Part shown: positions 1-64,000 of the stretch, in pieces
How the letters are laid out: each line of letters begins with the position of its first letter
Numbering within the stretch: position 1 is the first letter of the stretch
Origin: Alteromonas sp. MMG017
GTDB lineage: Bacteria; Pseudomonadota; Gammaproteobacteria; Enterobacterales; Alteromonadaceae
Length of the DNA stretch: 64,000 nt
Assembly: GCF_018100795.1 (NCBI RefSeq)
Contig: NZ_JAGJDY010000002.1
Location: forward strand, 1 to 64,000
Direction of reading: 5' to 3'
Made by a program: the position numbers and the translations under genes
Notes under the pieces: model-generated
Database searches by the model: none
The model's input: the letters and a program-made list of their open reading frames with translations, nothing else
Told to the model about the DNA's origin: nothing

Positions 1-6
1 GAATTC

Positions 7-165
7 CGAAATAACATGGGTGTCTCGATAAGAGAGTATCGAAATAACATGGGTGTCTTGATAAGAGAATACCGAATTAACATGGGTGTCTCGATAAGAG
101 AGTATCGAAATAACATGGGTGTCTTGATAAGAGAATGCCGAAATAACATGGGTGTCTTGATAATT
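7..165. repeat. 33-bp tandem repeat, about 4.8 copies
   Basis: Units begin at 7, 40, 73, 106 and 139; the last is incomplete. Each carries the core CATGGGTGTCT followed by GATAAGAGA. The first and third copies contain TCGATA and TATCGA separated by six bases, so they could form small hairpins; the alternating copies are weaker. Two sub-types alternate (CTCGATAAGAGAGTATC and CTTGATAAGAGAATRCC), which suggests duplication of a 66-bp double unit. The core GGGTGTCT recurs once more at 205-212, just beyond the terminator hairpin. The array may continue to the left of the window. Translation of the unit is possible (11 codons) but there is no sign of a gene. Confidence 0.9.
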
Positions 166-173
166 ACGGGCAC

Positions 174-202
174 AAAAAAACCGCCTGATTGGCGGTTTTT
201 TT
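174..202. terminator. Bidirectional intrinsic terminator
   Basis: CCGCC (181-185) and GGCGG (191-195) form a stem around a five-base loop. Seven A precede it and seven T follow it, so it can work on either strand. It lies 34 bp beyond the stop codon of the minus-strand phosphoribosyltransferase gene and probably ends that transcript. Confidence 0.85.
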
Positions 203-235
203 ATGGGTGTCTTTGTAAAAAGCTAGCGCGTAGCC

Positions 236-802
236 TTACTTTTTATCGAACAAGATATCCATTACATCGGCAAGTTCACCTTTGCCTTCGCGAATTTCTT
301 CTTCGCTTAAACCAGCGATTTCATGTGGGAATACTAGCCACTCGTCACTTTCGTTAACGTAGTAATCTGGCACGATGTCGGTCGTGTTGTTCTGAGGCTT
401 GTACCAAGGGCATGCAATACGAATGTCTTTTGGCATGTTTAAACGCATCAGTTTGCGAATTTGCTGAATAAGCGCATCAACACTGCGGCCTGAATCGAAA
501 ACATCATCAACAATAAGTAGCTTATGTTCTGCGTCAGCGTTTTCTACTAGGTAGTGCAAACCGTGAACACGAATTTCTTTAGACTGCTTATTAATGCCAT
601 AGTAAGAAGAAGTACGTACCGCAATGTGGTCGGTAGAATAGTCTTTAAACTCAAAATATTCTTGTACCGCTATGCCGATAGGTGCTCCACCGCGCCAAAT
701 ACCAATGATGAAATCGGGGCGAAACCCGTCATCATACACCTTTGCTGCTAAACGAAAGGAATCCTGAAGCAACGCTTGCGAGGTGATAAAATTCTTGTTC
801 AT
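236..802 (-). CDS. Phosphoribosyltransferase (hypoxanthine/xanthine type)
   Basis: A 188-residue type I phosphoribosyltransferase. The PRPP-binding signature is the LLIVDDVFDSGRS segment near residues 95-107: hydrophobic residues, two acidic residues, then a phosphate-binding loop. An IIGIWRGGAPIG segment near residues 33-44 matches the pyrophosphate loop region. These enzymes move a ribose 5-phosphate group from PRPP onto a purine base in salvage. The length suits the hypoxanthine/xanthine-guanine branch, but base specificity cannot be read from the sequence. It starts with ATG. It follows the LolC/E-like gene on the same strand after 76 bp, so co-transcription is possible. Confidence 0.8.
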   Translation of the reverse strand: MNKNFITSQALLQDSFRLAAKVYDDGFRPDFIIGIWRGGAPIGIAVQEYFEFKDYSTDHIAVRTSSYYGINKQSKEIRVHGLHYLVENADAEHKLLIVDDVFDSGRSVDALIQQIRKLMRLNMPKDIRIACPWYKPQNNTTDIVPDYYVNESDEWLVFPHEIAGLSEEEIREGKGELADVMDILFDKK

Positions 803-878
803 GACGTCTCACTGGCCGAAATTTAAAGACCGCGATTATAGTGAATTTCGCCGCAATTTGCACGGCAATTTCACTAAC

Positions 879-2093
879 TTATTCGTTTTGAAGTGCTTGC
901 GAAGGTTGCGTTTTCATGGCACGCCTAGCAGGGTAAATACTCGCCACAATACAAAGCAACAGTGAAAATAGCGTGACAGAAACTATTTGCAGCCAGTGCA
1001 TATCAATAGGCAGCCCCTGCCCGTCTGACGACAACGCAATAGGCACATTAAGCAAACTCATGACAGGGTTTAACAGTAAAGTAATAACCACACCTGCAAC
1101 TAATCCAATACCCGCACCTTTCACGCCATTAAACAGCCCGTTTAAAACAAATACCGTCATAATGGTGCTTGGCAGCATGCCTTGGGTTTGTAATACCGCA
1201 ATATCGCCCTGCTTTTCCGACACCACCATCACCAAAGACGAAACTAAATTAAACGCCGCTACAGCAATAATTAACAGCAGCATTAAGAACATCATGTTCT
1301 TTTCCATTTTTACTGCATCGAACAAGGGGCCTTGTCGCTCACGCCATGTTCGTACCGGCAAATCCGCGTCAACAATAGGCTTCAGTGTGTCTTGATACAA
1401 AAAAGCATCATCTAAAAATAATCTGGTCGCTGTATTCTTGCCCGATACATCTCGCAATAGCCGGTTCACATCATCAAGCTGCATATATATAACTTTGTCA
1501 TCCATTTGCGAGCCCATATCGAACACACCTGAAATAGTCACCAACCGTTGGCTTGGCATACGGCCAAATGGGGTGTACACGCTGGCACCCGCCACCATTA
1601 CTCGAAGTTTGTCGCCGGCCCGCACATTTAATTGCATTGATAGCGCCCTGCCAATAATGGCGTTATAGCTACCTGCCGTTAGGCTATCAAAACTACCCTG
1701 CTGCATCTCGTGAGCTACCATGGTGTACTGCGTCATGCTATCAGCTTGCACGCCATGTAACTGCACACCCCGTAAGTCTGAACGAGACTGCACTACCGCT
1801 TCGGCTTCTCGAAACGGCATGCTTGCCACCACATTGGGCAGACTCATTACAAAGCTTTCTTCAACAGGCGCATTAATTTCAATATGCGGCACTATGCCCA
1901 AAATGCGTTGTTTTAATTGAGCCTCAAAGCCGTTCATTACCGAAAGCACAATAATGAGCGCCGTTAGGCCAAGAGCAATACCAGCTACCGAAAAGCGATT
2001 GATAAAGGAAACAAAGCTATTTTGGCTAGACGACTGCGCCGGGCCAGATTTCGCATATCGATAAGCAATAAATGCGGGAAGAGGGAAATACAT
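879..2093 (-). CDS. LolC/LolE-type lipoprotein-releasing ABC permease
   Basis: A 404-residue permease of the MacB/FtsX superfamily, LolC/E branch. It has one N-terminal membrane helix (about residues 35-57), a large periplasmic domain, and three helices in the C-terminal part. The segment after the second helix (SSLVMVVSEKQGDIAVLQTQGM, about residues 282-303) is the coupling-helix region typical of LolC/LolE. In the family, LolCDE extracts lipoproteins from the inner membrane for transfer to LolA. The neighbouring PilZ gene and mfd match the Vibrio lol neighbourhood, but no LolD ATPase or second permease gene follows here. The choice between LolC and LolE is left open. Confidence 0.8.
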   Translation of the reverse strand: MYFPLPAFIAYRYAKSGPAQSSSQNSFVSFINRFSVAGIALGLTALIIVLSVMNGFEAQLKQRILGIVPHIEINAPVEESFVMSLPNVVASMPFREAEAVVQSRSDLRGVQLHGVQADSMTQYTMVAHEMQQGSFDSLTAGSYNAIIGRALSMQLNVRAGDKLRVMVAGASVYTPFGRMPSQRLVTISGVFDMGSQMDDKVIYMQLDDVNRLLRDVSGKNTATRLFLDDAFLYQDTLKPIVDADLPVRTWRERQGPLFDAVKMEKNMMFLMLLLIIAVAAFNLVSSLVMVVSEKQGDIAVLQTQGMLPSTIMTVFVLNGLFNGVKGAGIGLVAGVVITLLLNPVMSLLNVPIALSSDGQGLPIDMHWLQIVSVTLFSLLLCIVASIYPARRAMKTQPSQALQNE

Positions 2094-2200
2094 AATGCGC
2101 GCTTAGTCCAAAGGTGTGATGACGGGGCAATCTCAAAATAGTAAAGTGCGTATACTACGTGTAAGCTACTGGCCGTACAAGATAAGTGGCGGGAGATATG

Positions 2201-2800
2201 ATGGAAAACCTAAGCCTAGAAGAAAAAAAAGCCCAGTTCGATGAGTATTTCTCTATTCAGCACAGCGTTAATATTAACGTAAAACCACTGGCTGAAGGTG
2301 AATCCGTGCCTTCTGAAGCGGGTTTAGAGCAAGCCATGCCCTACGCATTTCGCGTGGCCAGCGAAATGGCTAGCATTGAAGCCCAAGCACTTCGCCCGTT
2401 ACGCCATTTAAGCGATCACGCTGAATCCTTGGCTGAATATCTAAATCACCAAGCCCGCAAAATAGATTTGATGATGTCATTTATTTTGCACCAACAAGAT
2501 GAACCAGATCATCGTTTTAGCACAATAAAGCTCGGGGGCGGTGGCGTTATTATTAAAAGCCCAACCACCATGGACATTGGCAGCCAAGCTGAACTGAAAT
2601 TATTTCTTGATACCGAAGCGGCCGCCATCTTTTGCTACGGGGAAGTTATTACTTGCGAGAATGTTGAGGATGACTACCATATAGCTTTTGTTTTCAATAG
2701 CATCCGAGAGCAAGATCAAGAATTGCTTGTTCGTGCCAGCTTGCATCTGCAAACGCAGCAACTTAAAAAGCGCGCGCAAGATAAGGCTTCGGGATCCTAA
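2201..2800 (+). CDS. PilZ-domain-like protein
   Basis: A protein of about 199 residues. A helical N-terminal half (about residues 50-95) precedes a beta-rich region resembling a PilZ fold (about 105-175). I do not see a clear canonical RxxxR c-di-GMP motif, so binding of c-di-GMP is uncertain. I place the start at ATG 2201 because GGAG at 2192-2195 is then five bases upstream; ATG 2198 and GTG 2186 are in-frame alternatives. A PilZ-type gene between the lol permease and mfd is a recurrent arrangement in Vibrionaceae and related bacteria, which supports the assignment more than the sequence alone does. Confidence 0.6.
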   Translation: MENLSLEEKKAQFDEYFSIQHSVNINVKPLAEGESVPSEAGLEQAMPYAFRVASEMASIEAQALRPLRHLSDHAESLAEYLNHQARKIDLMMSFILHQQDEPDHRFSTIKLGGGGVIIKSPTTMDIGSQAELKLFLDTEAAAIFCYGEVITCENVEDDYHIAFVFNSIREQDQELLVRASLHLQTQQLKKRAQDKASGS

Positions 2801-2885
2801 TACTAAAATAAAAGCTAGAAACTAAACACCAGAAAACAAAAGCCCAGCAACACATTTAAATTGAATAAGTAGTTTATAGGACGAC

Positions 2886-5800
2886 ATGACAGCAACTCTT
2901 TTATCTTTGCCTTTGCCGACCCAGAAAAAATCTGCCTCTGTACAAGACCACAAACAGTGGGGTCAGTTACAAGGCAGCAGCGCTGCACTGTGCATTACGC
3001 AAGCACAAGCCCAATACAACGGCCCTATTGTGCTGGTGACAGCCGACACACCCTCGGCGCTAAAATTAGAAAAAGAGTTGGCGTTTTTCATGCCTGGTGG
3101 CCAAGCAGGTGAATCCAATGTACCTATTACCGTATTCCCCGATTGGGAAACCCTGCCCTACGATTCGTTTTCACCGCACCAAGATATTGTTTCTCAGCGC
3201 TTGGAAACCTTATTTCGCTTTACCCAGCAGGTAAACGGTATTTTCATTGTGCCGGTAAACACGTTAATGCAACGGTTGGCACCTACCGATTACCTCGCAA
3301 AATACTTGTTGATGCTGAATAAGGGAGACACCCTTGATAGAGACCAATTCAGACGCAACTTAGAGCAAGCTGGCTATTTACACGTTAGTCAGGTTATGAG
3401 CCACAGTGAATTTTCAGTGCGTGGCAGTATTATCGACCTATTCCCTATGGGTAGCGATAAGCCGTTTCGAATTGATTTGTTCGATGACGAAGTAGACTCT
3501 ATTCGCTTTTTCGATACTGAAACCCAGCGTTCGGGCGATGCGGTAGAAAAAATAAAGCTGCTACCTGCTCGTGAATTCCCCACCGACAAAGAATCTATTA
3601 CGCTTTTCCGTCAGCGCTTTTTAGAAAAATTTGATGCAAACAACGCCTCAGAGTCGGTGTTTTCACAAGTCACTAAAGGCACCATGCCAAGCGGTGTGGA
3701 ATACTACTTACCGCTGTTTTTTGATAAAACCGCCACGCTGTTCGATTACTTGCACCCTAAAAGCGTATTGTTATTACACGGCGATGTGCAAGAGGCCAGC
3801 GAGTTTTTCTGGGCCGATATTCAAGAGCGTTACGAACAACACAGATACAACCCCGCTAGGCCTTTGCTTCCACCTGAAGATTTATTTCTACCTATTAATA
3901 CCTTATTCGGTGAAATTAAACAGTGGCCGCGGGTAACCCTTTCAAAAGAAATCATTGAAGAAAAGCCGGGTAGCTTCAATTTAGGTTGTGACAAGCTTGA
4001 CGACATTGCCATTAACAGCCAAAAGAGAGTACCTGCAGAGCAATTAATTTCCACGGTAAACAATGCCAAAAAGCGCGGCGCTAAAGTGCTCTTTTGCGCA
4101 GAAACCCAAGGTCGCCGTGAAGGGCTGCTAACCGTACTGCAAAAGGCGGGCATTAAGCCCAAAGCCGCTGAATCATTCAACACCTTTATTAGTGCCAGCG
4201 ACAACATAGGCATTACGGTGGGCATGGTTGAAAATAGCTTTAACTGGCGCAGTGATAGTGGCGAGTTGTTGTTTATTACCGAAACCGAGCTATTAGGCCA
4301 TAAGGTCAGCCAGCGTAGGCTTCGTGATAAACGCACGGCTACCGACGAAAGTGCCATTATTCGCAATTTGGCCGAGCTTACTACTGGCCAACCCGTAGTG
4401 CACTTAGATCATGGTGTGGGCCGTTACATTGGCATGCAAACCCTTGATGCTGGCGGCGTGACCACGGAATACTTGTGCATTGAATACGCTAAACAAGCCA
4501 AGTTGTATGTGCCTGTAGCCTCGCTTCACCTAATTTCTAGGTACACGGGCGGCGATGCCGATCATGCCCCGCTTAATTCACTAGGCTCTGATGCATGGAG
4601 CAAAGCAAAACAAAAAGCGGCTGAAAAAGTACGCGACGTAGCCGCTGAATTACTAGATGTATACGCACGCCGTGCCGCCAAGCCTGGCTTTGCTTACAAT
4701 ATTGATTGGGACGACTACCAAAAATTCTCCGACAGCTTCCCGTTTGAAGAAACGCCCGATCAAGCGCAAGCTATTGCGGCGGTTATTCATGACATGGGTA
4801 GCCCACAAGCCATGGACAGATTGGTATGTGGTGATGTAGGTTTTGGTAAAACTGAAGTGGCCATGCGCGCAGCGTTTTTAGCCGCGAACCAAGGCAAACA
4901 AGTGGCTATTTTGGTGCCCACCACTCTACTTGCTCAACAGCATCATGAAAACTTTAAAGATCGCTTTGCCGCATGGCCGTTTGAAATTGAAGTGATGAGC
5001 CGATTTGTTAGCGCCAAAGGTCAGAAAGAAACCATGCAGCGCCTAAGCGAAGGCAAAGTAGATATTGTAGTCGGTACGCATAAGCTATTGTCGAACGACA
5101 TTAAATTTAGCGACTTAGGCTTAGTGATCATTGATGAAGAGCATCGCTTCGGAGTTCGCCAGAAAGAGAAGCTAAAATCGCTTCGTGCTGATGTAGATAT
5201 TCTTACTCTTACTGCCACGCCAATTCCTCGTACGTTAAACATGGCCATGTCGGGCATGCGCGATTTATCGATTATTGCTACCGCGCCAGCAAGACGTTTA
5301 TCAATTAAAACCTTTGTACAACAACGCAATAAAGCCACGATACGTGAAGCTATTATGCGGGAAATTCTACGTGGTGGGCAGGTGTATTTCCTTCACAACG
5401 AAGTAGATAGCATTGCCAGAACCGCTGAAGAAATTGCCGAAATTGTACCTGAAGCTCGCATTGCCATGGGCCACGGCCAAATGCGCGAGCGTGAACTTGA
5501 AAATGTAATGAGCGACTTCTACCACCAGCGCTACAACGTGTTGGTGTGTACCACCATTATTGAAACCGGTATTGATGTACCCAGTGCTAATACCATCATA
5601 ATGGACAGGGCCGATCATTTAGGCTTAGCCCAATTGCACCAATTACGTGGTCGTGTGGGGCGTTCGCATCATCAAGCTTATGCGTATTTGTTAACACCGC
5701 ATCCTAAGCGTATGACTAAAGATGCCGCTAAGCGACTAGACGCCATTTCTAAACTTGAAGATTTAGGTGCAGGTTTTGCGCTAGCCACCCACGACCTTGA

Positions 5801-6392
5801 AATTCGTGGTGCAGGTGAGCTGCTGGGCGATGACCAATCTGGCCAAATTGCCAGTATTGGCTTTAGCCTTTACATGGACATGCTAGATAGAGCGGTAACA
5901 TCACTAAAAGAAGGTAAAGAGCCATCGCTAGACGATGCCATGGCCGGTCACACCGAAGTAGAGCTTCGCATTCCAGCCCTACTTCCCGATGACTATATTG
6001 CCGATGTTAATACCAGGCTGTCGCTATATAAACGTTTAGCCAGCTGTAAAAACCAAGACGATATAGACGAATTCCAAGTAGAATGTATCGACCGTTTTGG
6101 TTTGCTACCAGAACCCGCTAAAAACTTAGTTGAAGTAGCGGAAATAAAAATAAAAGCAGAAGCTATTGGCGTGCTTAAAGTAGACTTGTCAGCACAAGGC
6201 GGTACCATAGAGTTTACAGATACCACCAAGGTTGACCCTGGCTATATTATTCAGCTTGTGCAAACCAAGCCAAATACCTTCAAATTTGAAGGCAGCCAAA
6301 AACTACGATTAGTAAAACAGACTGATACTGCAAAAGCGCGCATTGCGTTTATTAGCGATATCATTGCCGACCTTGCAAAGGAGTCGCGATAA
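2886..6392 (+). CDS. mfd: Transcription-repair coupling factor Mfd
   Basis: A 1168-residue Mfd, close to the usual length of about 1150. It removes RNA polymerase stalled at DNA lesions and recruits UvrA. The N-terminal UvrB-like modules come first, then the RNA-polymerase-interacting domain near residues 490-560 (VVHLDHGVGRYIGMQ). The RecG-like translocase follows, with Walker A GDVGFGKT at about 649-656 and DEEHRFG at about 750-756. The LRGRVGRSHHQAYAYLL segment is motif VI. The C-terminal TRCF domain closes the protein. AGGA lies just upstream of the ATG. The csiV gene begins two bases after its stop codon, so the two are probably co-transcribed. Confidence 0.98.
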   Translation: MTATLLSLPLPTQKKSASVQDHKQWGQLQGSSAALCITQAQAQYNGPIVLVTADTPSALKLEKELAFFMPGGQAGESNVPITVFPDWETLPYDSFSPHQDIVSQRLETLFRFTQQVNGIFIVPVNTLMQRLAPTDYLAKYLLMLNKGDTLDRDQFRRNLEQAGYLHVSQVMSHSEFSVRGSIIDLFPMGSDKPFRIDLFDDEVDSIRFFDTETQRSGDAVEKIKLLPAREFPTDKESITLFRQRFLEKFDANNASESVFSQVTKGTMPSGVEYYLPLFFDKTATLFDYLHPKSVLLLHGDVQEASEFFWADIQERYEQHRYNPARPLLPPEDLFLPINTLFGEIKQWPRVTLSKEIIEEKPGSFNLGCDKLDDIAINSQKRVPAEQLISTVNNAKKRGAKVLFCAETQGRREGLLTVLQKAGIKPKAAESFNTFISASDNIGITVGMVENSFNWRSDSGELLFITETELLGHKVSQRRLRDKRTATDESAIIRNLAELTTGQPVVHLDHGVGRYIGMQTLDAGGVTTEYLCIEYAKQAKLYVPVASLHLISRYTGGDADHAPLNSLGSDAWSKAKQKAAEKVRDVAAELLDVYARRAAKPGFAYNIDWDDYQKFSDSFPFEETPDQAQAIAAVIHDMGSPQAMDRLVCGDVGFGKTEVAMRAAFLAANQGKQVAILVPTTLLAQQHHENFKDRFAAWPFEIEVMSRFVSAKGQKETMQRLSEGKVDIVVGTHKLLSNDIKFSDLGLVIIDEEHRFGVRQKEKLKSLRADVDILTLTATPIPRTLNMAMSGMRDLSIIATAPARRLSIKTFVQQRNKATIREAIMREILRGGQVYFLHNEVDSIARTAEEIAEIVPEARIAMGHGQMRERELENVMSDFYHQRYNVLVCTTIIETGIDVPSANTIIMDRADHLGLAQLHQLRGRVGRSHHQAYAYLLTPHPKRMTKDAAKRLDAISKLEDLGAGFALATHDLEIRGAGELLGDDQSGQIASIGFSLYMDMLDRAVTSLKEGKEPSLDDAMAGHTEVELRIPALLPDDYIADVNTRLSLYKRLASCKNQDDIDEFQVECIDRFGLLPEPAKNLVEVAEIKIKAEAIGVLKVDLSAQGGTIEFTDTTKVDPGYIIQLVQTKPNTFKFEGSQKLRLVKQTDTAKARIAFISDIIADLAKESR

Positions 6393-6393
6393 C

Positions 6394-8061
6394 ATGAGGT
6401 TTTTTCGTTGGAGCCCACTACTTGCTGTATTGGCTTCTACCCCGTTGTTGGCAGATGACGACTGGTGGTTTGATGTTGAAGTTATTGTTTTTGAAAGAAA
6501 GGTGGCAATGTCAGCTCTTGAAGAGCAGTTTGATTTAGCCGACTCTTTAGCCATTCCCGCCACAGATGCCGATGTAATAGGTGCGGTTATAACCCCAGAT
6601 ATCAGCATGCTTAAACAAGGCATTGCAGTTTGTGGTGAGACCAACACCCTAAAATGGCCTGAATTTGATTACTTTGCGAGTGCTACTAGCGAAGTGAATA
6701 CGCAACCTGGCCAATTAAATGGCCAATTAGCCGGGCAAGCGACGGGTATTAAGCCAGACACTGCCTATTCAAACCAAACCCAAACCACTCAAACTAACTT
6801 CGCCGATGAGCTAAACGTGCTGTCATTAAAGGGCTCTCAGTCATTCACAGATGCTCAAGCATTAACTGATGACTTATCAAATGATGGCTTATCGCCAGAA
6901 GAAATAGCCGCTCATTGGGTTGCGTTTTTAGGGTTAGATGAAACTGAAACCATTACCGTACCGAACCAGCCGTATTGTGTGGAGCATAAGCCTTGGTTGA
7001 GTTATTACGACAGTAAATGGCATATTCATCGACCAGACAACCGCTTACCAGCCCCAAAAGAGCTACCAATTACACCTGAAGGCAGCGATTGGCCTCTGGC
7101 CAGCCACGCCCATTTATTGACGAAGAACGCACAAGAAATGTCGTCGTTGTCGCGTCAAATCAGGCAAAATCGCGACCTTACGCGCTTGCTACATGTAACC
7201 TGGCGTCAGCCGGTAAAATTCGGTAAAGACAACGCCTTTAATGTTCGCCTTTTTGCTGGTAACAACTTTTCCGATGAGTTCGACCAAGACGGCGTTCAGC
7301 GCCCGCCCCAGCCACCTTTGCGCTTTGGTAACTCCGCGTCAATCTCTGACAGCTCTGGCTCAAACCGCTTTGATGAAAACAGCTATCAGAATTTGGAAGA
7401 CAAAATCCAGCGTCTTGATGTTAGCTCTGGTTCTGGAAGCTCTGGTTCTGGAAGCTCTGGTTCTGGAGGCTCTGGTTCTGGAAACTTAAGTTATGCTCGC
7501 TCAGCAGGCGAATTAAATGAAAGCCAAGGTTACACCCAACAGCTTGCATCAAATACCGCTACCACAGACACCATGACCAGTGACTTCTTTTATGATTTAG
7601 ATGCACGGCTTGCTAGCCCCTCACCTATTTTGTTTGAAGATTTACTGGCGTTAGATACCGCCGATGTGGTGGACGATGCCGATGAAAGCAATATAAGCGC
7701 CGCATTTCGTGCGCCTATTTGGAAAGTAGACGGCAACATGAAAGTATTTTTGAAATACATAAACCGCGTGCCCTATTTGCATATTGATAGCGAGCTTTTT
7801 TATCGCCAACCTATTCCTGTTAATGGGCAAAGCGCTACTAGCTTAGCCCCCTCTATTAGCAGTACGGACAATAGAGTAATCAGCGATGCTAATGCTAACA
7901 ATGTTACCGCCAATGCTTCGCCGGAATATCAATTAGTATCGTTACCCTTTAGTGAGCAACGACGCGTTATCAGTAATCAGCTTCATTACTTTGATCACCC
8001 TTTGTTTGGCATGGTAGTGCAAATTCGCCGTTACAAACGCCCTAGCGCGCCCGAAGAGTAA
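6394..8061 (+). CDS. csiV: Peptidoglycan-binding protein CsiV
   Basis: A secreted protein of about 555 residues with signal peptide MRFFRWSPLLAVLASTPLLA. It begins WWFDVEVIVFER, characteristic of the CsiV family (cell shape integrity Vibrio). In the family this periplasmic protein binds peptidoglycan and supports cell shape. Position directly after mfd agrees with Vibrio and Shewanella gene order. The start at 6394 is set by AAAGGAG at 6377-6383. It is longer than I expect for the family because of low-complexity inserts, including a Ser/Gly run near residues 344-364 encoded by four copies of a 15-bp unit. Confidence 0.85.
   Translation: MRFFRWSPLLAVLASTPLLADDDWWFDVEVIVFERKVAMSALEEQFDLADSLAIPATDADVIGAVITPDISMLKQGIAVCGETNTLKWPEFDYFASATSEVNTQPGQLNGQLAGQATGIKPDTAYSNQTQTTQTNFADELNVLSLKGSQSFTDAQALTDDLSNDGLSPEEIAAHWVAFLGLDETETITVPNQPYCVEHKPWLSYYDSKWHIHRPDNRLPAPKELPITPEGSDWPLASHAHLLTKNAQEMSSLSRQIRQNRDLTRLLHVTWRQPVKFGKDNAFNVRLFAGNNFSDEFDQDGVQRPPQPPLRFGNSASISDSSGSNRFDENSYQNLEDKIQRLDVSSGSGSSGSGSSGSGGSGSGNLSYARSAGELNESQGYTQQLASNTATTDTMTSDFFYDLDARLASPSPILFEDLLALDTADVVDDADESNISAAFRAPIWKVDGNMKVFLKYINRVPYLHIDSELFYRQPIPVNGQSATSLAPSISSTDNRVISDANANNVTANASPEYQLVSLPFSEQRRVISNQLHYFDHPLFGMVVQIRRYKRPSAPEE
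7423..7482 (+). repeat. 15-bp in-frame tandem repeat in csiV
   Basis: Four head-to-tail copies of AGCTCTGGTTCTGGA (the last begins GG) encode repeated Ser-Ser-Gly-Ser-Gly. The unit is a multiple of three, so copy-number change would alter linker length without breaking the gene. Confidence 0.95.
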
Positions 8062-8111
8062 GCTTCAGAAAACTATTTCTGAGAGTATAAAACTAAGGAC
8101 TACATACTAGC

Positions 8112-8627
8112 ATGAAAATTTATACCCGCTCGGGTGACAAAGGCAGTACCCAAATATATGCCGACAAGCCAGTAAGAGTTGAAAAGGATGATGCAGTAGT
8201 ACAAAGCTACGGTGATATTGATGAACTAAACAGCCACTTGGGTTTGTTGGCTGCGATGGTAGCGGTGCATTTGAAAGAAGATCTTTACACCATTCAACGT
8301 AACTTGTTTCAAGCAGGCTTTGCTATTTCAGCCAGTTCTACCCTAACGCAAGACGATATTACTAAGCTTGAAAGTGATATTGATAAGATGACAGCCACTT
8401 TAGGCCCGCAAACGACATTTGTATTGCCTGGTGGCAGTAAAGCCGCTGCGCAAAGCCATGTATGCCGTGCCGTTTGCCGACGCGCAGAACGGGCGGTTAT
8501 CGTACTGACTAAACATTACGATGTACCCGCTGTAGTACCCGCTTATTTAAACAGGTTGTCTGACTACTTGTTCACCTTCGCCCGCTTTTTAAATGCCGAA
8601 GCCGGGTTCGACGAAGTAGCCGTGTAA
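8112..8627 (+). CDS. Cob(I)alamin adenosyltransferase, PduO type
   Basis: A 171-residue protein that matches the PduO-type ATP:cob(I)alamin adenosyltransferase family. The N-terminal YTRSGDKGST is the ATP-binding signature; VCRAVCRRAER (about residues 117-127) and YLNRLSDYLF (about 145-154) are the other conserved segments. The family transfers the adenosyl group of ATP to cob(I)alamin to make coenzyme B12. AAGGA lies about ten bases upstream of the ATG. It stands 50 bp after csiV and may share its transcript. Its own stop codon lies inside a hairpin (8618-8635). Confidence 0.9.
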   Translation: MKIYTRSGDKGSTQIYADKPVRVEKDDAVVQSYGDIDELNSHLGLLAAMVAVHLKEDLYTIQRNLFQAGFAISASSTLTQDDITKLESDIDKMTATLGPQTTFVLPGGSKAAAQSHVCRAVCRRAERAVIVLTKHYDVPAVVPAYLNRLSDYLFTFARFLNAEAGFDEVAV

Positions 8628-8635
8628 ACACGGCT
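8618..8635 (+). terminator. Hairpin overlapping the adenosyltransferase stop
   Basis: AGCCGTGT and ACACGGCT form an eight-base perfect stem with almost no loop, overlapping the stop codon at 8625-8627. A T-tract does not follow directly, so termination here is only a possibility. Confidence 0.4.
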
Positions 8636-8640
8636 AACGC

Positions 8641-8721
8641 TTCACGTTTTTCACGTCTTTCACGTCTTTCACGTCTTTCACGTCTTTCACGTCTTTCACG
8701 TCTTTCACGTCTTTCACGTCT
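8641..8721. repeat. 9-bp tandem repeat, nine copies
   Basis: Nine head-to-tail copies of TTCACGTCT fill the gap between the converging adenosyltransferase and transporter genes; only the first copy differs (TTCACGTTT). The near-identity points to recent slippage expansion. No gene lies in 8628-8787. Confidence 0.95.
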
Positions 8722-8787
8722 GTGATATTAGCGCCAATTAAACGCTAATCAATGGCTAAACAACGCTTATCTGTTCAGATAAGAAAA

Positions 8788-10179
8788 CTAGGTGCGCGTT
8801 AATAGCACCCCAGCGGTAACCACAAACGCCACAATAATATTTAGCACTACGCCCTCCCGCACCATTGTTTTCACCGTAAGCTCACCACTGCTATACACAA
8901 TTGCATTTACCGGCGTTGCTACTGGCATCATAAACGCGCAGCTAGCACTAATAGCAGCAGGCATCATGAGAATAAGCGGATCGACATCTATTGCCACGGC
9001 CGCGCTGGCTAAAATAGGCATTAGTAACGTGGCAGTGGCCGTATTTGAAGTAATTTCGGTTACAAAGCTTACCGATAAACACAGCACTAACACCAATAAG
9101 AACAAAGGTAACACTGCTAAACCCGTTAAGCCTTGGCCTAATAACTCGCTTAATCCCGACGCCGAAAAAGCTTGCGCCAAGCAAATCCCCCCAGCAAACA
9201 CCAACAGCATACCCCATGGAATTTGCTGCGCGGTATTCCAGTCAAGCAAGTAACCTTGCTTGCTACCCGTAGCAGTAGGTTCGCGTTCACCATTTGGAAT
9301 AACACACATTAGCACTACCCCTGCCAAGGCAATGGTACTGTCGCCCACAAAATCCATACCAAACCATGCTGTCCAATATGGCCTAAATACCCACGCCATC
9401 GCCACAAAAGTAAACACACCCAGCACACGGGCCTCTGCACTTCGCCAAGGGCCAACATCGGGTAACCCGCCTGTTTTCTCGCCTTTTAAATGCCGAGTTA
9501 ACCACAGCGCCATTAACGGCAATGCCACCAACACAATAGGCACACCCGTTTTCATCCAGTTGATAAAACTAATTTCTGTGCCTGTGGTGTGCTGATACAC
9601 ACTCATAAAAATGATATTCGGTGGTGTGCCAATAGGCGTACCCACGCCGCCCACACTGGCCGCATAAGCAATACCCAGTAGCACGGCTACACCCAATTTG
9701 GGCGAGTTAGACGCATGAATAATGGCAAGAGCGATAGGAAGAAGCATAAGTGTGGTGGCAGTATTTGAAATCCACATACTTAAAATGGCTGAGGTAAACA
9801 TAAAGCCAAATACCAGCCTGCGGGCACTGTTCGCACCGGTTAGCCGAATAAGGTACACCGCTAACCGCTTATGTACACCCGATTTCTCTAGCGACTTAGA
9901 CAACATAAACGCGCCCATCAGCAACAAGATAACGTGGTTACCTAACGCCGAGGCGGCTTCTTGATAACTAATAACCCCCGCCATAGGAAAGGCGAAGAAA
10001 GGAATGAGTGCGGGCAGCGCTATGTGCAGCGCTTCGGTAACCCACAACATAGCCACCAACACGGTAATGGCCGCACTAATGGCCATAATATGTGACAGGC
10101 CTACAAACAACAGCACTCCATACAGAGCAACTGCGCTAACCAAGGATATTATTATTAGTTTCGGTTTAACCGATTCCAT
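8788..10179 (-). CDS. DASS (SLC13) family sodium/anion symporter
   Basis: A 463-residue inner-membrane carrier with about 11 hydrophobic helices. The two Ser-Asn-Thr motifs of the DASS family are present: SNTATTLMLLPIA (about residues 140-152) and SNTATATLLMPI (about 375-386). GVGTPIGTPPN (about 179-189) and MPVATPVNAI (about 418-427) are also typical. The family imports divalent anions such as sulfate, phosphate or C4-dicarboxylates with sodium; which one cannot be told here. Its start overlaps the 3' end of nagZ by 14 bp, which suggests translational coupling. Confidence 0.9.
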   Translation of the reverse strand: MESVKPKLIIISLVSAVALYGVLLFVGLSHIMAISAAITVLVAMLWVTEALHIALPALIPFFAFPMAGVISYQEAASALGNHVILLLMGAFMLSKSLEKSGVHKRLAVYLIRLTGANSARRLVFGFMFTSAILSMWISNTATTLMLLPIALAIIHASNSPKLGVAVLLGIAYAASVGGVGTPIGTPPNIIFMSVYQHTTGTEISFINWMKTGVPIVLVALPLMALWLTRHLKGEKTGGLPDVGPWRSAEARVLGVFTFVAMAWVFRPYWTAWFGMDFVGDSTIALAGVVLMCVIPNGEREPTATGSKQGYLLDWNTAQQIPWGMLLVFAGGICLAQAFSASGLSELLGQGLTGLAVLPLFLLVLVLCLSVSFVTEITSNTATATLLMPILASAAVAIDVDPLILMMPAAISASCAFMMPVATPVNAIVYSSGELTVKTMVREGVVLNIIVAFVVTAGVLLTRT

Positions 10180-11224
10180 AGCGCGACAACACCTTTAATG
10201 CGTTTTTATAAGCTGCACTGGCATGCACAGCTGGTTTGCGCCCATAAAGTGAGGTTAAAGCCTCGAAAGAATTCGTTGAATGAGGCAACGCATCTACAAT
10301 AGACTCTGCCCCTTTCGGGTTGTTACATGCCAATACCATATGGCAACCTGCCGACAACGCAGCCATAGCACGGTCGACATAATTTCCGGCAACACTGGCA
10401 CCATGCATAGATAGGTCGTCAGAGAACACTGCACCGTTAAAACCCAAGTCTTGCTTTAATATTTTTTGTAACCAATGCTCGGAAAAACCGGCTGGCTTGC
10501 TATCAACTTGAGAATAAATAACGTGCGCTGGCATTACACCATCTAGCAACTGTTTAGAAATTAATCTTTCAAAAACAACCATATCAGTTTGTTTAATTTC
10601 TTCAAGCGCTCTTTCGTCTATAGGTAAAGCCACATGAGAATCTGGCGCCACACTGCCATGCCCTGGAAAATGCTTACCAATGGCAGGCATATTGGCTACC
10701 TGCAACCCTTCTATTAGCGCACTGGCCAAGGGGATAACCTTTTCTGCGGTTTCGGCAAATGCTCTGTCGCCAATAACTTTCGATACGCCATTAATATCAA
10801 GCACGGGCGCAAAACTAAAATCGATGCCTATTTGCTTTAGTTCATGCGCCATAATAGTGCCGCAAGCCTTAGCCAATGCTAGCGTGGCGTCGTTTACGTT
10901 AGCTTGGTTAGTTTTATCTATTGCGGTGCGGTCGTACTCTTTGCCCGCCGTATGCGCGTCTACTAACGCGGTTAATTCACCCATAGCAGGCAATGCAGTA
11001 AAACCATCACGAAAGCGTTGTACTCTGCCCCCTTCGTGATCTACCGCTATTAACAAAGGCTTATTCGCACTTTCTCGAATTTCTTTTACCAACTGAGTAA
11101 GCTGTTCGCCATCGTAATAATTACGGCTAAATAGTATGACCCCGCCCACTACAGGATGTGCTAGTTTTTCTCTTTCTTCAGGCAATAAACGCTCTGCCTG
11201 ACAATCTAGCATTAACGGGCCCAT
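10166..11224 (-). CDS. nagZ: Beta-N-acetylhexosaminidase NagZ
   Basis: A GH3 enzyme of about 352 residues. NagZ removes N-acetylglucosamine from muropeptides in the cytoplasm during peptidoglycan recycling. The signature KHFPGHGSVAPDSH carries the Asp-His catalytic loop specific to NagZ, and FSDDLSM contains the nucleophile Asp. The start is set at 11224 because the product then begins MGPLMLD, as in E. coli NagZ. An upstream in-frame GTG at 11257 would add 11 residues. It has no signal peptide. Confidence 0.95.
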   Translation of the reverse strand: MGPLMLDCQAERLLPEEREKLAHPVVGGVILFSRNYYDGEQLTQLVKEIRESANKPLLIAVDHEGGRVQRFRDGFTALPAMGELTALVDAHTAGKEYDRTAIDKTNQANVNDATLALAKACGTIMAHELKQIGIDFSFAPVLDINGVSKVIGDRAFAETAEKVIPLASALIEGLQVANMPAIGKHFPGHGSVAPDSHVALPIDERALEEIKQTDMVVFERLISKQLLDGVMPAHVIYSQVDSKPAGFSEHWLQKILKQDLGFNGAVFSDDLSMHGASVAGNYVDRAMAALSAGCHMVLACNNPKGAESIVDALPHSTNSFEALTSLYGRKPAVHASAAYKNALKVLSRYGIG

Positions 11225-11310
11225 AGTGTTTCTCGCAAACGTGTCATAAAACATCACTTCAAATTTGTATGTAGTGTGGTTAGGATAGAGAAAAAAATGG
11301 AGTAATACAC

Positions 11311-13833
11311 GTGTTAAATTGGATTAAGTGGTTGGTTTTAGGTGCAATTGCATTAGTCGTTTTAGCACTAGGTGGTGTGTATATGGCGTTGCACTTAAGT
11401 TTACCCACATTAGACGGTAACCACGCCACGTCTCGCATTACCGCGCCCGCTACCCTTGCCCGCGACAATATGGGCCATGCAGTAATACATGCACAAGATA
11501 AATTCGACGCCGCTTATGCCCTAGGCTTTGCCCACGGCCAAGACCGTTTCTTTCAAATGGATTTACAACGACGCAGCGCGTCGGGCCGCTTAGCTGAATG
11601 GGTAGGCGATGTAGCGCTAGAGATTGATAAAAACGCCCGCTTCCACCAGTTCTCAACACGGGCTGTAAAAGTTTTCGACAGCCTACCATTAACCCATAAG
11701 CAACTGCTGGTTAGTTACTCTCATGGTGTAAATGCTGCGCTAGACGAATATACCGTACCGCCTTTTGAATACATTGCAGCAGGTTTAACACTAACGCCTT
11801 GGCAGCCCACCGACAGTATTTTGGTGGCCTACAGCATGTATTTAGATTTACAAGGCGGGCAAATTGAAATTGATTTGGCACGTACTGCACTAAAAGAAAC
11901 TTACGGCATGCCCTTATATAACTTCATCACCCAGCCTAGCCGTTATCAAGCGGCATTAGATGGCAGTGAGTTAGCGCTTTACCACGCAGATGTACCGCCT
12001 TATCCGGTTTTACCCGAGCCAGCTTTAACAGAGCCAACTTCTCCTAAAGCTATTTCAACTGAAGCTATTTCAACAGAGCCAAGCCCTTCTGAGTCTACCC
12101 CGTCTGAGCCTAGCCAGCGCGAGCAGGCCCCTAAACCTAGTGGCGGTATTGATGATTCGGTGCCACCTATAACAGCAGAAATATCACTACAGTCATACAA
12201 CGCAGAAGAACTGCCTGACATAGGCAGTAACAATTGGGCAGTAACCGGTAACCTTACCGCTACAGGGAGTGGTTTACTGGCTAACGATATGCACCTAGGT
12301 TTGCGCGTGCCTATTATTTGGTATCGCACTCAACTGAATTACAAAGACACAACACAAGCCACCTCAAACGAAGGTCAAAGCTTTGGTTTGTCGAGCACCA
12401 ACTCATCCGTTACTGCCGTGTCGGTAACTGGCGTATCACTTCCAGGGTTGCCTGGCGTTATCGTTGGCACTAACAACAAAGTGGCGTGGGGCTTCACCAA
12501 TGCCAACTTAGATAACCTTGATTGGATAGCACTTGCCGACGACACACCTACTCAAATGGTAGATGAAGTCATAGTAAGCAAAGAGGTATCGCATAATTAC
12601 ACGTTAGAGCTTAGCGAGTATGGCCCCGTTAAACACGTTAACGGTAAACGTTACGCATTAAATTGGGTGGCACATCATCCTTTTGCGGTTAACCTTGCTA
12701 TTGTTGATTTGGGTACAGCTAACAACGTTGATGATGCTATTGCCGTTGGCAAAGACATTGCTATACCTACCCAAAACATGGTGATAGTAGATGATTCAGG
12801 CAGCGCAGCATGGTTACCCGGCGGCGCAGTAATGAACAGAGAACAGGCTTCATTTACCGCCATTGACGAAAACTCAGTGGCAACAACCCAGCCCACTCGC
12901 GCCACTAACCTTCCAGTAGTGAAAAACCCAAGCAGTAACAGAATATGGACCGCCAATGCGCGGGTAATTTCCGCCGATGATGTAGCAAGGTTAGGTGATG
13001 GCGGCTATGCCCTTGGTGCTAGAGGCCAGCAAATAAGAGATCGTTTATTCGAAAAAGACCAGTTCAACGAAAACGACTTTTATGCCATTCAGTTGGACAA
13101 CCATGCGCAATTTTTACTTCCATGGCAGCAGTTGTTGTCAGGCCTGTTGCTTAACGACAATATTGAATTTAAAGCCGATCTTGCCTATTTGCGTAAATGG
13201 GGCGAATGCGCGTGCGAAGAATCTGTAGGTTACACTCTGGTAAAACATTTCCGCAAAGAAGTGGTAAGCCAGCTATTTGGAAACATACTCAATAGTATTG
13301 ATACCCAAGGCGTACAGAGCCGTTCGTTACTGCGCGGTATAGAGCCTGCGGTATGGCAACTTATTCACACCCAGCCCGATAGCTGGCTGCCTGAAGGTTC
13401 TGAATCTTTTGATGACCTACTTGTAGATGCCTATAGGAAAGCCAAACATTCGCTGTTAGATAAATACTCGCCAGTTGAAGCTAATATGGAAGACTTACGT
13501 TGGGGCAGCGTAAATGCACTTACTGTGAAGCATCCGTTTTCAAAACAAATTCCCTTTGTGGGGCATAAGCTAAATATGGACACGGTAGAAGGGTTTGGCG
13601 ATACCTATATGCCAGCGGTACAGTCTGCTACTTTTGGGGCTTCTGAACGCTTTTTTGTAAGTCCAGGTCATTTAGATGATGCTATTTTAACGCTGCCGGG
13701 AGCACAGTCTGGCCATCCACTGTCGCCCTTCTTTAAGACGGGGTTTAGTGATTACGCCACACAAGCGGCCACCCCACTATTACCGGGCAAACGTGTTCAT
13801 TTACGTCAATGGTATCCGAAGGACGAAGGATAA
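11311..13833 (+). CDS. Penicillin acylase family Ntn-hydrolase
   Basis: An 840-residue precursor of the penicillin amidase family. A membrane helix or signal anchor covers about residues 5-27. The alpha-subunit region (about 45-235) has the typical DRFFQMDLQRR segment. A Ser/Thr/Pro/Glu-rich spacer lies at about 245-280. The beta subunit would begin at Ser306 in GSNNWAV, the catalytic N-terminal serine exposed by self-cleavage. Members hydrolyse amides such as penicillins or acyl-homoserine lactones; the substrate here is unknown. The start is GTG, with TGGAG eight bases upstream. The ybaK gene starts four bases after the stop codon. Confidence 0.9.
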   Translation: MLNWIKWLVLGAIALVVLALGGVYMALHLSLPTLDGNHATSRITAPATLARDNMGHAVIHAQDKFDAAYALGFAHGQDRFFQMDLQRRSASGRLAEWVGDVALEIDKNARFHQFSTRAVKVFDSLPLTHKQLLVSYSHGVNAALDEYTVPPFEYIAAGLTLTPWQPTDSILVAYSMYLDLQGGQIEIDLARTALKETYGMPLYNFITQPSRYQAALDGSELALYHADVPPYPVLPEPALTEPTSPKAISTEAISTEPSPSESTPSEPSQREQAPKPSGGIDDSVPPITAEISLQSYNAEELPDIGSNNWAVTGNLTATGSGLLANDMHLGLRVPIIWYRTQLNYKDTTQATSNEGQSFGLSSTNSSVTAVSVTGVSLPGLPGVIVGTNNKVAWGFTNANLDNLDWIALADDTPTQMVDEVIVSKEVSHNYTLELSEYGPVKHVNGKRYALNWVAHHPFAVNLAIVDLGTANNVDDAIAVGKDIAIPTQNMVIVDDSGSAAWLPGGAVMNREQASFTAIDENSVATTQPTRATNLPVVKNPSSNRIWTANARVISADDVARLGDGGYALGARGQQIRDRLFEKDQFNENDFYAIQLDNHAQFLLPWQQLLSGLLLNDNIEFKADLAYLRKWGECACEESVGYTLVKHFRKEVVSQLFGNILNSIDTQGVQSRSLLRGIEPAVWQLIHTQPDSWLPEGSESFDDLLVDAYRKAKHSLLDKYSPVEANMEDLRWGSVNALTVKHPFSKQIPFVGHKLNMDTVEGFGDTYMPAVQSATFGASERFFVSPGHLDDAILTLPGAQSGHPLSPFFKTGFSDYATQAATPLLPGKRVHLRQWYPKDEG

Positions 13834-13837
13834 ACCG

Positions 13838-14308
13838 ATGACCCCTGCAGTTACCCTACTAAAGAAAAAGCGCATTGCCCATACTATTTTAAAGTACGAT
13901 CACGACAGCAATGCGCCCTCTTATGGCCTAGAAGCAGCCGATAAACTAAACCTTGAACCACGTTCGGTATTTAAAACGCTAGTGGTAAGTGATGAAACCA
14001 ATAAATTAGCTGTGGCGCTAGTGCCCGTAAACACAACGCTGAGCGAAAAAAAGCTGGCAAAGGTATTAGGTGTTAAAAAAATCACCATGGCCCCAAGCGA
14101 GACCGTGGTTGCCACTACCGGTTATTTGTTAGGTGGAGTAAGCCCATTAGGGCAGAAAAAGCGCTTGGTAACCGTGTTGCATGAAAGCGCGTTAGCTTTC
14201 GACGTAATTTATGTTAGTGCAGGTAAACGGGGTTTAGAGCTAGAAATAGCGCCGCAACACATTATTAGTTTAATGCAGGCCAAAGCCGCAGAGATTGCCG
14301 CGGGGTAA
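13838..14308 (+). CDS. ybaK: Cys-tRNA(Pro) deacylase YbaK/EbsC
   Basis: A 156-residue protein of the YbaK/ProX editing family, which removes mischarged cysteine from tRNA-Pro. The N-terminal LLKKKRIAHTILKYDHD and the GGVSPLGQKKRL segment (about residues 105-116) are characteristic, as is the conserved Lys in SVFKTLVV. AAGGA at 13826-13830, inside the last codons of the upstream acylase gene, is seven bases from this ATG and fixes the start. Confidence 0.93.
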   Translation: MTPAVTLLKKKRIAHTILKYDHDSNAPSYGLEAADKLNLEPRSVFKTLVVSDETNKLAVALVPVNTTLSEKKLAKVLGVKKITMAPSETVVATTGYLLGGVSPLGQKKRLVTVLHESALAFDVIYVSAGKRGLELEIAPQHIISLMQAKAAEIAAG

Positions 14309-14313
14309 CAAAG

Positions 14314-14333
14314 TAAGGTTATCGTTAACCTTA
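14314..14333 (+). terminator. Possible terminator after ybaK
   Basis: TAAGGTTA and TAACCTTA form an eight-base stem with a TCGT loop, followed by ATTTTC. The stem is AT-rich, so it would be weak. Just beyond it an 11-bp direct repeat (TTTTAGCTTTG, 14359-14380) fills the gap to the converging gene. Confidence 0.4.
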
Positions 14334-14387
14334 ATTTTCAAACTTACTTTCAGCCTTCTTTTAGCTTTGTTTTAGCTTTGTTTTTAC

Positions 14388-14978
14388 TTATTTAGGCTCG
14401 TCTATGGTTAGCGACAGCGAGTCACCCTCAGCACGTGCTAACCAGCGCTGCTTCGCTTCATTCAATGCCGCTTCACTGGGCGGCGTTGTGCCCGAAATTG
14501 CAGAGGCCATTTGAACAATAATAGCATCACGTTTTTCAAGCAACGCTTCTGTACGCTCGTATAAATCGTACGCCTCAGGGTATTCTTCTTTTAAATTACC
14601 CATATCTTTCAGTGCGTAATAACGCGCTTCAAACGCTTCGTTAAACAGTTGACGTTTAGCGTTAAACACCACGTAATCGTGAGCTTGTTGCGAACCTAAG
14701 TATTCAATATGTGTTTGCGCTAAATAGCCTGCTTTGGCAACCACTTGCGCTTGTTCCATCCACGTATTAATGGCTTCTTCGTCGCCATTTTTAACGGCCT
14801 CTTTAACCCCAGCTTGTAAATCACTGGCGTGCAGAATTTCCATTAAGGTAATAACAGGAACTTGTGCCGACGCTTGATCGCGCTGATTAGTATCTTCCGC
14901 TAAATAAACAAACCAACCTGCAACGGCAAAAACAATACACATGAAAACAGCAGCAATAATGAGAAGCGCTTTAACCAC
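14388..14978 (-). CDS. Single-pass membrane protein, unknown function
   Basis: About 196 residues. One N-terminal hydrophobic helix (about residues 3-24) is followed by a charged, mainly helical soluble domain rich in Glu, Ala and Gln that would lie in the periplasm. I do not recognise a family. The start is GTG at 14978, chosen because GGAGG (14984-14988) lies five bases upstream. It is transcribed in the same direction as pheST-ihfA but beyond the ihfA terminator, so it probably has its own promoter. Confidence 0.7.
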   Translation of the reverse strand: MVKALLIIAAVFMCIVFAVAGWFVYLAEDTNQRDQASAQVPVITLMEILHASDLQAGVKEAVKNGDEEAINTWMEQAQVVAKAGYLAQTHIEYLGSQQAHDYVVFNAKRQLFNEAFEARYYALKDMGNLKEEYPEAYDLYERTEALLEKRDAIIVQMASAISGTTPPSEAALNEAKQRWLARAEGDSLSLTIDEPK

Positions 14979-15044
14979 ACTTTCCTCCAGACATAATGAA
15001 AAGAAACGCAGCAACAAGGTTACTGGTTTTTAAAAAGGCAATAC

Positions 15045-15071
15045 AAAAAAGAGCGAGTTGCCCCGCTCTTT
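15045..15071 (-). terminator. Intrinsic terminator of pheST-ihfA
   Basis: AAAGAGCG (15048-15055) and CGCTCTTT (15064-15071) pair around an eight-base loop. On the minus strand the stem is followed by a run of T. It lies 26 bp beyond the ihfA stop codon. Confidence 0.85.
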
Positions 15072-15096
15072 CATAAGTATTGTAACGACCGGTAGA

Positions 15097-15396
15097 TTAC
15101 TGGTCGATAGGTGAAGAGTTTTCTACGCGACTCTTCAATTTCTGACCCGGGCGGAAAGTTACCACCCGACGCGCTTTAATTGGAATGTCTTCACCGGTTT
15201 TAGGGTTCCGGCCCGGACGTTCATTTTTATCACGCAAGTCGAAGTTGCCAAAACCTGACAGTTTTACTTGCTCACCAGCTTCTAAAGCGCCTTTTATCTC
15301 TTCGAAAAAAAGCTCTACCAGATCTTTAGCATCACGTTTGTTAATGCCTAACTTTTCGAATAGGTGTTCAGCCATCTCGGCTTTGGTCAATGCCAT
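15097..15396 (-). CDS. ihfA: Integration host factor subunit alpha
   Basis: A 99-residue HU/IHF-fold DNA-bending protein. The segment [21 protein letters not shown] (split around residues 45-65) contains the Gly-Phe-Gly turn and the Arg-Pro-Gly-Arg-Asn-Pro tip of the beta arm whose proline inserts into DNA. It follows pheT with only three bases between stop and start, the classic pheST-ihfA arrangement of gammaproteobacteria, where IHF heterodimer synthesis is tied to this operon. Confidence 0.97.
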
Positions 15397-15399
15397 AGT

Positions 15400-17787
15400 T
15401 TACTCTCTTAACGCGGCCTCAAACTCAGATTCCAGACCTTTAACCACAGTATCTACAGCCTGCTGAATTTCAGCTTCTTCTAAGGTTTTTTCCGGATCTT
15501 GTAAGTGAAGTGACAATGCAAGGCTCTTGTAACCAGGTTCAATTCCCTTGCCTTTGTACACGTCAAACAAGTTTAAGCCAACTAGTTGATTTACGCCAAT
15601 TTCTTCTATGTAAGAAAGAATATTTCCTACACTCACTTCATCTTTAACCGTAATAGCAATATCACGGCGGTTCGATGGGAAGCGGGATACAGGCGCAGCA
15701 GACGGTAATTTGCGTGCAGTTACAGCTTCAACTTCAAGCTCGAACACAAAAACGCGACCATTAACACCCAATACCTTCGTAAACTGCGGGTGTATAGCAC
15801 CAATATAGCCAACTTCTTCATCATTAAGCAAAATTTTTGCAGTCATACCCGGATGCAACGCACTATGTTGGGCACTTACAAAACTAAACTCCCCCGTTTT
15901 ACCGGTAAGCGCTAGTAAAGCCTCTACATCTGCCTTTGCATCGAAGAAATCAACTGGGTTGTCGCCTAAATCCCAATGCTCTTCGTTACGACGCCCTGCT
16001 ACTACACCACCAATAACCTGCTGTTGCAATACACCATTAGGCGTATCTTGTTGAGGTATAAAGCGTAATCCTGTTTCAAAAAGACGTACTCTGCCCTGTT
16101 GACGCTTTTGGTTGTAAGCTGTTGCACCTAATAGGCCAGGCCACAAGCTAACGCGCATTACAGACATGTCTGATGAAATAGGATGCGGCAATACCATGCT
16201 CTTCGCATCAGGAAATAGCGCACTTTGAATTTTAGGGTCGACAAACGAGTATGTAATCGCTTCATTATAGCCACGGCTTAATAATAACGACTTCATCGAG
16301 TTAACCGACAACACTGCTTCTTGTGAAGGCAACATAGACAACGCAGCCGTTGGCGCAACATGTGGAATGTTGTTATAGCCATACACACGCGCTACTTCTT
16401 CTATCAAGTCTTCTTCAATGGCAATGTCAAAACGATAACTTGGCGCCTTCGCTTCCCAACCTTCATTGGTTTGGACAACGTTTAAGCCAAGACGTTCAAG
16501 AATTTCAAGCACTTGAGCGTCGTCTATGGTTATACCTAACACGCGGGCTAAACGATCACGTCGAAGTAAAACACTGGCTTGTTTAGGCAGTTTGTCTTCT
16601 TCACACGCTTCAACCACTGGGCCTGCTTCACCACCGCATATCTCTAAAATAAGGGCTGTTGCGCGCTCCATGGCGTTACGCTGAAGTTGTGAATCTACGC
16701 CACGCTCATAGCGGTGCGACGCATCGGTATGCAAACCGTACTGACGTGCGCGGCCCATAATGGCATCGCGGCTGAAAAACGCACTTTCTAGCAAGATATC
16801 TTTGGTTTCTGTATTTACACCTGAATGTAAACCACCAAAAATACCTGCCATAGCAAGGGCTTTATTGTCGTCAGCAATCACTAACGTATCGTCGTTAAGC
16901 TTAGCTTCTGTTTCATCTAGCAACGTAAGGGTTTCACCCTTATTCGCCATACGCACGTTTACACTGCCTTCAATTGAAGCAAGGTTAAATGCGTGCATTG
17001 GTTGACCAAGCTCTAACAAAATAAAGTTAGTAACATCAACAATAAGGTCGATACTGCGAATACCACAGCGGCGAAGCTTTTCGCTTAACCATAGCGGCGT
17101 AGCAGAAGCTACGTTAACATTGCGCAGCACTCGGCCTACATAACGTGGGCACGCTTCTGGGGCGCTCAAGTTAATCGTAATGCTGTCGTCAATGGTAGCA
17201 GCCACAGGGCTAATAGCCGGTTCGCACACGTCTAGGTTGTTTAACACACCCACTTCGCGTGCAATACCACGAATACCAAGGCAATCGGCTCTGTTTGGCG
17301 TTAAATCTACTTCAATAGAGGTATCGTCTAGGTCTAGGTAATCACGAATATTAGTGCCAACTGGGGCATCGGCTGGCAATTCAATAATGCCATCGTGATC
17401 GTCGCTAATACCTAGCTCGGAAAAACTACACAACATGCCCATAGAAGGCTCGCCGCGCAATTTTGCTTTTTTAATTTTAAAGTTACCCGGTAGCACCGCG
17501 CCTACAACAGCAACGGCTACTTTAATACCTTCACGGCAATTCGGCGCACCACAAACAATATCGCGAAGCTCGCCATCACCTACGTTTACTTTAGTAACAC
17601 GTAATTTATCGGCATTTGGGTGTTGGCCACATTCAACCACTTCCCCAACCAATACGCCGCTGAATTCACCGGCAACAGGTTCAACACCATCAACTTCAAG
17701 GCCAGCCATGCTTAACTGTTCAGACAGTTCGTTAGCCGACAAAGCAGGGTTAACCCATTCTCTTAACCACTTTTCACTGAATTTCAT
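15400..17787 (-). CDS. pheT: Phenylalanyl-tRNA synthetase beta subunit
   Basis: A 795-residue beta chain of the alpha2-beta2 phenylalanyl-tRNA synthetase; E. coli PheT has 795. The N-terminal tRNA-binding domain (about residues 40-150) is followed by the B3/4 editing domain (about 215-380, including QPMHAFNL and the SHRYERG segment), the B5 domain and the C-terminal ferredoxin-fold anticodon-binding domain (about 700-795, [14 protein letters not shown]). It begins 14 bp after the pheS stop codon. Confidence 0.98.
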
Positions 17788-17801
17788 GCTTACTCTCTGC
17801 C

Positions 17802-18935
<1,134 letters not shown>

Positions 18936-19198
18936 CTATATGGCTGATATTGGCAGATTTTTGTACCAAGCTAGGGTAAAACATCCCGGATAGGGGTTTA
19001 TCGTTACCCTAATATCAACATTTATTCAATTGACTGCCTATATTTATGTGTAAACGCCAGACTGAGTATACCAATTAGCTTTATAACTGTGCCGCCTAAA
19101 AAGAGCACCGCTACATTACTAACGTGACAATACATGCTATGTATGCATTGTTCAGACATGAAGATAAAAGTATGGTAACGTTGAGTAGTTGTTGTCAC

Positions 19199-21418
19199 AT
19201 GAGAGCTAATGTTGTGCAAAAGTGGGTTAAGTTCACCGCGGCGTTCTTCTTGTTTTATATCAGTCTTCCCGCGTATTCAAACGAGCAAGCTAACTGTTTA
19301 AGTTGTCATGCCAAACAAGTAAATGAATGGCGGGAATCTGATCACAGCAAAGCCATGAGCCATGCATCAGAACAAACCGTTTTGGGTAATTTCAACAACG
19401 TAACTACTACTCACTTATCTCAAACTGCGCGCTTTTACAAAAACAGTAACCAGTTTATGGTCTCGCTTACCGAAGCGAGCAAAACAACTAATTACACTAT
19501 TTCGTATGTGTTCGGACACTTCCCTTTACAACAGTATTTAATTGAGACTGAATTGGGCCGTTTTCAAGTATTCCCTTTTGCGTGGGATAGCAGAAGTCAA
19601 TCAAATGGAGGGCAGCGTTGGTATCCTAATTATCAAGCTGAAGACATTGGTGAAAAGGACAGGCTACACTGGAAACAGCCAATGCAAAACTGGAATGGTA
19701 TGTGTGCTGACTGCCATTCGACCGGTTTGAAGCGCAATTTCGATAACAAAACACATTCGTTTAACAGCCACTTTGACACAATTAATGTATCCTGTATTTC
19801 TTGTCATGGAAATATGAAAGCACACCATGATTCCGCAAAGGTCACACAAAGCTTAGCGCCTTCACAAAAACAGTATTCCCATACCAATCTTTCAACAGTT
19901 GAGCAGAAAGCACTGGGGCAGTGGTTATTAGAAAACGACGAAAAAATAGCAAGCTGGAAAGAATTAGATAACGGTGAATACAAGCCAGCTAAGCGAGATA
20001 ACCGTTTCATGGATACCTGTTTTGGCTGCCACTCGTTGCGCTCGCCTCTCTCTGACGGAATTAATCCCGAACAAGCTTATTTGGAACAATTTACGCCTTC
20101 GTTGCTTATTTCTCCCCTTTACTTCGACGATGGGCAAATTCGAGAAGAAGTTTATGTCTACGGCTCGTTTCTACAAAGTCGTATGTATGAAGCAGGCGTA
20201 AACTGTATTGACTGTCACAACCCTCATACAATGAAAGTGAAAGCAAAAGGGAATGGCTTATGTTTGCAGTGTCATTCAGCAAACGCCTATGAAGGTGAAA
20301 AACACACAAAACATCCGAGTGATAGTGAGGCTAGCCGATGTGTAAATTGCCATATGCCTACTCGCACTTACATGGGGGTTGACGCAAGAAGAGATCATAG
20401 TTTTAGTATTCCCACCCCTCACGTATCACAGAAAACCGGCGCACCCAATGCATGTCTAAATTGTCATGAAAACGACAACTCATGGGTATCTGAGCACTTA
20501 ACTGATTGGTATGAACGTGCGTCTACCTTAAGTAATGAAGAAGAAAAATATATTGATTTTATGCACGGCGAGCCGATGAATAAAACAACTATGCTTGGTC
20601 TAGTTCACGCTAAATCACTACCTATTATTAAACGTGCAACCGTTTTATCGTCTTTGCCTACTCGCTTGAAAGCATTGAGCGACAGAGACCTACGAACATT
20701 TATTCGAAATAAAGAGCCGCTATTACGGCTAGCTGCAGCGCAAGCAGGTAGAGCTCTTCCATCCAATGAGCGAATAAAATCATATACATCATTGCTAAGC
20801 GACAAATACAAGGCGATAAGGGTTGCAGCAGTAAATAACCTCATCGGTTTTGGTTTAAAAACTGACGCATTTAAAAAAGCGCTGAACGAACTTAGTTTAT
20901 CCAACGAAGTTAATCAGTGGCGTGGCGAAGGAAACTTAAATCAGAGTTTAGTTAACTATCAATTGGGTGATATCAATGAAGCCGAAGCGCTATTAAAACA
21001 AGGTATTAAAATAGATCCTTACTTTGAAGCAAATTATATCAATCTCGCTGAACTTTACCGCAGCCAAAATAAAGCAGAGCTTGAAAAACAAACCCTTGAA
21101 GATGCGGTAAAAGCGGTTCCAAATAGCGACCTTGTTTACTATTCACTTGGTATGTTAAATATTCGCCTACAAAATAAACCCACCGCCGTTAAGTTATTTA
21201 AAAAAGCGACTGAACTAGCACCTACTAATGCGCAAAACTGGTATATTTATGCCCTTGCTTTGGACAATATTGGACAAACGCAAAATGGTATTACCACGAT
21301 TAAAGAAGGCGTATCACATGTGCAAGAGAGAACCCTTGTAGAATTAGGCATGTCTCTTTCTAAAAAGCAGGGAGATCGTGAATCGTTTAGTTACTTTCGT
21401 TCAAAAATGCCGGATTAA
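19199..21418 (+). CDS. Octaheme cytochrome c with TPR domain
   Basis: About 740 residues. A signal peptide (about residues 1-27, hydrophobic core FTAAFFLFYISL) directs it to the periplasm. Eight CxxCH heme sites follow: CLSCH, CADCH, CISCH, CFGCH, CIDCH, CLQCH, CVNCH and CLNCH. The first lies in a cytochrome c554-like context (KQVNEWRESDHSKAM). The C-terminal third is helical, with repeats resembling HEAT and then TPR units. The role is presumably electron transfer; the partner is unknown. The frame is open from 19124, with ATGs at 19124, 19172 and 19199; I chose 19199 for the best signal peptide. It is the first gene past the housekeeping block and points towards the GH16 gene. Confidence 0.75.
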   Translation: MRANVVQKWVKFTAAFFLFYISLPAYSNEQANCLSCHAKQVNEWRESDHSKAMSHASEQTVLGNFNNVTTTHLSQTARFYKNSNQFMVSLTEASKTTNYTISYVFGHFPLQQYLIETELGRFQVFPFAWDSRSQSNGGQRWYPNYQAEDIGEKDRLHWKQPMQNWNGMCADCHSTGLKRNFDNKTHSFNSHFDTINVSCISCHGNMKAHHDSAKVTQSLAPSQKQYSHTNLSTVEQKALGQWLLENDEKIASWKELDNGEYKPAKRDNRFMDTCFGCHSLRSPLSDGINPEQAYLEQFTPSLLISPLYFDDGQIREEVYVYGSFLQSRMYEAGVNCIDCHNPHTMKVKAKGNGLCLQCHSANAYEGEKHTKHPSDSEASRCVNCHMPTRTYMGVDARRDHSFSIPTPHVSQKTGAPNACLNCHENDNSWVSEHLTDWYERASTLSNEEEKYIDFMHGEPMNKTTMLGLVHAKSLPIIKRATVLSSLPTRLKALSDRDLRTFIRNKEPLLRLAAAQAGRALPSNERIKSYTSLLSDKYKAIRVAAVNNLIGFGLKTDAFKKALNELSLSNEVNQWRGEGNLNQSLVNYQLGDINEAEALLKQGIKIDPYFEANYINLAELYRSQNKAELEKQTLEDAVKAVPNSDLVYYSLGMLNIRLQNKPTAVKLFKKATELAPTNAQNWYIYALALDNIGQTQNGITTIKEGVSHVQERTLVELGMSLSKKQGDRESFSYFRSKMPD

Positions 21419-21500
21419 AAAGAGAAATCAACGGCTCATCCCCCTCCCTCTTTAGTTTATTAACAATTTAACAACAATTAATTGCAATACGCCCCAAAAC

Positions 21501-21517
21501 AAAACATCATATCTTAA
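21501..21517. promoter_or_regulatory. PUL operator-like palindrome 1
   Basis: AAAACATCATATCTTAA matches 14 of 17 positions of TAAACATCATATGTTTA, the palindrome found across the accessory locus. It lies 34 bp before the start of the GH16 gene. Confidence 0.5.
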
Positions 21518-21551
21518 GCAAGGTATCACCACTAAATTGGAAGCTTACGTT

Positions 21552-22550
21552 ATGATGAAAAAACAATACAAGAGGGTTTGTCTGGCCTCGTTATTACTGA
21601 GTATGAACACTGGGTACAATGCATATGCAGATAGCCTTTTACCGATGTCAGACCCATCAAACAAGGGAAACTGGGTACTTAATACAGAAGTTAGTGATGA
21701 ATTTGATGCAGACAAAATTGATGAAGACAGGTGGTTTATTGTCGGTAAATTCAAAGATGGCGTACCACAATATGTGCACCCAGATAAACCAGAAAAATGG
21801 GTGTGGAAAGGTCGAGCACCGTCCCAATTCTCTGGTCGTAACTACCGTTTAGAAGACGGAAAACTAATGCTTGAAGCCCGCTGGGAACCGGACTTCCCTT
21901 TCACTGATGAAGTTAGAAAACCGGTATTTGGTGAGCCGATGAAGCACGAGAATATCACCACCCCCTGTTTCATCGGCCGCCGCTCTTTTACCTATGGGTA
22001 CATTGAAATAAAAAGTAAATCTGCAGATGCAGAGGTAACCAGTGCTTTCTGGTCTATGGGGCCCAAGATGGAGTTCGACTTTTTCGAATCGTTTGGTGAT
22101 AGCCGTGAAGACCCAAATAAAGATCATTTAGACAGCGAGTTATGGTGGTCAATTCGAGACTGGGAAAAACCTGTTGGGGGCAAACCTAGCTACACAGAAA
22201 GAAAGCAACTAGGTTTTAGAATGTCCGATGACTTTCATGTTTATGGCATTGAATGGAGCGAGAGTGGCATAAACTACTACATTGACGGAAAGCTCTTTTC
22301 CTCGATGACACCAAAACAAGCAACTGCGTGGGCTAAGCAAAACCGTAAAGATCTTCCCGATGACTATAATGGCTATGTCGCCACCCGTCCTATTAATTTA
22401 TGGCTGGATATGGAAACCTTCCCTTGGCATGGCTACCCAAATAGTCTGGAGGATTTAGAACAGAACAGCCCTGAGGATAAAAAACATGATGGTGTGGTAG
22501 ACTTTGAAGTTGAGTATATTCGCGTGTGGCAAAAGCCTGAAGCTAAGTGA
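21552..22550 (+). CDS. GH16 family galactan hydrolase (agarase/furcellaranase-like)
   Basis: A secreted enzyme of about 332 residues with an N-terminal signal peptide (about 1-27) and a single GH16 domain. The catalytic motif is E174-F-D176-F-F-E179, the ExDxxE form of agarases, porphyranases and carrageenases. WKGRAPSQF (about 85-93) is shared with marine galactanases, and NLWLDMETFPWHG occurs near the C-terminus. It is not close to the kappa-carrageenase at 41.3 kb. Beta-agarase, or a furcellaranase cutting beta/kappa hybrid carrageenan, are the best guesses. GGAAG at 21539-21543 is eight bases before ATG 21552. A carrageenase-like role is favoured by context only. Confidence 0.8.
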   Translation: MMKKQYKRVCLASLLLSMNTGYNAYADSLLPMSDPSNKGNWVLNTEVSDEFDADKIDEDRWFIVGKFKDGVPQYVHPDKPEKWVWKGRAPSQFSGRNYRLEDGKLMLEARWEPDFPFTDEVRKPVFGEPMKHENITTPCFIGRRSFTYGYIEIKSKSADAEVTSAFWSMGPKMEFDFFESFGDSREDPNKDHLDSELWWSIRDWEKPVGGKPSYTERKQLGFRMSDDFHVYGIEWSESGINYYIDGKLFSSMTPKQATAWAKQNRKDLPDDYNGYVATRPINLWLDMETFPWHGYPNSLEDLEQNSPEDKKHDGVVDFEVEYIRVWQKPEAK

Positions 22551-22588
22551 TAAAAACTACATACTTTCTAAATAAAATACCGAATCAG

Positions 22589-22659
22589 CAGGCTGAGCAA
22601 CAAAACTGTTCTTCAGCCTGTATTTTAACTGAAGCACGCTACCTGGTAGCGTGCTTTTT
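22589..22659 (+). terminator. Two hairpins with T-tract after the GH16 gene
   Basis: A first hairpin pairs CAGGCTGA (22589-22596) with TCAGCCTG (22613-22620). A second, stronger one pairs AGCACGCTAC (22633-22642) with GTAGCGTGCT (22646-22655) and runs into five T. The second is a good intrinsic terminator for the plus strand. Confidence 0.8.
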
Positions 22660-22774
22660 AAACCAGCAAAGCGGCAACTTACATAGGGTTTTGCTTTTAC
22701 GGCTAAAATTTTCATATGGCCAATTTCTTTAAGACCATAATTAGCAAGATGTAAGGATAGAACATTTTTTAATG

Positions 22775-24077
22775 TTAATACTCGTACACTAATTCGCCAT
22801 TTATGTAATGCTTTAAAACCTTAATCTCTCTTATCAGGTTTGCAGGCACTGTACGAGGATCATGGGATAAAACTACAAAATCAGCGAACTTTCCTTTTTC
22901 TAATGTGCCTCTTTTTAGTTCGTCGTTCAGTGAGTAACTATTTGTTACTGTGTAGGCGGTGAGTGCTTGTTCTACCGATATTTTTTGTTCTGCAATCCAG
23001 CCTTGGGGGTTAGTATTATCAAGAGTGCTTCTTGTAACTGCGGCATAAATGCCTTCAAAAGGTGACAAAGGGGCAACGGGCCAATCCGACCCAAACGTCA
23101 ATAACCCACCTTGCTCCAAAATAGATTTAAATGCATAGGCTGTAGGCAATCTTTTAGGGCCTATTCGCTCTTCTGCCCACTGACCATCATCGATTGCATG
23201 ATAAGGCTGCATGGATGCGATAACGCCAAGTTCAGCTAACTTTCTGATTGCATCTTCAGAGGGGTGTTGAAACGAACGCTCTTATCTTCATAATTTCGCG
23301 TTTTTCTGCGAGCTTAAAAATGTCTAGCATTGTTGTTTCAGATGGATAAGCAGTTACAGCATGTACTTTTGATATTCCCAAACTCAACGCGAGCTCTTGC
23401 GCCATCGCAAATTGTTTCATTAATTCATCGTCACTCGGCGATGGTAAAATATTTAAGATAAGATTAAGGGCGTTTCCCTTTAAAAGTCCTGTAGGCTCGC
23501 CATGTTCGTCCCGTACTATGACTCCACCTTTTGGATTTGGGGTATTGCGATCAATACCAGCAAGCCTTAATCCCAGTGAATTTACTAACGCTTGGTGTCC
23601 GTCAATTCGAATAACATAAACTGGGTTATTTAATGTAACTGAATCAATCCAAGATTTATCGGGCAGCATTCCGCCCCAGTTTTGATGATCCCAGTTGCCA
23701 TTTAAAATCCATTGATGAGGGGGTAAAGTTTTTGCGTAAGCGGCCATTAGTTGGGTAAATTCTTTTGGAGTAGTAACGGGTCTTAAATCGATACTAGCTA
23801 GTGCAGCGCCCCCCTCCATGAAATGCACGTGGTTATCTGTGAAGCCATGCATTACAAACCTCCCACCGAGATCTACGATCTTCTCGCCTTTTAACTGCTT
23901 AGGTATATCGTTTCCAACAAAGACAATCTTATCCTTGTCTATGGCTATTACAGACTGTTCTGTTTTACCCTTTGCTCCTGTCCATACTGTTACGTTTGTA
24001 AAAACAGTAGCAGCCGAAGTACATAGTGAAAATACAGAGATGATTAAACCAAAACTTATCAAAAGAAATGTGTTCAA
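22775..24077 (-). pseudogene. YtcJ-like amidohydrolase, broken by internal deletion
   Basis: Two parts in different frames together resemble a YtcJ-type metal-dependent amidohydrolase. The first (24077 to about 23256, TTG start with AAGG upstream) has a signal peptide, the metal-binding DNHVHF and the NWDHQNWGG region. It stops right after AFVSTPL. The second (about 23255-22775) starts with EDAIRKLAELGVIASMQPYHAIDDG and has the TFGSDWPVAP and GKFADFVVLSHDP segments. From the family pattern roughly 120-130 residues are missing between them, including the GSLGS and HAIGD metal-site regions, and the frame changes at the join. It is very unlikely to be active. A sequencing error cannot explain the missing stretch. 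Confidence 0.8.
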
Positions 24078-24211
24078 TTTTAATAGCCTTAAATTGATTA
24101 GCGGTTTGCTTGTAGAATACTAGGTTGCACTTTAAACGTTAAGTCGCATTAAAGCTGAAAACTTAGTCTATTACTTACCGATCCTCAATACTTTGTTTAT
24201 GAACAATAATT

Positions 24212-26112
24212 TTACAGTTTAACCTTCGATCCAGCCTCTCTATCTTCTAAAGACTTTTCTTCACCATTAGGCCAAATAACATGCACTTTCTCAACGCTGT
24301 CACATTCACCAATACCAAAGTGCATATTATTGTTTAACATATAATGGAAACCGTCACCCGTGGCACCAACATGCTGCGTTTGTTGTTTGCCGCAGGCTGT
24401 AATAGTGACTTTAGCGCCTGTTGGCTGAGCTTTTTGAACCTCAGATACTCCGACTTCTACTTTGATGAAATTACCCAACGCATCTTTTTGAATTTGGTTT
24501 TTAGCCAAATACCAACGCCCCCTCTCATTGCCGTATACCACGTCAACCCGACCATCTTGGTCATAGTCGAAAGCAGTTATTCCAACACCTGTAGCGCCAA
24601 TCTCATCGGATGTTAAGCCTGCGTGAGAGAACTTACTAAAGCTCTTCCCCTGCTGATTCATCAATACGTAGTGCTCAATAGGTAGCGCCATATTTCCATA
24701 GGGGGTTATGGCTAAATCCATAAAGCCGTCGTTATTGAAATCTGCCACTGCAACACTGGTGGTTTGTTCCTGTATATTGATACCTAAGCGTTGGGTAACA
24801 TCTACAAATTTGCCGTTGCGATTTTCTAGTAAAAGAGCAGGTAAAGGCTTTCGCTTCATCTCATCAGGGTGATTAACAACATTCTTTATTACTGCCGATA
24901 ATCGCGACTTCACTGCACCACCAATACGCCATTTACTGTTCCCCAAATAGCCAATATGTAGGCCTTTTAGTTCGCTATCTGCCGGCCAGCCCATTGCGTT
25001 TTGTGGTGTTATTTCAAGACGACCATCCATATAGTGAGCTGCACGCACTGCTTCAACAACTTTCCTCTCTCGGCCTAGCTGAATGTTATAGGTTGCCCAC
25101 GTTTCTTGGATGTTTTCCAGAATAAGATTTTCACCTTCAATAGTGATGTCTTCAAACATAAAACTTTTTCTAAATACAAAGAACGCAAAGTTTTTATCTT
25201 TAGGGTCGTAATAAGATTCCTGTTGAAATTGATATTGGCTGCGGGCTAGAAACAGGTCAAAGTCACCGTCGTTGTCATAATCTATTTCTGCAATATTGAT
25301 CACATTGTGGGTATTAGCTAAATCACCTAAGACTTCTTTTGTACTATCAACATAACTTCCTTCGCCCTGGCCTATCGATAGCGTCATATCTTTACCACCA
25401 AAAGTAAGTACGTCGGAAATATCGTCATTATTCACATCAGTGACCAGCGTTTTAAACGATAGCGGGTCATGAGGAATAGATAGTGTTAGAGGGGGCGAAA
25501 AGTTCTTGCCCGAATTAAAGTAAAGTTGATTTGTTGTCAAAGACTTTACGCGTTTAGGCGCAAAGCCGGTTGTGAATAAATCCAACTTATTATCACCATT
25601 GGCCTCTAGAAATTTAATGGCCCGTCCTCTACTGGCACTGAAGTGCGAAAACGTGCCGCCTTTTGTGATATTTCGTTGTTTGTCCACACTGAAATAAATG
25701 GGTCGCCTTGGATTTCCTCCATCGCCACCACCTGGTGATACAACAATATCCATCTTGCCGTCACCATCGTAATCCGACACGCCTAAACCATGTGTGTCTC
25801 CAGTTACTATTACAATAGGTTCAGAGAAGTGCCCTTCGTTGTTCCAGTAAATAAGTGCGTTAGTACCATGCTGAGTGGTTATCACATCATCCCACCCATC
25901 TTGATCAACGTCGGCAGTAACAGCGGCTCCCCACTTTCGTTGAAGAGACTGAGTAAAAGGAATAATCCCATTCGTTCTTTTGAAAACCAGCGGGGGGAGT
26001 TTGTTGGTTTACTCATTGCTGAAGCATGCTCGCTAGCGCATCCACTAAGTAGAGCCGATGCCACTATGGACATAATGCAACACGCAAAAGACACATTTTT
26101 TACTGGGTTCAT
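24212..26112 (-). pseudogene. FG-GAP/ASPIC-UnbV lipoprotein, single-base frameshift
   Basis: An N-terminal lipoprotein signal (lipobox LSGC, about residues 21-24) is read from 26112; the main body (557 residues, VCBS/FG-GAP repeats such as DVDQDGWDD, DYDGDGKMD and DFNNDGFMD) is read in another frame. The body ends in an ASPIC/UnbV domain (about the last 75 residues, LNNNMHFGIGECD). Adding one base to the six-base C tract (G at 25992-25997 on the plus strand) joins both parts and yields LVFKRTNGIIPFTQSLQRKW, aligning with the intact paralogue at 29.8 kb. So the gene is either inactivated, phase-variable, or affected by a homopolymer error. The intact product would be about 633 residues. Function is unknown; such proteins are usually exported beta-propellers. 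Confidence 0.8.
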
Positions 26113-26214
26113 TTTTACTCTCTCAATCTGTCATTACCAGCTAACAATAAAAAACAACTGAAAAAATACATATTAGTTATTAAATTTCACAGCAGCATGT
26201 ACATATTATATATT

Positions 26215-26231
26215 TAAACATATTATGTTTA
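26215..26231. promoter_or_regulatory. PUL operator-like palindrome 2 (perfect)
   Basis: TAAACATATTATGTTTA: eight-base arms are perfect inverted copies around one central base. It lies between divergent genes, 102 bp from the start of the FG-GAP lipoprotein gene and 51 bp before the propeller gene. Confidence 0.75.
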
Positions 26232-26282
26232 TGGTTTGTTATTAAAATTTATCGGTAATATTAATTTTTACGTGGAGAACAT

Positions 26283-27317
26283 ATGAAAAATTTCTGCTTT
26301 ATCAGCATTGTTGTGGCAATTTTCACTATTACAAACAGTGCACACGCTGCTGAAAATTTACAAGTGGCAAAGCTTTTTGCAAATTTGCCAGATAACTGCC
26401 CTACGCCAGATGCTTTTGCAATCGCGCCAAATGGATCGCTTACGCTTTCATGCCCTAATTTCGCTAATAACAAGCTACAAGGAGAGTTGTTTTCTGTAGA
26501 CAAATTAGGAAATGTAAGCCATTTAGTCACTGTTCCAAAACTTGGCCTATCGAAAAAAGCCAATCCAATGGGGATCGCATATGACTCTCAGGGTGCACTA
26601 TATGTCGCAGATGCAAGAGGAATCAAAGATGGGCGTATTCTTAAAATGTCGTTTGACCAGAACAAGTTGGTTAAAACAGAAATAGTTGCGTCCGGTATCA
26701 ATCCTAATGGACTAAGAATTCACGACAGCGCGGTATACATTACTCAGCCTATGATGCCTAAAATCAATACAGACGGAATGACTAGTGGAATTTATCGATT
26801 CTCATTAACTGACAGAGACAAGACAATGACTAATTCATTACTGGATAAGGAACTCATTTTCAATGTTCAAACCGATAATCCAGATATTCAAGTAGGTCTT
26901 GATGGACTGGATTTTGACAAAGATGGCTATCTATTTACAACTGATTTAGGTGATGGCGAAGTGTATAAGTTGACGCTAGACAGTGATGGGAATGTTGTAA
27001 GAAAAGAACTGTATATGAACATTCCGAATGACGCTCGAATAGATGGCATGGTGTTTGACGATGAAGGTAATTTGTATCTCGCTGGCTTTGGTCTAAATCA
27101 AGTTTTTAAAATAACATCCAATAAACGGCTGATAAAAATTGCCGACTATCCCGATAATGATGGAAGTAATGGTCAAATTGATCAACCCGCAGACCTCATG
27201 GTTTACGACGGAAAGCTTGTAATTTCGAACTTTGACCTGATGAAAGGAAATGGGCTTCGTAATACTGAACATAGCAAGCCCTACACCCTGTCATATATAA
27301 ATCTAAAGAAGTTTTAG
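26283..27317 (+). CDS. Periplasmic SMP-30/gluconolactonase-like beta-propeller
   Basis: 344 residues with a Sec signal peptide (about 1-22, cleavage after AHA). The remainder has repeated segments of the type DxxGxLYVADxR, LDFDKDGYLFTTDLG and FDDEGNLYLAGFG, the pattern of a six-bladed SMP-30/NHL propeller. Family members are lactonases or sugar-binding proteins; the activity here cannot be fixed. GGAGA five bases before the ATG supports the start. It is transcribed divergently from the frameshifted FG-GAP lipoprotein gene, sharing a perfect operator palindrome, so it is probably co-regulated with the locus. A lactonase acting on an anhydrogalactonolactone would be attractive but is speculation. 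Confidence 0.7.
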   Translation: MKNFCFISIVVAIFTITNSAHAAENLQVAKLFANLPDNCPTPDAFAIAPNGSLTLSCPNFANNKLQGELFSVDKLGNVSHLVTVPKLGLSKKANPMGIAYDSQGALYVADARGIKDGRILKMSFDQNKLVKTEIVASGINPNGLRIHDSAVYITQPMMPKINTDGMTSGIYRFSLTDRDKTMTNSLLDKELIFNVQTDNPDIQVGLDGLDFDKDGYLFTTDLGDGEVYKLTLDSDGNVVRKELYMNIPNDARIDGMVFDDEGNLYLAGFGLNQVFKITSNKRLIKIADYPDNDGSNGQIDQPADLMVYDGKLVISNFDLMKGNGLRNTEHSKPYTLSYINLKKF

Positions 27318-27473
27318 AGAAAAGTACGATACCTGCAATGTCGTAAAGTTGTAGCATAGCCCCTGTAAAATAGGCGTCGGCTCATAAGGGGCTAAATAGA
27401 ATGAAGAAGACGCCAATTTTGCCTTGTCTTTAAACAATCTGATCCTATCGACACATTACTGCTAGCGTGAACA

Positions 27474-28973
27474 TTAGTGCGCAGACGCCGGACGTATCAA
27501 CAGCTTCCCTTCAGACTCTTTCCCATCTGACGGTTTCTGCCAGTAGTGGTCCATCCTATCTATATCGTAATTTTCAAACTTGCGTTCTAGTAGCCAACGA
27601 GGTCTTTCTAACGTGGACTCCCATTCGAATATTTTCTTGAACAGCATTTTTACAAGTTCTGGATTCTCAGCGGCTACATCTCTAAATTCCTTTTCATCGT
27701 TATCGATGTAATAAAGCTCTGCAGGACGGTCTGGAAAGCGCATTAATTTCCAGTTTCCAGCGCGTACAGTGGCTCGCGTATCTTTTTTCCAATATAGAAA
27801 TTCATGGGGTGCATCTTGAAGCGTACCTTGAACAAAAGGTATCAAGTTAACACCGTCTATATTTTCTAACGTTGATGTATCACCACCGCCAGCCGCAAAA
27901 AACGTAGGAAGTAAATCTAATGTACTTACAGGATGCGTGTACGTAGTTCCGTGATCAAATACACCAGGCCATTTCATAACGTATGGCACCCGTACCCCAC
28001 CCTCCAAGTGATTAGATTTAGTTCCACTTAAAGGGAAGTTATCTGAAGCGTTCATATCGGTAGGGCCGCCATTATCATTGGTGAATACCACCAAGGTGTT
28101 ATCTTCAATACCTAAGCGTTTCAGCGTGTCTAATACCTTGCCAGACGCTCGGTCCATGGCATACATCATGGCGGCAACTGTTTTTCGCTTGCCGGTTAGA
28201 TTAGGAAATTTCGCTAAGTCTTCTTTTGTAGCTTCCATAGGAGTATGAGGAGCATTGAACGAAAGGAATACAAAAAACGGCTTTTCAGCCTCTGTGCTCC
28301 GTTCGATAAAGTCTATTGCTTCATCGGCAAGTTCATCTGTTAAATATTCTTTGGGCTCTTGGTATTGAGCAAAATTTCGCTCCATCAATTCAAGTTTTGA
28401 AGGCGCTTTTCCCTCATCATAAGCAAAATAACTGCGCGCACCGCCGCGAAAACCATAGAATTCATCGAAGCCTCGATTTAACGGATGAAATTTATCAGCT
28501 CCTCCTACATGCCACTTACCATAATAAGCGGATGTGTAGCCTTGCTCTTTAAGGTAATCGGCCATCATTTTTTCTTCAACAGGTACACCCATTTCGTCCC
28601 CATCAAGGGCTGAATTCTTACTCATATAGCCTGGAACGTTATTTTCCTCAAAGCCAAAGCGTTGCTGGTAACGTCCGGTTAATAATCCAGCCCTTGACGG
28701 TCCACATGTAGGATCAGAAACATAACCTTGCTCGAACCTTACTCCCTCGTGAGCAAGCTGGTCGAGGTTAGGGGTTTTTATTACTTTACTTCCTTGAAAG
28801 CCAAAATCACCATAACCAGCATCATCAGAAAAAATAAAAACGATGTTGGGTTTTGATTGCTGTTTCGAGTCAACTTCTGTGCCGTGAATACTTCCTTGAG
28901 CAAACGATATTGCTGGGATCACAGATAAACACAGTGCCCATAATCCAAGCGCCTTGTGATTATGTTTTTTCAT
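27474..28973 (-). CDS. Sulfatase, S1 family (formylglycine type)
   Basis: 499 residues with signal peptide (about 1-25), so periplasmic. C90 in [11 protein letters not shown] is the cysteine that must be converted to formylglycine. Metal-binding FSDDAGYGD (about 48-56), YGKWHVGG and FTNDNGG are present. The overall sequence resembles the S1_19 subfamily, which contains carrageenan 4-sulfatases, but this is from memory of the family. It is the third gene of a probable operon with the SDR (39 bp upstream) and the FG-GAP lipoprotein. No sulfatase-maturating enzyme is in the window. Confidence 0.88.
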
Positions 28974-29012
28974 TGCTTTGTCCTTCTAGTACAAATTTAT
29001 AAATACAAAAAA

Positions 29013-29717
29013 TCATGTGAAGTTTTCTTCAAACTGCGGACGGATCACAAGTTCGTGAATATGCACTAACTCCTCTGCCTGCAGTAAATTAAAAACTGCC
29101 TTCGCGACATCTTCGGCGTGCAAGTATTCTGGTCGCTGAGCCTCTCTAAAGTCAGTATCAACTCCACCGGGGTAAACTGAGAGCATCTTAATATTGTCGC
29201 CGCGTAACTCCTTTCGCATCACTTTGGTATAAGCATCTAGCGCCGCTTTACTTGCCGTGTAAGCGGCTATTCCAGGGTTTGAGAATAAACAAGCCGTAGA
29301 AAGAATATTAATGATTACGCCCTGCTTGAGACTTTGCATACAGGAAGCTACCGCCTGCATACATCGTATTGGCGCATAGCAATTTACTTCCATTAACCAA
29401 TCTAGTTCTGAAAGTTCGGTATCTAGTCCTGTTTTCCTAATATTATTAAGCCCAGCACAGTTTACGAGAACGTCTACACTTCCATGTCTTTCAATAGCAC
29501 GTTTAAAGAAACCAGAGGTTTGTTGAACATTGGTTAGACAAAAGCTCTCGCTGTAGAGCGAGTCAGAAGGTAAATCCCTCACTGTTTGCATCAACTTTTC
29601 ATCGCTACGCCCACACAGGCTCAACAAATATTTATCGCCTGTTAGAAGCATGGCTAATGCCTTGCCTATTCCAGAAGATGCGCCGGTAATTACAATATGC
29701 ATTTTCCTATCTGCCAT
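29013..29717 (-). CDS. Short-chain dehydrogenase/reductase
   Basis: A classical SDR of about 234 residues: TGASSGIGKAL cofactor loop near the N-terminus, NCAGLNN (about residues 86-92), a serine in ILSTAC, and the catalytic YTASK (about 152-156). It would oxidise or reduce a sugar or alcohol with NAD(P). Start ATG 29717 has AAGGTG just upstream; the frame is open six codons further. It has no signal peptide. Its position between an FG-GAP lipoprotein and a sulfatase suggests a step on an imported galactan sugar, but the substrate is unknown. Confidence 0.8.
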   Translation of the reverse strand: MADRKMHIVITGASSGIGKALAMLLTGDKYLLSLCGRSDEKLMQTVRDLPSDSLYSESFCLTNVQQTSGFFKRAIERHGSVDVLVNCAGLNNIRKTGLDTELSELDWLMEVNCYAPIRCMQAVASCMQSLKQGVIINILSTACLFSNPGIAAYTASKAALDAYTKVMRKELRGDNIKMLSVYPGGVDTDFREAQRPEYLHAEDVAKAVFNLLQAEELVHIHELVIRPQFEENFT

Positions 29718-29767
29718 AACGGCACCTTGACGCATTGCTATCTCGCTTTGTCATTATTCGCCAACTC

Positions 29768-31735
29768 TTACCACTTCAGGTAGGTATTCAACTTGCTAAA
29801 TGTCTTAGTAGCTTGCGTTTTATCACTCCACGTGATGGTAACGGTTACAGGCTCATCACAGCTCCCCACACCAAAATGTAAAGCATTGTTAGCGCTTAAA
29901 GAGTAAGCAGCCGATGTTTGTCCTACTTTCTTTCTTTGCATATTGCCACACGCTAAAATCTCTACAACCGATCCCATAGCGTTACCATTAGCCTTCGGAG
30001 AAGAAGGAACATATATTCCGAAAAAGTTATTTTGTGAGAATGTATTGTGAAAGAGGTGCCATTTGCCACGATCGTTACCTACAAGCAGGTCAACTTGACC
30101 ATCCAAGTCGTAATCTAGAGGTTCTACACCAAGTCCTAACGCACCAAGCTCCGCACTTATTACGCCATGAGATGCATTCAACTTTAATTGCTTACCTTGT
30201 TCATTTGTAAAAACCAACGCTGTATTAGGGTGAATAAGATCGCCTTTCTGGGCGATTACAAGGTCGCTATAACCATCGTTGTTGATATCAGCCACTGCAG
30301 ATGCAACCGTGTTTGCCTGATACATTATCCCTAGCTGCTGAGAAACATCTTCAAATTTCCCACCGTTATTTTTTAATACCACATCGCGTATAGCTTTAGG
30401 TTTTTCCATATGTGGGAATGCGGCAACGCCTTTTATAACCCCCGTGGAAATAGAAAAGGTTGCTGTCGCAAATTGCCATTTATCATTTCCAACATACCCA
30501 ATATATGCTCCTTTTTTGTCTAAGGTGTCAGGAAAACCAAGCGCGTCACTATTTACAATTCGCACATTTCTGCCAATGTGCGTTTCACCTTCAAACGCGT
30601 AGGGATAAGCAGATTCACCAACAAACAAATCTTTTGTTGGCCATTGGCTTTGAAAGTTGATCAGCTCTATGACTGGACCCGCTTTAAACTGAGGGAATTT
30701 ATGGGCACCTCGCAGCCAATAGTAGCCCATTAATTGCTGGCTTTTATCGTAGAAGGTTTGGCCAGGTTGATATTCAACCGAGCGTGTTATGAATAAATCA
30801 AAGTCTCCATCGTTGTCGAAATCAATTTCATTAAAACTTGTCACGTCATGTAAGGGGAATGGAAAAATGCTGTCAGTGACTTCATTATAATCAAATGCTT
30901 CAGTCGCTTGATAAGCCCTCGCCTTATCGTTGCCATAAATTATAAGATCAGGCAGACCATCGTCATTAAAATCGGTAACCAGTGTTTTCTGCCCATCACC
31001 TTTCACTGAAGGAAATTTAATGATTTCGTTAAATTGACCATTCTTAGTATTTTTAAACACATAGCTTTCACTCTCTCCTTTCATCTCGCGCGATGGGAAA
31101 GCAAAATTTAGCATATCAAGCCAACCATCTTGGTTTAAATCTATTAGTTTTACCGTTCGCCCACGCATAAATGGCATGGGGTTATCGAAGTCTGGCATAG
31201 CTGAAATTGAACGGTCTTTACCTATGCGGAAGAGCTTAGTATTCCTAGCATTACTCCCGGAACCGCCTCCTCTTGAAACCGCTATCTCTGTGCTACCGTC
31301 TTTATCAAAGTCCCCGGCAGTAATGCCGTGCATGTCCCCCATTATGAGATCATAGGGCTTAGCAAAGCGTCCGTTATTGTTCCACAATACCTTTAAACTA
31401 AAACCGTGATCGTTCAACAAGAGATCTGGATAGCCGTCCTGATCAAGGTCTGCGACAGTCGGCACATCCCATTTACGTAAATTACTATTTTTAATCGGAA
31501 AATTGATTGTATCCGGCTCGAATTGAATGTTTTCTTTATCACCAGTAACGGTATGAAAAGTGCCCTTATGATTGAAATTCTCTGCACTAAGTGCCGTGTC
31601 GTTTTTTTGTGGAACACTTGCACAAGCAACATTGAAAGTACTGACCGCAAATGCTATCAAAATGACTTCTAATATCTTTTTATTTGGAAAATCGACACTC
31701 TTAAAGGTGCCAATAAATAGACGCTTAATAAACAT
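29768..31735 (-). CDS. FG-GAP/VCBS repeat lipoprotein with ASPIC/UnbV domain
   Basis: About 655 residues. Start ATG 31735 gives a signal with lipobox NVAC. The body carries many calcium-loop repeats of FG-GAP/VCBS type (DLDQDGYPD, DFDKDGSTE, DLNQDGWLD, DFNDDGLPD, DFDNDGDFD, DINNDGYSD, DYDLDGQVD), which form a beta-propeller. The last 75 or so residues (ANNALHFGVGSCDEPVTVTITW) match the ASPIC/UnbV domain. It is the intact paralogue of the broken gene at 24.2-26.1 kb. Role unknown: surface or periplasmic binding are the usual suggestions. It heads an operon with the SDR and sulfatase genes, with an operator palindrome 63 bp upstream. Confidence 0.8.
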   Translation of the reverse strand: MFIKRLFIGTFKSVDFPNKKILEVILIAFAVSTFNVACASVPQKNDTALSAENFNHKGTFHTVTGDKENIQFEPDTINFPIKNSNLRKWDVPTVADLDQDGYPDLLLNDHGFSLKVLWNNNGRFAKPYDLIMGDMHGITAGDFDKDGSTEIAVSRGGGSGSNARNTKLFRIGKDRSISAMPDFDNPMPFMRGRTVKLIDLNQDGWLDMLNFAFPSREMKGESESYVFKNTKNGQFNEIIKFPSVKGDGQKTLVTDFNDDGLPDLIIYGNDKARAYQATEAFDYNEVTDSIFPFPLHDVTSFNEIDFDNDGDFDLFITRSVEYQPGQTFYDKSQQLMGYYWLRGAHKFPQFKAGPVIELINFQSQWPTKDLFVGESAYPYAFEGETHIGRNVRIVNSDALGFPDTLDKKGAYIGYVGNDKWQFATATFSISTGVIKGVAAFPHMEKPKAIRDVVLKNNGGKFEDVSQQLGIMYQANTVASAVADINNDGYSDLVIAQKGDLIHPNTALVFTNEQGKQLKLNASHGVISAELGALGLGVEPLDYDLDGQVDLLVGNDRGKWHLFHNTFSQNNFFGIYVPSSPKANGNAMGSVVEILACGNMQRKKVGQTSAAYSLSANNALHFGVGSCDEPVTVTITWSDKTQATKTFSKLNTYLKW

Positions 31736-31798
31736 TTTTAGTTCTCTAGGCAACGAGCTATTTCAAAATCAACAAGCCCTTATCAAATACCACCTTAA

Positions 31799-31815
31799 TA
31801 TACATCATATGTTTT
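31799..31815. promoter_or_regulatory. PUL operator-like palindrome 3
   Basis: TATACATCATATGTTTT differs at two positions from TAAACATCATATGTTTA. It lies 63 bp before the FG-GAP lipoprotein gene that heads the lipoprotein-SDR-sulfatase operon. Confidence 0.65.
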
Positions 31816-32161
31816 GTGAATGTTAAGTAATTTTACAAATAATATCTGACGCCTTAGTCGGTTGAGTATTTGAAATGACTTTTGATGCCAAGGAAGGTAT
31901 GGCTTGTTTTCTCGCCATATCCTAATGAAGAATGGATTGTGGTCTAACACAATATATTTAATAAAAGCTCGTAATTTTCGGTTGATAACAAGTGCGACTT
32001 GTTTAAGGACCTCCCCTAGCTACAAACTCTCGCCTTAACCCATTTTTACTAGAAAGCCCTATCCTCAACACTTTCACCTATATTTTTTACGATTCATTTC
32101 AATGATTTACCTCTATAAACACAAAACATTGTTAATTAATTGTGAACTATGTTTGAATTTA

Positions 32162-32178
32162 TAAACATCATATGTTTA
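32162..32178. promoter_or_regulatory. PUL operator-like palindrome 4
   Basis: TAAACATCATATGTTTA, with perfect seven-base arms. It sits 288 bp before the TonB receptor gene in a 731-bp gap (31736-32466) that holds no gene; the distance suggests a long 5' untranslated leader. Confidence 0.75.
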
Positions 32179-32466
32179 TATTTGTTAAATGAAAGATAAG
32201 GTGTTTTCAAATTAGTTAAAAAACGCTGAATTCGCTTGCTATCAAAATGAAATGCCAACAGTGCCTTTTTTTTAGATAGCGACGTGAAAACTTATCCCGT
32301 TTGGCATTTCGTATTGTCTGCCAGTGAAACGTTGATATGCAATACTTTAAATCAGAGATAAAGCTTTAAAATCAATAGATTAAAATCAATTAGGGAGCTT
32401 AAATTATTTTATTGAGAAATAAATGAACTCATTCAAACTACGTTATAACGATAGGTAGAAAACCAC

Positions 32467-35400
32467 ATGCACAACATATTTAAACTTAATGCGATTACGA
32501 CCGTGGTGCTCGCATCTTGTTTGAGTCAGCCTCTGTGGGCTCAAGAAGCCCCCCAAGAGCGCGACGAGCAAGAAATTAAAAACACAACGAAAAATGAAAA
32601 AGAATCAGATATCGAAGTTATTGAAGTACAGGGAATTAAAGGAAGCTTACAAAAGTCAGTAAACTCCAAACGATTTAACGATAGCGTTTCAGATTCAATA
32701 CACGCAGAAGATGTAGGGAAGTCAACTGACCAAAACATCGCTGATGCTCTATCGCGCGTTACCGGCGTTACTGTGCAAGAAGAAGCTGGAGAAGGTACCA
32801 GAATTTCTGTACGGGGTGCAGGTCCATCACTAAATCAAGTGTCTATCAATGGCGTTGCACTTACAGGCGGATTAAGTGGTGGCGGTGGTAACGGTGTTAA
32901 CAATAATAGTGTTGACTTGAGTTCATTTTCTGCAGATATTTTATCCTCGATAGATGTAGTAAAAACAGCAGCTGCCGATCAAGACGAAGGTTCTCTTGGC
33001 GCAAATATTGAGTTAAAAACAGTACGCCCTCTCTCTTTAAATAAGCCACGGCGATCTTTTACCTTCGAAGGTAGATACAACGAGTTTGCTGATGATGAAG
33101 ATTATCGAATTGTTGGAAGCTTTTCAGAAAAACTATTTGACGATCGACTCGGTTTTATTATCACCGCCACTAAAGATAGGCAAAACACACGCGTCGATAG
33201 AATTGATACTGATTGGGCAAACCAAGCAGTACAAATATCAGATGCGCTGGATGAAGGCAGCCGAGCAAGATCAGCAACTGATTTAGCAACAGGGCAACCT
33301 ATTAGGGTTCTTGGGTATCAGCGCGACAACAGTGGCGAACTTATCCTTGGCGAAGACGGCCAACCTATATCGAACCCGATTGAAAGCCTCTTAAATTACG
33401 ACCCAACAACTCAAACCCTGGTTGAGGGGGATTTATTCGTTATGGGTCGCGAATTTATAAACTACAACTTGAATACTGACCAACGCGACAGACTTTCTAT
33501 ATCGACTGGTATCCAGTACGAAGTGAGTGACGACACTATGCTTCAAGTCGATATTACGCATACAAATCAGAAGATACTCACAGACAACCATCGCATGTTC
33601 ATGAACATTGCGCCGTTGACTCCTCTTATTCACCAAGATGATAACAATGTAGCGTTGAATGTTGTCGATCTTTCAACGAATACACTACAGCGATCAACGA
33701 GTCGCTCTATTACAGGGGGGTTCAACAGAGCAAGGGGGCTGAGGGAGCTAACGACTAACGTAGTCACGTTAGATTTACTTCACAGCTTTACTGACGACCT
33801 AACGATGAACTTTAGAGCGGGTTATTCTGGCTCAAAAGATGAAACGCCTGAAAGAGCTGACCCCGATGCCTTTTTTACAATAGGTACAGCAACATGGGGA
33901 ACTGCTGGACGAAACGTTGTTGAAGCGATGCCGTCAGATATTCTCGAATTGGTTGGCTACGATTGTACTCAAGGTTCATTATCAGATTGTGAGTATTTCA
34001 CGGGAAGTACACCGGGCGAATTTGATGCCTTTGACGGTAGTGCAAACAGCGTGACCAGCCGTTTCAATCCGTTTGACTTGCAACATAATCATCTTGGAAA
34101 TCTAGCGTTTAGAGAAAACAAATTTAAAGATACGAACAAATCTGTTTTCATCGACTTCGACTATGCGCTTAATAATGATTACGTAACCAGTATAGAGTTC
34201 GGCGGGAAATACGCGCATAGAAACCGTGACGTATCGATAAAAAATACCGCGATTACTAACGGCGAGGACCTGATTGCTTTAGACGATCCTGATGCAGAAT
34301 TTGACGTTCGGGGTTTAGCATCTATTCGTGTCGCAAATATGCTTTCAGACGAAGCATTTCCATATGATAACTACGGCGAAGATTTACAAGCAAACCTAAA
34401 TAATGAGTTCTGGGGTGGTTGGCCGTTACTGGATGCCCAAAAAGCGTTAGAACTGCTCTCTGGTAAAGACCCTTCAGAGATTGGCGTACGGTTTAGCGAC
34501 CAAGGTACCCGTGAAATCACCACAGAGACAATGGCTGCATATTTCAAAGCTAACTTTGAATTTATGGATGGCCGACTTACCGGTAACGTTGGTGTTCGCT
34601 ACGTAAAAGATGAAAACGAAGCTTCTGGCATTGGCGGTATTAATTATATTAGAGCACCTCAAGTCATCGACCCTTACAACTTGTTTGTAGAAAGAGACTT
34701 AGGGAACACAAGCCTAGCCCCCTGCCCGCTAGGCGTACCGATTGCCAATGGCGATACCCGCTACACGCCTCAAAATGAAGCTGAATTGAGTAATTGCTGG
34801 GCCTGGGCATTAACCCATGGATACAACTTCAACAACGCTGCAACCATACCTTTTGACGTTAATACGGGTCAGTTTCTTGTTATGGGCCCTGATGGACAAA
34901 CTGGTATAGACGTAAACCGCTTGGTATTTCAAGATGAAAATGGCAATTTCGTCTTTAACGAATTACCCGGCCAAATTTATGACGCTAACGGCAACTTAGT
35001 GCCAACAAACGCATCTAGCTGGGCGCGATTTAACCAAAGTGGTTATGTATGGCCTTTCTTGGATAGAAGTACATCGTTTACCGGCCCTAATGGTACAGGT
35101 CAAGAAGTACAAGTTAGAACAGCACCAGTCACTGATTCAGCTTCAAGCTCTATTTGGTTACCCAGTCTAACCTTAAATTATGCGCTGAACCAAGAAACTA
35201 TTGTGCGCTTTGCGTTAACCAAAACGATGACTCGTCCGCGGTTCGACTCTTTAAACCCCTCCGCTTTCATCCGCGAAAATCAATTTGGTTTAGCGTCTGG
35301 GAACGCAGGTAATACGGCGCTTAAACCGCTAACGTCTAATAACATTGATTTGTCTTACGAATGGTATTTCAGCAATTCAGGATTGTTGTCTGCGGCTATA

Positions 35401-36195
35401 TTCTATAAAGACATGGATAACTTCGAAGAGACCGTTGTTACCCCTTTTCACTATCGCGATGTAAGAGAAGAAGTTGATCTGCAAAGCTCTGATCTACTTC
35501 TCGACTTTGATGAAAACCGCACACCCGGAGGTGAAGATGATTGTCATCCACTTCGACTTTCTGCGGGCTTCTTCGAACAATGGAGAATTGAATGTGATGT
35601 TGCCAATATCAATACTTCAAAAAATGGATCAGGTGCAACTACTGAAGGTCTAGAGCTTGGCTACACACAAAACTATGATTTCTTACCGGGAATTTGGTCT
35701 GGTTTTGGTGCAACCATTAACTACACCTACCAGAAATCTGAGTCTGATCCTGTTGAAATTGGATCGTCTGGTCGTTTCTTGAAACCACTACCCCAACCTT
35801 TTACGCCTAGACATTCCGCTAACGCGACACTGTTCTATGAAAAAGATGGTATTCAGTTAAGACTAGCGCATCGTTACACAGGTCAGCAATTAGTTAACCG
35901 CGGATTATCTGGCGTATCGCTATGGCAGGATGATTCCCACAGACTGGATCTCAGTGCGTCTTATGCCATTAATAAAAACCTTACTGTTACGTTTAACGCG
36001 CTGAACATTACCGACGATACCAGAAGAAACTTTGTAACCGCTGCAAATGCTATTAATCCAAATAACGTGAATAGCAACGAAATTGTGCTTGATGAAGGCA
36101 GTATTTACGAAGACAGCAGTATTCCTCAAGAACGCACGGCATCGTTATTTAAGTTCGGTCGTCAGTTCCGAGTAGGTATTCGCGGAACATTCTAA
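32467..36195 (+). CDS. TonB-dependent receptor, carbohydrate type
   Basis: 1242 residues, longer than usual for the family. Signal peptide about 1-25, then a TonB-box-like IEVIEVQG (about 49-56). The plug domain covers about 70-185 (DQNIADALSRVTGVTVQEE, RISVRGAGPS). The barrel ends in RQFRVGIRGTF with the terminal Phe typical of outer-membrane proteins. It resembles the TonB-Xanth-Caul type used for oligosaccharide uptake where there is no SusD. The next gene, 60 bp on, encodes a surface-type lipoprotein, and both precede one strong terminator at 38032. Substrate is inferred from context to be carrageenan fragments. Confidence 0.9.
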   Translation: MHNIFKLNAITTVVLASCLSQPLWAQEAPQERDEQEIKNTTKNEKESDIEVIEVQGIKGSLQKSVNSKRFNDSVSDSIHAEDVGKSTDQNIADALSRVTGVTVQEEAGEGTRISVRGAGPSLNQVSINGVALTGGLSGGGGNGVNNNSVDLSSFSADILSSIDVVKTAAADQDEGSLGANIELKTVRPLSLNKPRRSFTFEGRYNEFADDEDYRIVGSFSEKLFDDRLGFIITATKDRQNTRVDRIDTDWANQAVQISDALDEGSRARSATDLATGQPIRVLGYQRDNSGELILGEDGQPISNPIESLLNYDPTTQTLVEGDLFVMGREFINYNLNTDQRDRLSISTGIQYEVSDDTMLQVDITHTNQKILTDNHRMFMNIAPLTPLIHQDDNNVALNVVDLSTNTLQRSTSRSITGGFNRARGLRELTTNVVTLDLLHSFTDDLTMNFRAGYSGSKDETPERADPDAFFTIGTATWGTAGRNVVEAMPSDILELVGYDCTQGSLSDCEYFTGSTPGEFDAFDGSANSVTSRFNPFDLQHNHLGNLAFRENKFKDTNKSVFIDFDYALNNDYVTSIEFGGKYAHRNRDVSIKNTAITNGEDLIALDDPDAEFDVRGLASIRVANMLSDEAFPYDNYGEDLQANLNNEFWGGWPLLDAQKALELLSGKDPSEIGVRFSDQGTREITTETMAAYFKANFEFMDGRLTGNVGVRYVKDENEASGIGGINYIRAPQVIDPYNLFVERDLGNTSLAPCPLGVPIANGDTRYTPQNEAELSNCWAWALTHGYNFNNAATIPFDVNTGQFLVMGPDGQTGIDVNRLVFQDENGNFVFNELPGQIYDANGNLVPTNASSWARFNQSGYVWPFLDRSTSFTGPNGTGQEVQVRTAPVTDSASSSIWLPSLTLNYALNQETIVRFALTKTMTRPRFDSLNPSAFIRENQFGLASGNAGNTALKPLTSNNIDLSYEWYFSNSGLLSAAIFYKDMDNFEETVVTPFHYRDVREEVDLQSSDLLLDFDENRTPGGEDDCHPLRLSAGFFEQWRIECDVANINTSKNGSGATTEGLELGYTQNYDFLPGIWSGFGATINYTYQKSESDPVEIGSSGRFLKPLPQPFTPRHSANATLFYEKDGIQLRLAHRYTGQQLVNRGLSGVSLWQDDSHRLDLSASYAINKNLTVTFNALNITDDTRRNFVTAANAINPNNVNSNEIVLDEGSIYEDSSIPQERTASLFKFGRQFRVGIRGTF

Positions 36196-36255
36196 TCATT
36201 CAATTTATTCGGCCAGATTTAACTCTGGCCAATTTCATATTTTTGGAGAAGTAAG

Positions 36256-38004
36256 ATGAAAAAAAACTTACTAAAAATATCTGCTCTCGCTGCTACGATA
36301 ACAACTGCGCTCACAGGATGTGGCGGTGGAACAGACGAAGGTTTTAACCCTAATTTCAGTGCCGACACACCACTTGTTATTTCTATGCCAGTGCTAAGTG
36401 CTGAAATGGCGGAAGAGTCTGGTGAGCAAACTATCGATCTTGTGGCGGGCGTTACGGTAGATGGTCAACCTGCCCAGGGTAATATCGTAATTTCTGATTT
36501 ACAGTTCACCACTTCACCTTTATACAGAACACCGCAATCGCCTTCTATTGGGCAGCCCAACCAAACCATATCACCTTTCACAGTAGAGGGCAGAAACTTG
36601 GTTGTGGATACTGATTTATTCGCTGATCGATTAAGCACATGCGATACCAGTGACAACTTCGGTTCAACGCCTGGTTCTGAACCCGATGGCATCTTAGATA
36701 ACCCTCCATCGGTTACTTATACCATTGACTTTGCCATAGACAACGGTTTTAACTTGCAGCCTGGCGAGATTCTGCCTCGACGGATTCTTGAACTCACCGT
36801 AAACGCCATTTTCGATGAAGTAGAGAATGTAACGGCAGAACCGGTAAGAGTATCACTTGGCAAAGAAGGTGCACTATTCGCTACTGTGTTACCACAAAAG
36901 GCATGCGATCAACGTTTATCCTATAACGTAGCGGATGAAAGCATTGCTACGATAGATGACAACGGTAATATTACGACTATCGCTATAGGTGAAACAACGG
37001 TAACAGTCACCAGCTTAAGTAACCCCGAACTATCTACAACAGTGGCTTTGGAAGTGTTCTCTGAGTTTACTCTAAATTTGACAAATAAAGACACTGATGA
37101 AAATGGGCTAACAACCGAAATTAAGACTACTCCATCATGTGTTTCTGCTGGTTTATATGTAGAACCACAGCCGGCTTCAGGCGAAACGCTTACTGGAGAG
37201 TATACCTACGAATGGTCTTCATCTAACGACATCGACTTCCCATTAACTGAAACAATACATTTCGGTGAAGGTGGAATCGGCCGCTTTAGCACAGGTGATT
37301 TAAACAACGTAGGCTCACAATTTGAAGCAAGTGTTGCTTATTTATCGGGTAATACAGGCACGTTCCCTAGCGATGAGGTTGAGAGTAAAAGTGCGACTGT
37401 TATTGTTGAAAAGAACTTAATGTGTGATCCGGGTACGTCGGCGCATCCAGCAGGGTTTAATACCGACTTTAACTTAGATGGTGAGGGCGCCCCTTGGAAA
37501 CCAGATGGCTTAGTGACTACTGTAAACGAAGCCTTATCAGGTAACGCGTTAGAAGTAACTATGACCAATGCCAATTCAGGCTTTACGCGTATTTTACAAC
37601 AAGTATTCAATAAGCAACGCAATTGGCACAGTTCAACCTATGGCCTTGGTGGTGCAAGTGTAGGGAAAACCTACAAGTTTGCAATGTGGGTTAAACTTCA
37701 AGAAATGCCTCAAGAAGAAGTGCAGTTACGTCATGTTGTGCTGCCATTTGCGTATGAAGGTGGACCCACAGGTCCGGGCTTCGACAAAAGGCTAGATGCG
37801 GCTGGAATATTTACAGCCATGTTAAGGCCCACCACTGAATGGCAACTCATTGAGTTTGTTGATGATGCTACTGGGAGTCGGCAATGGTCAGTGCCAGAAA
37901 ATTGGTCCCTAGTTACAGATGTATTCGTATTTTATGAATTCATTGGCTTCCCAGTAGGCGCTAAAGTATTGATTGATGAATACTCTTCGGTAGAAGTTCA
38001 GTAA
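36256..38004 (+). CDS. Glycan-binding lipoprotein (candidate SusD substitute)
   Basis: 582 residues with a clear lipobox LTGC (Cys22) followed by a Gly-rich tether. The middle (about 215-275) has a bacterial Ig-like Big2 pattern (YNVADESIATIDDNGNITTI). The C-terminal 180 residues look like a beta-sandwich carbohydrate-binding module of CBM4/9 type, ending in VLIDEYSSVEV. No catalytic motif is visible. Its place directly after a TonB receptor fits a surface glycan-binding protein that hands substrate to the receptor. GGAG lies eight bases before the ATG. The domain names are pattern-based and need profile searches. Confidence 0.7.
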   Translation: MKKNLLKISALAATITTALTGCGGGTDEGFNPNFSADTPLVISMPVLSAEMAEESGEQTIDLVAGVTVDGQPAQGNIVISDLQFTTSPLYRTPQSPSIGQPNQTISPFTVEGRNLVVDTDLFADRLSTCDTSDNFGSTPGSEPDGILDNPPSVTYTIDFAIDNGFNLQPGEILPRRILELTVNAIFDEVENVTAEPVRVSLGKEGALFATVLPQKACDQRLSYNVADESIATIDDNGNITTIAIGETTVTVTSLSNPELSTTVALEVFSEFTLNLTNKDTDENGLTTEIKTTPSCVSAGLYVEPQPASGETLTGEYTYEWSSSNDIDFPLTETIHFGEGGIGRFSTGDLNNVGSQFEASVAYLSGNTGTFPSDEVESKSATVIVEKNLMCDPGTSAHPAGFNTDFNLDGEGAPWKPDGLVTTVNEALSGNALEVTMTNANSGFTRILQQVFNKQRNWHSSTYGLGGASVGKTYKFAMWVKLQEMPQEEVQLRHVVLPFAYEGGPTGPGFDKRLDAAGIFTAMLRPTTEWQLIEFVDDATGSRQWSVPENWSLVTDVFVFYEFIGFPVGAKVLIDEYSSVEVQ

Positions 38005-38031
38005 CTACAAATTGTTAAGGCGACACAAAAG

Positions 38032-38056
38032 CGCGGCCAGAAGGCCGCGTTTTTTT
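38032..38056 (+). terminator. Intrinsic terminator of receptor-lipoprotein operon
   Basis: CGCGGCC (38032-38038) and GGCCGCG (38043-38049) pair around AGAA and run into seven T. A very strong terminator, 28 bp after the lipoprotein stop codon. Confidence 0.95.
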
Positions 38057-38398
38057 ATCCTACACAAAGCAAAATAAAATCAACAACTACGACAAAAACA
38101 TTCATTAACGGGTGTTGGCGAACTAACGAAGATAATCATGGCATTGATTGTTGATGCCCCCACGATTAACAGTATGCATCAGCTAATAATATTGAAATTC
38201 ATTGATAACCAAATGGTTGAACGGGTAATTCAGCGTTCGCGCTAGAGGCCCTATAATTGTCAATACCGATGGTAACGCCGATGTGTACTTCGTGTTTAAC
38301 CGATAGCATAAAAAAACCTCCTAGATAGGAGGTTTGTTTTTATTAGAAGTGAGTTAAATACTGCCTAGGATAAAAGCTAACTAAGCAGAACCCTAAAA
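38057..38398. other. Intergenic gap; second bidirectional hairpin, no gene seen
   Basis: AAACCTCCTA (38314-38323) and TAGGAGGTTT (38326-38335), flanked by A and T runs, form a terminator that could serve the minus-strand aldehyde dehydrogenase gene. The rest shows only short open stretches of no recognisable family (for example 38138-38245), possibly gene debris. Confidence 0.6.
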
Positions 38399-39829
38399 TT
38401 ACTCCATTAGCATTGATACACGCTTAGTCGTGTAGAACTCTTGCAAGCTGTACTTCGAGCAGTCTTTGCCTACACCACTTTGCTTTAGGCCACCGTGAGG
38501 TAGCTGAACAGAGTAATGCGCTTCGTTAATGCACACACTCCCAGCCTGAATCCCTCTAGCTGCGCTAAATGCTCTGCTTAAATTAGTTGTATATACGTAT
38601 GCAGCTAACCCAAACTCCGTATCATTAGCTTTAGCGATAATATCGTCGGCATCTGAGAAAGGAATAATAGAGAGCACTGGACCGAACACTTCGGTGCGAG
38701 CCACTTCCATCTCTTCGTTCACATTAGCAAGAATGGTCGGTTCCAAATAGAAACCGGCAGTTCTACCAACAGGTATCCCGCCACCTAATGCTATTTCAGC
38801 GCCATCCTTAACCGCGTCTTCAATGAGCTTTAGAATACGCCCACGTTCTTTTTCACTGCTTAATGGCCCCATAAGACGCTCAGCGTCATCACCTGTACCT
38901 AATTCAATACCACTAGCGTGAGTTACGGCCTTATCAATAAACTCGGCTACGCAAGACTCGTGAACAAAACAACGGTTTGGCGATACGCAAACTTGACCTG
39001 AATTTCCATACTTAAGATTTACAATATCAGTTACTGCTTTATCTAGGTCTGCATCGTCATAAACGACAACAGGCGCATTACCACCTAATTCTACCGAAAA
39101 GTGTTTTACACTAGTGCATGCGGTTTTCATTGCATTAACACCAGCTCGGGTAGAACCAATCATAGTGAATAATGCTGTGGTATCGCTTGTTAGCAGTGGA
39201 TTCGTATTATCGTAGTTGTTGCTAGTGATGATATTGATAACGCCTGCTGGAAAGCCTACTTGGTGAGCAAGCTCGGCACACTTAAGTGTCGCAAGTGGCG
39301 TTACCTGTGATGGCTTGATGATACAGCTACAGCCAGACGCAAGAGACGGTGCTAATTTGTAACCTAAGTTAAGCAGCGGGAAATTCCACGCTAGATAACC
39401 TACCACTACACCTAGCGACTGACGCTGGACAAAATGGTGAAAACGCTCGTCTGGATCTACAATAACTGGCTGCTCGATACGCTTCGCTTCTTCAACGAAA
39501 AAGCGTAAGCAATTCGTTAGCATGCCGAAATCATATTCAGCATTATCACGAGGCTTACCTGTTTCCTCAATAAGTATTGCAATGATATCTTCGGCGTTAG
39601 CTTCAAGAAGCGTTGCATATTCAAGAATAAGTTCTGCACGTTGAGCAAGCGGTGTATTTGCCCATTGCTTAAAACCCTCATTTGCGTAGTCTAATGTCTT
39701 CACAACTTGAGACTCTGAAATGTCTGGCACTTGAGCAATCAACTCACCCGTTGATGGGTTGAATACGGGGAAAGTTTTATCTGCGCCTGTTAACTCGCCA
39801 TTAACTAGCATATTAAACGTGTGGTTCAT
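38399..39829 (-). CDS. Aldehyde dehydrogenase, probable 3,6-anhydro-D-galactose dehydrogenase
   Basis: About 476 residues of the NAD(P)-dependent aldehyde dehydrogenase superfamily. Cofactor and catalytic features: YLAWNFPLLN with the catalytic Asn, ELGG with the general base Glu, and GNSGQVCVSPNR with the nucleophilic Cys. The ATG at 39829 overlaps the TGA of the upstream cycloisomerase gene (ATGA), so the two are translationally coupled; GGAGA lies five bases upstream. Coupling to a sugar-acid cycloisomerase in a carrageenan locus makes oxidation of 3,6-anhydro-D-galactose to the galactonate the likely step (DauA in the described pathway). The family alone does not fix the substrate. Confidence 0.82.
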   Translation of the reverse strand: MNHTFNMLVNGELTGADKTFPVFNPSTGELIAQVPDISESQVVKTLDYANEGFKQWANTPLAQRAELILEYATLLEANAEDIIAILIEETGKPRDNAEYDFGMLTNCLRFFVEEAKRIEQPVIVDPDERFHHFVQRQSLGVVVGYLAWNFPLLNLGYKLAPSLASGCSCIIKPSQVTPLATLKCAELAHQVGFPAGVINIITSNNYDNTNPLLTSDTTALFTMIGSTRAGVNAMKTACTSVKHFSVELGGNAPVVVYDDADLDKAVTDIVNLKYGNSGQVCVSPNRCFVHESCVAEFIDKAVTHASGIELGTGDDAERLMGPLSSEKERGRILKLIEDAVKDGAEIALGGGIPVGRTAGFYLEPTILANVNEEMEVARTEVFGPVLSIIPFSDADDIIAKANDTEFGLAAYVYTTNLSRAFSAARGIQAGSVCINEAHYSVQLPHGGLKQSGVGKDCSKYSLQEFYTTKRVSMLME

Positions 39830-40977
39830 TTTGTCTCCGTTTCGCAAAACACGTAAGGTTTCATTGCGTCTAAATTGATTTCTACACCCAACCCATTTCC
39901 AGAAGGCACATGAGCATCACCATTTTCAACAACCACTTTTTGAGAAAATATGTCGTCACGTAAAGGATTTTCAGTGCGATCGTACTCTAAGAAAAGCGGC
40001 TTTTCTTCCGCTCTACCAGGTTCGTGATAAGCGGTTGCCAAAAAGTGACAAGCACTGGCCAAGTTAAACTGCGTGCCCCAGACATGAGGGATCATATTCA
40101 GCCCTTGTGAAGAGGCTAAGGTTCTTATTTTTAATGCTTCGCTTGGCCCACCACAATAACCTAAATCGGCCTGCACTAAATGTACGCCACCAGCGCTGAG
40201 TAATTTTTGAAAACCAAAGCGGGTTTGTTCGCACTCACCTGTGGCGATGGGCGTTAAACACTTATCACTTAATTGTCTGAACTGGCCTGCATGCTCAGGC
40301 GATAACGGCTCTTCAAACCACGCATAATTGCACTCGTCTAACACTTGCCCTACTTTTACAGCTTCGCTTAAATCAAACGCATGATTTGAATCTGCCGCTA
40401 AAATGGTGTTGGGAAAACGCGCTCGCATGGCGCGAATAAAGGCAATATCAAAGTCTGGATTTTTACCCACTTTAATTTTTAGCGCTTTATACCCTTCATC
40501 TACGTAGCCTTGCGCCTCATCAAGTAAATGGGGTAAAAGTTTGTCTTCTGGTAAGTCGATATAATACATACCCGTTGCGTAACAAGGCACTGTGTCACGG
40601 CACTTTCCCCCCATAAGCGTACTAACACTCTGGCCTAACGCTTTACCTTTTAAGTCCCAAAGTGCCATGTCAATACCTGACATAGCAGCGGTCATAACGC
40701 CTGCTCTTGCGAAGTCCAGTGAAGCTCGCCACATAAAATGCCACAAGGCATCGGTAGAAAGAGCTTCATGCCCAATTATACGAGGAGCGTAGAACTTCTC
40801 TACGGCCGCCTGAATGACGTCTGCTGGGCCATAACATTCCCCCCAACCGCTTACGCCATTGTCAGCAATAACTTGAACAACAAGCACATTCCGCTGATCA
40901 TAAAACCATTGAGAAAACCCAAAAGGCTGCTCCAGATGACACCGCAGATGATACGTTTTGATACATTCAATTTTCAT
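39826..40977 (-). CDS. Enolase-superfamily cycloisomerase (3,6-anhydro-D-galactonate type)
   Basis: About 383 residues of the mandelate racemase/muconate lactonizing branch. ALKIKVGK carries the Lys-x-Lys base; metal ligands are in AADSNH, WFEEPL and ATGECE; HVWGT contains the opposite-face His. D-galactarolactone cycloisomerase is a close functional relative. In the D-anhydrogalactose pathway, this enzyme opens the anhydro ring to give 2-keto-3-deoxy-D-galactonate. Start ATG 40977 is preferred over TTG 40989, though its ribosome site is weak. An operator palindrome lies 69 bp upstream. Confidence 0.8.
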   Translation of the reverse strand: MKIECIKTYHLRCHLEQPFGFSQWFYDQRNVLVVQVIADNGVSGWGECYGPADVIQAAVEKFYAPRIIGHEALSTDALWHFMWRASLDFARAGVMTAAMSGIDMALWDLKGKALGQSVSTLMGGKCRDTVPCYATGMYYIDLPEDKLLPHLLDEAQGYVDEGYKALKIKVGKNPDFDIAFIRAMRARFPNTILAADSNHAFDLSEAVKVGQVLDECNYAWFEEPLSPEHAGQFRQLSDKCLTPIATGECEQTRFGFQKLLSAGGVHLVQADLGYCGGPSEALKIRTLASSQGLNMIPHVWGTQFNLASACHFLATAYHEPGRAEEKPLFLEYDRTENPLRDDIFSQKVVVENGDAHVPSGNGLGVEINLDAMKPYVFCETETK

Positions 40978-41046
40978 TTTTAGACTCAACTTTCAAGACA
41001 GCCGTCAGTGGTATCTTCAATACAATATCGTGTAATATAACAAATA

Positions 41047-41063
41047 TAAACATATGATGTTTG
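41047..41063. promoter_or_regulatory. PUL operator-like palindrome 5
   Basis: TAAACATATGATGTTTG, one base from the reverse complement of TAAACATCATATGTTTA. It lies 69 bp before the cycloisomerase-dehydrogenase operon. Between 41064 and 41314 I see no convincing gene. Confidence 0.7.
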
Positions 41064-41263
41064 CATTTCAACCATATTCACAGCCTTTTAACAAAAAAAC
41101 TAAAAATTCACTTAGGAACCAACGTTGCATCGCTATTTCGAACAAAATGCAATCAAAAAGGCTTATCAAGAAAGCTCACGGAATCGTTACTGTAAAAAAA
41201 TAGGGATGTTGGCAGATAGCAAAGATGCTTTCTGTCTGAAGATAAAGGGAAAGGCGTGTAGAG

Positions 41264-41298
41264 AAAGCCTGAACCTTATGAATGGCGCAGGCTTTTAT
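41264..41298. terminator. Possible terminator below the kappa-carrageenase gene
   Basis: AAAGCCTG (41264-41271) and CAGGCTTT (41288-41295) pair around a 16-base loop, 17 bp past the stop codon at 41315. Flanking T-runs are short on both strands. Confidence 0.45.
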
Positions 41299-41314
41299 TA
41301 TACCTAGCGAACTA

Positions 41315-43903
41315 TTAATCCACTTTTATTGTTACGCTATCGGTTTTTCCTTTATTCTTTGTTTTAACAGTAATCACCGCCTCACCTTTATTTCGTGCTG
41401 TCACCACACCAAGAGCGTTAACTGTTGCTACCGCTAAATTACTACTGGAATAAGTCACTGATTTGTTTGAAGCACATACTGGTGCAACTACCGTATTTAA
41501 ATTGGCTGTTTGACCAACGTGTACACGATTATCGTCTATGGATAACATCACCCCCGCCACACTCACCCAGCCACCATCACACGAAACGGCATCTGAAGGA
41601 GTAACAGTTATCACCGTGGCATCTGTAAAGCCGCCATCATTCGTTTTAGTGGTTATTCTGACGCTCCCTTCACCAACAGCGGTAACTAAACCAGCATTAT
41701 TTACCACTGCTATTAACGGGTTACTTGTGTTAAAAGTCACTGTTTTATCATGTGCATTGCTTGGACTTGTAGTCGCCGTTAGCAATATCGTTTCACCAAC
41801 AATTAATTCATCTCTGGCTGGATTGGTGCTTACGCCGGTTACGTTCACAGGCTCTGAAGAATTTCCTCCGTTACTCTCTTTAGATACAACGATATCATCA
41901 GCGTATGCCTGAACGCCTTTTTGACCATTCCAAAAGAAAATTTTAGCCTTGGTGTTAGACTCACCAGTGGTAAAAGTTGTGCTTAGCTGCTGGTAAGAGA
42001 GGCGCTTAAATCTAAGGCTTTTTTCATTACCACCATATTCTTTTACGCCCAGCCTTACTTTTTCTGTCAACGAAGAAGCCTTACCATAACCCGATAGGGT
42101 GTATGTGGTATTTGGCTGAACATCGATAATTTGAACTAATGCGCCTGTACCATCTATATAGCCAGCGTTGCTACCACGCTTTGCATTGTTATTGACAATA
42201 TCGACATTCCCCCAACTATTAGTCCACGAAGTGGCGAGATTGTTTTGTTCAAAACTGCTGTTAAATACCAAATTTTCAAGCGAGTCCCCGCCAGAGTTAT
42301 CTGTATTTACCGTAACGGAAACCACGTCAGCAAATCGTCCATCAACCGTCTCGACGTCAATACTCGTGGTACCTTTTGAATAGCCCGTAAGTACACCGTT
42401 ACTATCCACATCAACAATAGACGAATCGGTTGAAGACCAAGTCAGTTGCTTATTGGAAGCATTGCTCGGTTGTACTGAAGCTGCCAACTGCAAAGATTCA
42501 CCAACATTGATTACCCTGCTATTACTCCCCGTAATACTCACCCCAGAAACAGCGACACCTGCGGTACTGCCTGACACAATGTTGATATTATTAATCGCAT
42601 TTTGTAGAAATATATCGCTGCCGTTGGAAGACTTAAATACGGGCGCTAATGCGTAATAATGACCCACGGGTAACTCGGCTGCTGGCATGACGCCGCTTAA
42701 ATCCAAAGATATGGTTGTTTGTCCTGAATATTTCTTGTTATCGTTGACAACACTAGCATCATTGGCTGATGCGACAATTCCTACGAACCCTTGCGCATTC
42801 TTTTCCACTAAGTTAACAGTTATACCGTTATACTTGTCTGACACTACGTGGAAATTGCTCCCACCGTGATAGTTAACCACCACGTCTAACGTGCTGCCAG
42901 AGCGGTAGTTCGTTGTAGTATATTTATCTACATCATCTACCCAAATTGATGGCAATACTTCCCATGTTTTTACATACTCAACTTGCATAGTCGCATCTTC
43001 AGGAAAGCCCTCTTTTATAATATTGTCAGGGTTTGGATCGGCTCGTTGACAAGCAGAGTTATATTTAATTAAGTGACGACGTAGACCTTGAGAGAAAATC
43101 AAATGCATGGGCCTATGCCACCATTTGTTGACTTTCTCTCCCACTTTTACACCATCCACATACCAGATGATTTTGTCAGGACGATTTTCTACTGCATAAG
43201 TATGAAAGTCTTTTGACGGATCAAATGGCGCTTCATAGTGCAGCAACTGAGCATCAGGGTTTGGCTTGGGTCGTTTCCAAACTATTTTTCCATTCTCTTC
43301 AACTCGGGCGTGAAGATTATGGTCCATATCATTAACTTCGTCGAAGTCGGTCGGACTGCGCCAATCGGCTTGCTGTAATTCGACAATATCTATCTCGCTA
43401 TAATCGACATACTGCTCTCCCTGAACACGGGGGAATGGGTGGCCGTCGCTGTATAGCCAAAAAGCAGGGCTTAATCCGGGGAAAATGTTTACACCTTTAA
43501 TAGAAGCTTCGTAGAAACCATAGGTTCCTTCCACTGTAGAGCGTACAGCACCAGACTTATAATAAAGCTCTCTTTGAACAGTCTGAGATGGACCTCCAGC
43601 AACACCGTCCCAACAGCTGTCTTGAAATGACCTAGTATGCGTTTCCTGTGTAGAAGCAATTTTTAATCTGCCATTCTCTACAAAAGCATTGTCATTATCG
43701 AATGTCCAAGCGCCTACATTTAAACTGGCAGGCGCATTTTGCCACTTACCATTGTTAAAGCCATTTTCAAAATCATCTGTTTGCGCCCCCAGCTCCTTAA
43801 ACCTTATTTCTCCCGCATTCATTCCCGTTGGTCTGACAACTTCCGCATTCACTTGAGTGCCAATGGCAATGACTGCGGATACAAATAAAAATTTAGTCTT
43901 CAT
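41315..43903 (-). CDS. cgkA: Kappa-carrageenase (GH16) with Big2 and CBM modules
   Basis: A secreted endo-enzyme of about 862 residues cutting beta-1,4 bonds of kappa-carrageenan. Signal peptide 1-20. The GH16 domain (about 40-340) has catalytic E170-I-D172-I-V-E175 in YSEIDIVEL, and long segments characteristic of the Pseudoalteromonas carrageenovora enzyme: GTYGFYEASIKGVNIFPGLS, WYVDGVKVGEKVN, WHRPMHLIFSQGLR and the closing EVEYVKTWEV-like strand (here QVEYVKTWEV). Downstream: a beta-sandwich (about 345-450), a Big2 domain (about 460-545), a CBM4/16-like module (about 555-695) and two more Big2 domains (about 700-862). Start ATG 43903 has AGGA upstream. An operator palindrome lies 63 bp upstream. 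Confidence 0.93.
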   Translation of the reverse strand: MKTKFLFVSAVIAIGTQVNAEVVRPTGMNAGEIRFKELGAQTDDFENGFNNGKWQNAPASLNVGAWTFDNDNAFVENGRLKIASTQETHTRSFQDSCWDGVAGGPSQTVQRELYYKSGAVRSTVEGTYGFYEASIKGVNIFPGLSPAFWLYSDGHPFPRVQGEQYVDYSEIDIVELQQADWRSPTDFDEVNDMDHNLHARVEENGKIVWKRPKPNPDAQLLHYEAPFDPSKDFHTYAVENRPDKIIWYVDGVKVGEKVNKWWHRPMHLIFSQGLRRHLIKYNSACQRADPNPDNIIKEGFPEDATMQVEYVKTWEVLPSIWVDDVDKYTTTNYRSGSTLDVVVNYHGGSNFHVVSDKYNGITVNLVEKNAQGFVGIVASANDASVVNDNKKYSGQTTISLDLSGVMPAAELPVGHYYALAPVFKSSNGSDIFLQNAINNINIVSGSTAGVAVSGVSITGSNSRVINVGESLQLAASVQPSNASNKQLTWSSTDSSIVDVDSNGVLTGYSKGTTSIDVETVDGRFADVVSVTVNTDNSGGDSLENLVFNSSFEQNNLATSWTNSWGNVDIVNNNAKRGSNAGYIDGTGALVQIIDVQPNTTYTLSGYGKASSLTEKVRLGVKEYGGNEKSLRFKRLSYQQLSTTFTTGESNTKAKIFFWNGQKGVQAYADDIVVSKESNGGNSSEPVNVTGVSTNPARDELIVGETILLTATTSPSNAHDKTVTFNTSNPLIAVVNNAGLVTAVGEGSVRITTKTNDGGFTDATVITVTPSDAVSCDGGWVSVAGVMLSIDDNRVHVGQTANLNTVVAPVCASNKSVTYSSSNLAVATVNALGVVTARNKGEAVITVKTKNKGKTDSVTIKVD

Positions 43904-43966
43904 TTTGTGTCCTAATAGTTTGATGAAAGAAGTAGGGCAAGACATTTGTTATATGTATTATTTAGA

Positions 43967-43983
43967 TAAACATATCATGTTTG
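43967..43983. promoter_or_regulatory. PUL operator-like palindrome 6
   Basis: TAAACATATCATGTTTG, matching the arms with one end change. It lies 63 bp before the kappa-carrageenase gene. Confidence 0.7.
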
Positions 43984-44020
43984 ATAACATTATGTGAATT
44001 AATTGTTATAATATTAATAA

Positions 44021-44053
44021 AAAAAACCGACATCATATGACGTCGGTTTTTTG
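44021..44053. terminator. Intrinsic terminator of the two-sulfatase operon
   Basis: ACCGAC (44026-44031) and GTCGGT (44042-44047) form a stem flanked by A and T runs. It is 25 bp beyond the stop of the minus-strand sulfatase gene and separates it from the carrageenase promoter. Confidence 0.8.
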
Positions 44054-44077
44054 TGATTGGCGAAGCAACGTTAATTG

Positions 44078-45520
44078 TTAATCTAGCGCAAAGGTTTCGC
44101 CGTAGCGCGGCATATCCTCGCTACGCCATTCGTCGCCTTCTTTATGGATGTGAAACCATTGTGGCGGTTTGTTTGACCATGCCCAATGTCCTGCATCTTT
44201 AATCATGTCAGCAAGAAGCTTTGGGTGCTGTTTACTTAAATCTATTGTTTCACCCATATCTTCAGCAACATTAAACAACTTCCAGCCATCTGTGGTGGTA
44301 GTGCGAACGGCTTTAAAATCGTCACGACGAACAGAAACATCATGCCCTCCTTTTCGATGTCGCATAATAAACAAGCTGGCGCCTTCGCGGGCACTCGTGT
44401 TATCTACGATATGCGGAAGAACGTTTTTACCATCAAGTTTTTTACCAGAAGGAATATCACTATGGGCAAGGGCTAGGAACGTAGGGTAATAATCTAAAGT
44501 TGAAATAGGCGCATTGTACTGACGACCGCCTATTAACCCCTTAGGCCAATGGAAAAACATAGGAACGCGATGGCCGCCTTCTCTTGCACTGCCTTTCCCT
44601 TCTTGCAAGGGTAGGTTTACCCCGCCCCATTTGCGTTTGCCACCATTATCACTCACAAAAACAATGAGTGTATTGTTAAATTGGTCACTCTTTTTAAGCG
44701 TATCGACCACTTCGGCAATACCGCGGTCAACTGCGTAAACCATTGCCAAATAAGTACGACGTTTTTTATCTTTAACATGCGAAAAGAGTGCGAGGTCTTC
44801 TTCTTTCGCCTCTAATGGCACGTGAGGCGCATTGTAAGCTAAATATAAAAAGAACGGCTGCTGCTTGTTCTCACTTGCTCTGTTAATAAAGCTAACCGCT
44901 TCTCGAGTAAATGCATCGGTAAGATACTCAGTTTCTCTTACTTCTTCGGTATTTCGCATCAAGGGAGTTATGTAATCGTTAATGCGTTTAAGGCCGGAAG
45001 TTTTCGCAATTTCATATTGGGCGCGGTACTGCTCTGGAAAAAATTTGTGACCACCGCCCAAAAAACCGTAAAACTCATCAAAGCCTCGGCTATTCGGTTG
45101 ATAAGGTTTTTCCTCACCCAAATGCCATTTTCCAATAGCGCCGGTATGGTAGCCAACTTGCTGAAGCGCTTTACTAATAAACATCTCATTAGTATCGATG
45201 CCAATGGTAGAACCATCTACTGGAAGGTTAAAATCTGCACCAATTTTATGGGGGTAGCGTCCTGTCATGAGTGCAGTTCGACTAGGCCCACAAAAAGGAT
45301 GAGCAACATAGCCGGAACTAAAGCGCACCCCTTCGGTAGCAAGCATGTCTAAATTAGGAGTTTTAACGTCATTATCAAAACCGTGATAGCCAACGTCCGC
45401 ATAACCTTGATCATCGGTTATGATAACCAAAATATTGGGCCTCTCCGCCTCTGTCGCTACAGCAGGCACAGCTGATAAAAAACTAAGCGCCGCTATTAAC
45501 TTAATGGCTTGTTTTTTCAT
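44078..45520 (-). CDS. Sulfatase, S1 family (formylglycine type)
   Basis: 480 residues, signal peptide about 1-22. C77 in CGPSRTALMTG is the formylglycine site; ITDDQGYADVGYHG and FVSDNGG give metal-binding residues, and IGKWHLG is the usual substrate-site segment. It is related to, but distinct from, the sulfatase at 27.5 kb. Its start codon lies 20 bp inside the end of the preceding sulfatase gene, so the two must be co-translated. Likely removes a sulfate from carrageenan oligosaccharides in the periplasm; position (C4 or C2) cannot be assigned. Confidence 0.88.
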   Translation of the reverse strand: MKKQAIKLIAALSFLSAVPAVATEAERPNILVIITDDQGYADVGYHGFDNDVKTPNLDMLATEGVRFSSGYVAHPFCGPSRTALMTGRYPHKIGADFNLPVDGSTIGIDTNEMFISKALQQVGYHTGAIGKWHLGEEKPYQPNSRGFDEFYGFLGGGHKFFPEQYRAQYEIAKTSGLKRINDYITPLMRNTEEVRETEYLTDAFTREAVSFINRASENKQQPFFLYLAYNAPHVPLEAKEEDLALFSHVKDKKRRTYLAMVYAVDRGIAEVVDTLKKSDQFNNTLIVFVSDNGGKRKWGGVNLPLQEGKGSAREGGHRVPMFFHWPKGLIGGRQYNAPISTLDYYPTFLALAHSDIPSGKKLDGKNVLPHIVDNTSAREGASLFIMRHRKGGHDVSVRRDDFKAVRTTTTDGWKLFNVAEDMGETIDLSKQHPKLLADMIKDAGHWAWSNKPPQWFHIHKEGDEWRSEDMPRYGETFALD

Positions 45521-47090
45521 TACGAGTGTCCTTTGAATAATGTTTGGCGTGGTATTCTAGTTTTGTGAGCGCTGGGTCTTCAGTTCGTTTAAGCTCAGAC
45601 ATGAGCAGCTTAAGCATGTCCCCTCGAACACCCGCATAATTTTTATTTTCAATAAGATTAGTTACTTCTCCTGGGTCTTTCTCAAGATCGTACAATTCAT
45701 CTAAATCCTCACCTGGATTCCAAACCAATTTATATTCAGGAGTACGAATTGCGCGAATACCAAACCAGGAGCCGTTGTACCACTCGTAAGCATAGAGCGC
45801 TTTATCTACTTGCCCCTCCTCTGCTATATCACCTTTTAACATCAAGGGCATTAAGCTGTGGCCGTCGTAGTCTTTGTCAGCATCTAAGCGCATCATTTCA
45901 GTCAATGTAGGGGTAACATCAATGAGCGACACTTGGCGGCGAACAACCCGAGGTGCTATGTCAGGATCTTTAATGAGAAGCGGCATACGCATTAGCTCGT
46001 CATAGGCATAGGGACCTTTGTCATATAGCGTATGCTCTCCTAGCATAGAGCCCTGATCACCAAACAAAACGATATGTAGATCTTCATAAATCCCTTCATC
46101 TTTTGCTTGTTGAATAAGGTCTCCCACAATGCGGTCTACCATAGCGATAGCGCCATAATAGTGAGCGCGCGCTTTACGCCAATCTATGCCACGCATATGC
46201 CCAACATCATGCCAGGGCCACCAGATCTCCCCCTGTGCCATGGGTTTATTAACACGTTCAGCAAGATGATTAGCCGGTAATTTTAGTTCATGGGGGTTAA
46301 ACATACTGGCATATGGCTCGGGAACCCGATAAGCGGGATGTGGCTGATTAAAGCTGATTACACCAAAAAAAGGCCGTTCATCTCTCGCCATTTGGCTAAG
46401 CATTTTTTTACCCGCAACGACTTTTTTATAGGCTTCAGTATCTTCATATGAACCAGCAAGCGTTTTGTAATATTCATGCTTCTCGCTATTGGCGTCTAGG
46501 TTACCTTCATAATAGCCCTTTACTTGTTGTACCTTGTTGATGGGCGTGTAAACTCGAGAATAGCGTTGTCGTGGTTCATGACCATGTGAGAGGTCAATTT
46601 CAGCGCCTCGCAGTGCCGTACCTTGAGCACCTAAATGCCACTTTCCAACGTGGCCGACAAGATAACCTGCCTCAGATGCTTTCTTGATCAAACCGCCTTC
46701 TTTCAAATCTAGCTCAGCTAAACGCGTGTGGTACAGTTCTACATTGTCATCAAGACCTGTTTTATGCCCCCATTTTCCAGTGTAAAAAGCTGCCCTTGAT
46801 GGTGAGCATAATCCAGTGGTAGACATTGCATTGTCAAAGCGTGTACTTTCGGCCGCTAATGCATCAATATTTGGTGTGCTAACAGGCCCCCCTCGATAAG
46901 AAAAAGTATCGAATCGCATATCATCAAACATTAGAATAAGAATATTTGCGGGACTTTCTTCCTTTTCCTTATTTGTATTTTTATCTTTTCCGACGCTGTC
47001 GGAAGCAATTGACCATTGGCTTATGGTAATGAGCAAAACACCCACAAACTTTGTTAATAACCGCCAACTAAAAAATTGTGTTAATGGCAT
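45501..47090 (-). CDS. Sulfatase, S1 family, divergent type
   Basis: About 529 residues. Signal peptide about 1-29 from start ATG 47090, where GGGGGG precedes by seven bases. C95 in CSPSRAAFYTG is the formylglycine site; note Ser in place of the Gly seen in the other two sulfatases. FDDMRFD gives metal ligands, VGKWHLG and FGDQGSMLGEH follow. The QGSMLGEHTLYDKG stretch is typical of choline-sulfatase/iduronate-sulfatase-like subfamilies, so it probably acts on a different sulfate. It heads a two-gene operon with an operator palindrome 203 bp upstream. Confidence 0.87.
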   Translation of the reverse strand: MPLTQFFSWRLLTKFVGVLLITISQWSIASDSVGKDKNTNKEKEESPANILILMFDDMRFDTFSYRGGPVSTPNIDALAAESTRFDNAMSTTGLCSPSRAAFYTGKWGHKTGLDDNVELYHTRLAELDLKEGGLIKKASEAGYLVGHVGKWHLGAQGTALRGAEIDLSHGHEPRQRYSRVYTPINKVQQVKGYYEGNLDANSEKHEYYKTLAGSYEDTEAYKKVVAGKKMLSQMARDERPFFGVISFNQPHPAYRVPEPYASMFNPHELKLPANHLAERVNKPMAQGEIWWPWHDVGHMRGIDWRKARAHYYGAIAMVDRIVGDLIQQAKDEGIYEDLHIVLFGDQGSMLGEHTLYDKGPYAYDELMRMPLLIKDPDIAPRVVRRQVSLIDVTPTLTEMMRLDADKDYDGHSLMPLMLKGDIAEEGQVDKALYAYEWYNGSWFGIRAIRTPEYKLVWNPGEDLDELYDLEKDPGEVTNLIENKNYAGVRGDMLKLLMSELKRTEDPALTKLEYHAKHYSKDTRNEKTSH

Positions 47091-47293
47091 AGAATTCCCC
47101 CTTCTACTACTCATAAAAATGTTGAAGTTCCCTTTTTAATACCCGCTCATAAATGCGTGTGGGTTATCGCTTGTAGCACTGCTTTTGCATCTTAATCACG
47201 TTAAAATCGGCTAAACCACTTTTCGCTACGTTTCCCGAAAACACGGTTTGTACGGCAAATATAAAGTTCAATCGCGAGATGGTATAATCAATT

Positions 47294-47310
47294 TAAACAT
47301 ATTATGTTTA
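47294..47310. promoter_or_regulatory. PUL operator-like palindrome 7 (perfect)
   Basis: TAAACATATTATGTTTA, identical to the site at 26215. It lies 203 bp before the first gene of the two-sulfatase operon in a 417-bp gap (47091-47507) without a convincing gene. Confidence 0.75.
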
Positions 47311-47507
47311 AATGTAAATAGACAAACCTTTCCGTTAACACAAAATGTACAATGACAAGTGAAAACATTGACTTGAAAACTGAGTACGAAAAGGAGAATA
47401 AAGAAAGGGGGGGGATGAAATTTAGAAACGCATATCACTGGCTATTCAAGAACGAAGACCAGCATTGTCAGGGCAACACGCTGGCCTTAGTAAAAATGAG
47501 AGGTGAA

Positions 47508-48257
47508 TTACTCCTCTCTAAAATCGTTACCAAATGCTTCTTTTAGTCTTCTGATAGCATCGTTGAGTAGTTTTTCAGTAAGTACTTCGGCTCCGTCACC
47601 GTCGCCCTTTGCGATAATTTCATATAAATCTCGATGAAATTTAACTGAATCACTGTTTTTCCGGGGATCTTGATTAGTAATTCGCACACTTACCAGCAAT
47701 GCCGAATAAATCATACCTTCCATAGACGTTAGAAATTCATTTTGTGCAGCACGTAATACCGCTTGATGAAACAGTGCATCAGCTACAATAAATTTTTCTA
47801 AAGAGCCGGATTCTTGTTCCATGCGAACAACGGCTTCCTCAATTTCCTTCAAGGCTTCCGGGTTGGCGCGTTCGGCGGCCCAGCGGGCTGCTTTAGGTTC
47901 GAACGCAAGCCTTACATCCATAAGTTGGCTGATAAAATGCTGATTAGGTGGTGCCGTGATATGCCATGCTAAGACATCATCATCTAATAGCGTCCACTCG
48001 CTGCGAGGGCGTACTTTTGTACCTATACCTCTTCTTACATCTAAGAGCCCTTTACCTACTAGAATTTTCACCGCGTCGCGAATAACAACACGGCTAACTT
48101 GATAGCGTTCTGCTAGGGAGTTTTCTTCTTCTAGTAGCGTGCCTGGCTCTAAAGAGCCTGCAACAACTCGACGACCAATCTCTTTCGCAACCTGAACCGA
48201 CAAGCTCGGCGTCATTTTAGCGGCGCGTTTTAGGTCGTAATAAACTAATTCATTCAT
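47508..48257 (-). CDS. GntR/FadR-family regulator, DgoR-like
   Basis: 249 residues. A winged helix (about 20-85, ENSLAERYQVSRVVIRDAVKIL as recognition region, split around residues 45-66) is followed by an all-helical FCD effector domain (about 105-235), with metal-ligand positions in DALFHQAVL and the later HRDLYEII. LDDDVLAWH and the ARWAAERA segment resemble E. coli DgoR, the galactonate-responsive repressor. The effector may be a galactonate-type acid of the anhydrogalactose pathway (inference). A degenerate copy of the locus palindrome lies 20 bp before its start. It is separate from the aldolase-kinase-MFS operon upstream. Confidence 0.85.
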   Translation of the reverse strand: MNELVYYDLKRAAKMTPSLSVQVAKEIGRRVVAGSLEPGTLLEEENSLAERYQVSRVVIRDAVKILVGKGLLDVRRGIGTKVRPRSEWTLLDDDVLAWHITAPPNQHFISQLMDVRLAFEPKAARWAAERANPEALKEIEEAVVRMEQESGSLEKFIVADALFHQAVLRAAQNEFLTSMEGMIYSALLVSVRITNQDPRKNSDSVKFHRDLYEIIAKGDGDGAEVLTEKLLNDAIRRLKEAFGNDFREE

Positions 48258-48277
48258 TTAATTGAATCCGGTTACAT

Positions 48278-48294
48278 TAAACATATGACAAATT
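48278..48294. promoter_or_regulatory. Degenerate PUL operator-like half-site
   Basis: TAAACATATGACAAATT keeps a perfect left arm but a poor right arm. It lies 20 bp before the GntR-family gene and may mean weak autoregulation. Confidence 0.35.
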
Positions 48295-48475
48295 CAATCA
48301 TAACACTTTACATTGAATCACGCTATTAAGCTTAAACTACAAGACAAGTAAGCCACCATAGCTTAACGCATTTTATGTCAACAATTAAAAACCTAGTGTG
48401 CTAGTTATAACAGTATCGTAAATTCATAAAAAACCAAAACTAAAACCACTTAGTATCTGGTGAATTATGTCTGGC

Positions 48476-48635
48476 CTAGGTAGATGTAAACAAGTATTCA
48501 TACTCTGGCGATAAAAGTAAAAGGTAGTTGTTTCCAGGGAAGTATGGACATATCGACAATGAAACAGGCATAACACTCTCAACTTACAACAAAATTCATC
48601 TTTACACCGTTATACCTAAATTTACATCTGCCTAG
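48476..48635. repeat. 15-bp inverted repeat pair with 130-bp spacer
   Basis: CTAGGTAGATGTAAA (48476-48490) and TTTACATCTGCCTAG (48621-48635) are inverted copies with one G-T mismatch. They lie in the 418-bp gap (48258-48675) between the aldolase gene and the GntR gene, with no gene between the arms. Size and structure would suit a small mobile remnant (MITE-like) or a regulatory structure; no target duplication was evident. Confidence 0.6.
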
Positions 48636-48675
48636 TAAGCCAAGACATTTTTTAAAAAACGCTCACAAGGCTAAT

Positions 48676-49305
48676 CTACTTACACGTAGAAAACACCTTA
48701 ACAAAAGCCTTCGCGCGTTCACTTATCTCGTTTATTGACATTGATGGGGAATACAACTGTGATCCCAATCCAAACCCTTTAGCGCCCTTATTTAAAAAAG
48801 GAGCCATTGCCTCTGATGTAGCGTCAATGCCCCCTACAGGATACAAATTGATGTGTTTTGGCAACACACTTTTAATAGTACTCATGCCCGCTACACCAAC
48901 CATGCTAATAGGAAATAATTTAAGGTTTGTTGCTCCGGCATGAACCGCATTAAATGCCTCGGTTGGGGTTACCACGCCTGGGTAAGTAATACACCCTGCC
49001 CCAACAGACATTTTTATAACATCTGTGTTGCAGTTAGGGGTTACGACGAGGTTTGCGCCTGTAGCCAAAACGTCTTCCGCTAAATCTATTCTGGTGACGG
49101 TTCCAGCCCCTAGTTCGAACTCTTTTGTTCCATACTCTGACACTAATAACGAAATACTTTCAATGGCCCTGGGACTATTCAATGGTATTTCAATTTTAGT
49201 AAAGCCAGCGGCAACCAGAACCTCAGACACCTCCAAAATAGATTCTGGGGTTATCCCACGCAAAATCGCGATTAGCGGCAAATCAACTCGGGTTTCAACG
49301 ACCAT
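48676..49305 (-). CDS. dgoA: 2-Dehydro-3-deoxy-6-phosphogalactonate aldolase
   Basis: 209 residues of the KDPG/KDPGal class I aldolase family. The Schiff-base Lys is in LKLFP (about residue 129), with the Glu of KIEIPLNSP and the AGTVT phosphate-site segment. It splits 2-keto-3-deoxy-6-phosphogalactonate to pyruvate and glyceraldehyde 3-phosphate. The start overlaps the kinase gene by 11 bp, and kinase plus aldolase are the last two steps of the D-anhydrogalactose route (DauC and DauD in that pathway). The KDPGal choice over KDPG rests on this coupling. Confidence 0.88.
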   Translation of the reverse strand: MVVETRVDLPLIAILRGITPESILEVSEVLVAAGFTKIEIPLNSPRAIESISLLVSEYGTKEFELGAGTVTRIDLAEDVLATGANLVVTPNCNTDVIKMSVGAGCITYPGVVTPTEAFNAVHAGATNLKLFPISMVGVAGMSTIKSVLPKHINLYPVGGIDATSEAMAPFLNKGAKGFGLGSQLYSPSMSINEISERAKAFVKVFSTCK

Positions 49306-50203
49306 GACTTAACTCCTTAACTATTCGAGACATGCCATGTAGAAAGCACGTATTTCCTGAAAATGTGTGAGTTTCTATATCAAATTGACGTGCAGCTAAT
49401 TCGTAACGTTGACACAAAGCTTCACCTCCCACCAAATAGATGTTTGGCCGCTTAATACTTTGCAGTTCGTTTCCGATAAGAATACCTGAGAGGTAATCAG
49501 CAATTTCATTATCATTAAGTTCTCCGAATAATCGAAGCGCACGTGCGGAAAAAATATCATTTAGTAAGGTACCAGCTGCCGCTTTTTTTACCCCTTTGAG
49601 GAAAGCATCTACATTCACTTCTTTTCCTGCAGGTGAGGGTGGCTTAACAGAGGAGTATTGGCTCAATAAAGCGTAAAGTTCACCAGTGAAATACGTAGAA
49701 AAATGACTTATGGCACCATTCTCTATAAAAACATGTTTGCTATGGGTACCAGGAAGTACCACTTGCGTATTCTCCGACTGATTGAACAGTGACAAACCAA
49801 AGATTTGTACTTCTTCTCCTCGCATCACATCACAAAAAAGCGCAGAGGTACGATAGCTTACTCCCGGTAAAATGTACGCCTGAGCCCCCCAAGGAAGTTG
49901 AAAGAGCAGCGCATTCTTCGCAATATCAGATACGGTTGCTTTTGCCTTCACATAGGGCACATTGAACCATCCAGATGCGGAACCAACCATGCCAGCCATA
50001 ACAACAGTCTTGTGCTGATAGTCTGACGTCATTTCTTTTAACTTCTGTTCCAACGCCTCAGCAAACTCTGCATGCTTTATTTGCAATACACCTAACGGTG
50101 CTTCTATTGTGCTTACTAGCGAACCTTCGCTATCAAGCCCAAATAGGCGAAAATTACTCGTTCCCCAATCAACAACAAATGTCGCTATGTTTTGACTACG
50201 CAT
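49295..50203 (-). CDS. dgoK: 2-Dehydro-3-deoxygalactonokinase
   Basis: 302 residues of the DgoK family in the ASKHA fold: VVDWGTSNFRLFGLD at the N-terminus is the phosphate-1 loop, VVMAGMVGSASGW the second, and VVLPGTHSKHVFIENG is characteristic of DgoK. It phosphorylates 2-keto-3-deoxygalactonate with ATP. Overlaps with both neighbours (8 bp with the MFS gene, 11 bp with the aldolase gene) show a tight operon. No signal peptide. Confidence 0.93.
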   Translation of the reverse strand: MRSQNIATFVVDWGTSNFRLFGLDSEGSLVSTIEAPLGVLQIKHAEFAEALEQKLKEMTSDYQHKTVVMAGMVGSASGWFNVPYVKAKATVSDIAKNALLFQLPWGAQAYILPGVSYRTSALFCDVMRGEEVQIFGLSLFNQSENTQVVLPGTHSKHVFIENGAISHFSTYFTGELYALLSQYSSVKPPSPAGKEVNVDAFLKGVKKAAAGTLLNDIFSARALRLFGELNDNEIADYLSGILIGNELQSIKRPNIYLVGGEALCQRYELAARQFDIETHTFSGNTCFLHGMSRIVKELSHGR

Positions 50204-51809
50204 TTCTGTTCTTTTGCTCCATCGTTGTGTTCTTTGTTAGTTCAACTTCAAGTGCTTCAATTGTTTTTCCTTTGGTTTCTGGAAGGTAGCGATACATAAG
50301 AATTAGCCCAAATGCGCCGATGCCGGCGTAAAGCAAAAATATGTTAGCCACGCCCATATTATCGAGTTGCCACGGGAAAAATTGCTGAATTGACCAAGAG
50401 GAAATGGTTTGAACCAACGCAGCGAATGGCAAAGCTACGCTACGCACTTTATTAGGGAATATTTCAGAAAAGATAACCCACATAATTGGGCCGATAGATA
50501 AATTAAAAGCCGCTAGAAATGCGAAAATACCAAATAAAACAAGGACCGCATTAACATTACTAATTGTTTTTTCGATAATTACTCCACTTACCAACGGCAG
50601 TGTTTTCTTATCAAATTGCTTAGCGAGTTCTGTCTTTAATGCCACATCCGAACTAAAACGCTTTCCAGAAAAAGGAGCAAGCAAAGCTATCGAAATCTCT
50701 TTTTCTTCAAAATGGGCTGTTAATTCTTCCATAGCGCTGTCGTTGAATTCGTAGGAGGCCTGTTTAAACCCAATGTAGGTAGACCCATGCGCAACAACAA
50801 CCAGAGCAAGGCCCGCTAGCGTGAGTGTTCGTCTTCCCAACTTTTCTACAAACCCGATCGCTACCAGGGTAGCAACCAAACCCACAACCCCAGTGGTAAT
50901 GGTTTGCATAAAGGTATTTTCAACGCTCATTCCCACTTGCTCAAATACCATGGGAGCAAAAAATAATACGGCGTTCATGCCTGTTGCACCTTGCACTACC
51001 GCATAAACCACAGCAATGAAGACAACGAAACGCAACTTTGCACTAAACAGTGTTTTAAGCTGAGAGAAAGTATCTAAGTCGGTATTGTTTTCCAACGATA
51101 CCTTTACACCCGTTAGCAACGCTTGCGCACTGCCCTTAGAGGCGATCATTTCGAATACAGAAAGCGCTTCACCGTCCCTTCCCTTTTTCGCTAGCCACCG
51201 AGGCGACTCAGGAATACAAAAAATAAGTGCTATCCAAATGGCGTTGGCAAATAGTTCTGCGCCAAGCATTACACGCCATATATTTTCTTCGGTAAGCCAA
51301 GAGGAAGTAGGCAATGCTTTAACTAAGAAGTAATTAATAACAAAAGCACACAGCAAACCTAAACCAATCATAAATTGGTTAATTGATACAAACTTTCCTC
51401 GCTTTTCTGCTGGTGCAATTTCTCCTATGTACATCGCAGAAACGGTAATGGATGCAAAAGCGACTCCACCAATGAATCGCCCTACAAAAAGCATTTCATA
51501 GCTAAGCGCAAATGCAGAAACCACAGAGGAAAGAGAGTATGTACAGCCAATCGCAAGCAAAACGGTTGCTCTACCAAATTTTTCACAGAAGGTGCCGGTG
51601 AAAAATAGTGCTAAAATAACACCAAGAAGTGCACCTCCCACTAATGTCCCTTGCTGAATTGAATCTAATTCAAATTCCGCACTTACGAAACGTAGTGCCC
51701 CAGAAATGTTCGCGGCATCTAAACCAAAAATAAAGCCACCAAAAGCGGCAACAAGGGCGAAGAACGTAACGTTCATGTTTGCAGAGTTAAATTTAACGAG
51801 TTGTCGCAT
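50196..51809 (-). CDS. MFS sugar transporter (sugar porter family)
   Basis: 537 residues with about 12 membrane helices. Sugar porter signatures: GGFIFGLDAANISGAL (helix 1), GRFIGGVAFASITVSAMYIGEIAPAEKRG (family loop after helix 4, split about 110-140), IPESPRWL before the central loop, and YLPETKGKT at the end. A hydrophilic insert of about 85 residues sits between helices 9 and 10 (about residues 350-425). It heads the operon with dgoK and dgoA, so it likely brings in 3,6-anhydro-D-galactose, galactose or a neocarrabiose-type sugar. A perfect operator palindrome lies 27 bp upstream. Confidence 0.88.
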   Translation of the reverse strand: MRQLVKFNSANMNVTFFALVAAFGGFIFGLDAANISGALRFVSAEFELDSIQQGTLVGGALLGVILALFFTGTFCEKFGRATVLLAIGCTYSLSSVVSAFALSYEMLFVGRFIGGVAFASITVSAMYIGEIAPAEKRGKFVSINQFMIGLGLLCAFVINYFLVKALPTSSWLTEENIWRVMLGAELFANAIWIALIFCIPESPRWLAKKGRDGEALSVFEMIASKGSAQALLTGVKVSLENNTDLDTFSQLKTLFSAKLRFVVFIAVVYAVVQGATGMNAVLFFAPMVFEQVGMSVENTFMQTITTGVVGLVATLVAIGFVEKLGRRTLTLAGLALVVVAHGSTYIGFKQASYEFNDSAMEELTAHFEEKEISIALLAPFSGKRFSSDVALKTELAKQFDKKTLPLVSGVIIEKTISNVNAVLVLFGIFAFLAAFNLSIGPIMWVIFSEIFPNKVRSVALPFAALVQTISSWSIQQFFPWQLDNMGVANIFLLYAGIGAFGLILMYRYLPETKGKTIEALEVELTKNTTMEQKNRNA

Positions 51810-51836
51810 AACTTCACATTTAATATACTACCAATA

Positions 51837-51853
51837 TAAACATATTATGTTTA
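51837..51853. promoter_or_regulatory. PUL operator-like palindrome 8 (perfect)
   Basis: TAAACATATTATGTTTA, 27 bp before the start codon of the MFS-dgoK-dgoA operon. A site this near the start would overlap the promoter or transcript start, which favours repression. Confidence 0.75.
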
Positions 51854-51983
51854 ATGTGAAGATTATTCAACCCTTAATCAACATTTGGTTAACGGTTGGG
51901 ATGATATTCGCTGAGTTAACTTCAACGCAACAGCACGTTAGTTGATTCTTCTACATGAATCCGATTAATTTAACGAAGTAAAT

Positions 51984-52017
51984 TAAACATACTATGTAAA
52001 TAAAAATAATATGTTTT
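51984..52017. promoter_or_regulatory. PUL operator-like palindromes 9 and 10, directly adjacent
   Basis: TAAACATACTATGTAAA (51984-52000) is immediately followed by TAAAAATAATATGTTTT (52001-52017). Each differs from the consensus at about two positions. The pair lies 93 bp before the LacI-family gene and suggests cooperative binding and autoregulation. Confidence 0.65.
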
Positions 52018-52110
52018 ATTGTATGATGTGTCGTCATTAAACCTAATGAAGAGTGCCTGCACATAATGCGGCTTACAGGCACACTTAATTCGTAAGAAAG
52101 GAGGGAAAAG

Positions 52111-53088
52111 ATGGTAGCTCAAACGGTTACGATTAAGGATATTGCTAAGCTGGCAAACGTTTCAATTGCCACTGTCTCTAGGGTTTTAAACCACAACGGT
52201 AAAGTAAAAAGTTCAACGAAAACTAAGATTCAGCGCGTAATTGATAAAATGAACTTCAAACCAAATGCCTATGCTAGGGATTTAGTGAGAAGTCGTGTTT
52301 CGTCTTTGGGCGTTATCTACCCACACTTTTCCTTTGATTGCCATGCGTTTATTGGCATAAGTCAGAAAAATACAGCAGCTCCACTTCCTGCTTTTATAGC
52401 GCAGACCGCCCATTCTGAACTCGAAGAAGGCGTATGTATTCAAAATATGAATGCAAGCTATTGTTCTGGCATTGTTTTATGTCAATCAAGAGCCACAACC
52501 CAAACATTAAATAGTTGGGCAAAAAAACTCCCCCATTTATTCTGTATTGACCGACAACTTACCTCTTCACCGTTTCAAAACGTAACTTTCAATCATTTAG
52601 AAGCCGGCGTTTTGCAAGCAACTGAAGCTCTTAAAAACGGCGGCAAATACGGAATTGTTATTCACTCAACTAAAATGGACCATGCCAGTTCGCAACGCTT
52701 TGCAGGCACAATAGGAAGATTAAGTGGAAGTAAGCACAACATAGAATTTGAGACATTCCATATAGACCTATGCAATATAGATAGCTCGATAGAATTAGTA
52801 ATGAAACACGAAGCGCAATTTAAGCGCGCAGACTTTGTTATTGCTGAAAATGACTTTTCTGCATACGGTGTTGTTGAAGCGTTAAAAGCACTGGCAGTTA
52901 ACATACCTCACGAAGTCACGGTTATTGGGTTTGGAAACCATATGATTTCCACAATAAGCTACCCTAAGCTGACCACCGTTCAGTATCCCTTTCACCAAAT
53001 GCTACATGAAGTAGTACATCGAATTGAAAAACAGACTATTCAAACCAACCAGTTCCGCCCTACGCTTGTAAAGCGTCAAACAAGTTGA
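52111..53088 (+). CDS. LacI-family transcriptional regulator
   Basis: 325 residues. The N-terminal helix-turn-helix (TIKDIAKLANVSIATVSRVLN, residues about 6-26) and hinge (KPNAYARDLVRS, about 50-61) are standard LacI; the rest is a periplasmic-binding-protein fold for a sugar effector. AAAGGAGGG lies directly upstream of the ATG. It is divergent from the MFS-kinase-aldolase operon, with a perfect palindrome and a tandem pair between them. It is one of two candidates to read the locus palindrome, together with the GntR protein. Confidence 0.9.
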   Translation: MVAQTVTIKDIAKLANVSIATVSRVLNHNGKVKSSTKTKIQRVIDKMNFKPNAYARDLVRSRVSSLGVIYPHFSFDCHAFIGISQKNTAAPLPAFIAQTAHSELEEGVCIQNMNASYCSGIVLCQSRATTQTLNSWAKKLPHLFCIDRQLTSSPFQNVTFNHLEAGVLQATEALKNGGKYGIVIHSTKMDHASSQRFAGTIGRLSGSKHNIEFETFHIDLCNIDSSIELVMKHEAQFKRADFVIAENDFSAYGVVEALKALAVNIPHEVTVIGFGNHMISTISYPKLTTVQYPFHQMLHEVVHRIEKQTIQTNQFRPTLVKRQTS

Positions 53089-53276
53089 GCAGACATTTGC
53101 TACTGTAGCAACTTAACTTCTTGTTCTGTCTGCCCCTATTTTATCCGCACTTCCCGACCCACAATTATTGATGCAACCCTATGAAGCTGGCTCTCATGTT
53201 GCGTGATGGCCTTCATGATTTGTTCTTCACTGAAGGATTTGCTGAGCAATTCCGCTATCGCTCATCCGAAATAAAA
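53089..53276. other. Gap after the LacI gene; possible IS3-type OrfA remnant
   Basis: No intact gene. On the minus strand one frame around 53120-53260 reads KSFSEEQIMKAITQHESQL, resembling the start of IS3-family OrfA proteins (K-S-x-F-T-E-E-Q-I). The rest of the match is poor, so this is a weak hint only. Confidence 0.25.
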
Positions 53277-53300
53277 AAAGCACCTCAATTGAGGTGCTTT
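53277..53300. terminator. Bidirectional terminator between LacI and receptor genes
   Basis: A perfect 24-bp palindrome (AAAGCACCTCAA followed by its inverse) preceded by an A-run. It stands between two converging genes and can stop both transcripts. Confidence 0.85.
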
Positions 53301-53326
53301 ATGTTACCACTTAAATATACGTTAGC

Positions 53327-56242
53327 TTAAAATATAGCTCTGGCACCAATGACATATCTTGCACCTGGATCTTCAATTCCACCAAATCGACTTTCAAATC
53401 TGCCCGAACGCTTAACAAAAGAGTTCGTTAAATTCGTAGCCTCTAAAAACACTTGATATTTTTCACTAACATTCCATGCCACGCGTGCATCTAGCTGGTC
53501 GAAATCTTCAGTAAAAATAGGCTCTGGACCTTGGCGGCCGCTAAAGAAACGGTCTCGATTATTATAAGCCAACCGTGCCTCGATTGTGCTGTCATCGTAG
53601 TAAAGCACAAAGTTTTGCGAATCACTAAGGCCTGGAAGCGCAACGGCAGCATCAATAAGCTCATTACCTACTTCATCGTCAGAGTTCACATAAGTTAAGT
53701 TTGCGCTAACACCAATATGCTGAAGTAGCCCTGGCAGATTATCGAATACATGCTGAAACGAAATCTCGATACCGTCAACCACAGTAGAGTTTAAGTTTCG
53801 TGGTCTATTAATATTTAAGAATATTGTATCGCCTTCAATATTGCTTCTATCCTCGGTAACTTCATCTAGTCGATTGCCCGCTGGAAGTGTTATCGCTTCT
53901 CGTTGCTCTTGCTGTGCGATAAACGCTGACACATCTTTTCTAAAGAAACCAACACTTACTGCAGAAGCTTCGTTGAAGTAGTATTCAATCGACAAGTCTA
54001 TGTTGTCTGATACAAACGGGTCGAGATCTGGGTTACCTGATGACCCCGTTAAGTCAGAAAGTCGCAACTCTGGTGCCGTGTTAATGCCAGGGTTTAAGTC
54101 AGCCAAATTCGGACGGGTTAAAGATTTTGAATAAGAAGCTCTTAACACCCACTCATCCGTTACATTTAGTCTTGCAGCAACAGAAGGAAGAAACTCGTCG
54201 TAATCTTCTGTCTGCTTAATAAATTGAGCCGGTAATCGAGTACTCAACAATACGTCAGGTCTAGTTGGGTCGGGAAAGATAGTGGCAAACGGTTCAGCAA
54301 AAGCTTCTGATGTTGTTTCTGTTTTGGTGTACCGGAAACCTACATTAACCGTTAGCCCCATGTCAGCGACTTCACCGGTTAGCTTGGCATTAGCATAGGC
54401 AGCCATTGTTTTTTCACCAATAACGAAAGCGTTTCGTGGTACGTCTATTGCGTTGAATCCAACCCCTCCATCAGCGCGAGGATTTGAAGGGTCTAATCCT
54501 AACCGAATGGCACTCGTTCCTAACGGTAGGTTATTTAGGAGATCACGCTGAGCAAGTGCTGCGTCCGATTCCAAGTAGGCAATAACCTCTTCAGGATCGT
54601 AGGCTAAATATTGAGACGGTGCATTTAGGTTAATGCCGTCTAAGAAATTATCGTTGTTTCGTAGCGTAAATAATTCAGCAGGAAGTGGAATCTGACCTTG
54701 TAGATAGGCATTGTTAATACCATTACCACCACCTGGCGTACGCGCGTCTGAGCGGGACTTTTCTTGATCTGCGTAATACGCACCGAAAGTCACATTCTCA
54801 AGTACCCCTTTATCTAAATACCATTCAAAGTCGGTACGCAATTCTAAAATTTCATCGCTACTACCTTGTCCTTCTCGCGTACCGAACCATGAATACGTAT
54901 CATTGGGATCAGGCGCGGTAATTTGATCGCCCACTACACGGTCTAAACTGTTAATTTGACCGTCACCATTAAGATCGCTGGTTGCCAGTTCAAATTCGTA
55001 ATTAGTAAATAAAGGGGCGTCTAACCCTTGTGTATTATCATAGCGTTGCACCGCTTCTGGACCCGCTACTACGAAGAAAAAGTCATCTCCAGCAGAATCG
55101 TCCTCAGCTTCAGAATAAGACAAATCGACCGTAGCAATTAAGCTATCGCTAATATCCCACTCTAAATTAGCCCCTACCTGCCATACTTGCGAAACACGAT
55201 TGTCTTCTACAGCAGCTTGAAATGGGCGACCAATTTGATCCCAAGCAACAAGCACATTGTTTTCGTCTGTAATGGCATTATTGTAGGTAGCACGTTCATT
55301 AAACATGAAGTTGTGAGTCGTTTGATTGGAAATATCAAATTGGCTAAACAAGCCGTCCATCGTTAACAAAGCCGTGTCAGAAAGTTGATATTGGAACACC
55401 CCTGTTAAACCAAGGCGTTCACGATCTTGAAACTGACGAGCGTATCGAATTTGCTGTTGATGAATATAGCGCCCTGCGCCGTTCCCTTCCCCATCAGCGA
55501 ACAAAACAGAAGCCTGTTCTTCGTTAACTTCTGGCCCAACAAAAGGACCACTCGTCACAGCGTCTTGCGCCGATTTACGTTTTTGATAAGACAGCGAAAC
55601 CAAAGCGCCCATTTTATTGTCATCAAACGTATTGCTATAAAGCCCGAAAAATTGTGGGGCTACATCGCCTGAGTTGTCTTCATAAACAGCACGTGTACTC
55701 AATACTGCTTTTTCTTCACCTATACTCAGTGGACGTTGAAGCTGTAAATCAATGGTTGAGCCTATGCCACCTGCTTGCAAATGAGAAGGAGCAGACTTAT
55801 AAACATCAGCGCCCCCTATAAGTTCGGCTCCCAACAAGTCGAAACGAAAGTTTCTTCCTGCCGTATCAGTAGCCAAGCGTCGACCTTCGACTAAAACAGA
55901 GTTGAAACTAGGCCCGAACCCTCTAACGGTAACTTGTGCACCTTCGCCACCCGCTCTATCAATAGATACGCCAGGAATACGCTGCAACGACTCAGCTACA
56001 TTGGTATCTGGGAACTTACCAATGTCTTCTGCAACTATGCTATCAAGCACTTCATCGCTGTTCTTTTTCTTGGCTAAGCTTTGGCTAAGGCTAGCCCGAA
56101 TTCCTCTTACTTCAATAACTTCTACGCTACTGTCATTACCATCGACGCTTTGCGCGAAGCTCGTTCCAATGGAAAATGACTGTGCTACTGCTAACGCTAT
56201 CGCCGTATTTTTCACGCCACTAACATATCTACTGTTTTTCAT
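53327..56242 (-). CDS. TonB-dependent receptor, carbohydrate type
   Basis: About 971 residues. Signal peptide about 1-30 (ALAVAQSFSIGTSFA), TonB-box-like VEVIEVRG, plug domain (about 50-175: DTNVAESLQRIPGVSIDR, VTVRGFGPSFNSVLVEGR). The barrel ends in ARYVIGARAIF. It is of the same broad family as the receptor at 32.5 kb but differs in length and lacks an adjacent lipoprotein gene. ATG 56242 follows a GGAACAG site; GTG 56254 is an alternative. An operator palindrome lies 135 bp upstream. Carrageenan fragments are the likely ligand by context. Confidence 0.9.
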   Translation of the reverse strand: MKNSRYVSGVKNTAIALAVAQSFSIGTSFAQSVDGNDSSVEVIEVRGIRASLSQSLAKKKNSDEVLDSIVAEDIGKFPDTNVAESLQRIPGVSIDRAGGEGAQVTVRGFGPSFNSVLVEGRRLATDTAGRNFRFDLLGAELIGGADVYKSAPSHLQAGGIGSTIDLQLQRPLSIGEEKAVLSTRAVYEDNSGDVAPQFFGLYSNTFDDNKMGALVSLSYQKRKSAQDAVTSGPFVGPEVNEEQASVLFADGEGNGAGRYIHQQQIRYARQFQDRERLGLTGVFQYQLSDTALLTMDGLFSQFDISNQTTHNFMFNERATYNNAITDENNVLVAWDQIGRPFQAAVEDNRVSQVWQVGANLEWDISDSLIATVDLSYSEAEDDSAGDDFFFVVAGPEAVQRYDNTQGLDAPLFTNYEFELATSDLNGDGQINSLDRVVGDQITAPDPNDTYSWFGTREGQGSSDEILELRTDFEWYLDKGVLENVTFGAYYADQEKSRSDARTPGGGNGINNAYLQGQIPLPAELFTLRNNDNFLDGINLNAPSQYLAYDPEEVIAYLESDAALAQRDLLNNLPLGTSAIRLGLDPSNPRADGGVGFNAIDVPRNAFVIGEKTMAAYANAKLTGEVADMGLTVNVGFRYTKTETTSEAFAEPFATIFPDPTRPDVLLSTRLPAQFIKQTEDYDEFLPSVAARLNVTDEWVLRASYSKSLTRPNLADLNPGINTAPELRLSDLTGSSGNPDLDPFVSDNIDLSIEYYFNEASAVSVGFFRKDVSAFIAQQEQREAITLPAGNRLDEVTEDRSNIEGDTIFLNINRPRNLNSTVVDGIEISFQHVFDNLPGLLQHIGVSANLTYVNSDDEVGNELIDAAVALPGLSDSQNFVLYYDDSTIEARLAYNNRDRFFSGRQGPEPIFTEDFDQLDARVAWNVSEKYQVFLEATNLTNSFVKRSGRFESRFGGIEDPGARYVIGARAIF

Positions 56243-56377
56243 GATCTGTTCCACAAGCCTATATAAATTTCACTGTGTTTTTCACTTAGCGTATTCATGT
56301 TCTGATGGATGGTTTTAACACACTTTTTTAAGACGCACCCAAAGAAACATTAACAACCCTAAAAGATAATACAATTT

Positions 56378-56394
56378 TAAACATACTATGTTTG
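56378..56394. promoter_or_regulatory. PUL operator-like palindrome 11
   Basis: TAAACATACTATGTTTG, 135 bp before the second TonB receptor gene. The gap 56243-56565 has no gene besides this site and the terminator at 56539. Confidence 0.7.
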
Positions 56395-56534
56395 TATGAT
56401 CAATATAAATTTAACACTAAATAAACATGAATTTAAATTAAGGTTTATAAGAGGAGAACAATAAGAGCTTGAAAAGAGAAGAAAAACGTAACACATCACA
56501 AAGTGATGTGCTTGTTAAGCGGTAGATGTAAAAC

Positions 56535-56562
56535 AAAAGGTGCCCACTAGGGGCACCATTTT
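56535..56562 (-). terminator. Intrinsic terminator of the GH167-like gene
   Basis: GGTGCCC (56539-56545) and GGGCACC (56551-56557) pair around five bases; T-rich sequence follows on the minus strand. It begins directly after the stop codon of the GH42-like gene. Confidence 0.85.
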
Positions 56563-56565
56563 TAA

Positions 56566-59004
56566 TTAGTTAATCCATTCCACCTCTAATAAAAGTACTT
56601 CTTCAGAAGCCAGTACAAACGAGGGTGACACTTCATTACCGGTCATCAAATTAGTTACTTTCAGGCTTCCCCCATTTCTGTGTGAAAGCAAGACATTTAC
56701 TGGTTCATGTCCAACACTTAAAAGGTTAACAAGATATTTGCTTCCCTCAGTATGCGCTACACGAGTAATGGTGGTTTTGTGTGATAGCGGGCTTTTTATA
56801 TCAAATTTGATATCAGGCAAGCTAGTGGGGTTAACTTGCTCGAGCGCAGCAGATTGTAGCGTGCTAATGCCACTATCTGGCGCCAAGAGTTTAAGATTCC
56901 CCTTCCCAGGCGTAAGTGCTTTAGTGCGCTTCTGACCGTATTCGTTGAACATCAACGACTTGGCATCAACTACCACCGAACCACCGGCATTTAAATACGC
57001 TTGCAACGCATTAAACTCGCTATCGGTTACATGGGGGGTGTTGTAAATTACTATGGTATCCCAAAGCGTATTATCCTGCTTCTTGATGATATTTTCGGTG
57101 GCGTAACCTAAAGGGAAACCTTCAAAAAACATAGATTTATACAGTTGTCCTTGCTTGGTCATATAATCTTCGACATTAATTGCTGACGTTTCAGAATAAA
57201 ATAGGCGAATGGGCCTAGACTGCTTACGCAGCGCTATTATTTCTTCAGAGAACGAGTTCATGTCGAACATCACTTGCGTGACTTCGTTGGCAACATGAGG
57301 CTGCATATTATTTGAACCGGCAAACGCGCCTGCAAGTCCAGGGTCGAAGAAATTGAGTTCGCCTTCTAGACGGTCTTCTGGTGAACCATCTGGATCACGC
57401 ATCCAGAACCAGCCCATATTGGCGTCCATACCTTGAAGTGTTGCTAACCAATAAACGTTACGCACGTAGCTTACCCGTGGTTCCATAATCTTCCACTGAC
57501 CTGAAGACAAGAAGTGCGACTCGGAATTAACGTTAATTTTATGAGGCGATACCGACTCGGTAAAATCGTGGATCATACTCATACCGTCCCACTTGTAGGT
57601 ATATTTTTCCCACCAATCAGACGAAATGTGCGGGCGAATACTTGGGCTTCCCAACGCTTTTGCATCATGCCCAATCATAGTAGTAAGTTCAGTTAAGGCT
57701 TCTATATCGATGCCATGAGAACGCGAGTCTTCATAAAAAGTACGTGGGAAAATTTTTATATGGGTATCAGCTTCTGGATTAACCGCATGCAGTTCGTCTT
57801 GCATAAAGGTAAACCACGACGTAGCGCGGTACATGTTATAGCGGTTCCAATCAAACCAGATTGGCTTTCCGCGTAAATCAGCATTAATAGGAATTTCAAT
57901 ATTTACGTCTGCAAAACTATTAAAACTAGTGCCCCAGTTTTCATTTAGCTGGCTTAAATTATTACTATATTTCTTTTTCAACCAACCTTGAAATTCAGCT
58001 AACGTATAAGATGATATCTCTTGCATCTCTTCATAGTTACCCGTCCAATGCCCAGATTCTGAATACCAGTGCGGCTCGTTTGCTAAAACAAACCCTAATT
58101 CAATAACCTTTTTGTTTTTTGTTACCTCTGCCGCTTTACGAAGTATTTTACTCCAGACGTCACGGGCAAGTGGATTATCTAAATCGAACCCTTGGAAAAG
58201 CGAACGCCCCTTTCTTATTTCTGGTTCTTTGGCTTCTACCCATTCTGGTATTCCCATTAACCATGCCACCAAATAGCCGATATTATCGTTGGGTATTTCT
58301 GTTAACTCTTTAAGCAAATCTTCATCAAACGAACCATCTTCTTTTACCAAAAATGAATTGATAGCACGGTCGTGATCTACCGGATACAAATTTTCTCCAC
58401 CATGGTACAACGCACCTAAGTAATCGTTGTAAACATCTGGTTGTCCGAGAGGCTGCCCTACAGACTTTGAAAAATAATCATATAAAAATATAGGTTTACC
58501 ATTACTAACAAACATATCGTCAGCCGCTTTGGTATCTTGCCAATCTACCTTTACCACAGGCCGACGCGTAATTTCATTGCGAAGTACTTTGCCCAGCTGC
58601 TCAATAGCCGAATCAACAATATCGATAACCTTGCGACGTTCAAAATCGGGAAGGTCAGCAGCAAGTTTCTTTTTATTCGGAGCAAAGTGCCGTTCGTAAC
58701 CAAACGCGGCTTCTATAGCGTCAGGGTTGGCTTGGTCCCAGTTTGCAAATTTTAAAAATTGGTTGGCAAACCAAACCACTGCTTCTTCGCGCGTAACATC
58801 AATGTTTTTAGACTTGGCTTGGTCCATCATAGTTTCAAGAGCGTCTATTTTGCTACGCGCTGTTATTTCTAACTTGCTAGCATTAGTTAACCGCTTTATT
58901 TGCGCAGTCTTTGGTGACATGTTTTCAACATTTTCTACTTGCGTGCACGCGGCACCAATCATCATAAGCGGTGCCAATGCGGCAACCTTGAATTGGCGTT
59001 TCAT
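56566..59004 (-). CDS. GH42-like exo-hydrolase, GH167 (neocarrabiose-releasing) type
   Basis: 812 residues. The N-terminus is a signal with possible lipobox ending at Cys20. The catalytic barrel resembles GH42: the proposed acid/base E310 in VLANEPHWYSESGHW and nucleophile E495 in VNSESHF. A trimerisation-like or flavodoxin-like segment (about 610-700, VIYNTPHVTDSEFNALQAYLNAGGS split) and a C-terminal beta domain follow. The closest functional model I know is the Pseudoalteromonas beta-carrageenan enzyme that releases neocarrabiose (first called GH42, later GH167). A general beta-galactosidase is the alternative. It is a single-gene unit with operator 109 bp upstream. Confidence 0.75.
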   Translation of the reverse strand: MKRQFKVAALAPLMMIGAACTQVENVENMSPKTAQIKRLTNASKLEITARSKIDALETMMDQAKSKNIDVTREEAVVWFANQFLKFANWDQANPDAIEAAFGYERHFAPNKKKLAADLPDFERRKVIDIVDSAIEQLGKVLRNEITRRPVVKVDWQDTKAADDMFVSNGKPIFLYDYFSKSVGQPLGQPDVYNDYLGALYHGGENLYPVDHDRAINSFLVKEDGSFDEDLLKELTEIPNDNIGYLVAWLMGIPEWVEAKEPEIRKGRSLFQGFDLDNPLARDVWSKILRKAAEVTKNKKVIELGFVLANEPHWYSESGHWTGNYEEMQEISSYTLAEFQGWLKKKYSNNLSQLNENWGTSFNSFADVNIEIPINADLRGKPIWFDWNRYNMYRATSWFTFMQDELHAVNPEADTHIKIFPRTFYEDSRSHGIDIEALTELTTMIGHDAKALGSPSIRPHISSDWWEKYTYKWDGMSMIHDFTESVSPHKINVNSESHFLSSGQWKIMEPRVSYVRNVYWLATLQGMDANMGWFWMRDPDGSPEDRLEGELNFFDPGLAGAFAGSNNMQPHVANEVTQVMFDMNSFSEEIIALRKQSRPIRLFYSETSAINVEDYMTKQGQLYKSMFFEGFPLGYATENIIKKQDNTLWDTIVIYNTPHVTDSEFNALQAYLNAGGSVVVDAKSLMFNEYGQKRTKALTPGKGNLKLLAPDSGISTLQSAALEQVNPTSLPDIKFDIKSPLSHKTTITRVAHTEGSKYLVNLLSVGHEPVNVLLSHRNGGSLKVTNLMTGNEVSPSFVLASEEVLLLEVEWIN

Positions 59005-59113
59005 GGTTCAGTTCCTAATGTAAGTACACATTGCTATTTGTTATTAACGTTAATATTAGTAGCTATGCGCATCTGATTATCTATTTTTTAACATACCATT
59101 AATACTACATAAG

Positions 59114-59130
59114 CAAACATCATATGTATA
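59114..59130. promoter_or_regulatory. PUL operator-like palindrome 12
   Basis: CAAACATCATATGTATA, two changes from the consensus, 109 bp before the GH42-like gene. Confidence 0.6.
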
Positions 59131-59185
59131 GTCTTATCACGTAATTTTCACTACTAATAACGCGTTCTTTTCCAGATAACAGAAA

Positions 59186-59212
59186 ACAAAAAGCCCGCTG
59201 AATAAGCGGGCT
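59186..59212 (-). terminator. Intrinsic terminator of the GH127 gene
   Basis: AGCCCGCT (59192-59199) and AGCGGGCT (59205-59212) pair around GAATA; on the minus strand five T follow. It lies 28 bp past the stop codon. Confidence 0.9.
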
Positions 59213-59239
59213 CAATTTTCACGTTTAGCGATTGCCTTA

Positions 59240-61228
59240 TTACTGCCAAATCACAGGCATAAATACACTCATCTCAGCTTCACCTCTATTACTCCATGCA
59301 AAGTAAGGTACAAACTGCGCTGAATATTTATTAAATTCCGGTTGTGTTATATCACGATACATTTCGTTAGAAGCAGCTTTCGTAGTATCTGTGCGCAACA
59401 TCACATCAGCATGAACTGTTGTTACACCACCTAACAACGAAGCCTGTTTCTGCGCGGTGAATGGTGCGTTACTTGGAAGATATACATCAGTAATGTTAAC
59501 TGATTCAGGCAAGTCAGGAGACTCAACACAATAAACTATGGGGCCGCGTTTTACCGCAACTTGATTACGTACTTCTTCAATACGATTATGGCCTTCAATT
59601 AATTTAATGTGCATGGGCATGTTTAGCTCTATGGTATCGCCCGCTTTCCATTCCCGTGAAATAGTGGCAAATTCACCTGCAACTAGCGGTATATCGATAG
59701 CGTTGCCATTTATTTTAAGGCTATTGTCTTTAGACCACTCAGGAATACGTAACATAATATCAAACGCGTCTGCTTTGCATGAATCTACGGTAATGTTTAC
59801 TAGCCCTTCCCATGGGTATTCGGTGCTTTGCGTTAGTTTTAACGTTGAACCATCAAGCAGCGTTGTTTCTAGCTTATTGCCACCATACAAGTTTACCGAA
59901 ATTCCATTTTGGGCAAGGTTGTATGCCCATAGAGAAGATTTAGCAACCGTACGAACAAGATTTGGTGGGCAACAAAAGCAGAAAAGGTAAGGCTCCCGAT
60001 CGGGTGATTCCGTATTCATGTTTTCATAATCACGCGCACCAATTATTTTACGAAGCGGATTCGCGTAGTAATACTTAGTTCCACAAACACTAATACCAGA
60101 CATCATAGAGTTATGAAGTACAAGCTCCATTATATCTGCGTACTTAGACTCGCCATGAATACCCAATAACCGTTGGCTAAACATTGCATTACAGATGTTT
60201 GCACAGGTTTCATTGTAGGCGGTTAAATTGGGCATCATGTATTCGTCTATAAAGCCTTCTTCAATCATATCTCTACGCGGCGACGCGCCATAGTGAGTTT
60301 GCCCCACAGCGCCAGTTGCATACATCTTTTTCTGCGTTACGTTTTCCCATAATCGGTCTAGCGCATCAATTAGCGCTTTTTCGCCGGTTTCAGCATACAC
60401 GTCGGCAGCACCAGCGTAGTAATAGAGCGCTAATACTGCATGACCAGCCGCCTCGGTTTCTTCACGAAGTGGCACACGTTCTTGAACCATATCCCCAATG
60501 GGGTAACCAACAGTTGTTGAGTCGTGAACCATTTCCGACTGACCACGGTTATTAATGAATTGCTCAGCTAGTTCGAGATAATCCTTATTTCCTACCGTGC
60601 GGTAAAGTTCAACCAATCCCATTATTTGAGTTTGGTTGAAACCAAATCTGCGAAGTTCTGGAGGATTAGGGCCGAACTTAGCCACTAAAAGATCGGCATT
60701 CTTCAAGGCAATATCTAGAAAGTTTGTTTTACCCGTCATGCGGTAATGAATACACCCAGCCGTATAAAGGTGACCACAGTTATACATTTCGTGGTACTTA
60801 CGATTAGAAAAGTGTTCAATACCATTAATTTGGATATAGGCGTGAAGGTAACCATCGTCTTCTTGTGCTTTTGCAATAATGTCTATAATTTCGTCGATTT
60901 CTTGCAAGAGCTTTTGGTCGTTATTTAAACCATACATGTAACACGCGGCTTCCATCCATTTGAAGAAATCAGCATCGTGCCAATATTCGCCATTGAATGA
61001 GCCATTGTAGTCACCGGTCACAATTTTAAAATTGTTTAGTGCATGACCAACCTCTCCGGTTAACAGACTGCCCATATAGGGGATCATAGACTCTTCACAT
61101 AACTTCGTTTTCTCGGCCCAGAATCCGTCAGTCCATTTGCAATCCCCCATAGAAATAGGCTTGAGCTTTACATTAGGGCTTTTAGACGTATCAACTTCTG
61201 TTTTGTTGTGAGTAAACTTTTCTGGCAT
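59240..61228 (-). CDS. GH127 family, probable alpha-1,3-(3,6-anhydro)-D-galactosidase
   Basis: About 662 residues of the GH127 (DUF1680) family. The N-terminal alpha/alpha barrel opens with WTDGFWAEK and GEYWHDADFFKWMEAA; YNETCANICN carries a conserved Glu and Cys, and FCFCCPPNLVR (about 415-425) is the zinc/cysteine active-site cluster. No signal peptide is seen, so it is probably cytoplasmic. In the Zobellia carrageenan pathway GH127 members remove 3,6-anhydro-D-galactose from the non-reducing end, which suits this locus; beta-L-arabinofuranosidase is the alternative family activity. Start ATG 61228 has GAGGTG upstream. A perfect-arm operator lies 169 bp upstream. Confidence 0.8.
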   Translation of the reverse strand: MPEKFTHNKTEVDTSKSPNVKLKPISMGDCKWTDGFWAEKTKLCEESMIPYMGSLLTGEVGHALNNFKIVTGDYNGSFNGEYWHDADFFKWMEAACYMYGLNNDQKLLQEIDEIIDIIAKAQEDDGYLHAYIQINGIEHFSNRKYHEMYNCGHLYTAGCIHYRMTGKTNFLDIALKNADLLVAKFGPNPPELRRFGFNQTQIMGLVELYRTVGNKDYLELAEQFINNRGQSEMVHDSTTVGYPIGDMVQERVPLREETEAAGHAVLALYYYAGAADVYAETGEKALIDALDRLWENVTQKKMYATGAVGQTHYGASPRRDMIEEGFIDEYMMPNLTAYNETCANICNAMFSQRLLGIHGESKYADIMELVLHNSMMSGISVCGTKYYYANPLRKIIGARDYENMNTESPDREPYLFCFCCPPNLVRTVAKSSLWAYNLAQNGISVNLYGGNKLETTLLDGSTLKLTQSTEYPWEGLVNITVDSCKADAFDIMLRIPEWSKDNSLKINGNAIDIPLVAGEFATISREWKAGDTIELNMPMHIKLIEGHNRIEEVRNQVAVKRGPIVYCVESPDLPESVNITDVYLPSNAPFTAQKQASLLGGVTTVHADVMLRTDTTKAASNEMYRDITQPEFNKYSAQFVPYFAWSNRGEAEMSVFMPVIWQ

Positions 61229-61397
61229 GGACAACACCTCATTACCGATAACTAAATTAATCTTTAAATAAACGGCACGGCTATACAGTTAAAATAACCG
61301 CTGCTGAAAACAATTTATTTGTACCTTTTGGTTCGATTTAGTGCGTAGTTAAGGAGCTTATATGCTTGCATCACCCAACGCACAATTGCGATCAATG

Positions 61398-61414
61398 TAA
61401 ACATATGATGTTTA
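61398..61414. promoter_or_regulatory. PUL operator-like palindrome 13
   Basis: TAAACATATGATGTTTA, with perfect seven-base arms and identical to the reverse complement of the site at 32162. It lies 169 bp before the GH127 gene. Confidence 0.75.
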
Positions 61415-61493
61415 ATAATTCAAGAAATATTAACAACTACACTAAACAAATATGAGACGGCAGAATTGTATTAATTCAGCGCGATTTGAATAA

Positions 61494-62036
61494 ACATGTA
61501 GTACAAATTTCAACCAGGGCAGCACCACTTACACCCTAGCCAACCAAGGCATTTACAACGCTTTTGAGGATGACTTCTTTCCTGAAGAGCACATTGAGAT
61601 GTATAACGGCCCCGACTACGACGGCGGCCCAATTGGCGATGGTGAATCTTTTGGCGATTTTGCGAGAATTTCAGAGAAAACCTCGGCAGGCGAAACCATT
61701 TCAACTTACAACTTAAGCATTTATTTCTTTGACTTAATTAATGACTTTTTGGTGTTTAGTGAAGAAACTGAACTATTCGACAAACAACCCGACTTCTCGC
61801 AGCCCTTTTCGTGGATTGACCTAGACGTCACTGATGATAACCAGAAAGGTAGCGGCACCCTTCGCGTAAGAGAGAGCTTTTACCCTGCCGCTGGCGGCTT
61901 CGAACGCAATATTGATTCCACACTAGGTTTTACATTGGCTAGTGTTAATGCAGTTAGGGTGAGTTCGCCAAGTACTTGGATGATTATGATCATTTTTTGT
62001 GGTTTGCTTATAAGAAAACGCATGACTCTTAAATAA
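61494..62036 (+). pseudogene. 5'-truncated gene for a PEP-CTERM-like anchored protein
   Basis: An open frame begins after a stop at 61491 with no start codon or signal peptide, then reads like the inside of a mature protein (about 180 codons; first ATG at 61599). The end has VSSPSTWMIMIIFCGLLIRKR: a Ser-Pro-Ser-Thr box, a membrane helix and a basic tail, as in PEP-CTERM sorting signals, though the canonical Pro-Glu-Pro is changed. I read it as a remnant missing its N-terminus. The body family is not recognised. Confidence 0.55.
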
Positions 62037-62425
62037 AACATTTATAAATTCAATTAGTAGTTCGAACACACCTCTCTCTCGCAAGTTTCGGGTAGTGCGA
62101 CAGTTTGAAAACTTTAGCTGGAGTCAGGTGTGCATGTCGCCCGTCTGGATGATGAAGCCATCATTTTTGCGCATCCTGAGTGTTAATTTCCCACCTTATC
62201 AGATGTAATTTTTGGTAGAACCAGCCTTAGATAATGCTAATGCATAAAAAAGAAAAATAATAAAATAGTTATATAAAAACGAAGTTAGCAATTTTTTTGT
62301 TCCGACTAATCGCTTGTGTAGTTTAAATCGTATTACTAGACTATAAGTCTCTTCCGTAAAAATACGTTTATTCGCGCCAGAACACACGTGTTTTTTCTTT
62401 TTCGACTCAGCCTAAGGATTTTCTC
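62037..62425. other. Intergenic gap, nothing recognised
   Basis: Two short overlapping open frames occur at about 62095-62205 on the plus strand without start or family likeness. No operator-like palindrome was found before the beta-helix gene. Confidence 0.5.
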
Positions 62426-64000
62426 ATGGAATCCCTTTCTATGCGTTACAGACAGTTATTCTCTTTATTTATTATAGCGTTGGTGGTGGTACTAGCATCT
62501 TGCTCAGTGTCGAATCCCCCTCAAAAAAGTAACTCCGTTAACAACCAATTGGGAGCGGTAATTCAAGCTCACCTTGCTGCGAGCAAAGCGAGTAATGAAA
62601 CCGACTTAACTACTGCCCTATCAAGAATGAAGATGTCGAAGTCGGCTAAAGTAATTATCTCGAAACACAACGATAATATTATTCACTTATATAAAACAGG
62701 AACATTATTGCTAGTTGTACAGAACAAATATCGGGGAAATGAAATTTCAGAGAAATTGGCTTATACGGATGATACACCTTCGTCAATTTCAACCCTTGTT
62801 TCTTTGTTCCCAATAGATGCGTATAGAATTCTGACTTACGCGAGTGCAAAGAACCTAATTGACGAAAGTAGCCTGTTAGCAATCGCGGTTGAAAATAAAC
62901 TAGACCCAACAATTGTATTGGATGCTTCTGCCACAGGCATGGAAAATAGTGCCACCCCACTTATACACTCAGTTGGCCTAGTAATTTACGGGCAAGACGA
63001 GGATAGTACGAGTGAAGTAAAATACAGAAAAGTTGGCAATAATAAATGGCTTCCAGCATTAGAGCTTGCATGGGAGCCGATATACGGTGCACTTTCAGGA
63101 AGCATTGTACATCTAGAGCCAGATACCCAATATGAGGTTGAAATCTTAGTAACTGATTACCACGACACTAAAAAACAGTACTTTTTCGATTTTAAAACGC
63201 GCCCTAATTCTCCCCCGATAGATCCTGAGAAAATTTATTACCTTTCTGAAATATACAACGGAGGTCAATTAGATTTAGAAGCACTAAATATACACGGCGA
63301 TGAAAACGGTTACGCAAAAATTATTGGTGACGGTCCGGTTATAACTGCTTCTGACGAGTTCCTGTCGGCTGTAAACATCGGCTCCCAAGCTTACATTATG
63401 CTTGAAAATCTCACTATTAAAGGTGGGCAAAGATATGGGGTTTACTCAGATAAAACTCATCATATATGGATCAAAGGTTGTGACATATCTGAGTATGGAA
63501 ATGTAGCAAATGATTATAGAGGTGGTATTGGTTATAAGTCTGTCGAAAGCACTTCACCTATTAATTACGACTCAGGAATTTACTTAGAAAAAACAGGGGT
63601 ATCAGTAATTGAAGACTGCATTATTGAGAACCCAAATGGTAAAGCGAATCACTGGGGCTTTGGCCACCCCAAAGGGCCAAATGCTCTACAGATTTACGCA
63701 TACCACCCAGAAGAAGTTTACCGTGGACAGATAATTGTAAGAAATAACCGCTTCTTCGGCACCGACTCAAACAGGTTCAATGACGTAATTGAAGGTCGAA
63801 AAAATGCATATAGAACTGGTGGGTTTGTACGTGACTCCGCTATATATGGGAATTATTTAGCGTACGCAAATGATGATCTGATTGAAATAGATGGCGGCCA
63901 ACGGAATGTATTAGTTTATGAAAATGAGATGACACAGGGCTATGTTGGCATAAGTATTGCTCCTAATATGTTAGGACCGAGCTATGTTTTTCACAACTAC
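62426..64000 (+). CDS. Parallel beta-helix lipoprotein with FN3-like domain, partial
   Basis: The frame is open for 525 codons to the right edge, so the gene is cut by the window. A signal with lipobox LASC (Cys about 26) is followed by an unassigned region, an FN3-like domain (about 185-270, IYGALSGSIVHLEPDTQYEVEI split) and a right-handed parallel beta-helix (from about 300: IMLENLTIKGGQRYGVYSD, WIKGCDISEYG, VIEDCIIENP, IIVRNNRFFG, LVYENEM). Such helices are common in polysaccharide lyases and in carrageenases of GH82, but it does not look like the iota-carrageenase I know. AAGGA at 62414-62418 sets the start. Function open; a polysaccharide-active enzyme is plausible. Confidence 0.75.
   Translation, partial: MESLSMRYRQLFSLFIIALVVVLASCSVSNPPQKSNSVNNQLGAVIQAHLAASKASNETDLTTALSRMKMSKSAKVIISKHNDNIIHLYKTGTLLLVVQNKYRGNEISEKLAYTDDTPSSISTLVSLFPIDAYRILTYASAKNLIDESSLLAIAVENKLDPTIVLDASATGMENSATPLIHSVGLVIYGQDEDSTSEVKYRKVGNNKWLPALELAWEPIYGALSGSIVHLEPDTQYEVEILVTDYHDTKKQYFFDFKTRPNSPPIDPEKIYYLSEIYNGGQLDLEALNIHGDENGYAKIIGDGPVITASDEFLSAVNIGSQAYIMLENLTIKGGQRYGVYSDKTHHIWIKGCDISEYGNVANDYRGGIGYKSVESTSPINYDSGIYLEKTGVSVIEDCIIENPNGKANHWGFGHPKGPNALQIYAYHPEEVYRGQIIVRNNRFFGTDSNRFNDVIEGRKNAYRTGGFVRDSAIYGNYLAYANDDLIEIDGGQRNVLVYENEMTQGYVGISIAPNMLGPSYVFHNY

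Follow-up and report, generated by a model that had tools for sequence, protein, structure and literature searches.

Our findings suggest that two FG-GAP/UnbV proteins, UnbA and UnbB, and an SMP-30-like beta-propeller may be conserved accessory proteins of red-algal galactan loci, here for kappa/iota-carrageenan, an explanation that we give an even chance of being right as a whole. The three genes lie in the carrageenan locus of Alteromonas sp. MMG017 and follow its palindrome; in two phyla, related proteins are again encoded together with carrageenan enzymes. The new result of this analysis is that the five GH127-less genomes found all carry UnbB and the propeller.

The carrageenan locus and its palindrome

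In the window, the whole stretch of 64,000 nucleotides that was analysed, the carrageenan set is complete, and the cytochrome, UnbV, propeller and SDR genes lie between it and pheST. Judged from its sequence, it is a kappa/iota-carrageenan utilisation locus, with a GH16 kappa-carrageenase carrying CBM and Big_2 domains (41315..43945, minus strand; PDB 5ocq, 5.5e-58), carrageenan S1 sulfatases of the exo-4S-kappa (27474..28973, minus; PDB 6prm, 3.9e-195), iota (44078..45520, minus; PDB 6bia, 1.5e-175, and 6b0j, 2.8e-173) and exo-2S-iota (45501..47114, minus; PDB 6pt4, 1.4e-205) types, a GH167 (56566..59004, minus; PDB 6ptm, 8.3e-136, and 9whd, named GH167, 5.2e-129) and a GH127 (59240..61237, minus). 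Anhydrogalactose catabolism of the DauA to DauD types, assigned at family level only, is represented by an aldehyde dehydrogenase (DauA-type, 38399..39847, minus), an MR/MLE enzyme (DauB-type, 39826..40989, minus) and a stretch for a KDPGal aldolase, a DGOK kinase and a sugar transporter (48676..51809, minus). Two TonB-dependent receptors are present (32467..36195, plus, by family match; 53327..56254, minus), the first paired with a Big_2 lipoprotein (36256..38004, plus; family match) that was found again in six clustered loci, together with GntR/FCD (47508..48257, minus) and LacI (52111..53088, plus) regulators. The Zobellia carrageenan regulon (Ficko-Blean et al. 2017; PMC5698469) holds S1_19, GH127, DauA-D and GH16, as does the window locus, and the main text of that paper names no FG-GAP, ASPIC, gluconolactonase or cytochrome.

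The palindrome AAACATATNATGTTT is specific to this locus. All seven of its exact sites in the 4.73-Mb genome fall inside the window, as do 11 of the 14 places with at most one mismatch; the reversed sequence, used as control, gave no exact site and one with at most one mismatch. One site separates the divergent unbA and propeller genes (26216..26230), two lie between unbB and the first TonB receptor (31800..31814, with one mismatch, ahead of unbB; 32163..32177), and others precede the LacI gene (51838 and 52002). An earlier note on this DNA had claimed that the lipoproteins and the propeller share the palindrome, and the sites at 26216, 31800 and 32163 bear this out. Ahead of the cytochrome-GH16 pair no site was found with up to one mismatch. 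A weak inverted repeat, with four differences, was seen by eye at 19130-19144.

UnbA and UnbB

The two paralogous UnbV proteins that the earlier note described as lipoproteins were both found, and are 34% identical over 542 residues. In unbA (24212..26112, minus; FG-GAP/UnbV, CRTAC1-like), a frameshift between lipobox and propeller leaves the signal peptide, whose lipobox LLSGC is clear by eye, and the 557-residue body in different frames; two relatives match in a single frame only from 25987 down, and the gene may be non-functional in this strain. UnbB (29768..31735, minus; FG-GAP/UnbV, CRTAC1-like) is a probable lipoprotein, with a cysteine after the signal in a box that by eye is atypical. 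Lipoprotein signals were seen by eye in the Pseudomonadota UnbV proteins, whereas the lipobox cysteine is absent by eye from 16 of 19 Bacteroidota proteins (a count that leaves out L147-L149), and the proteins are probably membrane-anchored in the former phylum and mostly soluble-looking in the latter.

FG-GAP repeats and the UnbV_ASPIC domain scored above the curated cut-off in the UnbV proteins. As modelled by AlphaFold (pLDDT 84), UnbB has the fold of CRTAC1, its closest solved protein (profile 1.2e-21; Foldseek 5.6e-19), to which (VIA) the model aligned with a Z of 36.9 (447 aligned, rmsd 2.9), and the UnbV proteins are probably seven-bladed propellers with a UnbV domain. UnbB shares FG-GAP repeats, UnbV domain and fold with CRTAC1 and the UnbV_ASPIC family; it differs in its 17% identity to CRTAC1 and in being a probable lipoprotein of a bacterium, encoded among genes for sugar use. 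Aldos-2-ulose dehydratase (4a7z), which acts on anhydrosugars, has a propeller fold like that of UnbB (Foldseek 2.1e-8, Z 24.8), but its identity is 9%, its Z is tied with those of other propeller kinds and about half of its 880-residue chain was matched.

In the UnbV tree, UnbA and UnbB fall into two old orthologous groups, and both groups have members from Pseudomonadota as well as Bacteroidota (support 100/99); over the two phyla, identity to UnbB is 31-50%. Among 14 sequences from both groups and both phyla, DxDxDG-type repeats excluded, the residues H110, H136, R175, R191, R193, E303, Q362, K408, W420, R556, W559 and H620 are invariant, a set that suits a candidate active or specific binding site. 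The UnbV lipoproteins could instead be purely lectin-like galactan binders, keeping oligosaccharides available to the sulfatases or the TonB receptor and standing in functionally for SusD-type binding lipoproteins, which we regard as possible though doubtful. The lectin PVL was the second profile match (3e-8), with integrin-type propellers also matched; the Pseudomonadota proteins have their lipoprotein signals; and some UnbV relatives in other loci are fused to C-terminal Big_2 modules, which also occur in the kappa-carrageenase and in the lipoprotein linked to the receptor. However, the receptor already has its own Big_2 lipoprotein in this locus, most Bacteroidota relatives look soluble by eye and many of the invariant residues are charged.

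Co-occurrence with galactan enzymes

The UnbV lipoproteins truly co-occur with galactan enzymes. A galactan marker (S1, GH16, GH167 or GH127) lies within 10 kb of 28 of the 32 close UnbV relatives, which span two phyla, against 1 of 48 distant ones; four close loci have no marker within this distance, and with GH16 left out the counts are 26 of 32 and 1 of 48. Within the order, a marker is near 22 of 37 same-subfamily UnbV loci (15 are without) versus 1 of 26 other UnbV loci. In many genomes, UnbV proteins and the propeller again have S1 sulfatases and other galactan enzymes as neighbours. The propeller itself (26283..27317, plus; SGL domain PF08450 above cut-off; signal peptide by eye) has PF08450 in common with SMP-30/gluconolactonase-like propellers but belongs to its own subfamily, five relatives of which, 42-49% identical, stand in carrageenan loci. 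Among 19 genomes, 6 have the propeller start no more than 3 kb from a GH127 start, and 6 have it equally close to a UnbV start.

These data bear on whether the UnbV and propeller genes are mere passengers of moving carrageenan loci, with no role in carrageenan use. The frameshift of unbA in this strain would agree with such a role-free presence, but the persistence of two orthologous groups with invariant residues across two phyla at that level of identity, the palindrome linked to the genes and the induction of two of the three Pseudoalteromonas counterparts (PMC6923384) make it very improbable.

The octaheme-TPR cytochrome and its neighbours

The octaheme-TPR cytochrome, SMP-30-like propeller and SDR reported in the earlier note do lie at the carrageenan genes, as family matches and eight CXXCH motifs confirm. 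The cytochrome (19199..21418, plus; Cytochrome_C554, paired CXXCH, C-terminal TPR domain; signal peptide by eye) is followed by a GH16 enzyme (21537..22550, plus; PF00722; PDB 9ijc, 1.6e-46) that is 65% identical to the GH16 occupying the GH16B place of P. fuliginea. It has the haem number of the octaheme HAO/ONR/OTR/MccA reductases, but all eight motifs are CXXCH, invariant in 24 sequences, and the CXXCK or long CX(n)CH motif typical of ONR and MccA was not found. The haem-domain profile matched the multiheme cytochromes 6i5b (1.5e-15) and 6qvm (1.4e-11), NrfA (1e-4) and cytochrome c554 (8e-4), from all of which the cytochrome differs by its added TPR domain; the MccA profile match is weak (E 0.15), the structure matches listed span the TPR part only, and none was seen to extend over both the haem and the TPR part.

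The earlier note had suggested that the cytochrome, SDR, lipoproteins, propeller and a YtcJ-like amidohydrolase may form an export/redox module for sulfated galactans, an arrangement that we consider unlikely whether or not the amidohydrolase is counted in. The cytochrome is within 10 kb of a UnbV gene in 8 of 25 Pseudomonadota copies (both copies of the window genome and those of Pseudoalteromonas CarPULs included), against about 0.44 expected at random; Pseudoalteromonas A601 has a block like that of the window, with the window-type GH16, UnbA, TonB receptor, cytochrome (48% identical) and S1; and an agar-type cluster of the window genome again unites cytochrome, UnbV and a propeller. Against the module, none of the eight Bacteroidota copies of the cytochrome is near UnbV, and in G031 and G121, relatives from the same genus, the cytochrome is retained with no such genes in the surrounding 40 kb, G031 having no UnbV match. 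Moreover, the cytochrome lacks the palindrome, the SDR (29013..29735, minus; PF00106) has no signal peptide by eye, and the families found in the locus include importers and hydrolases but no exporter. Nor is the amidohydrolase intact: the Amidohydro_3 halves (23256-24077 and 22775-23212, within 22775..24077, minus) are in different frames, 156 Pfam profile positions (177-332) are absent between them and the catalytic domain is incomplete, so the gene reads as a relic. Elsewhere the cytochrome is often near S1 sulfatases. It is a looser companion of the propeller proteins in carrageenan loci, and would serve as a periplasmic electron carrier, part of the locus in several Pseudomonadota.

Candidates for the missing anhydrogalactosidase

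Colwellia echini (PMC6952198) and Pseudoalteromonas (Hettle et al. 2019; PMC6923384) are reported to use carrageenan for growth without GH127 or GH129, which leaves the release of anhydrogalactose in these bacteria without a known enzyme. Hettle et al. name three beta-propeller proteins, EU509_08830, 08835 and 08875, conserved and lipid-anchored, as candidates for this missing 3,6-anhydro-D-galactosidase; two of the three were up on carrageenan, and soluble active protein was not obtained. There, 08830 and 08835 follow 08825 (S1_19A), and 08875 follows 08870 (GH16B). In each of the loci L132, L134 and L138, a UnbV protein, an SMP-30-like propeller and a second UnbV protein occupy these CarPUL places in turn; the window propeller is 42% identical to the one in L134, and UnbA and UnbB were assigned to their orthologous groups by tree. 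By gene order, with locus tags taken from position, UnbA, UnbB and the propeller are counterparts of the published propellers, so that the word undescribed, used in the earlier note for the module, does not hold for these three. The window locus differs in having GH127; a search of three Pseudoalteromonas genomes gave none.

All five GH127-less genomes with GH167 and DauB-type matches carry the propeller and a UnbB-group protein. Some of the five have weak carrageenan markers: GH167 is 33% and 27% identical in Colwellia, the DauB-type match is 35-36% identical in the three Pseudoalteromonas and a stop lies inside the match in G194. UnbA is absent from one of the five, which leaves UnbB and the propeller as candidates on this distribution pattern. 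They are not simple replacements of GH127, since both also occur beside it, and full-length GH127 is present in 23 of the 32 UnbV genomes.

We propose that the TonB receptor would carry carrageenan chains to the periplasm, where GH16, S1 sulfatases and GH167 would shorten and desulfate them and the UnbV proteins and SMP-30-like propeller would act on oligosaccharides bearing anhydrogalactose. An enzymatic role for UnbB or the propeller, as a hydrolase or lyase at or near the anhydrogalactose end, seems somewhat more likely than a purely binding role for all of these proteins. A more specific and tentative proposal, rather doubtful as it stands, is that one of these two represents a new enzyme family that works in the periplasm and splits 3,6-anhydro-D-galactose off neocarrageenan, the step needed by GH127/GH129-less Pseudoalteromonas and Colwellia, with UnbA a paralogue of different linkage or sulfation preference.

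The comparison narrows the published candidates from three to two, and G194 and Colwellia sp. 1_MG-2023 add two GH127-less genomes. The two UnbV proteins among the three are members of a family that is kept in the galactan loci of two phyla and named after an animal cartilage protein; if the proposal is true, the CRTAC1-like family would include glycan-active enzymes.

Gene content of the carrageenan locus

In Alteromonas sp. MMG017 (4.73 Mb, 84 contigs), a kappa/iota-carrageenan locus extends from pheS (17802-18824) to position 61237. PDB sequence searches matched the S1 sulfatase at 27474-28973 to the exo-4S-kappa-carrageenan sulfatase 6prm (3.9e-195), the sulfatase at 44078-45520 to the iota-carrageenan sulfatases 6bia and 6b0j, that at 45501-47114 to the exo-2S-iota sulfatase 6pt4, the product of 41315-43945 to kappa-carrageenases, and that of 56566-59004 to 9whd (GH167), with 6ptm as top match. 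Pfam further identified GH127, aldehyde dehydrogenase, MR/MLE, KDPGal aldolase and DGOK families, two TonB receptors and one Big_2 lipoprotein. The set that the earlier note had described among these genes, an octaheme-TPR cytochrome (19199-21418, +), the FG-GAP/UnbV lipoprotein genes unbA (24212-26112, -) and unbB (29768-31735, -), an SMP-30-like propeller (26283-27317, +), an SDR and an amidohydrolase, was largely right, and the propeller, SDR and GH16 frames are uninterrupted. The amidohydrolase is not an intact member, its N- and C-terminal halves lying in different frames with profile positions 177-332 absent, and unbA, 34% identical to unbB over 542 aligned residues, has its propeller in another frame than its signal peptide and lipobox. 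Aestuariibacter and Gayadomonas relatives align to unbA in a single frame, only from 25987 down; the break is either decay or sequencing error. At 32467-38004 a TonB receptor is followed by the Big_2 lipoprotein (36256-38004), whose family was found again in six clustered loci; the pair, also present in Psychrosphaera (L119) and Pseudoalteromonas (L132, L138), is possibly a SusCD-like pair of Pseudomonadota.

The palindrome said to be shared by the lipoprotein and propeller genes was recovered, with sites in the intergenic regions that separate unbA from the propeller gene and unbB from a TonB receptor gene. All seven exact genomic copies of this 15-base sequence fall inside the window, as do 11 of the 14 places with at most one mismatch; the reversed palindrome, as a control, gave no exact copy and one with one mismatch allowed. 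Genes downstream of it in the same orientation are unbB, the SDR and a sulfatase. Copies at 51838 and 52002 flank the promoter of a LacI gene and another, at 47295, precedes a sulfatase operon. The regulator could be LacI or GntR/FCD. No site with at most one mismatch precedes the cytochrome in the genome-wide scan; the inverted repeat ATACAT-GCT-ATGTAT upstream of its start (19130-19144) differs from the palindrome at four positions.

Association of UnbV proteins with galactan genes

Among 295 genomes of the host order, UnbV matches were present in 38, a cytochrome match (score >200 bits) in 51 and both in 18. Neighbourhoods were covered for 69 of the 74 UnbV places in the order (one each in G013, G109, G055, G124 and G213 left out), on stretches of at most 20 kb and with simple home-made profiles. 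A galactan marker accompanied 22 of 37 loci of the window subfamily (score >=600) as against 1 of 26 others (Fisher 3e-6), a count that includes by construction the window and L036, the reference proteins coming from two clusters of the window genome, and excludes the GH16 profile, which also caught UnbV proteins bearing Big_2 modules. GH16 in the locus counts of named genomes refers to matches to single GH16 proteins; L036:640-1575, without a Pfam match, was rejected as GH16 and supports none of the counted matches.

One-genome-per-species contigs were also scanned with eight UnbB-type query proteins, UnbB as sole query giving no match. In the best 80 of 183 loci, S1, GH16, GH167 or GH127 lay within 10 kb of 28 of 32 close UnbV loci (score >=550, including L134 and L138 on one contig and L147-L149, with longer agar-type proteins of 26-28% identity) and of 1 of 48 distant ones, so that the neighbourhood of UnbV and S1 genes that the earlier note proposed to seek in other genomes was indeed encountered. 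With GH16 disregarded, these figures were 26/32 and 1/48; individually, S1 accompanied 23 of the 32 close loci, GH16 16, GH167 15 and GH127 15. Close loci came from Pseudomonadota (Pseudoalteromonas, Psychrosphaera, Colwellia, Catenovulum, Paraglaciecola, Gayadomonas, Aestuariibacter, one Cellvibrionaceae and one Robiginitomaculum MAG) and from Bacteroidota, among them Maribacter, Tamlana, Aureibaculum, Flavivirga, Aquimarina and one Saprospiraceae MAG. In a tree of 55 UnbV proteins, the window's UnbA belongs to one group (18 members) and its UnbB to another (30 members), each supported at 100/99 and each with members from the two phyla. Representatives of the two groups coexist in the window genome, Psychrosphaera (L119), P. 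fuliginea (L134/L138), L125, L142 and L146.

The window genome carries a second red-algal galactan set on contig C22 (408270-460091; L035-L037), labelled agar/porphyran-type in this analysis, with a TonB receptor, S1 sulfatases, two Agarase_CBM proteins, a tryptophan halogenase, two UnbV proteins, an octaheme-TPR cytochrome 49% identical to that of the window and an NHL-type propeller, for which BLAST detected no relation to the SMP-30-like one. PhyH and a P450 with a ferredoxin-type gene and reductase are also encoded there.

No relevant report linking UnbV to carrageenan or polysaccharide loci turned up in a literature search. The proteins themselves are not undescribed, as had been supposed, since the propellers were already flagged as enzyme candidates in a Pseudoalteromonas carrageenan locus (Hettle et al., 2019; PMC6923384). 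Its PS47 tags include 08810 (GH167), 08815 (GH16A), 08820 (S1_NC), 08825 (S1_19A), 08870 (GH16B) and 08890 (S1_19B), and 08830, 08835 and 08875 were put forward for the role of the missing alpha-1,3-(3,6-anhydro)-D-galactosidase: they are conserved 6- or 7-bladed propellers, predicted to be lipid-anchored, two of them up-regulated, and active protein was not obtained from them. Because the same places in FUC4 (L132), among the strains of that study, and P. fuliginea (L134, L138) hold a UnbV protein, an SMP-30-like propeller and a UnbV protein, we infer that the three tags correspond to these in that order. The P. fuliginea GH16 directly before the second UnbV is 65% identical to the window product of 21537-22550, which is therefore of the GH16B type.

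UnbV proteins, the SMP-30-like propeller and GH127

As in Pseudoalteromonas, growth on carrageenan without GH127/GH129 is reported for Colwellia echini (PMC6952198). Full-length GH127 was found in 23 of 32 UnbV genomes and was missing from G194 (weak match only), G072, G213, G105, G297, G298, G299, G302 and G303 (a 1.8-Mb MAG). The GH129 profile PF11308 matched nowhere, controls included, and is thus uninformative on GH129 absence. GH167 and DauB-type (anhydrogalactose catabolism) matches occurred together in five of these nine genomes, G194, G297, G298, G299 and G302, some of these markers being weak (GH167 33% and 27% identical in G298, DauB-type 35-36% in three Pseudoalteromonas, and a stop within the DauB-type match of G194). 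All five carry the SMP-30-like propeller and a UnbB-group protein (in G302 judged from score and place beside the propeller), and four carry UnbA-group proteins (in G297 judged from place), the Colwellia G298 having a single UnbV match. Therefore, UnbB and the propeller remain as candidates.

Replacement of GH127 by UnbV was rejected as a full account, since UnbV and the propeller also occur in GH127-bearing genomes. A simple swap is also disfavoured by gene distribution: 10 of 12 GH127-bearing Pseudomonadota genomes have the propeller, and in 6 of 19 genomes its start is no more than 1.4 kb from that of a GH127 gene. Its distance to the start of a UnbV gene is at most 2.1 kb in 6/19. In the UnbB group, a six-row subclade holds solely genomes without full-length GH127 (G298, G194, G297, G299, G213 and G105) and its 24-row sister solely GH127 carriers (scored from the locus itself for L121, L123, L125, L126 and L142), a division that is one tree split and counts as one event. 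Genome searches of G213 and G105 found neither GH167 nor a propeller of the window's SMP-30-like type.

The predicted UnbB model (pLDDT 84, pTM 0.85) matched CRTAC1 best (Foldseek 5.6e-19; VIA Z 36.9, next 29.1), as did the profile search (1.2e-21; PVL lectin 3e-8). Aldos-2-ulose dehydratase (Z 24.8) is a lead only, because it tied with other propellers. In 14 carrageenan-type proteins from the UnbA and UnbB groups, numerous charged positions that lie beyond the calcium-type repeats are invariant. UnbV proteins of other loci bear kappa-carrageenase-like Big_2 modules; at L061:6760-11157 and L101:7963-11064, such modules, common to kappa-carrageenase, are fused C-terminally to UnbV propellers.

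The octaheme cytochrome and the module proposal

The cytochrome combines eight CXXCH motifs with a TPR tail; the fold-search matches listed all fell in the TPR part, and haem-domain profiles matched 6i5b (1.5e-15) and 6qvm (1.4e-11). All eight motifs are invariant across 24 sequences. Because the haem domain has only five further invariant histidines (H49, H343, H369, H372 and H400), some haems may be without a far-side histidine. An S1 sulfatase lies no more than 10 kb from at least 22 of the 59 copies in the order; one genus (g34) supplies 11 of these 22. In the 32 UnbV genomes, UnbV lies within 10 kb of 8 of 25 Pseudomonadota copies against about 0.44 expected at random, and of none of the eight Bacteroidota copies. 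The link is real but loose. A carrageenan-only role was rejected: G031, G121, G292 and G139 carry the cytochrome without other galactan genes in the fetched stretch, and in L056 two sulfatases precede the cytochrome, with MoxR-type AAA, DUF58, VWA and BatD genes downstream of it. Those sulfatases are divergent S1-type (families assigned by Pfam on L056; gene sizes alike in L058 and L052), a sulfatase-cytochrome link outside galactan loci.

In Pseudoalteromonas A601, UnbA is followed by a TonB receptor, an octaheme cytochrome sharing 48% identity with that of the window, and S1; the FUC4 cytochrome has its start 4.9 kb away from UnbA. The cytochrome therefore belongs to the Pseudoalteromonas locus too. 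The receptor and cytochrome would fit tags 08880-08885; the word cytochrome is absent from the main text of PMC6923384. The earlier note had suggested that cytochrome, SDR, lipoproteins, propeller and amidohydrolase may form an export/redox module. The evidence does not support a single module of this kind, which we regard as very unlikely, if slightly less so than otherwise because the block of GH16, UnbA and cytochrome is common to the window and Pseudoalteromonas. UnbA, UnbB and the SMP-30-like propeller are uncharacterised proteins conserved in galactan loci, which had been put forward before as possible enzymes.
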